33,988 bases of DNA from contig JAGDWP010000077.1 of the NCBI GenBank assembly GCA_023269855.1, forward strand, positions 1 through 33,988, in the 5' to 3' direction. Each line of letters opens with the position of its first letter. The stretch's first letter is position 1. The notes under the pieces are model-generated. The model made no database searches, had not been told where the DNA came from, and saw only the letters and a list, made by a program, of their open reading frames with translations. Source of the DNA: Nitrososphaerales archaeon (GTDB lineage Archaea > Thermoproteota > Nitrososphaeria_A > Caldarchaeales > Wolframiiraptoraceae). This document shows, one piece after another, positions 1 to 33,988 of this stretch. The position numbers were made by a program, and so were the translations under genes.

Positions 1-62
1 GAATCCTTCCTAAGACTCAAACCAGATAAGTATAAGTAGATGGCATAACCCACGACCCATAA

Positions 63-130
63 GGGAGTCCTAATCCTCTCGAAAGGTTTTCCTACCACCA
101 TCGTAACCCATCAAGAGAGGTAGGACTCCC
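63..130. other. Imperfect inverted repeat / potential RNA hairpin (about 16 bp stem with a 2-nt bulge, 34-nt loop)
   Basis: gggagtccta(at)cctctc at 63-80 is the reverse complement of gagaggtaggactccc at 115-130; no convincing ORF covers it. Confidence 0.6.
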
Positions 131-143
131 CTAAATCTTAAGG

Positions 144-379
144 TTACAGCACCCCTAAGACAACAGCACATATTATGATTATCGTCAGGGCAACCCTCTT
201 GAATGTATTTTTCCTAGAGGGAGGATATTCTTCAAGAGAATGATCTTTATCTTTCAATTCTAAATACTTAGATAGTAACAGTTCCCGTTTCTGCTGATAA
301 TATTGTTCGTCAATTAACCCTTCTTTTTGAGTTCCTCCAACTTCTCCAAGACCCTCAGAATCTTTTCATCTTCATCCAT
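144..379 (-). pseudogene. Small SHOCT-like protein with C-terminal TM helix, interrupted by a 1-nt frameshift
   Basis: Minus strand: MDEDEKILRVLEKLEELKKKG* in one frame; ..KGLIDEQYYQQKRELLLSKYLELKDKDHSLEEYPPSRKNTFKRVALTIIIICAVVLGVL* in the next. The shift lies in the A/G run at about 318-329. Confidence 0.55.
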
Positions 380-622
380 GCACTTTACACTATGATATTA
401 TCCCTAGGCTAGATATAAGAGTTTTGAAGAAACTACAACGCTTAACTGAACTTTGAGACGTTCCACGTCTTCCGGGTTAACCTAAGAACTCAATAACTAC
501 CATGTATTAGAGAAGTCTTAAAAAAGGAGAGAGTGCTCAAGATTCATTTCTAGAAATAGCTTAAGTCATTTTAATTATCTGAAAATAAAGTTTGAAGGTG
601 ATGTTTTATGTGTGTTATGAGG

Positions 623-997
<375 letters not shown>

Positions 998-1146
998 TCA
1001 ACTAAAAATAATGTGAAATATTGTAAATGTTATACGAGAATGAGTATTTGAAAAGTATAAGTATATTGTTTTGTTTGCTGTACTCATAGTTAAAGAATTT
1101 ATGTATGTATCGATAGTTTCTTCTTCTTGGATAGAGAGGATGGTTT

Positions 1147-2361
1147 TTGTCGCAGAAAGTTATGGTTGTCGGTGTGGGTGGAGTAGGCCAGGTAGTTGTA
1201 TCAGCCCTCCACCCTGAAGAGTTTGTAGAAGAGATTATCGCAATAGATGTATCTGATAAGAATCTCAAGCATCTCCAAAATAAATTTGGGGAAGGTAAAA
1301 TCTCTCTACACAAAGTTGATGCAAGAGATACTAGCCAATTGAGTAGATTGATGAAGAATGTAGATATCTTAGTCAATGCAGCGCATTATTCTTTAAATCT
1401 AGAGCTTATAGATCTTTGCTTAAGACATGGATGTAATTATATTAGCTTGACGGGTGGAGAAGAACTATGGATTGAGAGAGGCTCTAGATTTAAAGAAATG
1501 GTTGAACGCCATTTGATGAGAGATTCTGAGTGGAGAAAGAATGGTTTAATTGGTGTACTGGGTTTAGGTGAAGATCCAGGTCTCTCTAACATCTTTGCAA
1601 GGTTTCTAGTAGAAAAGCTTGATGAAGTTGATGAGGTAGTGATAAGGGATGCTGATACAGTTGAAGATGATAGATTCATAATAGCTCCTCTATGGAGTAG
1701 GGAGGAATTATTGATGTCTAGTATTGCTCCAGCTATATACTATGAAGATGGAGTGTATAAGAGAGCTGAACCATTAAGCATCTGTCAAGAATATTCTTTC
1801 CCAGACCCGATTGGGGTTAAGAAGATCTATTTGAAAGAGCATCCGGAAGTCTGGACTCTCTCAGTATTCCTTCCAAAGAAAGTAAAGAAGATATCTTTCT
1901 GGTATAATTATGATGGAGCATCCGCAGACGTCATTAAAGCTTTATGGAAAATGAATCTATTATCGAGGGAGAAGATTAATGTTAAAGGAGTGCAGGTTTC
2001 ACCATTCGATGTAGTTGTTGAAGTTCTTCCCTCCCCTATAGACCTAGTCAACATTCCTGGATACGCAGGCATCGAGGTAGAAGCAAAAGGTAGAAAAAAC
2101 AATGTTTATCTCTCACAGAAGATTTTTACATATATATCTCATAGAGAAGCATACAATAGAATAGGCGTAAATGGGACGTCATACCTAGTTGGTCTACCTG
2201 CAGCAATTGGAGCTCGCTTAATACTTAGGAAAGAACTAAAAGATGTGGGGTTACTGTTTCCAGAGCAGCTTCCACCCACCATATTCATTAAAGAATTAAC
2301 AAAATATGATCTACCATTGATATTTGAGGAAAGGAGAATTATGGAGTTTAAAGAACTCTAG
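1147..2361 (+). CDS. Saccharopine dehydrogenase-like NAD(P)-binding oxidoreductase
   Basis: N-terminal Rossmann motif VMVVGVGGVGQVVVSAL, then NAAHYSLNLELIDLCLRHGCNYI and GLGEDPGLSNIFARFLV, typical of the saccharopine dehydrogenase / carboxynorspermidine synthase superfamily. TTG start. Confidence 0.8.
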   Translation: MSQKVMVVGVGGVGQVVVSALHPEEFVEEIIAIDVSDKNLKHLQNKFGEGKISLHKVDARDTSQLSRLMKNVDILVNAAHYSLNLELIDLCLRHGCNYISLTGGEELWIERGSRFKEMVERHLMRDSEWRKNGLIGVLGLGEDPGLSNIFARFLVEKLDEVDEVVIRDADTVEDDRFIIAPLWSREELLMSSIAPAIYYEDGVYKRAEPLSICQEYSFPDPIGVKKIYLKEHPEVWTLSVFLPKKVKKISFWYNYDGASADVIKALWKMNLLSREKINVKGVQVSPFDVVVEVLPSPIDLVNIPGYAGIEVEAKGRKNNVYLSQKIFTYISHREAYNRIGVNGTSYLVGLPAAIGARLILRKELKDVGLLFPEQLPPTIFIKELTKYDLPLIFEERRIMEFKEL

Positions 2362-2441
2362 ACGCTATATCTTATTACATGGAGAAGGAGAAAGGATACA
2401 CTTTTTATAATATTATGCATCTTCCTTAACATTAGATAGGT

Positions 2442-5003
2442 ATGGTGGGGTTAAGGGGCTACAGTGTATTTTCTATCATTGTATGTTTAATCCTACTACT
2501 ATCGTTTCCATTTGTTGGAGTAGTGGTTGAGAGTCAGCCTACATGGAGTTTAAGAATTGAGGTTCTGCCTGGAGAATATTATATGGGTGAATGGGGCAGG
2601 ATTAGAGTAAATATTACTAATACTGATTGTGTTCAAAGTCTTAAGATAGATTTTCAGAAAGATTTCAAGAATACACGGCAAGATATCTTCATGCAGTATA
2701 TTGAAAGAGCTGAGATAATGAAGTCCATGAAATTCATAGATGATTACTTTTATAGAGTTGAGAATCTCCATGGAGCTGGAAGCGAAATCTACGGAGATTA
2801 TACACTCAACGTTCTGGGGGCATGCAAGGGTAGGAAGATAACTTTAACAGGTGTAGGTGTATGGTTTGCATGGACAGGATACGCGAGATCTCTCATGTCT
2901 TGGAAGAATGTTCAGATAGATCTTGAAGCTTTCAACCCCATCAGCTTCATTCTAAACGGATATGATAGAGCATCGTCGACAATTATTGAATTTGATTTCC
3001 TGTTTCCAGAAGATATCCATCCAGACGAGGTTAATACTCCACCATCTATAGATGTTAGAATGGTGTTCCCGGGGTGGATGGAGTATACAATAGAGAGCGT
3101 TCCATTGGTAAGTAACTTAAAGCTCTTACCATATAGGAGTTTCAACTTAACGATTACAGATTTTGATGGACTCAATATTCTTCCAGGAGCGAAACTTGTT
3201 CTCAGGAGACTTGTATACTATTACGATGTGAGAGAGTATGTTGTTCCACAGAATGGCAGAGTTAAGATACATAGGCTGCTCGATGATAAATATCAAGTAG
3301 AAGTTTACTGGAATAGTTCAGAATACCTTCAAAGATATCCCTTCATTTACTTTGAGCAGCATTGGGCATATGAGCTTGCTTCATCTAAAGTTATAAAGAC
3401 TAGATTATTTAATCCGAAGATTAAGACTCTTGATTTAAAGAATTCTACGATAGATGGGGCAAGAGTATTCTTTGACGGTATCGAGTCCTCAACGATTAAT
3501 GGAGTAACAAAGTATATGCTGGTTCCTGAGGGAAATCATACTGTCCAGGTCTATTGGAAGAAGATTAAAGTATATGATGGGTGGATGTGGGTTGGGTATC
3601 ATCCAACGATTTATCCGTGGATGACTAGGCCAGCCGTAGAGCATACGCTTATTCTCCCAGTGGGAGACTTGGTATTGCAAGCAGTAGATTCTGGTGGAAA
3701 CCCTGTGGGAGCAAACTTTACAGTAATCGGTCTCAACCCTGAGACAAGCATTGGAAACATATATGTTAGGAATGGTCTCCTCAACCTCTCCCAAGTACCT
3801 GTAGGAGAATACATGGTTAGAGCAGTAAATATCTCAAGAGTTTTCAATGAAGTTGTAGAGAATCAGGGGGTATATAGTCCAGGTACAGGAACGGTCAAGT
3901 ATATTCAGTTACCGATCCATACTGTTGAATTCAAGATAGTGAGCATGGATGATAAACCACTGCCGGGCACAGATTTCATCTTCGGACCAATACGTGGGGA
4001 GACCGACTTTGAAGGCATAGTGAAGATCTCAGGCGTCCTTAAGGGAACCTACAAGTTTAACATTTTCTGGAGAAACATCCTAGTATATGATTCCAATATA
4101 GATGTATCATCTTCCATGTCTTCCAAGATTAACGTAAACGTATATGATGTAGATATCAAGTTCACTGATAACAGGGATAGAAGACTATTATGCAGTTATA
4201 GTTTCAGAGGACCAGGCAATATCAGTGTCGAATCTAACATACCTATAGATGGATTATTCATTGAACTTGTCCCAGAAGGTTACTCAACACTTGTTATCAA
4301 GAACATTGAGGGTAAGCTACTATATAATAGTAGCTTGAAGGCTTCTGACTTTTCCAAGCTTTCACAGATCCGTTTACCTGTAGATGATTTGATAATCAAC
4401 ATTACTTGGAGTACGGGAGAACCATTAGAGAGATCTGAAGTTAAGATTAAAGATTTAAAGTATGGGTTAGAGTATTCAAAGTTTACTAATGCTAGTGGGC
4501 TAGCCATCTTTGATAGTATGGTTTTCTCAAATTACTCTATTCGAGTGAACTATCCCGACACTCCTATAGCATTGAAGGTCTTTAACCAATTCTTTGATGG
4601 AGGCATAGTAAATGTTCAGGTTAAGAAAGCGTGGCTTGGAGTAAGAGTTGTTGACTCGGATGGGAACCCGATTGAGAAAGCAGAAGTAACCGTCTTCTAT
4701 GGATTAGTATCACTTGGTAAAGCTTACACAGACAAGAATGGATACGTATTCTTCAAGACTCTACCAGAATTTCCATCATATAGTATCATAGCAAAGCATC
4801 GAGGTAGCGAGCAGACTCAGACAGCTATACCAAACTCTACTATAACTTTTACATTTGAGAAGCCTATGTTTACAGAAGAATTAATCAACATGATTATACA
4901 ATTATCTGTAATGATTGGAGTAGCAGCTTTAGCAGCGGTAATTATCTATAAGGTGGCTAAATATGTAAAAAAGAGTATTGAATCAATACCTTCAAAACCT
5001 TAA
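2442..5003 (+). CDS. Large secreted/surface protein with repeated Ig-like (carboxypeptidase-regulatory-like) domains and C-terminal TM anchor
   Basis: N-terminal signal (SIIVCLILLLSFPFVGVVVES), repeated motifs such as VDSGGNPVGANFTV, SMDDKPLPGTDFIF, VDSDGNPIEKAEVTVFY, C-terminal TM (VMIGVAALAAVIIYKVAKYVKK). Confidence 0.8.
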   Translation: MVGLRGYSVFSIIVCLILLLSFPFVGVVVESQPTWSLRIEVLPGEYYMGEWGRIRVNITNTDCVQSLKIDFQKDFKNTRQDIFMQYIERAEIMKSMKFIDDYFYRVENLHGAGSEIYGDYTLNVLGACKGRKITLTGVGVWFAWTGYARSLMSWKNVQIDLEAFNPISFILNGYDRASSTIIEFDFLFPEDIHPDEVNTPPSIDVRMVFPGWMEYTIESVPLVSNLKLLPYRSFNLTITDFDGLNILPGAKLVLRRLVYYYDVREYVVPQNGRVKIHRLLDDKYQVEVYWNSSEYLQRYPFIYFEQHWAYELASSKVIKTRLFNPKIKTLDLKNSTIDGARVFFDGIESSTINGVTKYMLVPEGNHTVQVYWKKIKVYDGWMWVGYHPTIYPWMTRPAVEHTLILPVGDLVLQAVDSGGNPVGANFTVIGLNPETSIGNIYVRNGLLNLSQVPVGEYMVRAVNISRVFNEVVENQGVYSPGTGTVKYIQLPIHTVEFKIVSMDDKPLPGTDFIFGPIRGETDFEGIVKISGVLKGTYKFNIFWRNILVYDSNIDVSSSMSSKINVNVYDVDIKFTDNRDRRLLCSYSFRGPGNISVESNIPIDGLFIELVPEGYSTLVIKNIEGKLLYNSSLKASDFSKLSQIRLPVDDLIINITWSTGEPLERSEVKIKDLKYGLEYSKFTNASGLAIFDSMVFSNYSIRVNYPDTPIALKVFNQFFDGGIVNVQVKKAWLGVRVVDSDGNPIEKAEVTVFYGLVSLGKAYTDKNGYVFFKTLPEFPSYSIIAKHRGSEQTQTAIPNSTITFTFEKPMFTEELINMIIQLSVMIGVAALAAVIIYKVAKYVKKSIESIPSKP

Positions 5004-5060
5004 AACCAAGTGTGAAATATAGAAAAATAACGGGCCAGTAGCTTCCGGAACTATGAATTT

Positions 5061-5858
5061 TTACAATAATCCAAGCCTAGCTTTTATCTCGGCAATGTCT
5101 TTCTCAATCTTTACTAATCTCTCATCGAGGATCGTCTTCAAATCTTTCCTCAGCTCTCTAACCTCACCTAGAATCTGCTGGTCTATCTTTAAGGACTCAT
5201 CCCTGAAAGACCGGAGCTCATTTAGAATCTCACCACTGATCTTTAAGGATTCATTTTTAAAATTTCTGAACTCTTCTCTGTAATTTCTAAAATCGTTTCT
5301 ATAATCTTGAAATTCTTCTCTATAGTCTGTGAATTCATTTCTGAATTCTTTGAATTCATTTCTCAATTCTTTGAATTCTGATAATAGCTTAGTGAAGTAT
5401 AGTTTAGCCCATTCAAGGCTTTCGACAGTTTCTCTTTCGATAGGTCTAACAGTTTCTTCACCATAATCTATCTCGAATTGGCTATATTGTTTCCAGGGAC
5501 CTTTATACCCGGGGTCGCCCTCCCTGACCACCTCAATCCTGTCAACATTTAAGCTTAAGATATCATCTGGTCTACCTTTAACATTAATTAATTTTAGAAA
5601 TCTATTTAGTATCTCTTCTTCTGCTTCAGCGAAGATCTCGACAAAGCCGTTCTCGAGATTTCTCACCAAGCCTTTTACATTAAGTATCCTAGCGATATTC
5701 TTAACTAAGGCTCTGTATCCAACTCCTTGAACGTTTCCATAAACTCTTATGTTAGCCTTAATGGGCAACTCTCCAACCTTAATCGTAGATAAACCCTCGA
5801 ATATATTAATGTTAAGACAGCTAGGGTTGAAACTCTGTTGCTGAACATTTTTACTCAA
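5061..5858 (-). CDS. Acylphosphatase domain fused to a C-terminal heptad coiled coil
   Basis: Acylphosphatase signature RVYGNVQGVGYRALVKNIARILNVKGLVRNLENGFVEIFAEAEEE, followed by tandem heptads EFKELRN EFKEFRN EFTDYRE EFQDYRN DFRNYRE EFRNFKN. True start may be internal. Confidence 0.8.
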   Translation of the reverse strand: MSKNVQQQSFNPSCLNINIFEGLSTIKVGELPIKANIRVYGNVQGVGYRALVKNIARILNVKGLVRNLENGFVEIFAEAEEEILNRFLKLINVKGRPDDILSLNVDRIEVVREGDPGYKGPWKQYSQFEIDYGEETVRPIERETVESLEWAKLYFTKLLSEFKELRNEFKEFRNEFTDYREEFQDYRNDFRNYREEFRNFKNESLKISGEILNELRSFRDESLKIDQQILGEVRELRKDLKTILDERLVKIEKDIAEIKARLGLL

Positions 5859-5915
5859 TTAACGATACTATTTTTTTACGAGTGTTGTGTTAGGTTTTTC
5901 TTTTCCATACTCTTT

Positions 5916-6314
5916 CTATTCTAGTATAGTGTAGCTGGATTTTTTTGTCGTCGCTGTTTTTATTATGTTGTGGGGATCATGTAATGGTTTTCCGAATGTT
6001 AATGCATCTAGGATTACTCCCAATCCTCCCTCTATGCTTTCTTCAAGTTCTCTCGGTGTTAGCCATATGTCTTCGATTAATATATCTTCATCTTTTAATG
6101 GTAGGAGTTTCATTCTTCTCTCAACAGGGTTTTCTGGAAGATTTTCTGCGATTACGAGTAGGTCTATATCGCTTTCAGGGAATGGTTTAGCTTTGTCTTC
6201 AGCTATTGAACCGAACAGTATTACTGCTTTCACATTCTCCATCTTCATGAGTTTCTCCAAATATCTTCTTAGCCGTGTTCTGTATGGTTCAGTTATCTGG
6301 TCTAGGTTTAACAA
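5916..6314 (-). CDS. Nucleotidyltransferase (MNT-type antitoxin)
   Basis: ILFGSIAEDKAKPFPESDIDLLVI matches the hG[GS]..Dh[DE]h Pol-beta NTase signature; overlaps an upstream HEPN-like ORF. Confidence 0.8.
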   Translation of the reverse strand: MLNLDQITEPYRTRLRRYLEKLMKMENVKAVILFGSIAEDKAKPFPESDIDLLVIAENLPENPVERRMKLLPLKDEDILIEDIWLTPRELEESIEGGLGVILDALTFGKPLHDPHNIIKTATTKKSSYTILE

Positions 6315-6714
6315 TCCATCTCACCTATTAGCTTTCTTGTGCTCGCTATGATTAGCTCCGCATTTTCTAGTAAGGCTTTTGCTTTCTCTTTATCGTATAT
6401 CTCTGAGGGTTTGATTATTCTATTTCTTGTCTCCCATCCATACTTGGGCATTACTCCCTGATCTTCTAAGGTTATCGCATATGATATGATTGTTTGGAGT
6501 TTTTCCATCAATTGTTTTTCTAGTTGTATTAGTCCTCCAGCTATTAGTGCTCTTATTTGGAGTGTTGGTTTATGGGTCTTAATTGTTCAAAGCCTAAAGT
6601 TGTTAATATTGCTTTTAATGCTTTCTGGGAAGCTAGTTCAGCATGAAGGACAGCGCTTGCATAGCTTCTCGCCTCATTGTCTCTGAAAGCATCTCTGAGA
6701 TCATCTTCAGCCAT
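6308..6714 (-). pseudogene. HEPN-domain protein, frameshifted (partner of the MNT gene 5916..6314)
   Basis: MAEDDLRDAFRDNEARSYASAVLHAELASQKALKAILTTLGFEQLR..* then, in another frame, KPTLQIRALIAGGLIQLEKQLMEKLQTIISYAITLEDQGVMPKYGWETRNRIIKPSEIYDKEKAKALLENAELII...; break at about 6568-6582. Confidence 0.7.
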
Positions 6715-6830
6715 AGAAATTCAATCCAAAGTCTTCCTATTCTTCATATCTTATACTAGTCAAAGTTATGGTTAAACTACTAGTTAATTTTTCATTAGTA
6801 TACCCTCTTCCCTATTTTTGTTCTCTAGAA

Positions 6831-7178
6831 TTATTCTGGTTTGATTTCTATTTTCTTTTTTGCATGTTTTAGGTACTCTTCTGCTTCTTCCATGCTTGTT
6901 ATGTGGAGTTCTATTGGTGCGTCCCATGGTAGACCGTATTGGTCTATTGCTTTTGTGAGGACCTGGATATAGAGTTTCCTCTTATTCGCTAGGTTTTCTC
7001 TCGGTGTTATGATGAGTATATCTATATCGCTTAATACTGTTATTCTCTCTTCTCCTACCCCACCTATCACATAGACTTTCGAGTCTGGAGCTATATCTGA
7101 GACTGCTCGCGCTATACTCTCAGCATACTCTCTCCACTTCTTCAAGTGCTGGAAACGTTGTCTAACCCAGCTTGACAT
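6831..7178 (-). CDS. Nucleotidyltransferase (MNT-type antitoxin)
   Basis: VYVIGGVGEERITVLSDIDILII, NTase signature (GG variant); overlaps upstream HEPN. Confidence 0.8.
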   Translation of the reverse strand: MSSWVRQRFQHLKKWREYAESIARAVSDIAPDSKVYVIGGVGEERITVLSDIDILIITPRENLANKRKLYIQVLTKAIDQYGLPWDAPIELHITSMEEAEEYLKHAKKKIEIKPE

Positions 7179-7578
7179 TCTCCGACACCTCTTCTAGCAG
7201 GTTGATTAGTTTCTTAGATGTTTCAAGGAGTTTATTTACATCTTCCTCCGAGTAGCATGTCTCGCCATACCTACTCTCTATGTAGGCTTCTTCCGCAAGT
7301 ATTAGTTCTTCTCTATATTGGTTGACAAATGATTTTATCTTTTCTGATTCCTTGTTGTAGCCGTGTTGTTTAAGTGTTTCTAATAGTGTTCCTAACAGGT
7401 TTCTAATATTGTGACCTCTAATTTTTTCTCCGAATAATTCATAATATGTTGCTTTAATGTATATTTGGGCGGCTTGCTCTATAAAGAACATTGCAAGATC
7501 TTTATCGATTGTTGTTACAGCCTCTCTCAAGAAGCTTTCTGAACGCTTCTTCAATCTCTTTACGTATTCTCCACTCAA
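7162..7578 (-). CDS. HEPN-domain protein
   Basis: KRSESFLREAVTTIDKDLAMFFIEQAAQIYIKATYYELFGEKIRGHNIRNLLG..., all-helical HEPN pattern, 17-nt overlap with MNT gene. Confidence 0.75.
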   Translation of the reverse strand: MSGEYVKRLKKRSESFLREAVTTIDKDLAMFFIEQAAQIYIKATYYELFGEKIRGHNIRNLLGTLLETLKQHGYNKESEKIKSFVNQYREELILAEEAYIESRYGETCYSEEDVNKLLETSKKLINLLEEVSENVKLG

Positions 7579-7696
7579 GCACTATCCAAGATCTAGATAT
7601 TCTACCTAGGATATATTAATAATTGCTGCAGCGTGATCTTTTCTAAATGACGGTAATGATAGTATTTATCTGGGAGAATATGTATAGGTGCTCCCG

Positions 7697-8050
7697 CTAG
7701 GATATGGCTTCTCTTATTAACTTTGCTTCTTCTCTTACTTGTTTAATCCATGTGAGATCGCTTTCCCATTCTCGTTGTGTGTATATTTTAAGGTCTATTC
7801 TCGGTTTTAGTGTTTCCTTGAAGAGTGTTAGTCTTTGGAGCATGTTCATATTCTCGACTCCTTCAATCACTAGTATTATGTCTATGTCGCTTTCTTCCGT
7901 GTAGTCTCCTCTAGCTCTAGAGCCAACCAAGTATGCCTCGATAAGTTTAAGCCCATTTCTACGACATGCCTCCTCAGCATCTCTCATAAACTCTGTTAAT
8001 ATTTCTAATGCTTTCTCTTGACTCTTTAAAGCAGATTCTGCTCTACCCAT
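7697..8050 (-). CDS. Nucleotidyltransferase (MNT-type antitoxin)
   Basis: AYLVGSRARGDYTEESDIDIILVIEG, canonical GS..D-x-D signature. Confidence 0.85.
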   Translation of the reverse strand: MGRAESALKSQEKALEILTEFMRDAEEACRRNGLKLIEAYLVGSRARGDYTEESDIDIILVIEGVENMNMLQRLTLFKETLKPRIDLKIYTQREWESDLTWIKQVREEAKLIREAIS

Positions 8051-8415
8051 CTTACCACCTTCTCAGCCCTTTTTACTAATTCTCTCGCTTTACCTTCATC
8101 GTAGAGTTCAGACGGTAGAGCGTTAGCCGCGTTGGGATATCTTGAGATTGTGTAGTGTATAGTTAGTTCTCTCAAGTCTTCATGTATTTCTGAAGTGCTG
8201 ATTTTAATTTCTTGTTCTACTATTTTTCCTAGTTCTAGGAGGTTGTGGGTTCTAGTAGTTTTCCCAAATGCTAGGAGGAGGGCTTTCAATGCTTTTTCAG
8301 ATGCTTGTTGAGACCAGAAGGCTGCGGAATCCCAGTCACATGTTTGGAGATCGTTAAATGCTTTCCTTAGATCTGATCTTGCTTGCTTAAACCACATCTC
8401 AGCCTCAACACGCAT
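8026..8415 (-). CDS. HEPN-domain protein
   Basis: WFKQARSDLRKAFNDLQTCDWDSAAFWSQQASEKALKALLLAFGKTTRTHNLLELGKIV, canonical HEPN (COG2250/COG1895-like) sequence; 25-nt overlap with MNT. Confidence 0.88.
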   Translation of the reverse strand: MRVEAEMWFKQARSDLRKAFNDLQTCDWDSAAFWSQQASEKALKALLLAFGKTTRTHNLLELGKIVEQEIKISTSEIHEDLRELTIHYTISRYPNAANALPSELYDEGKARELVKRAEKVVRWVEQNLL

Positions 8416-8715
8416 AACCTATCTCTCTAATGATAAGAGCATAGGCATCTTTAATTAGTATTTCTCCTTAGAAAAGCAGAGGATTTACATCGTTATAATA
8501 TCGGGGTGGATGATTTACAGACTTCCAGCTAACTTTATCAACATCTTTATCATTTCGTATTTAGATTGCTTTTGTTAGAGAGGCATTGATTTCCTATTCT
8601 TGTTTTTCTAGAATGTTTTAGACATTATACGTTAAAAAGCTGGAGGGATTAAAATAGTCGTTTTATCCTGGTAAGTCATATATAGTTGATGATATATGGG
8701 AAAAATTAGCTTAGT

Positions 8716-9702
8716 ATGTCAACTAGAGTGTCTATCGTTATTCCTACGACGGGTTCAAGAGAATCTCTGGGAGAAACTGTAGAGAGTTTAAGCGAGTTAG
8801 AATATTTTGGAGAATTTGATGTTATCGTGGTTTCTGATAAAGAGACCAGCTTAAGCAACTTTATTAGCAAAGACTTGAGAGTCATTGTTCATGGAGGTAA
8901 GCCTGGACTTAAGAGAAATATAGCAGCTATGCTTTCTAATTCAGAAATATTGGCCTTTATTGATGACGATGTAATAGTTACGAAAAATTGGCTTAGAAAT
9001 ATTGTAAGATTTTTTGAGAATAATGAAAACGTATGCGTCGTCGGAGGGCCAAACCTAACACCATCAAATTCAAGCATAAAGGAAAGAGCTAGTGGATACA
9101 TACTGTCGTCGTTTCTTGGAACAGCTACTATGTCAGCAAGATACTCTTTAAAAGAGTATTCAGGAATCTGCGATGAACGTTACTTAATGAGTTGTAATCT
9201 AGCAATAAAGCGTAAGGCATTATTGGAAATAGGTGGTTTTCCTGAAGACTTGTTTCCAGGTGAAGAGACTATCTTACTGTATAGGTTAAGGGATATGGGT
9301 TATAACATTTACTATGATCCCAATATTGTGGTGTATCACTATAGGAGACCATTATTTATTCCACATATGAAGCAATTGTTTTCTTATGGTAAGAGTAAGG
9401 GAATAATGATTAAAATGTTTGGATTAAACATTGGCCTACTATCTTTTCTCCCACTTTTACTCGTGTGTTACCTCATCTTAACACCAATCATAGCTGTCTT
9501 ACTGAACTCTGTTAACTTGTTGCTAGTCTATGGATTAAGTATATTGGCTGGTTTTGTTCTATAATTTAGCGAGAGTTTGAGGATAACTTTGTCTAATAGG
9601 GATTATAAGGTTTTACCATACCTCATTCTAGGATTCATTCTTCACCATATTTCATACGGTTTGGGTGTAATATTAGGACTATTCTCTCATCGGAAGGGGT
9701 GA
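8716..9702 (+). pseudogene. Family 2 glycosyltransferase with a single in-frame TAA at 9562-9564
   Basis: MSTRVSIVIPTTGSRESLGETVESL...FIDDDVIV...IGGFPEDLFPGEETILLYRLRDMGY...; the same frame continues after TAA as FSESLRITLSNRDYKVLPYLILGFILHHISYGLGVILGLFSHRKG* to 9702. Confidence 0.75.
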
Positions 9703-9706
9703 GAGA

Positions 9707-11137
9707 TTGAAGTTGAAGAGGTTCATTATTCTATTAGCGATGCTTATTGTTTCTATGATTATTAGGATGTTTTTCTGGATCTTTGGTTATTCTTCGTATA
9801 CTAATTGGAGTATATATGATGTTGGTTATTATGTTGATTCAGGGGAGAAGCTAATTGTCTCACTGCTTTCCTTCAACCTGGATGTGGTTAAATCTTATCT
9901 TTTTCATCCTTTATTGGGATATTATACGACAGGTTTTACTTCAATTCTTTTTAGAGTTTTCCTAGATAAGTATAGTGCCGGTCTCCTCTCACCTATCTTG
10001 TTCTCTTCTCTTATGTGTCTTATTGTCTATCTTATTGGTGAGAAGATAGGTGGTTTCAAGATGGGCTTCATTGCATGGCTTCTAGCAACTTTTGATCCAT
10101 ACTCCATACAGTTCTCGACAACCTTTCTAGATATGCCTGCAACATTCTTCACAGCATTATTCTTCTATCTACTGGTAAAGTATTCTTCCAATGAAAACTT
10201 AAAGAAGTATTTGTTGATGGGGGTTGCCGGCGGATTGGCCATATCTTCTAAACATATCGTTATACCGACGATACTATTGCTAACAATCTTCTTCACTAAG
10301 AAAGCAAAGAATATCTTGCTCATCATAGCCGTAGCTATTCTTACATATGTTACTGTAAATATTGTGAAGTTTACTAGCTTAGAAAATCTAAGCTTAATAT
10401 TGTCATCAAACATTGAAGGTGGAGGAATAGGTATCCCTGCAATAATATATGGACCAATAGAAATAGGAAAACCATACACATACCCATGGTACATACTAAC
10501 ATACCTAGGATTAGGATACACAGGAATCGGAGTAGCGCCATACATAACACCTGTGATAACATTCATACTATTTTGCTACTATCGAATCTCTAAAAAATTA
10601 AAGGTTCTGAACGTGAAAAAGGAAAACTATAGTAGGACAATAATGTGGGTAGCCTGCTCCCTTATACCACTAATTCTACTCCCAAGAAACTACTGGATAC
10701 CTTTAAGCAGATTTCCGGGAATATCTTCTGAAAGTAACATATTGACAAAATTCTTCTATCCATACTATTACGTAATTACAATTGCGGCACTCTCTATCTT
10801 TATGGCATACCTAGTTATAAAAGAACCAAAACTGGATAATCAGGTCTTAAAAAATGTATCTACCCGTTACATAGACCGTGTACTCTTATCAGTTTCTCAT
10901 ATTATAGTTGTCCTTTTCCTATTACTATCTCCGTTAGGGCTTGCTGCTAATACTATCTATCCTTTCTGGGACTTTATTTTTACATTAATCATAAATATTG
11001 AAAAGGAGGAACCGATTATAAAGACTATGGGCGCTCAATTGTTAATCCTTACAGCGTTACTGCTAGTAGGGATACTGACAATAGCTTTGGTAGCTGAAGA
11101 TAAAAAAGGAGATAGTGTTTACAGAGTAGTTAACTAG
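9707..11137 (+). CDS. Polytopic membrane glycosyltransferase (PMT/ArnT-like, GT39/GT83 type)
   Basis: Many TM helices; FDPYSIQFSTTFLDMPATFFTALFFYLLVKYSSNENLKKYLLMGVAGGLAISSKH is typical of PMT_2-family proteins. TTG start. Confidence 0.75.
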   Translation: MKLKRFIILLAMLIVSMIIRMFFWIFGYSSYTNWSIYDVGYYVDSGEKLIVSLLSFNLDVVKSYLFHPLLGYYTTGFTSILFRVFLDKYSAGLLSPILFSSLMCLIVYLIGEKIGGFKMGFIAWLLATFDPYSIQFSTTFLDMPATFFTALFFYLLVKYSSNENLKKYLLMGVAGGLAISSKHIVIPTILLLTIFFTKKAKNILLIIAVAILTYVTVNIVKFTSLENLSLILSSNIEGGGIGIPAIIYGPIEIGKPYTYPWYILTYLGLGYTGIGVAPYITPVITFILFCYYRISKKLKVLNVKKENYSRTIMWVACSLIPLILLPRNYWIPLSRFPGISSESNILTKFFYPYYYVITIAALSIFMAYLVIKEPKLDNQVLKNVSTRYIDRVLLSVSHIIVVLFLLLSPLGLAANTIYPFWDFIFTLIINIEKEEPIIKTMGAQLLILTALLLVGILTIALVAEDKKGDSVYRVVN

Positions 11138-11155
11138 ATTTTTGAGCTAGCGACC

Positions 11156-11557
11156 TTATGGAACTAAAACTGCTGTTGGATATAGTTTTCCACCAGTGGT
11201 ATGCAAAGCGATCTCATTAGTAACGCCTCCTGTACTTAAGTACGTTGCACTAAATGGGATAGTTATCGTGGTACTGTTACCAACTGTCATCTGAATTGAA
11301 ACTGTTGATGAAAGTTTCCCGTTTATGAATATAGCGTCTATTACCGTATCGGATGAGCCGGTATTCTTCACGATCAACACGACCTGAGACTTACCAACGT
11401 CAGCATATGCTGATGTTATTTCTAGTTTCTCGAATCTTGTGAATATTCCTACTAGTCCTGATGCCCAGAATGCTACTGCGATAGCTATGACGATGGCGAC
11501 GGCGACAAGGATAACCGTGGCAACGACAGGGCTTATACCAAGCCTACTCCTACTCAT
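11156..11557 (-). CDS. Archaeal type IV pilin-like protein
   Basis: MSRSRLGISPVVATVILVAVAIVIAIAVAFWASGL: class III signal-peptide-like N-terminus of archaeal pilins/archaellins. The ORF track extends to 11641, but the internal ATG at 11557 gives the typical pilin N-terminus. Confidence 0.85.
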   Translation of the reverse strand: MSRSRLGISPVVATVILVAVAIVIAIAVAFWASGLVGIFTRFEKLEITSAYADVGKSQVVLIVKNTGSSDTVIDAIFINGKLSSTVSIQMTVGNSTTITIPFSATYLSTGGVTNEIALHTTGGKLYPTAVLVP

Positions 11558-11875
11558 GTATAGAAATGCTCCATCCCTCGAAATAAATTTTACTATAACA
11601 AAAAAGACAAAATAACCTGAAGTAATACACAGAGAACACAATGATATACTCGATCACTAAAGAATAATCTTTTTGGCCATCAACACTCAAGGAATTAAGT
11701 TAAAATATTGAAAGAACGTTATAACAATCTTATCTGCAAGTCTGGATATCTATAGAGATGCATGTGTAAGTCTCTAACCTGATTTACTTATGATGTTGCA
11801 TGAACATTTTGCTCACATTTTTCTATTCTCATCAATCTTCTCTTCATCAAAGCTTGGAATATTGGTGAAGGATGT

Positions 11876-13654
11876 TCAAGGTGTGGCCATTGGTGTAGCG
11901 AATATCTTGATCGATATTGTTCCTGAGAGCCATACAGCTATGAATGATACGATTGATAGAATGAATGCATGCTTAAACCCTGCTGCTATTACTCCTGACG
12001 AAACCTTGCCTGCTACAAGCCCACTGATAACAGCTATAATTATGACTGGTGGGAGGAAGAAGTGGATGAACTCTGCTAGTGAGATGTAGATTCTAGCGAT
12101 CTGGAGTAGGTTACGCATAAAGCTTACAAGTATGACTACTACGACTACGAGCATTATCGCAGTCATGTAGGGTATCATCATGAGAGGGAGGAGAGTAGAC
12201 CTCTTCTGCTTCTCAATCTCTTCAAGATTCTCCATGAAAGTAGCCAATACGTCGAAAGTCTCAGGCGCACCTCCACCCACATCTATAGCATCAATCAAAA
12301 CATATAGACTTGCTCTACTCATCCATCCGTGAACCCGCTTAACAAAATCTTGATAAACCTTCCTTAGAGACTCCCCCCAACCAATCTGCCTCGCAATAAT
12401 CTTCAAATGCTTGCTGAAACCACCGTATGGACGATCCTTCAAAGTAATAATACATTTCTCAGGGCTCATCCCTGTCTTCCTAGCTTCCGTCAAATCTCTC
12501 AAGAACAAAGTCATACCATGGAGGATACTTATACTCTCCTTACCGTATCTTTCATAGAAGACCATTCCTGGAGCAAATAAAACCATAAAGAATATGCATA
12601 GACCTAGCGAAGACTCATATCCTTGGACAAGACCCATAGCCTTCCTCAACTCAACAATTAACTGACTGGTGGCATCGAAAGGTGGAATAAATCTTAAGAC
12701 ATCAAGGAAGAATGGAGCAACAAACAACATCAAGATAATAGATGCGAAAGGTATAGTTAGATAGAAGACTTTGTATGGACGTGTATCAGTCATAGGATAT
12801 TTGGGCTGAGTGATATCTGCTAGATAGAGGAAGACTAGTGATAGTAGAGGCATGACGAGGTATGCGAATATTACGAACTGCTCCGAGGGCAAGGTCATGA
12901 ACTCGGAGGGCATAGCTCTAGAAACAATATAAACAATGTATACGACGAGTGAGAGCATCATTGTGATAGCTGCATAAGCCTCCATAAGCATACCCATCCT
13001 CTCACCTATAATCCTCATCTTACCCATACGGGAATCAAAGATCTGCTCAGTCTTACGTATCAAGAAGTGTACAACATCTCCACCACTCCTAAGAGTGGAG
13101 GCATAACCCATAATCAAGTCACGGTAATCTTTCGATGGAACACCTTTAGCCATATTCTCCAATGCAGATACGGGATCTATCCCTCCAGTCTTAACAGCAA
13201 TCTCCGCATTCCGAGCGGCCTTCGCAATATTAGGCATAAGCTCACCCTTCGCAATACGGCTAAGACTAGTATATGGAGCGATACCCCCAGTCGCCATAAC
13301 AGCTAGATACGTAGCAGCGTACGGTACCTCGCTCTCAAGAACACTGGAGACAGATGAAGCTTCACCATAAGGATAGAGAACGCCCATCATAAAAACAAGA
13401 AGAGGAATAGTAAGCAATAATAGAGAAAATAGTAGGTTACCAGTAAATAAGAAGATGAGGAGTGAGCCAGCGCCTGTAGCGAGCAATGAGATAACGGTTA
13501 AACCTGCAACAATGGAAGCGTATGCTTCTGGATGAATACGTTTCCCAGAGCTTTCAAGCTTAGCAGCAATCCCTGGAAATAACTTCAAGATATACAATCC
13601 TATACCTCTAAAATTAGCATATGAGAATCCACTAAAACTCTCTAGGAAACCCAT
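11876..13654 (-). CDS. Type II/IV secretion platform membrane protein (TadC/FlaJ-like, two T2SSF domains)
   Basis: 592 aa; two copies of the T2SSF-like pattern (VPYAATYLAVMATGGIAPYTSLSRIAKGE..., LTEARKTGMSPEKCIITLKDRPYGGFSKHLKIIARQIGWGESL...), several TM helices. Confidence 0.88.
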   Translation of the reverse strand: MGFLESFSGFSYANFRGIGLYILKLFPGIAAKLESSGKRIHPEAYASIVAGLTVISLLATGAGSLLIFLFTGNLLFSLLLLTIPLLVFMMGVLYPYGEASSVSSVLESEVPYAATYLAVMATGGIAPYTSLSRIAKGELMPNIAKAARNAEIAVKTGGIDPVSALENMAKGVPSKDYRDLIMGYASTLRSGGDVVHFLIRKTEQIFDSRMGKMRIIGERMGMLMEAYAAITMMLSLVVYIVYIVSRAMPSEFMTLPSEQFVIFAYLVMPLLSLVFLYLADITQPKYPMTDTRPYKVFYLTIPFASIILMLFVAPFFLDVLRFIPPFDATSQLIVELRKAMGLVQGYESSLGLCIFFMVLFAPGMVFYERYGKESISILHGMTLFLRDLTEARKTGMSPEKCIITLKDRPYGGFSKHLKIIARQIGWGESLRKVYQDFVKRVHGWMSRASLYVLIDAIDVGGGAPETFDVLATFMENLEEIEKQKRSTLLPLMMIPYMTAIMLVVVVVILVSFMRNLLQIARIYISLAEFIHFFLPPVIIIAVISGLVAGKVSSGVIAAGFKHAFILSIVSFIAVWLSGTISIKIFATPMATP

Positions 13655-13777
13655 ACCACTAAAAAATCAACCACCAAATATATAAAATTTCTTAGAACCG
13701 GAAACCTAACCACGATTATTAAAGATTGAAGACCCAATTTGAAAAGGTCAAGCCTTGAGCCTTTCAAGTACAGTATA

Positions 13778-14341
13778 TTATTGTTTCTCAGTATTTTTGA
13801 GACCTCTTTGTTTAATTATGATAGATCTATCGGTCTCGATGAGATTAATCAGTGCTTCCAAGACTTTGACTACACTCTCTTTATCATATGCCACGGTTGG
13901 GTATACGGGGGTTGTCTCCGGAACTTTCAAAGCAGACCTAATAGCTTCTACACTTAACTTTTTATCCTTATCATACTTGTTCGCAGAAACTATATGCACC
14001 GTTTTCGGATTCATAGACCTGAAATATATATACATGTGGAGTGCCTCGTTTAAACTCGTGGGGTCACTGCTATCAACCATGAAGAGATAACCATCCATCC
14101 CTATTGAGAGAACCCTCCACATAAAATGGAACCTACTCTGACCAGGAGTACCGAATAATCTAACAAAGTGTCCACCTACTCTTACAAGCCCGAAATCCAG
14201 AGCAACAGTAGTCGTTGATTTTACTTGATCATCTGATAGAACCCGTTTATCAGTTGTAAGCGCCTCCCCACATATAGTCTTGATTAGAGTAGTCTTACCA
14301 GCATTATAAGGTCCAGTAACAACTATCTTATAGATCTTCAT
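13778..14341 (-). CDS. Small Ras-like GTPase (COG2229/MglA-like)
   Basis: G1 GPYNAGKTTL, G3-like LFGTPGQSRFHFMW, G4 ANKYDKD. Confidence 0.88.
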   Translation of the reverse strand: MKIYKIVVTGPYNAGKTTLIKTICGEALTTDKRVLSDDQVKSTTTVALDFGLVRVGGHFVRLFGTPGQSRFHFMWRVLSIGMDGYLFMVDSSDPTSLNEALHMYIYFRSMNPKTVHIVSANKYDKDKKLSVEAIRSALKVPETTPVYPTVAYDKESVVKVLEALINLIETDRSIIIKQRGLKNTEKQ

Positions 14342-14706
14342 GGCTTACCTGATAAGAACGCTTCAAGTATCAAGTTGATGAATCCGAGATTCGGGTTAGG
14401 CTTAGTAACACAGATAACATAGTGATCCCTATACAATCTAATAAGCAAGTATCTCTTATCTTTCAATTGGACATCAATCTTTTCATAACTCTTAGAATTC
14501 AGTAATTCGACAACAGCTGCGGCTGCTCCACCGATCGCCGCTGTAGCTGCGGCAATATACTCAGGGTTGAAGTCTATGTTTGCACTAAATGTTACAGGGC
14601 TCCCATCTTGCGAGACTATAGCTACTGCGTCAACCCAACCTTTACTGCTAACCATGATGCTTTCAACGAGAACCTGGAAAGTCTCATACGCTGTGGCCAT
14701 ACTCAT
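14338..14706 (-). CDS. Roadblock/LC7-domain protein
   Basis: SKGWVDAVAIVSQDGSPVTFSANIDFNPEYIAAATAAIGGAAAAVVELLNSKSYEKIDVQLKDKRYLLIRLYRDHYVICVT; ATGA overlap with the GTPase gene. Confidence 0.8.
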   Translation of the reverse strand: MSMATAYETFQVLVESIMVSSKGWVDAVAIVSQDGSPVTFSANIDFNPEYIAAATAAIGGAAAAVVELLNSKSYEKIDVQLKDKRYLLIRLYRDHYVICVTKPNPNLGFINLILEAFLSGKP

Positions 14707-15308
14707 CCACTCTTCTTGATAATTGATGTAACATAATCTTTCAAGAGCTGCCTGGCTTCATCCACATCTATCACGGTGTCTGGGCCTCCAAGCAATAATG
14801 CGAAGACCTCCATCTCACCTACCTGCGTAACAGATAGTATATAACCTTGAACACTATCTTTTATGTTGATCACCTCAGTAGGGAAACCGCTCCTCCTCAA
14901 AGTTGCAACGATATCTGCGAGGATAGCTGCCAGCTTATCCTCCTCCTTAACATTGTATGCTTCAATCGACATTCCCGCTAGATTGAATAAGAAAACAGAA
15001 TTTACGGCTAGAGCTGCAGAGATTTCTTCAAGAGATTCAAGTCCTCCCGCAATCCTAACAACTTCAGTAGGTTGAGGTTTTTGAATAGCTTTAGTAGTTG
15101 AAACAGTAGAAGATGGTGGGATTGAAGGTGCCGCAGGTGTAGGAGAAGGTGAAGTCTGAATAGAGGCGACGACTCTGGACACTTTTCTAGCTAAAGTAAG
15201 TATGAAAACAAGTGATAGAATAGAAAAAGCAACAGCGACAATAACGAGGATAAAGATCAAGAATGGGCTTGAAAGTATGCTTGTAAGAGTGTCTAGTAAT
15301 CCGTCCAT
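14703..15308 (-). CDS. Membrane-anchored roadblock/LC7-like protein (N-terminal TM plus Pro/Ser/Thr linker)
   Basis: MDGLLDTLTSILSSPFLIFILVIVAVAFSILSLVFILTLARKV, P/S/T-rich linker, then GGLESLEEISAALAVNSVFLFNLAGMSIEAYNVKEEDKLAAILADIVATLRR... ATG at 15308 chosen inside the longer ORF to 15404. Confidence 0.65.
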   Translation of the reverse strand: MDGLLDTLTSILSSPFLIFILVIVAVAFSILSLVFILTLARKVSRVVASIQTSPSPTPAAPSIPPSSTVSTTKAIQKPQPTEVVRIAGGLESLEEISAALAVNSVFLFNLAGMSIEAYNVKEEDKLAAILADIVATLRRSGFPTEVINIKDSVQGYILSVTQVGEMEVFALLLGGPDTVIDVDEARQLLKDYVTSIIKKSG

Positions 15309-15655
15309 ACTGTATAAAATACACTTTTCCTTACTTAAATTATTTTTCGCGACGTTTTTCCCATACCTCGATCTAGGGTAATACCCGAAAACTTTATGCT
15401 TCACTCATGCTGAGACCACTCCATTGTAAGATTGAGAAGACCTGGGAAACAATAACTTATCATATTCTAGACTTGGAAGACTGTATGGATGACTGTCTGG
15501 CCAAAACCTAACAGCGAAAGATCATCACGATGGATATGGGAAACACTGTGTAGAGTTTTCAGGCTAGATTAACTCATTAGACCTGGAATGATACTGGAGG
15601 GAAAAAGAATTTAAGACTGGTTTGGCAGAATTATCATTAGTGGAGAGGGTACTAG

Positions 15656-17467
15656 ATGCCCTTATTTATGAAAGAGAAGAAAGAAGAGAAACCGAGAGAG
15701 GATAAAGGTTTCAGGGTTGATCCTGTGCCTCCAGATTATGAGGTTCTCCAACGCTACCCTGTAAGAGAAGAATTTGCTGAAGTAGTCATAGCAGCTAAGC
15801 CTGGAATAGTTGTTGAACCCATCTACTTCGTTAGAGAAGTAGAGTTGAACGAGCAGGAAGCTAAGGCATTGGAGAGATTGAAAGACTTTCTAGCTAAAGA
15901 GCTTGAGCCTCCCACTGTTGGAGAAGAACAGGAAGTTAAGAAGATACTCCTCGACTCAGCAGATAAGCTATTGAAGAAATATGGTAAGGGAATAGGAGTA
16001 GTTACTGAAGATTCTAAGAAGAAGCTCTTCTACTATCTTGAGAGAGACCTTCTCGGCTTTGGTATTCTTAACGTGATCATGGAGGACTACAGGATCGAAG
16101 ACATATCCTGTGATGGAGTGAACGTTCCAATATATGTATGGCATAGAGATTTCGAAAGCATGCCTACAAACATAATGTTTACAGATAGAGCAGTATTAGA
16201 CGACTTCATAATCCAGCTAGCTCACAAAGCGGGAAAACACATCTCCTCTGCCTTCCCAATGCTTGACGCAATGATATATGGGAAACACAGGCTTGCAGCA
16301 ACCTTCAGAGAAGAAGTCTCGCCACGTGGGTCAACATTCACTATTAGGAAGTTTAGAGAGAAACCGTTCAGCATAATCGAGCTTATACAGAGCAACGTAA
16401 TCAATACAGATCTTGCAGCGTACTTCTGGCTACTCTTAGAGAATAAAGCAAACATAATGGTTGCTGGAGCAACGGGAAGCGGAAAAACGACACTGCTGAA
16501 TGCTTTATCATGCTTCATCAAGCCGAGGATGAAGATAATAACATGTGAAGAGACAGCTGAGCTAAACATGCCGACTGAAAACTGGGTGAGATTCGTAACC
16601 CGTGAAAGCTATGGACTAGGATCGACAAAGACTGGAGAAATAACCTTATACGACCTAGTCAGAATGAGCTTACGATACCGCCCCGACTACCTAATCGTAG
16701 GAGAGATAAGAGGGGAAGAAGCATTCGTCCTATTCCAAGCTATCGCGACAGGTCATGGAGGCCTCTCCACTGTACATGCTGAGAGTATTGAGACTGCTGT
16801 TAGAAGGCTTACAAGTCCGCCGATGAATATTCCTCCAAGTCACATTCCGCTCCTCGATGTTTTATGTCTTGTTGAGAGAACGCTGCTTCCTAAACCATTT
16901 AAAAGGGCAACCTTCGGTAGAAGGATGAGATATGTTTGGGAGATTGCAGACTATGAGAAATATATTACGGTTGCTGAATGGGATCCGTTAACCGATAGTT
17001 TCACAATTGATTTTGATAAGAGTGTGCTTCTAGATCAGATAGCTTTGAGATGGGGTAAGAAGAAACCCGATATGATTAGGGAGGTAATGAAGAGGAAGGC
17101 TCTTCTTGACTGGATGGTTAAGAAGGATGTTAAAGAAATAAGCGAGGTCGCTAGAATAGTCTACTCATACTATACTGACCCTGACCGTTTAATTAGAGAA
17201 CTAGGCATTAGGGTTGAAGAGATAGTTGTTCCAACGATATCTGTTAAGCCGAGGGAAGTACCATTAGAGAAAGTTGAACTAGCAATAGGATACATAATTG
17301 AGCTTCTCAGAGCAAATAATGGGACCGTACCTTATTATCAAGTCTTCGTTAAGATACCTTTACCAAAAGACGTCATCGTTGAAGCATTGAAACAATTAAG
17401 AGAAGAAGGAACAATATATATCGAATCAATGAATGTTAAACTGAGGGAAGCAGCTAGAAGTATGTAG
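15656..17467 (+). CDS. Type II/IV secretion system ATPase (TadA/FlaI/GspE family)
   Basis: Walker A MVAGATGSGKTTLLNAL, Asp-box/His-box region PDYLIVGEIRGEEAFVLFQAIATGHGGLSTVHAES. Confidence 0.95.
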   Translation: MPLFMKEKKEEKPREDKGFRVDPVPPDYEVLQRYPVREEFAEVVIAAKPGIVVEPIYFVREVELNEQEAKALERLKDFLAKELEPPTVGEEQEVKKILLDSADKLLKKYGKGIGVVTEDSKKKLFYYLERDLLGFGILNVIMEDYRIEDISCDGVNVPIYVWHRDFESMPTNIMFTDRAVLDDFIIQLAHKAGKHISSAFPMLDAMIYGKHRLAATFREEVSPRGSTFTIRKFREKPFSIIELIQSNVINTDLAAYFWLLLENKANIMVAGATGSGKTTLLNALSCFIKPRMKIITCEETAELNMPTENWVRFVTRESYGLGSTKTGEITLYDLVRMSLRYRPDYLIVGEIRGEEAFVLFQAIATGHGGLSTVHAESIETAVRRLTSPPMNIPPSHIPLLDVLCLVERTLLPKPFKRATFGRRMRYVWEIADYEKYITVAEWDPLTDSFTIDFDKSVLLDQIALRWGKKKPDMIREVMKRKALLDWMVKKDVKEISEVARIVYSYYTDPDRLIRELGIRVEEIVVPTISVKPREVPLEKVELAIGYIIELLRANNGTVPYYQVFVKIPLPKDVIVEALKQLREEGTIYIESMNVKLREAARSM

Positions 17468-17542
17468 CTGAACATTACTAAGTCAACATCACCTTATATT
17501 ATTGTGATAACATTTAAAAACATGGGATACAAATTACATCTT

Positions 17543-18136
17543 ATGCCTAAGAAGATAGTTTTCTATACATCTGAGGATGAATTATCTTCCAAGGTTCTAA
17601 GAATACTGAATGGTTTAATTGGTGAAGTAAAAAATATGGCCAAATTATCTTCACGAGATCAATGGCCTGCCTTCTCTATAACAAGCGTAAAGATTAGTCT
17701 ACCTTCAACGCTTGGAAAGAGTGAAGAGCTTGAATGCGAGATCTGGACAGCGCCGAAAAGCTATGAAGAATCCCTGAAGACGAAATATGGTTTAGCAGGT
17801 TTACCCGCTGTTAAGATAGGTGACTCAGTCTTCATAGGAGAACATGCTCTAAGTATTGCTTCAGACCTGCATACGCTATTGACAGCTAGTAAGTTTACGA
17901 GCGCTGAGCAGATACTCTACCATCTAGCTGCTACAGCTAAAAGCCTTGCCGAAGCACAGATAGAAGAAGCCAGGAAAGAATTCGAATTAAAGGAAGCACC
18001 GATATCTAACGTTTTTAGACAGACTATAAGTGAGAAACTATCCAACCTAGAGAAACTGTATAAAGAGAAGAAGATAGATGAAGAAACATATAGGAAGATG
18101 AAGAAAACGTATGAAGAACTCCTCGGAAGAGCTTGA
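17543..18136 (+). CDS. Thioredoxin-fold-like protein with short C-terminal SHOCT-like helical tail
   Basis: KIVFYTSEDELSSKVLRILNGLI ... YGLAGLPAVKIGDSVFIGEHALSI resembles the cis-Pro half of a Trx fold without CxxC; tail LSNLEKLYKEKKIDEETYRKMKKTYEELLGRA. ORF track start 17504; ATG at 17543 preferred. Confidence 0.45.
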   Translation: MPKKIVFYTSEDELSSKVLRILNGLIGEVKNMAKLSSRDQWPAFSITSVKISLPSTLGKSEELECEIWTAPKSYEESLKTKYGLAGLPAVKIGDSVFIGEHALSIASDLHTLLTASKFTSAEQILYHLAATAKSLAEAQIEEARKEFELKEAPISNVFRQTISEKLSNLEKLYKEKKIDEETYRKMKKTYEELLGRA

Positions 18137-18416
18137 AGAATTAATGAGAAGCTATTGCATCTTTTTCAAACATGTAAAATTACTTGAGAAACTGATTATT
18201 GCATCATTGGATGATAAGGGATTAAGGCTTGTGGTGAAATGGCCAACAGGGAGCAAGACACGAGAAGAATGATTATCTCAATAGATAAGGGGAGAAGCTT
18301 TTGCAGAGAGTAACTAATAATGTAACCTCTTAAGATTCAATTCGAGGAGGATTTATTAAAGAAATAATTATATATCCAGTTGTTTGATTTAGTGACGTTA
18401 TAGGGTGGTGTAGCAT

Positions 18417-18785
18417 ATGTCTACTCGTGCTGAAAAGATAAGAAGTGTAGTTAGTGAATTTATGAGGGGTAACCCTGATGTTACAGGCTTGGCTATAATT
18501 AGTGTTGAAGGATTAGTAATTGAGAGTAGTTTACCTCCTGGACTGGATGAAGAACGTGCTTCAGCTGCTTTCTCAGCTCTTCAAAGCATCGTTGAGAGAG
18601 TTGCAGACCAAGTAGCATTGGGTAAATTGAACTTCCTAATACTTCTCACAGATAAGGGTGGAGCGATACTTTACCCTGGAAAGAAATCATCACTAATCAT
18701 ACTAATGAGTCCTAAAGCGAAGATAGGACTACTAGTAATAGACGTAAAAGATCTGGTAGAAAAATTGAAAGACATAATTGATTAA
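18417..18785 (+). CDS. Roadblock/LC7-domain protein (MglB-like)
   Basis: IRSVVSEFMRGNPDVTGLAIISVEGLVIESSLPPGLDEERASAAFSALQSIVERVADQVALGKLNFLILLTDKGGAILYPG. Confidence 0.88.
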   Translation: MSTRAEKIRSVVSEFMRGNPDVTGLAIISVEGLVIESSLPPGLDEERASAAFSALQSIVERVADQVALGKLNFLILLTDKGGAILYPGKKSSLIILMSPKAKIGLLVIDVKDLVEKLKDIID

Positions 18786-18990
18786 ACACAACCTCCTATT
18801 TTGGCCAGCAATCTCAACCTAAAAATGCTATAGACAAACTAACTTTCCAACGTACCCTAGTATTGAAAAATCATGAATCTAATCTTATAACCATAATCTT
18901 ACTATGCTTGATCTAAATAAATGACGTATTCTTTCAAGTAGCAAAAATGTTTATATATTTTGCATTCGGGTTTATAAATAAGGTTAGAGA

Positions 18991-20160
18991 TTGATAGACT
19001 ATGAGAGACTCAAACGATTAAAGAGGAAGGGATTAACAGTAGTTGAGGTAGTTGTAATTGCTTCGATTGTCTTAGCTTTAGGAATATTTCTAATGATGTA
19101 TTCTGCTGGATTATTCTCTGCTACGGCATTGGATTTAACAGAGCAGACAGATAGGAATATACAGCTTCTCAGAGGTATACTCCTCATAGAAGGAGTAGAC
19201 TACCATGTGGGGGAAGATGGAAGAGATATTGCAGAAATTTATGTTAGAAATATTGCAAAATATTCTATAGACTTGACTGTAACCAGGATAGAGCTTCTAG
19301 TCTCCAATGAAGTACTACATGATGCTATACCTAGAGGCTCATATGGATTTGGAAACTTAACTAAGTTGAGAATCGGTGAAAGAGCTAAGCTGTCTGCTCC
19401 AGTATGTAATGAATGTCAGAAAGGGGAAAAATTGATCTACAGAGTTTGGTACATCTCCTCAGCACTATACAATGTTGACAATCCCCTGTTATCTATAAGT
19501 GACATGCTGTATGTTGAAGTAAAAATAGTGAAGCCGATCGGAGCTGAGGCCGTTTTGAAATGCCCGATACCTAGTGACAACTGGATAATGATAGATTATG
19601 TAGACCCAGTAACTGGAGCAATTTTTGGACGTATAAGCAGTTTAAACCCGGTTGTTAACATAAGACCCGGTCTTGCATCCATTCAAGCTGAAGATATGCC
19701 TTTCACAGTAACTGTCACAGAGATTGAAGGCGGGAGAACGGGTACGGGATCAAGGCCAATAGATGTACCTACGGTTCGTCTTGAACGTGTTCAAGGAGAC
19801 TATGGCGGTCTCCAAACACCATATAGAATAACTATAAGCTCTGATTGGAACATCATCCAGAGAGAATGGGTTCTAGACGGTATCCCTGGAAAAATACATG
19901 TAAGTGGCATATTCTTACAGTGGTCCAGAATAGATAGAATAATTGAAGGAATTATGCTTGAACTAGGATACGGCGAGGTAGGAAACTACAAAGTTAAAGT
20001 TACTCTAAAAGATTGTGATGGAGACACACTTTACACTTCCTCGATCAATGCTACTGTTAATGAGATTAACGTGTTTGAGGTAAGATTCATCCCCGTTTCA
20101 GGGCCCACGAGATTTGACCAAGTATATTATGTTGAAACTAAGGTTGAAGAGCTGTCTTGA
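18991..20160 (+). CDS. Pilin-like / N-terminally anchored extracellular protein, paralogue of the next gene
   Basis: KRLKRKGLTVVEVVVIASIVLALGIFLMMYSAGLF N-terminal pilin-like helix; CNEC and YVDPV motifs shared with the 20174 gene. TTG start. Confidence 0.65.
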   Translation: MIDYERLKRLKRKGLTVVEVVVIASIVLALGIFLMMYSAGLFSATALDLTEQTDRNIQLLRGILLIEGVDYHVGEDGRDIAEIYVRNIAKYSIDLTVTRIELLVSNEVLHDAIPRGSYGFGNLTKLRIGERAKLSAPVCNECQKGEKLIYRVWYISSALYNVDNPLLSISDMLYVEVKIVKPIGAEAVLKCPIPSDNWIMIDYVDPVTGAIFGRISSLNPVVNIRPGLASIQAEDMPFTVTVTEIEGGRTGTGSRPIDVPTVRLERVQGDYGGLQTPYRITISSDWNIIQREWVLDGIPGKIHVSGIFLQWSRIDRIIEGIMLELGYGEVGNYKVKVTLKDCDGDTLYTSSINATVNEINVFEVRFIPVSGPTRFDQVYYVETKVEELS

Positions 20161-20173
20161 GGAGGTTGAATGT

Positions 20174-21928
20174 GTGAATAGACAGGCACAGAGTAATCTG
20201 TTGGTTGTAACGATTGTTGCAGCGATAATTATAGGCGTTGGATTGTTTATGTGGGGTCTCCTTTCGGGATATGCGGCAGTAAATAGAGTTAAAGCTATGG
20301 AAGAAGTTAATGCAGAGGTTCTTGTGCTCCGTTCACTAATAACAGCAGATTATGTTATTTATCCAGGAGAAGAAGCATATATTAGGAATATAGGTAAAGA
20401 ACCAGTCATCATATTTAGATTAATAACTTTACGTAATGGTCATATTGTTTGGGATTCTTTCCAAGAGTATGGAGTAAGGGAGATCTCTAGAATAGATGTA
20501 GGATATGTTGCTAGAATATCTTTTGATTGCCCAGGATGTAGTCAAGATGACTTGGTAGTCTTGCAAGTACACTATCTTCCAGTCCAGCTATATGATCCAT
20601 CCAATCCTGAATTGATCAATCCAACCTCCGATGTTATACTATTTAGAGTAGCCTCATTCAAGGCTGAAAAGCTTACAGTGGCGCCTGGTAGCATTTGTGA
20701 GATTCCTTCAAGATGGAATTGGATTTGGGCTGATTACGTTGAACCCGTCGAAGAATTAGGCAGAGTATCGAATAAGCTCAAGATTAAATTTTCAAGAGCA
20801 TCAACTGAAGAGAATGTACTATTACATGTTAGACTTTATGATCGTGAAGGAGATATAGCTGAAGGAGAGAAGATTGTTCCAAGCGTATCTAGTGGTGAAG
20901 AAACGATAGACCTGGCTGCGCAGTCTTCACTGGAATATCCTGTAGAAGTCAATCTAAATATAGAGAATGCTAATTGGACACTAATACAAAATCAGTGGAT
21001 ATTCAGGAATGATACGACGGCGACTGTTAACAAGATTATCCTTGTCTGGAGCCCATACACTTTTAGGTTGACAAGCGCTCTCGTTACAGTAAAATATAGA
21101 GATGATGGAGAATATCTAGTCGGCGTCAAAGCATACGATTGTAATGGAATGCTTATCGCAGAAGGTCAAACCATTGATAGGGGTGTCTCGCTAGGCGATT
21201 ATAGAGAACTAGAAATAGATTATGGATTAGATCTTGACAGGAATCCTTTAATGAGCGACGTTTACAGAATAGAAGCCTATGTAATCGATATCTCTCCTGT
21301 AAAGACTGTGACTCATACAGTAACAGAGACCGTGAGGACGACATCTACTTCTACTAGTACAATCATTGAAGTTAGACCTGAAACAACAGTAATGAATACG
21401 TGGACACTACACTCAACACAAACATTGACGAGTACATCTACTTCCTACATAACGTTAAGCACTACGGTGCCCTCAACAACTATGACAGTAACATTGACAA
21501 CAACCAAGACTAGAACGATAACATTATATACAGCTACGGTGTCTCTTACGACTACAAGAACTGCTGTAGGAACAGTTACCGTTACTAGAACTACTACGAG
21601 GACCACGACTTTAACTATTCCTCAATCAACTAGGACGGTTACGAGGACGGCTACTATTTTTGTTCCAACTACTGTAACGACGAGAACGGTCACTCAGACG
21701 ATGACTTCGTACAGCACTATATCCACAGTTACAGTAACTTCTACATCAACGGTTTCAACTATCATAACATATACAACCACGACAACGACAACCGTTAAAA
21801 CTCCAGTGTGTCCCTCAAGTTCATATAGTCAAGCATCAGAGAGAGTTCTGTACTATTTTGCCTCAATAGGTATAGTGGGGGCTCCAATATTATACGTTTT
21901 TAGGAGGAGGTGGAGAAATGAATCATAA
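20174..21928 (+). CDS. Pilin-like ectodomain protein with a long Thr-rich stalk and C-terminal TM
   Basis: GTG at 20174 follows an SD (ggagg 20161-20165). VNRQAQSNLLVVTIVAAIIIGVGLFMWG; CPGC; stalk VTHTVTETVRTTSTSTSTI...TTTTTTVKTP; C-terminal VLYYFASIGIVGAPILYVFRRRWRN. Confidence 0.7.
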   Translation: MNRQAQSNLLVVTIVAAIIIGVGLFMWGLLSGYAAVNRVKAMEEVNAEVLVLRSLITADYVIYPGEEAYIRNIGKEPVIIFRLITLRNGHIVWDSFQEYGVREISRIDVGYVARISFDCPGCSQDDLVVLQVHYLPVQLYDPSNPELINPTSDVILFRVASFKAEKLTVAPGSICEIPSRWNWIWADYVEPVEELGRVSNKLKIKFSRASTEENVLLHVRLYDREGDIAEGEKIVPSVSSGEETIDLAAQSSLEYPVEVNLNIENANWTLIQNQWIFRNDTTATVNKIILVWSPYTFRLTSALVTVKYRDDGEYLVGVKAYDCNGMLIAEGQTIDRGVSLGDYRELEIDYGLDLDRNPLMSDVYRIEAYVIDISPVKTVTHTVTETVRTTSTSTSTIIEVRPETTVMNTWTLHSTQTLTSTSTSYITLSTTVPSTTMTVTLTTTKTRTITLYTATVSLTTTRTAVGTVTVTRTTTRTTTLTIPQSTRTVTRTATIFVPTTVTTRTVTQTMTSYSTISTVTVTSTSTVSTIITYTTTTTTTVKTPVCPSSSYSQASERVLYYFASIGIVGAPILYVFRRRWRNES

Positions 21929-22532
21929 ACCTGAGAAATTGAGAACACTTTCTGTAGTAGTTCTTATTTTAATAACTTTAGTGTTTGGGCTAGTCAGTCT
22001 ACTTCCACTATCACAGTCTGGTAAGACTGAAACTGTTACCACTACTACCACTACGACAGTGACTGTTACAGAGACCGCAACCACCACGGTCACTTCACTT
22101 TCTGGAACAACTACAATTGATACTACGGAAACCGTGATAACGAGAACAACAACTACAGTGACTCGGACACTGACGACAACCAATACTGTAAAATCAGGTA
22201 CATCTACCACAACTCGGTGGACGACTCGACTTACAACGATAACTATATCTACAGTTAGATATGTGACAGCTACCACCACTACTTGGACGACTAGGACCAT
22301 AACACGATGGAGTACTCAGTGGACTACAACTACAAGAACTTATGGTACGACCACAATCTATACGACTACCACCCAAACAAGTATGCAGCCAGTAACAGCA
22401 ACCACGACAACATACATTTACACAACGGTGTCAGTAACTGCAACAAAGACTACTATAGTAACAACCTCCGTCACAACCTCCACTACGAAAACTATAACGT
22501 CCACTTCAACTGTATGCGAAGGAGGTGGATGA
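21918..22532 (+). CDS. Extremely threonine-rich low-complexity surface protein with N-terminal TM
   Basis: TM LSVVVLILITLVFGLVSLLPL followed by TETVTTTTTTTVTVTETATTTVT...TKTITSTSTVCEGGG. Confidence 0.65.
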   Translation: MNHKPEKLRTLSVVVLILITLVFGLVSLLPLSQSGKTETVTTTTTTTVTVTETATTTVTSLSGTTTIDTTETVITRTTTTVTRTLTTTNTVKSGTSTTTRWTTRLTTITISTVRYVTATTTTWTTRTITRWSTQWTTTTRTYGTTTIYTTTTQTSMQPVTATTTTYIYTTVSVTATKTTIVTTSVTTSTTKTITSTSTVCEGGG

Positions 22533-22533
22533 A

Positions 22534-23811
22534 ATGAAGAAAAGTAACGGTATCTCAGCTATTATCGGTACTGCAATAGCTTTAACAATAGTCTTCGCAA
22601 TAGTTATACCATTATTCCTCTACATGCAAAGTTTACAGAGCCTCTTCATGCAGGAAGCAAATAGGAGACTCCAATATGAATTAGAGAGACTGAATGAAAA
22701 ATTGGAAGTATATACTACTATATGTGGAGGTTGGGGTACATCTGAACTAGAAGTCTGCATAGTAATATTTAATCCTGGGATATTATCTGTAGCGGTACCA
22801 TCAATATACGGAGAGAGTTATAGATATGGATTGATAAAAGAAGATAAGAATCTCTTAATCATACCAGGTGAAAAAAGAATAGTAAAACTGGATAAGATAG
22901 CTTTCAACCCTAATGTTAACGATACTCTAAAAATTAAACTCATAACATTAAGAGGGAATAGCTTTGTCTCCAAGAATATTATAGGTCCAAGACAGCTACC
23001 ATATATTCTAGCAGCCGCCGTTAAAAATATGACGGTAGGATATAGGTACGAGGTTGAGGTAAGGATGGTGGGGGTATACGGATGCATTTCTGAAGAAGTT
23101 AACCAACAATGTGGAACAGAAGCTAAACATGAATTTATACCTCAAACCTTCACAGACAAAGATGGCATAGCTGTATTTATGGTAGCGCCTGGAAACTATA
23201 CAATAACCTTACGAGTTTACGATTTCTACAGTAATAATGAGATAATAACGTTTGAAACACCATATTTAGAGATACTTGACGATACGGTAGTCAGGCTTGA
23301 TGCAACTCACCAAGTGCCATCTTTGATCCCAATACCCGTCCGTGTCTCTCTTCCGCTTATAAGAAATACCGTGATCATCATGGATAATGATACAAGTCAA
23401 GTAGCGATACCCTACATAATCTCTCTAGGAAACCGGTCTGAACCACTTAGAAGTGTGAAAATAAGAATTACTATAACACTTGAAGGACTAAATACATATC
23501 AAGGACTCTTAGAGGAAGTGAGAATTTCTAGAATCATACCTTCTGAATCAATAGTAAAATATTTCACAATAGCAGTAGAAGATGATGCGGTCATTAATAA
23601 GCAGGTAGACCCAAGTAAGCTTGGAGGACGTATATTATATACAATCAGTATATTGGGGGCAAAAGGAGAATATACGGGAACTGAATATTCACTGCAAGAT
23701 TTTGAGAAACCACTAGAAGAAGGGAGCATAACCTTATGTAGACTGTATACACAACAAGATAGAAAGTCCTCTCCTCAGCCATACCAGCTTGTATGCGAAA
23801 CACCACAATAA
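22534..23811 (+). CDS. Pilin-like / N-terminally anchored extracellular protein
   Basis: MKKSNGISAIIGTAIALTIVFAIVIPLFLYMQSLQSLF archaeal pilin-like N-terminus; SD ggaggtg before ATG at 22534. Confidence 0.7.
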   Translation: MKKSNGISAIIGTAIALTIVFAIVIPLFLYMQSLQSLFMQEANRRLQYELERLNEKLEVYTTICGGWGTSELEVCIVIFNPGILSVAVPSIYGESYRYGLIKEDKNLLIIPGEKRIVKLDKIAFNPNVNDTLKIKLITLRGNSFVSKNIIGPRQLPYILAAAVKNMTVGYRYEVEVRMVGVYGCISEEVNQQCGTEAKHEFIPQTFTDKDGIAVFMVAPGNYTITLRVYDFYSNNEIITFETPYLEILDDTVVRLDATHQVPSLIPIPVRVSLPLIRNTVIIMDNDTSQVAIPYIISLGNRSEPLRSVKIRITITLEGLNTYQGLLEEVRISRIIPSESIVKYFTIAVEDDAVINKQVDPSKLGGRILYTISILGAKGEYTGTEYSLQDFEKPLEEGSITLCRLYTQQDRKSSPQPYQLVCETPQ

Positions 23812-24048
23812 AGATAATTTAATGAATACTTAAGCCTAGACTAAAAACAGGTCACTTTACAACAAAACACTTCAGGTCACTTACACTCTCAGGTCAAGAA
23901 CTTACCCTCTTGATAATAATGCAGAAGTAGGCTATTCTTCTAAAACTCAGACCAATTTCTTGTATAGTTCAGCCTTTCAAGATTACAGTACTATGGTCTG
24001 ACTACTGTGTAAGCCGTAAAATCTCTAGAGATTGTTGTCTCGCTGATT

Positions 24049-24480
24049 TTAAAAGTATCCATCTTTGACAGATACCTGATTTGTATTAAGCCGGCTCTCC
24101 ATATTCTCCGACTTGTAATATTCTAAGATAAGTTCAATAAACCCTATCTTTGCAAAGGGTATAGTTAAGCAGATAATGAAGTAATCTATGTATGGATAAA
24201 CTATTAGACATCTTTTATCATCTAGCTGGACTCGGATTTTCTGAGGGGGACTGAAATCTACTCCTCTCAATACTGAAGATACAATACTCACAATTGCTCC
24301 ACCTGCAGCCTCGACTTTATCACTATAATCTCTCTCATTACTTCTCATTGCCAAGATAGATAGATCCTTTGAAACAACTGCAACAACCTCCAACATACCT
24401 CTAGAAGCAGACATGATACTATCGGCAAGCCCGTCTAGATCTTGGGAGACTGCGTCAACCGTTTGAACTACTCTAACCAT
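24049..24480 (-). CDS. Roadblock/LC7-domain protein, paralogue of 14338..14706
   Basis: MVRVVQTVDAVSQDLDGLADSIMSASRGMLEVVAVVSKDLSILAMRS...KIRVQLDDKRCLIVYPYIDYFIICLTIPFAKIGFIELILEYY. The ORF track extends to 24627; ATG at 24480 gives a compact LC7 domain. Confidence 0.75.
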   Translation of the reverse strand: MVRVVQTVDAVSQDLDGLADSIMSASRGMLEVVAVVSKDLSILAMRSNERDYSDKVEAAGGAIVSIVSSVLRGVDFSPPQKIRVQLDDKRCLIVYPYIDYFIICLTIPFAKIGFIELILEYYKSENMESRLNTNQVSVKDGYF

Positions 24481-24908
24481 GCCAAAACACTCCTCAGACA
24501 CAAACATAAAAACTAAACCATACTCAAGAGAAAAATATAAACATAGAAAATACCTAGAAAAATACATAGAAAATAGGATCATTTGGAGAATATAGACAGA
24601 TACAAAACTATCTCTATGTTCAAGCAAACTCTAGACTAGGTTCGCTGAACTCATAGGATTCACTATTAAGAAGAAGATGTAGAGACTAATAAAAGCCCTA
24701 AGCCTCCCCCCAACATTCTTTTATCACAAGACTTGCAGAGCGTGCCGAAAAATAGATCGAACATACATCGAAATTATTTGTTCAATAAACAGATGACAAT
24801 CTGTTAACCTCTCAGTTAAAATCTAACATATAAACTCTGCAAACATTCTTGGACCACTCCACAATTTTTCAACACGCTCAAACTTACATAATCAATATAT
24901 AAAAGTCC

Positions 24909-25006
24909 CGCGGCGGGAGGGATTTGAACCCTCGAGGCCCGAAGGGGCCACAGGCTGACTAGCTTACTCTCCAGGCCTGCCCCTTACCTGGCTAGGGTAC
25001 CGCCGC
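24909..25006 (-). tRNA. tRNA-Ser(GGA) with a 12-nt intron at 37/38 (intron 24957..24968)
   Basis: Acceptor GCGGCGG/CCGCCGC, anticodon stem CAGGC/GCCTG, loop CT-GGA-G + intron AGTAAGCTAGTC + A, long variable arm GGCCCCTTCGGGCC, T-arm GAGGG-TTCAAAT-CCCTC. Confidence 0.93.
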
Positions 25007-25130
25007 TTAAGTCGCTCAATACAATGAATAATAATGCATTCTTTTAACTTTATTCTCTCTCAATAGCCTCCAGCTTAGGGGTTGATTGATTAAATTATGT
25101 AATGTTGTCTCTGTGAAGGATGTATATGTA

Positions 25131-26174
25131 TTAGATGCGTACATTGTCTGCAAGTTTCCTGAGTATTGGATGAACGTATTCTCCATCTTTTATTATGGTT
25201 TCTCCATCTATTGTTAGTGTAGGGTTTAAGCAGATACCATCAGTATGTGAGCTCGCCAACCCAAGCTTTCCCTTGAACGTTGATGATTGGCTTCCGATCC
25301 CCCATTCGACTACACCCCATACCCTCTCATCTTCTAAAATATTTCCTGTAAGCTTCGCGCCAGGATTACATCCATAAGATAAATGCGCTATACAATACAT
25401 TTTCTCATCATTAAAATTCTCCAACCACTTCTTAAAGATCTTAGCTTCTCTCCCACCAGCTATCTCTATTATCCTACCCTCCTCAACACTTAGTATAATC
25501 GGTTCTTTTAATAATCCCAGCTCGTGCGGAGGCCATATAGACCCATCGAAAACTATTCTACCATTTATTGATTCCTCGATTGGAGCCCAATCAACTTGAC
25601 CAAAGAGCATATACTCTCCTGGACCTGAAACTTCTCCTTCAACGAGGACTGGTCTCTCAGGATCATTCTCAAACTCTACCTCCATTCCAGCAGGTGATGT
25701 TATCTTCACTCTCCTACCCTTACTGGTGAGTTCTGCTAATTTTCTCTGAAACTCATATATTACTGGGATGTTTACTCGACCGATGGTTCTAACAATCATG
25801 TCAACATTCATTCCAACTAGACACATGTATCTAGTCTTCCCAACCCGCATAGCTTCTTCGTAGACGGTTGAATAAAGTAGCCAACTCTTATTAAACTCGA
25901 TCCAGACATCGGAATTCTTTACACATTCAGTTAATGGTTGAAGAGGGAGATAGGGATCTGCAGCTCGGCCTACAGCTGGCGGGGAAGGATAAAACATGAT
26001 TAATGGTTTTCCACCAACGATATATGTGGCCTCAGCGACAGCTTCAGCAACTCTCCAGTCACCAGCAGTATCAACAGTAATAACGACGTTCTCTCCCCTC
26101 CCAATCTTGAGAACATCTTTTACAAGCTTATATGCTGCAGACATCAACTCCATCGATAACATTTCTGAAAACAT
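25131..26174 (-). CDS. M29-type aminopeptidase / NicX-like metal-dependent hydrolase
   Basis: VLKIGRGENVVITVDTAGDWRVAEAVAEATYIVGGKPLIMFYPS; C-terminal HLSYGCNPGAKLTGNILEDERVWGVVEWGIG and SSHTDGICLNPTLTIDGE. Confidence 0.75.
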   Translation of the reverse strand: MFSEMLSMELMSAAYKLVKDVLKIGRGENVVITVDTAGDWRVAEAVAEATYIVGGKPLIMFYPSPPAVGRAADPYLPLQPLTECVKNSDVWIEFNKSWLLYSTVYEEAMRVGKTRYMCLVGMNVDMIVRTIGRVNIPVIYEFQRKLAELTSKGRRVKITSPAGMEVEFENDPERPVLVEGEVSGPGEYMLFGQVDWAPIEESINGRIVFDGSIWPPHELGLLKEPIILSVEEGRIIEIAGGREAKIFKKWLENFNDEKMYCIAHLSYGCNPGAKLTGNILEDERVWGVVEWGIGSQSSTFKGKLGLASSHTDGICLNPTLTIDGETIIKDGEYVHPILRKLADNVRI

Positions 26175-26180
26175 GACTCA

Positions 26181-26840
26181 TCACCACTTCCTCAGCTTCA
26201 AGGATATTAAGCTTTCAACCATTTTTAATGCAGCAGCAGCTGGATCTATTACAGGTCTCCCAATAGCTTCAGAAACTTCTCCAGCCAATCCTGCCAATCC
26301 AGTACATCCAAGGATAATTACATCTGATCCTTCTTTAACTGCTTTCATGGACTCATTTATTAATTCTCTTCTTGTAATGTCCCAGTTCTTCTCAAGGTCT
26401 ACTACATGGATCTTTATTCCCCTGATTGTAGAGATTCTTTCACTGTACCCAAGCTCACGGCATCTCTGGTTTATCAAATTTAACGCTTCACTCTCAATAC
26501 TAACTATGCCGATTTTTCCTCCAAAGACTGATGCAAATGCTAAAGAGGATTCCCCCGGACCTACGACAGGTTTATGGAGAGATTTCTTTAATTCATCTAC
26601 GCCTGGGTCTAGGAAACAGTTAACGATTAATCCATCGTAACCTCTATGAGATTCTAAGGCTTTCTCTACTACTAGAGGCTTAACTATCTCATAGTCATTG
26701 ATTGTTTCAACGCTTGGGGGGCCACTGGCTAAGCTGACTACTTCAACTTCCGTGTCTGGGGAAGCAATACTCTTAAAGAATCTCCTATCACTCTCATCCC
26801 ACTTAGTATGTCCAACCGGGTTTATTACAAGTATCTTCAA
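26181..26840 (-). CDS. Asp/Glu (hydantoin) racemase family protein
   Basis: KILVINPVGHTKWDESDRRFFKSIASPDTEVEVV...VNCFLDPGVDELK...ILGCTGLAGLAGEV; both Cys positions retained. Confidence 0.85.
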   Translation of the reverse strand: MKILVINPVGHTKWDESDRRFFKSIASPDTEVEVVSLASGPPSVETINDYEIVKPLVVEKALESHRGYDGLIVNCFLDPGVDELKKSLHKPVVGPGESSLAFASVFGGKIGIVSIESEALNLINQRCRELGYSERISTIRGIKIHVVDLEKNWDITRRELINESMKAVKEGSDVIILGCTGLAGLAGEVSEAIGRPVIDPAAAALKMVESLISLKLRKW

Positions 26841-27937
26841 ATTATCCTCTCCACAAGTTCCTCAACTGGGATATAATCAATATCGAACCCGAACTTTCTA
26901 GGGCTGAAGAATTTTAAACCATTCTTTGTTCTCCATACTTCGGCTGCTTTAGCAACGACGACGTTTACTTTCATACCCTCTCTTAAAACAGTGTTAGTTA
27001 TTCCTTCACCTTCATCATTCAAGAAGATTATGAGGTCAGGGGCCATTGTAGCAGGTTCACCGTTTATCCAAGCCATTAAATGCTCATTCATTATCCATGT
27101 CTTAAGCTGTTTACCACTCCACCTACCTATACCCTCAACGACTGCTTCTCCTCTTAGAAATCCTTTCTCATCCCTATACCGATAAGATTTAACGTATCCT
27201 TCAAATATTTTCCATCCATCCAATATTTTCACAACTTCTTCGACAGGGTTGAGACCTCTATTTTTAGCAATCCTAACTGCTTCTCCAACCTTTAGACATA
27301 AAGTCAGAGTGTCTTTAATGACGACTTTCTCTGCATCATTTATCCTTAAAGGTGTATCTACTACTGCTACAAACCTACCTGATAAGACTGACAAGTATCT
27401 CGCAATAGCTTCATAATCATCTATATCACTATACTCGTATACTACGACTTTGTTCCCAGTCTCTGAAACGATTACTGAAGGGTACATTGGGACGCCAAAT
27501 ATATGAACAGTGCATTGATGAAGTTCAGGAGCGGCTCTCCCAAGAAGGTCTCCGTCAATGACTGGTAACCCCATGTATCCACCCATGTAGAGAGCTAGTG
27601 AAGCATTAAACCCGCCTAGCTCAGAAGCTAATACAGCAGAAATCTTAACACCTAGTATACGCTCCATCTCTTCGAAAGCTACCTTGATAGGTTCATTAAT
27701 CTTAACATGCTTCTTTGTCTTAGCTTCAGGAGCTATAGTCCCAACATAGTATGGAACAACAATAACTGAATCTCTATCAACTTCGGATAAGCTTACAAGC
27801 TTAACACTGCCACCTTTCGATAATATCTCCAAAATCAATCTTAACCCTTCTTCAGGGTCTCCGCCTCCACCTGTTCCAAGAATAGTGGCCCCTCTAACAA
27901 AATCCTCCGCACGCTTGACATCTTTAATCTCAAACAT
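26837..27937 (-). CDS. DUF917 family protein
   Basis: AEDFVRGATILGTGGGGDPEEGLRLILE...SELGGFNASLALYMGGYMGLPVIDGDLLGRAAPELHQCT, DUF917-like; ATG/TGA-type overlap with racemase. Confidence 0.85.
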   Translation of the reverse strand: MFEIKDVKRAEDFVRGATILGTGGGGDPEEGLRLILEILSKGGSVKLVSLSEVDRDSVIVVPYYVGTIAPEAKTKKHVKINEPIKVAFEEMERILGVKISAVLASELGGFNASLALYMGGYMGLPVIDGDLLGRAAPELHQCTVHIFGVPMYPSVIVSETGNKVVVYEYSDIDDYEAIARYLSVLSGRFVAVVDTPLRINDAEKVVIKDTLTLCLKVGEAVRIAKNRGLNPVEEVVKILDGWKIFEGYVKSYRYRDEKGFLRGEAVVEGIGRWSGKQLKTWIMNEHLMAWINGEPATMAPDLIIFLNDEGEGITNTVLREGMKVNVVVAKAAEVWRTKNGLKFFSPRKFGFDIDYIPVEELVERII

Positions 27938-28007
27938 ATCTTACACCTTCAAATCATGATGTGAGACCCTTTAAATAAAGGTTATCCATCTCTCTTAACG
28001 AGTTACA

Positions 28008-28700
28008 TTGGTTCACATATTCGTCTTAAACCCTGTATCGACAAGTATATGGAACGAGCTGACTGAAAAGACCCTTAGAAGAATAGCTTGTCCCAGTACA
28101 AGATTTACAGTTGAAAATCTAGAGAAAGGTCCCAAATCTATTGAATCTGAACTAGATGTTGTCTCAGCGTCACCATATGTAGTTGAGAAGATTGCTGAAG
28201 CTCAGGAGAAAGGATACAACGTAGCAGTGATTAATTGTTTCGATGACCCCGGTCTAGAAGCAGCTAGAGAGAAAGCATCCATGCTTGTTCTAGGAGTAGG
28301 TGAGACATCAATTATCTCAGCTCTACATCTCGGATACAAATTCGCAATAATATCTACTGGAGAAAAATCTAAAGCTTCATATGATCTTAAAGCCTTGAAA
28401 CTAGGCGTAAGAAGTAGGCTAGCTTATACATCCGGCATCTCTACAAAGGTTCTTGATTTGAGAAAAGATGAAGAGAAGACTAAGCAACTACTTTTAGAAG
28501 AAGCTGTGAAGGCAGTTGAAGAATTCCATGCAGAAGTAATAGTGCTTGGATGTAGTGGGATGATCGGTCTAGCTGAATGGTTGTCAGAGAAAATCAACGT
28601 CCCAGTAATAGATCCAACGATAACAACTTTCAAGATAGCTGAAGCTCTCGCATCAATAGGGATCAAGCATAGCAAGAAATATCTGTATAGAGTTGATTGA
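28008..28700 (+). CDS. Asp/Glu (hydantoin) racemase family protein, paralogue of 26181..26840
   Basis: VHIFVLNPVSTSIWNELTEKTLRRIACPSTRFTVENL...INCFDDPGLEAAREK...VLGCSGMIGLAEWL. TTG start. Confidence 0.85.
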   Translation: MVHIFVLNPVSTSIWNELTEKTLRRIACPSTRFTVENLEKGPKSIESELDVVSASPYVVEKIAEAQEKGYNVAVINCFDDPGLEAAREKASMLVLGVGETSIISALHLGYKFAIISTGEKSKASYDLKALKLGVRSRLAYTSGISTKVLDLRKDEEKTKQLLLEEAVKAVEEFHAEVIVLGCSGMIGLAEWLSEKINVPVIDPTITTFKIAEALASIGIKHSKKYLYRVD

Positions 28701-28739
28701 TAGGGCAAACTTAATAAAAGTGTGGAAAACACTAAATAG

Positions 28740-30440
28740 TTGAGGATGGGGAAGATGAATATTAAAGCAGTATCAAAATCTTTAGTAGCCATAGTCGTCA
28801 TAGTAATATTGATTGTTGCAGCTGCTGGATTATACTTTGTTTTAACTCCTACCCCAACAACTGTGACTACGACACCTCCTACAACAGTAGCAACTACACC
28901 TACTACTCCAACCACTATTACACCTACTACGCAAGTCACTAAGAAAGTTGTAGTTTACGCATCATTGTCAGAGATGACGACAGCCGACCCCAGCACTGAG
29001 TTCTCCAATTCTATACTATGGTTATGCCTAGTCTACGAGCCTTTACTGTGGTATAACCCTCTAGAGAATAAGTTTATCCCGGCTCTCGCAGAGAGGTGGG
29101 AGAGCTCTGAAGATGGAGCTGTCTGGACCTTCTATCTTAGGAAGGGAGTAGTATTCCATGATGGAACACCATTTACAGCTGAAGCCGTCAAATCATCATT
29201 AAACAGAACTATAACACTAGGGCAGGGAGCAGCTTTCATATGGGATCCAGTAGACAAGATAGAAGTTGTAGACGACTATACTGTAAGATTTGTATTGAAG
29301 TATCCTGCTCCACTTGATAGTATTGCTGCATCTTCTTATGGTGCATGGATATTCAGCCCGAAGACGCCGAATACTCCTGAATGGTTTAACCAAGGAAACG
29401 ATGCGGGAAGCGGACCATACAAGCTTGTAAAATGGGATCCTGAAAACGAGGTTGTTCTTGAAAAGTTTAATGAATGGTGGGGTTGGAAGCTCCCCTCATA
29501 TGAGATGGCTTCACCGAAGGCTCCAGACGTATTCATCGTAAAGATAGTTAAAGATGCTGTAACTCAGGAGAGGCTAGTTGTTTCAGGAGACATAGATATT
29601 GCAGAGTATGTTCCACTAGAAGATGTTGATAGATTAAAAGCAGACCCCAACCTACATGTAACAATTAAGCCAAGCTTCCAGAACCTACTCCTCTTACTTA
29701 ATACAAAGAAGAGCCCACTGGACAATGTTCTAGTCAGAAGAGCAATCGCACATGCTATCCCATACGAAGACATTGTGAAAGTAGCTAGGTCAGGTCTAGC
29801 CTCAGTAGCCAGCGGCCCCGTCCCAACAGGGATGTTTGGACACTTTGATGGCTTCAAGTATAAATATGATTTAGATGAAGCTAGGAGACTACTCGCTGAA
29901 GCAGGGTATCCAAATGGGATCGATAAAACATTAGTCCTAGTATATACAGCTGGAGACGTATATGAGCAGAGAACATCAGAATTGATAGCTACGAGTTTAG
30001 GCAAGATTGGTATTAAGGTAGATGTTCGACCTATGAGCTGGGAAGAGCAGTGGGCTCTAGCACAGTCGGGATGGGAAGATCCTGAGAAAGCACAAGACCT
30101 CTTCATCTTCTACTGGTGGCCAACATACATAACTCCATTCGACTTCCTTTACAATATGTTCCACAGTGAATCTAAATCATTCAACCTATGCTACTATGAA
30201 AACCCTGAATTTGAGAAATTAATAGAAGAAGCAGTAAGCCTTGAAGGTGTAGATAAAAAGAAAGCATTAGAACTATACTATAATGCTCAGAAGATCCTCT
30301 ACGAAGACGTTCCAGCCATCCCATTATGGGATATGATTGACGTGAGAGTTGGACGAGCACATATAGGAAACCTAGACAATGCAGTTAACCCAGCCTACCC
30401 AACCGTCATTTTTGCACAAGTATTAAGCATTGAGAAGTAG
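28740..30440 (+). CDS. ABC transporter substrate-binding protein, peptide/opine family 5, with N-terminal TM and Thr/Pro-rich linker
   Basis: TPTPTTVTTTPPTTVATTPTTPTT linker; LAERWESSEDGAVWTFYLRKGVVFHDGTPFTAEAVKSSLNRT family-5 SBP signature. Confidence 0.92.
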   Translation: MRMGKMNIKAVSKSLVAIVVIVILIVAAAGLYFVLTPTPTTVTTTPPTTVATTPTTPTTITPTTQVTKKVVVYASLSEMTTADPSTEFSNSILWLCLVYEPLLWYNPLENKFIPALAERWESSEDGAVWTFYLRKGVVFHDGTPFTAEAVKSSLNRTITLGQGAAFIWDPVDKIEVVDDYTVRFVLKYPAPLDSIAASSYGAWIFSPKTPNTPEWFNQGNDAGSGPYKLVKWDPENEVVLEKFNEWWGWKLPSYEMASPKAPDVFIVKIVKDAVTQERLVVSGDIDIAEYVPLEDVDRLKADPNLHVTIKPSFQNLLLLLNTKKSPLDNVLVRRAIAHAIPYEDIVKVARSGLASVASGPVPTGMFGHFDGFKYKYDLDEARRLLAEAGYPNGIDKTLVLVYTAGDVYEQRTSELIATSLGKIGIKVDVRPMSWEEQWALAQSGWEDPEKAQDLFIFYWWPTYITPFDFLYNMFHSESKSFNLCYYENPEFEKLIEEAVSLEGVDKKKALELYYNAQKILYEDVPAIPLWDMIDVRVGRAHIGNLDNAVNPAYPTVIFAQVLSIEK

Positions 30441-30494
30441 AACGTCTGGGAGAGCTAACCAACACTTCCATACTTTTTTTGAAGGAGGAAGTAT

Positions 30495-31517
30495 ATGCCG
30501 ATCAATAGAGAATACCTCGTTAAGAGGCTTCTCCTCCTCATATTCGTAGTCATAGGAGTCTTATTCATGACTTTCATAATTACCAGAGTTATTCCTGCGA
30601 GACCTGAACTGCTCTGGGCTGGCCCTCATGCAACCATCGAGCAGATTAAGAAAGCGAGAGAACAGCTCAACCTAGATAAGCCTCCACACATACAGTTCAT
30701 TCTCTATCTACAAGACTTCTTCCTAGGTAATTGGGGTGTCTCATGGAGGACTAGGTCCCCGATCCTAACAGACGTACTCTCAAGTTTAACAGCTACACTA
30801 GAATTAATAATTGTAGCATTTGCAATCGCTTTTATCTTGGGAGTCCCGTTCGGAGTAGTGGCAGCCGTCAAGAAGTATACTTGGATCGATGATCTAGCTA
30901 GGATCATAACGGTTATAGGCGCCTCGATACCTGTATTCTGGCTTGCGTTAATAGCTCAACTAGTCTTCGGCACTTGGCTAGGGATTCTCCCATCTGCTAA
31001 GAGAGTGGATGAATGGGTTGTGATAGTGACTGGATTTAAACAGATCACTGGGTTCTATCTCATTGATAGCCTGATTCAGGGAAACTTCATGGTTTTCATA
31101 GATTCTCTAAAACACATAATTCTTCCAGCAGTTGTCCTCGCTTCATATCCATTCTGTCTAAGTGCTAGAATGACTAGAGCTGTAATGATGGAGGTTTTAA
31201 CCGAGCCGCATGTTAGAAGCCTAGTTGCTTGGGGTCTGCCGCAGAGAACTATATTCTTCAAATACTCTCTACGGAATACGCTTGCTCCAGTCATCGCATC
31301 CATCGGTTTATCATTCGGATACACAATTGTAGGAGCATTCATGGTTGAACTAGTCTTTGTATGGCCTGGTATAGGCTTCTATGCAGCTATGTCACTGCTT
31401 AGCTTTGATTACCCTGCGGTAATCGGATGTGTAGTAATAGTTGCAATATTCTACTGCATAATAAACACTGTAGTGGATGTGATCCATTCAGTCATAGACC
31501 CGAGGGTGAAACTATGA
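30495..31517 (+). CDS. ABC transporter permease (DppB-like)
   Basis: YLVKRLLLLIFVVIGVLFMTFIITRVIP...; LNLDKPPHIQFILYLQDFFLGNWGVSW. Confidence 0.93.
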   Translation: MPINREYLVKRLLLLIFVVIGVLFMTFIITRVIPARPELLWAGPHATIEQIKKAREQLNLDKPPHIQFILYLQDFFLGNWGVSWRTRSPILTDVLSSLTATLELIIVAFAIAFILGVPFGVVAAVKKYTWIDDLARIITVIGASIPVFWLALIAQLVFGTWLGILPSAKRVDEWVVIVTGFKQITGFYLIDSLIQGNFMVFIDSLKHIILPAVVLASYPFCLSARMTRAVMMEVLTEPHVRSLVAWGLPQRTIFFKYSLRNTLAPVIASIGLSFGYTIVGAFMVELVFVWPGIGFYAAMSLLSFDYPAVIGCVVIVAIFYCIINTVVDVIHSVIDPRVKL

Positions 31518-32401
31518 GAAGATTCAGAGAACAAAGAATAGTGTTAAGCTTAATCGTTAAGAAGCCTCTATCATTCGCTAGCCTGATAATAGTGTTAACT
31601 TTCATTATAATCGGAGTATCGTCGCCATTAATTGTACCTTACCCTGAAGACGCTTGGGGGCTTACATACAATGTTGAGAAAAGATTTCTACCTCCTGACA
31701 TTGAACACCCATTCGGAACAGATGCATTGGGAAGAGACGTCTTTAGTAGAGTCCTACTAGGCTCAAGCTTCTCATTAATCATTGCTATAGGGGTAATTGG
31801 GTTAGCATTAATTATAGGGATACCTGTAGGAGTATTAGCTGGATACTATGGAGGAAGAACTGGTACAGTATTGATGAGGATTACAGATATGTTCCTAGCT
31901 TTTCCACCCCTCCTACTTGCAATAGTTCTCGCTGCAACTCTTGGAAGAGGTCTCTTAAACTTGATCATTGCTCTAGCGATATCTTGGTGGCCATGGTATG
32001 CGAGACTAGTATATGTTCAAACAAATACAGTGAAGAACATGCCATATGTTGATGCTGCAAAGATAGCTGGTCTATCAAACCTAAAAATCGTTAGTAAACA
32101 TATAATCCCAAATGCTTTAACACCTACTTTTGTTCAAGCAGCACTCGATATGGGTTCAGCGATACTTGAAGCAGCTGGACTAAGTTTTATAGGTGTAGGA
32201 GTTAAGCCTCCTACACCTGAGTGGGGTTTACTAGTAAGTGAAGGATGGCAATCAATAAACTATGCATGGTGGATAGCTTTCTTCCCAGGTTTAGCAATAC
32301 TCATAACAGTAGTAGGCTTTAACCTACTTGCAGACGCTATAAGAGAATCAGCAGACCCGAGAATTAGAAGAACTATATTGAGAAAAGTTATAAACTTTTA
32401 G
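31514..32401 (+). CDS. ABC transporter permease (DppC-like)
   Basis: HPFGTDALGRDVFSRVLLGSSFSLIIAIGVIGLALIIGIPVGVLAGYYGG; ATGA overlap with upstream permease (31514-31517). Confidence 0.93.
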   Translation: MRRFREQRIVLSLIVKKPLSFASLIIVLTFIIIGVSSPLIVPYPEDAWGLTYNVEKRFLPPDIEHPFGTDALGRDVFSRVLLGSSFSLIIAIGVIGLALIIGIPVGVLAGYYGGRTGTVLMRITDMFLAFPPLLLAIVLAATLGRGLLNLIIALAISWWPWYARLVYVQTNTVKNMPYVDAAKIAGLSNLKIVSKHIIPNALTPTFVQAALDMGSAILEAAGLSFIGVGVKPPTPEWGLLVSEGWQSINYAWWIAFFPGLAILITVVGFNLLADAIRESADPRIRRTILRKVINF

Positions 32402-32417
32402 AACTTCTACAAGAGTG

Positions 32418-32986
32418 ATGAGTGAAAAACTTTATTGTTACACAGGTAAAGTTCTCAGAGTTAATTTAACAGACAGGGGCTTCAAGATCGAAGAGACTAG
32501 AAGAGACTTTGTTGAGAAATATATTAGTGGCAGAGGTTTAGGGATTAGATACTTGCTTGAAGAAGTACTCCTAGGATTGATCCATTAAGTCCTGAGAATA
32601 AGCTGATTATTTCAACGGGTCCGCTACTGGGACAGTTCTTGAATAGTATTAAATGGTCTCTGATGATATGTGATTTCTGGCTCTCAAGCTATGAAGACAT
32701 GGCAAAACTACTAAAAGATGCGTTAGGGAGAGAATACAAAGTAGAAGAGTTAAGATTAATCGGGGAAGGAATCTGGAATATTTCTAGAATCTTCAATATT
32801 AGAGAAGGCTTCAAGAGAGAAGATGATACTCTTCCTCCAAAGATGTTTTACGAACCTCTAAGAGGCGGAAAGACTGATGGAAAAACAGTCGACCTAAACC
32901 AGTTCAAAGAATCACTTACAGAATACTATAAGCTGAGAGGATGGAATGAAGAAACTGGGAAACCTAAAGAAGAAACATTGATATGA
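32418..32986 (+). pseudogene. Aldehyde:ferredoxin oxidoreductase (AOR) remnant, frameshifted and internally deleted
   Basis: N-terminus MSEKLYCYTGKVLRVNLTDRGFKIEETRRDFVEKYISGRGLGIRYLLEEV; frameshift at about 32575; DPLSPENKLIISTGPLLGQ then jumps to C-terminal FLNSIKWSLMICDFW...GEGIWNISRIFNIREGFKREDDTLPPKMFYEPL...YYKLRGWNEETGKPKEETL. Confidence 0.85.
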
Positions 32987-33032
32987 CCTGCTGACGCAGG
33001 CTTTCGTGAGTTCGAATCCCACTCCTACATCT
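32987..33032 (+). tRNA. Partial tRNA 3'-half (anticodon stem to acceptor 3' strand), probably an att/recombination remnant
   Basis: cctgc-tgac-gcagg + ctttc + gtgag-TTCGAAT-cccac + tcctaca; no 5' half upstream (that DNA is AOR coding sequence); T-stem has one A/C mismatch and the anticodon loop is short. Confidence 0.5.
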
Positions 33033-33893
33033 TTTTATTTATCTTCCATGTGATTTTAATAGAAAAAGAATGGTGGGGGTTGAGGGCTTTCATCAACTTC
33101 TCCATCTTCCTCTTAATAGTGAATCCTATGAGTTCAGCAAACCTCCGCCTAGAACTTGCTCGAATATAAAGATAGTAAACATCTTTCCTTGTATAATACG
33201 TTTTTCCTATCTTTTTATCATAGAACGGTGTCCCCCTCTTTATTAATAGATGTGGTCCTGTCGCTTCTATATTCAACTTCAGTAATAGTTGTTTAACGTA
33301 GTTGAGAATTACTAGGTCTGTATTATAAACAAGTATATTTCCGTTCTTATCTACAGTCCCTTCACTATCAAAGAATGCTCTAAGAAATGATGTCATCGTC
33401 TCTACACTGTATTCAATATAGTATCTCAGTCTATCAATATCCAATGGTTTCCTCAACAATTCATATAATGTTTTTGAATATCCTTCAACAATGTAGAGTC
33501 CATTTTGTCGATCTTTTCCAATATATGGTTTTGATTGTGTAATGACTTCAAGACATTTGGCAAACTCCATGGCATGTTCAACGTCCTTACATTTTAAACC
33601 AATTATATAGTAATATCTCTTCTTTTTCTTATTTTTATATATCCGTCTCCAGCCATGTCGCCGATGATGAATGCTAACTCCTCCAATGGTTTAATATCAT
33701 CAAACATTATCGATTCTCTTCCACAGGGATTATAGATATCTCTTAACCAGTAACTTATATGTGATTTCGATAACTTCTCATTATACTTCTCTTGAATCAC
33801 CTTTATTATTTGACTATATGATAGTCCAAGCCTCCTAAGACTATGCACTTCATCGTATAATTTCACTCTTAGCTCTAGCGGTCTAAGCTTCAT
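33025..33893 (-). pseudogene. HTH + LAGLIDADG homing endonuclease, split by a frameshift
   Basis: 33603..33893 carries the N-terminal HTH-like region and motif LAFIIGDMAGDGYI; 33025..33570 carries TSFLRAFFDSEGTVDKNGNILVYNTDLVILNYVKQLLLKL. The frames join as DGYIKNKKKRYYYIIGLKCKDVEHA with a 1-nt shift in the A-rich run. Confidence 0.8.
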
Positions 33894-33897
33894 ACCT

Positions 33898-33988
33898 TCA
33901 CACTCCTAGAAGCATCAATAGTATCGGTATAAGTAGTAGCATTGTTATTAATCCTATTAGTGGTCCAAGCGGGTCTGTTACTGGTGGT
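33898..33988 (-). CDS. C-terminal hydrophobic tail of a protein extending beyond the window
   Basis: Minus-strand reading PPVTDPLGPLIGLITMLLLIPILLMLLGV*; 5' end outside window. Confidence 0.4.
   Translation of the reverse strand, partial: PPVTDPLGPLIGLITMLLLIPILLMLLGV

Follow-up and report, generated by a model that had tools for sequence, protein, structure and literature searches.

Control of pilus extension in archaea, as to when and where it takes place, is little understood beyond transcription. Roadblock/LC7 proteins are the usual partners of MglA-type GTPase switches, and those of archaea have eukaryotic homologues that act in dynein and Ragulator. In bacteria, the GTPases MglA and SofG are established regulators of type IV pili (T4P) (PMC4316618, PMC9481161). 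MglA groups 2-5 are defined by a P-loop, a threonine replacing the G2 arginine finger, a G3 motif GTPGQ and a G4 motif NKxD, and the archaeal Group 4 genes were found without conserved neighbours in a 2014 survey (PMC4316618). A 2016 census by Makarova reported, in a single sentence, LC7 proteins (arCOG02603) in many archaeal T4P loci, with small GTPases unmentioned in its accessible parts (PMC4858521).

Gene Content of the Pilus Locus

The window, i.e., the whole stretch of 33,988 nucleotides analysed here, belongs to a hot-spring archaeon related to Candidatus Geocrenenecus (Caldarchaeales). Positions 11156-24480 hold a T4P locus with a FlaI-type ATPase, a TadC platform and four pilin-like proteins, along with genes for a small GTPase of the MglA type and for four roadblock/LC7 proteins, of which one is membrane-anchored. 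All of these components, named in an original prediction made from the letters of the DNA, were recovered at the following positions:

11156..11557 (likely start near 11557), minus strand: pilinA, pilin/archaellin-like protein with class III signal peptide (TIGR02537 above cut-off; UpsA 5e-6)
11876..13654, minus strand: TadC/FlaJ/UpsF-like platform (PF00482, T2SSF, 8e-24; UpsF 6e-24, below equivalog cut-off)
13778..14341, minus strand: MglA-type small GTPase (small_GTP above cut-off; PDB match to Thermus MglA; alignment A1)
14338..14706, minus strand: LC7a, soluble roadblock/LC7 protein (Robl_LC7 0.003, below Pfam cut-off; hhalign to LC7c; solved roadblock proteins, 6.5e-6)
14703..~15308, minus strand: LC7b, N-terminal transmembrane helix, disordered linker and C-terminal roadblock-fold domain (AF2 model; Foldseek matches to MglB)
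15656..17467, plus strand: VirB11/FlaI/TadA-type T4P assembly ATPase (PF00437, T2SSE, 9e-35; FlaI family 1e-103, below equivalog cut-off)
17546..18136 (possible start 17504), plus strand: g17504, conserved alpha/beta protein with helical C-terminus (alignment A5; L034:11764-12609; AF2 model)
18417..18785, plus strand: LC7c, roadblock/LC7 protein (PF03259 1.5e-9, above cut-off)
18991..20160, plus strand: pilin-like protein with KRKG-LTVVEVV N-terminus (sequence; orthologue in T4P loci of families f1, f2 and f4)
20114..21928, plus strand: pilin-like protein with Thr-rich stalk, paralogue of the 18991 protein (phmmer cross-hits; no match in the Pfam search)
21918..22532, plus strand: Thr-rich anchored surface protein (sequence; kept across genus g1)
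22525..23811, plus strand: UpsB-like pilin-type protein (NF046074 7.6e-4, below cut-off; orthologues in f1, f2 and f4 loci)
24049..24480, minus strand: LC7d, diverged LC7a paralogue (A2 profile 3e-41; LC7a alignment; same position in genomes G002 and G003)

A T2SSE ATPase, a T2SSF platform and class III pilins, the hallmarks of an archaeal T4P, are encoded together; pilinA homologues come after tadC in relatives, and the prepilin peptidase gene lies on a different contig. An archaellum was rejected as an alternative: FlaI is the best-matching family for the ATPase but falls below its cut-off, and neither a KaiC-type (ArlH) nor an accessory archaellum protein was found among the ORFs of 11156-24480. 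In two relatives, G005 and G016, the g17504 protein and an LC7c-type domain are joined in one frame of 286-287 aa; a thioredoxin- or KaiB-like identity was discarded, the g17504 model (AF2 pLDDT 81) giving no PDB match at E<0.001. Moreover, the genome carries a second T4P ATPase, on contig C59, with no LC7 or GTPase gene in the 14.6-kb stretch read around it, which serves as an internal control for the linkage in the window.

The MglA-Type GTPase

The GTPase carries the motifs G1 GPYNAGKTT, G2 TTTV, G3 GTPGQ and G4 NKYD, matches the small_GTP domain at 8.5e-12, and has Thermus MglA as its closest solved structure (1.3e-18 in the PDB search). In alignment A1 the catalytic motifs GxxxxGKTT, T45, GTPGQ and NKxD are retained, placing the protein in Wuichet groups 2-5. 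Its GTPGQ and TTTV differ from the TVPGQ and G2 arginine finger of group 1 (Myxococcus MglA/SofG); the earlier call of an MglA-like GTPase holds for the family, but not for the Myxococcus type.

LC7b, LC7a and the GTPase form an operon, which frequently continues into tadC. The ATGA overlap noted between the GTPase and LC7a genes was confirmed, and these genes share 4 bases in most loci of the window's own family (f1) and in one locus of family f66; the GTPase gene furthermore overlaps or abuts tadC in four f1 loci (-1, -1, +3 and -4). In the GTPase tree the bacterial proteins form a separate clade (support 95/92), and horizontal transfer of the module from T4P-linked bacteria was rejected on this ground.

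The Roadblock/LC7 Proteins

The original prediction had staked its reading on four LC7 calls, which were upheld by profile and fold comparison, the evidence differing per protein. LC7c is a Pfam member, and the LC7a profile aligns with that of LC7c (hhalign probability 98.9, E 1.4e-17). LC7b has no Pfam LC7 match and its hhalign profile matches are weak, so that an ordinary LC7 by sequence was discarded and the assignment was settled by structure: its AlphaFold model (AF2 pLDDT 80) consists of a single transmembrane helix, a linker without order and a domain of alpha-beta-beta-alpha-beta-beta-beta-alpha topology. MglB accounts for most of the top PDB matches of this domain in Foldseek (E 6e-6, probability 1.00, target TM ~0.6). 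LC7d, without a match in the Pfam search, belongs here solely through homology to LC7a (36% identity in alignment A2). Every LC7 match in the genome falls inside the 11156-24480 locus, and neither LC7c nor LC7d has an adjoining GTPase gene.

Conservation of the Linkage

The relatives compared are metagenome-derived. Within f1, the GTPase gene adjoins T4P genes in all 14 genomes that have it, in differing gene orders: by tadC in genera g1, g5 and some of g2, beyond the ATPase gene in g2, and by pilin-like genes in g3. LC7 genes were present in 18/18 f1 genomes with an ATPase orthologue and in 0/4 without one, counts that are phylogenetically non-independent and in which one deletion could take out the linked locus entire. 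Outside f1, archaeal linkage to T4P recurs in f66 (L230, L231) and in genus g91 of f29 (L237, L238), and among Actinomycetota of the Coriobacteriia type PilB/T lies <=5 kb from the GTPase in 38/40 loci, the contigs ending in the remaining two. Such recurrence in varied arrangements, within genus, family and beyond, indicates that the cluster is not a product of chance; the co-occurrence of GTPase and LC7 genes with the ATPase and TadC, the second point on which the original prediction had rested, is conserved across several genera.

The module might nonetheless serve another process, such as membrane, surface or transcription signalling, and have no more than its locus or regulon in common with the pilus. 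Consistent with this, f2 (Calditenuaceae) carries the LC7b-LC7a-GTPase operon elsewhere, beside unrelated genes; f24, genus g56 of f29 and f52 likewise encode the module, no T4P genes being found nearby in the stretches read from these four groups, and the 2014 survey reported no conserved neighbours for archaeal Group 4 genes (PMC4316618). However, the linkage outlasts rearrangement in four f1 genera and reappears in f66, f29 g91 and Coriobacteriia, and the f1 genomes lacking the pilus ATPase also lack LC7 genes, which makes mere neighbourhood quite improbable.

The orthologous pili of the sister families f2, f3 and f4 lack the LC7/GTPase module, with no LC7 gene among 6 genomes of f3/f4. Together with genus g4, which has the ATPase and TadC and no GTPase, they rule out a strict dependence of T4P and GTPase and speak against an obligatory switch. 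The gene linkage is conserved, but the module is not an obligate part of this pilus.

The GTPase is the dispensable member of the module, since g4 keeps the LC7b-LC7a pair next to tadC without it. The LC7 proteins could accordingly be a pilus-dedicated scaffold or adaptor joining TadC, ATPase and membrane, with the GTPase as an optional accessory. Dynein roadblock proteins, which have a role in assembly and not in GTPase regulation, offer a parallel. Genus g2 has two LC7 pairs, the GTPase accompanying one, and the pair beside its tadC clusters with the g4 pair; LC7c and LC7d stand apart from any GTPase gene, and the accessible parts of the 2016 census name LC7 and no small GTPase in T4P loci (PMC4858521). 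Elsewhere, however, the GTPase gene comes after the LC7b-LC7a pair in nearly every case, also where no T4P locus is involved (f2, f29, f66), and the GTPase has intact motifs in most f1 genomes; we therefore regard a scaffold with an optional GTPase as rather unlikely.

Discussion

That linkage is kept despite reshuffled genes suggests that the module is a switch of the pilus motor, and we give an even chance to the reading in which a membrane-tethered LC7 pair and a GTPase were recruited to regulate this archaeal T4P motor. LC7b, in the orientation predicted by the positive-inside rule, would be held in the membrane by its helix, and its LC7 domain, in a probable pair with LC7a, would provide a platform next to TadC and the ATPase. 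In its GTP state the GTPase would bind the LC7a-LC7b pair, and its bound or unbound condition may gate assembly or activity of the motor; LC7c with g17504, and LC7d, may act as additional adaptors of this machine. The locus has no gene for a polarity or kinase partner, which speaks against this reading.

If true, the pilus machine of archaea would itself be under a Ras-type G-protein/roadblock switch, in parallel to Myxococcus MglA/MglB, and a function would be at hand for archaeal roadblock proteins and for the MglA-like GTPases left without conserved neighbours in 2014. More tentatively, and with somewhat greater doubt than assurance, we propose that a membrane-anchored hetero-roadblock and an MglA-type GTPase directly gate the archaeal T4P motor, that such switches were recruited separately in Thermoproteota and Coriobacteriia, and that G-protein control of pili is recurrent in both prokaryotic domains.

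With MglA/MglB of Myxococcus and Thermus, the locus shares an MglA-family GTPase, an adjacent LC7 protein and a link to T4P, which are the output in the known system; the GTPase has its top PDB match in Thermus MglA, and most of the best fold matches of LC7b are MglB chains. Unlike Myxococcus MglA, with TVPGQ and an arginine finger, the window protein has GTPGQ and threonine; two distinct LC7 proteins, one membrane-anchored, stand in place of one MglB homodimer, and the module is embedded in a pilus locus devoid of RomR/RomX/Frz genes. Actinobacterial conservons (CvnA-D) likewise combine LC7 with a GTPase of the MglA family, group 2-5 type, whereas the locus has T4P genes and no ORF for the histidine kinase CvnA or for CvnC, and a Streptomyces conservon was rejected.

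The archaeal T4P of the 2016 census (Ups, Aap, bindosome) share the FlaI-type ATPase, TadC, class III pilins and LC7. The original prediction called its arrangement possibly undescribed; LC7 in such loci had been noted (PMC4858521), but the GTPase and the membrane-anchored LC7 are unreported in the accessible parts of that census, and within the portions of the literature available we found no publication that describes the GTPase, the anchored LC7 or their operon in archaeal T4P loci. Finally, the Coriobacteriia T4P clusters (L145 and others) differ in their bacterial PilB/PilC-type genes, in a DUF4388 protein between LC7 and GTPase and in their separate GTPase clade, and resemble the locus in clustering PilB, LC7, GTPase, PilC, pilin and prepilin peptidase, with a GTPase about 40-45% identical to that of the window.

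Host, gene layout and predicted proteins

The window corresponds to contig C34 in an archaeal genome of 1.64 Mb. Judged by GTPase relatives in named assemblies, the organism falls beside Candidatus Geocrenenecus (75% identity) in a family (f1) that also holds Wolframiiraptor; Calditenuaceae (f2) is the sister family, all within the Caldarchaeales, formerly Aigarchaeota. Within 11156-24480, two gene sets diverge from an intergenic gap.

15309-15655: divergence point
Leftward, outward from the gap: LC7b, LC7a, GTPase, TadC, pilinA
Rightward from the gap: ATPase, g17504 (conserved protein), LC7c, three pilin-like proteins and a Thr-rich anchored protein
Beyond the rightward set, minus strand: LC7d, with a tRNA gene as boundary

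The ATPase and TadC-type platform protein are certain, and the four predicted roadblock/LC7 assignments stand, with evidence of unequal strength among them; the pilins were recognized by signal-peptide form and weak family matches. Elsewhere, the window carries a nucleotidyltransferase and two HEPN genes arranged like HEPN/MNT toxin-antitoxin pairs (5916-8415), genes for Asp/Glu/hydantoin racemases, an S-Me-THD-like protein and an apparent dipeptide ABC transporter, a probable uptake/catabolism cluster (25131-32401), and a LAGLIDADG endonuclease domain close to the contig end (33025-33570).

The GTPase, whose best solved relative is Thermus MglA, bears the motifs GPYNAGKTT, TTTV, GTPGQ and NKYD and matches groups 2-5 as Wuichet and Sogaard-Andersen define them (PMC4316618). 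It is probably catalytically active, since the motif residues are conserved throughout f1, and, unlike Myxococcus MglA, has no arginine finger. LC7b has an unusual form, in which a single transmembrane helix and a disordered linker precede an LC7 domain for which MglB supplies most of the top fold matches; the residues ARKVSR after the helix suggest that this domain faces the cytoplasm. The product of g17504, whose predicted structure had no good match among known structures, probably acts together with LC7c, because the genes remain adjoining in relatives and a g17504-like region shares a single frame of 286-287 aa with an LC7c-type domain in two genomes (G005 and G016; alignment with g17504 from G016).

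Conservation and limits of the linkage

Co-occurrence of the GTPase with type IV pilus (T4P) genes is conserved: in f1 they are neighbors every time, and GTPase and tadC overlap or abut in four loci. Because this proximity survives gene orders that vary between genera g1, g2, g3 and g5, it argues for function rather than inertia. An LC7 profile search found LC7 genes in 18/18 f1 genomes with an orthologue of the window T4P ATPase, in 0/4 f1 genomes lacking one, and in none of six genomes of sister families f3 and f4, at least three of which encode a related T4P ATPase. Both LC7 and GTPase are absent from the stretch around the second T4P ATPase of the window genome (on C59). Extra LC7 genes lie outside the T4P locus in some g2 and g5 genomes, including a four-gene array in one g5 genome (L243:7784-10094). 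Three orthologous ATPases (L031:1242-4499, L034:4086-7364, L035:2129-5416) contain an intein-like in-frame insert of ~480 residues between residues 364 and 365 (QAIA/TGHGG), a break point shared by several further T4P ATPases of the phylum.

Three genomes of genus g4 (95-98% complete) have the ATPase, TadC and an LC7b-LC7a pair, which groups in a tree with a second, tadC-linked pair of g2, and lack the GTPase. Neither LC7 nor GTPase occurs in the stretches examined around the orthologous f2 pilus, which reach up to 10 kb on either side; the LC7b-LC7a-GTPase operon of f2 shows synteny with genes of unrelated kinds. From the g4 and f2 patterns, the operon is a module able to serve the pilus, not bound to it.

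Other archaea and bacteria

A GTPase relative occurs in 71/398 Thermoproteota genomes. The archaeal and bacterial loci below were sampled by GTPase similarity, T4P content not being a criterion. Family f66 has tadC followed on a single strand by LC7b-LC7a-GTPase, and also LC7b-LC7a-GTPase-pilin; genus g91 of family f29 combines ATPase, TadC and pilin with LC7 and GTPase genes.

L237:8875-17270 and L238:1-8938: g91-type T4P locus with MglA-like and Ras-like small GTPases and two LC7 genes
L145:5656-16501: bacterial cluster with PilB, LC7, DUF4388, GTPase, PilB, PilC, pilin and prepilin peptidase

The linkage in f66 and g91 may be a single event, since their TadC proteins form one clade. In families f24 and f52 and in f29 genus g56, the stretch examined holds the GTPase without T4P machine genes. 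Fusions of a KaiC-like domain to an MglA-type GTPase, followed by an overlapping LC7 gene, occur not only in g5 but also in Archaeoglobaceae and a further archaeal family (L057:9031-10588, by Pfam; L058:9329-10886; L189:876-2385; L236:6845-8412).

The nearest bacterial relatives are mainly from Coriobacteriia and sited in T4P clusters, with a PilB/T-type ATPase ≤5 kb away in 38/40 loci and an LC7 gene in 34/40, every exception lying at a contig end. An LC7 protein and MglA-type GTPase seem to be the rule in Coriobacteriia T4P clusters, for which we found no literature report of MglA. Since bacterial sequences form their own clade in the GTPase tree (support 95/92), on this phylogeny the T4P linkage arose, or persisted, separately in bacteria.

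Comparison with known systems

The original suggestion of a possibly undescribed arrangement holds in part. LC7 proteins in archaeal T4P loci were already mentioned, in one sentence, by Makarova et al. (2016; PMC4858521), the available part of whose text names no small Ras-type GTPase, and a 2014 GTPase survey described archaeal Group 4 MglA as having no conserved neighbors (PMC4316618); for the archaeal T4P, GTPase and roadblock combination, no description was found in the open-licence literature. Control of the pilus motor, an inferred role, is the best-supported function of the GTPase/LC7 module. The combination is real and conserved and, with the MglA/LC7 switch and the T4P each already known, it is their union that is apparently new to the literature.
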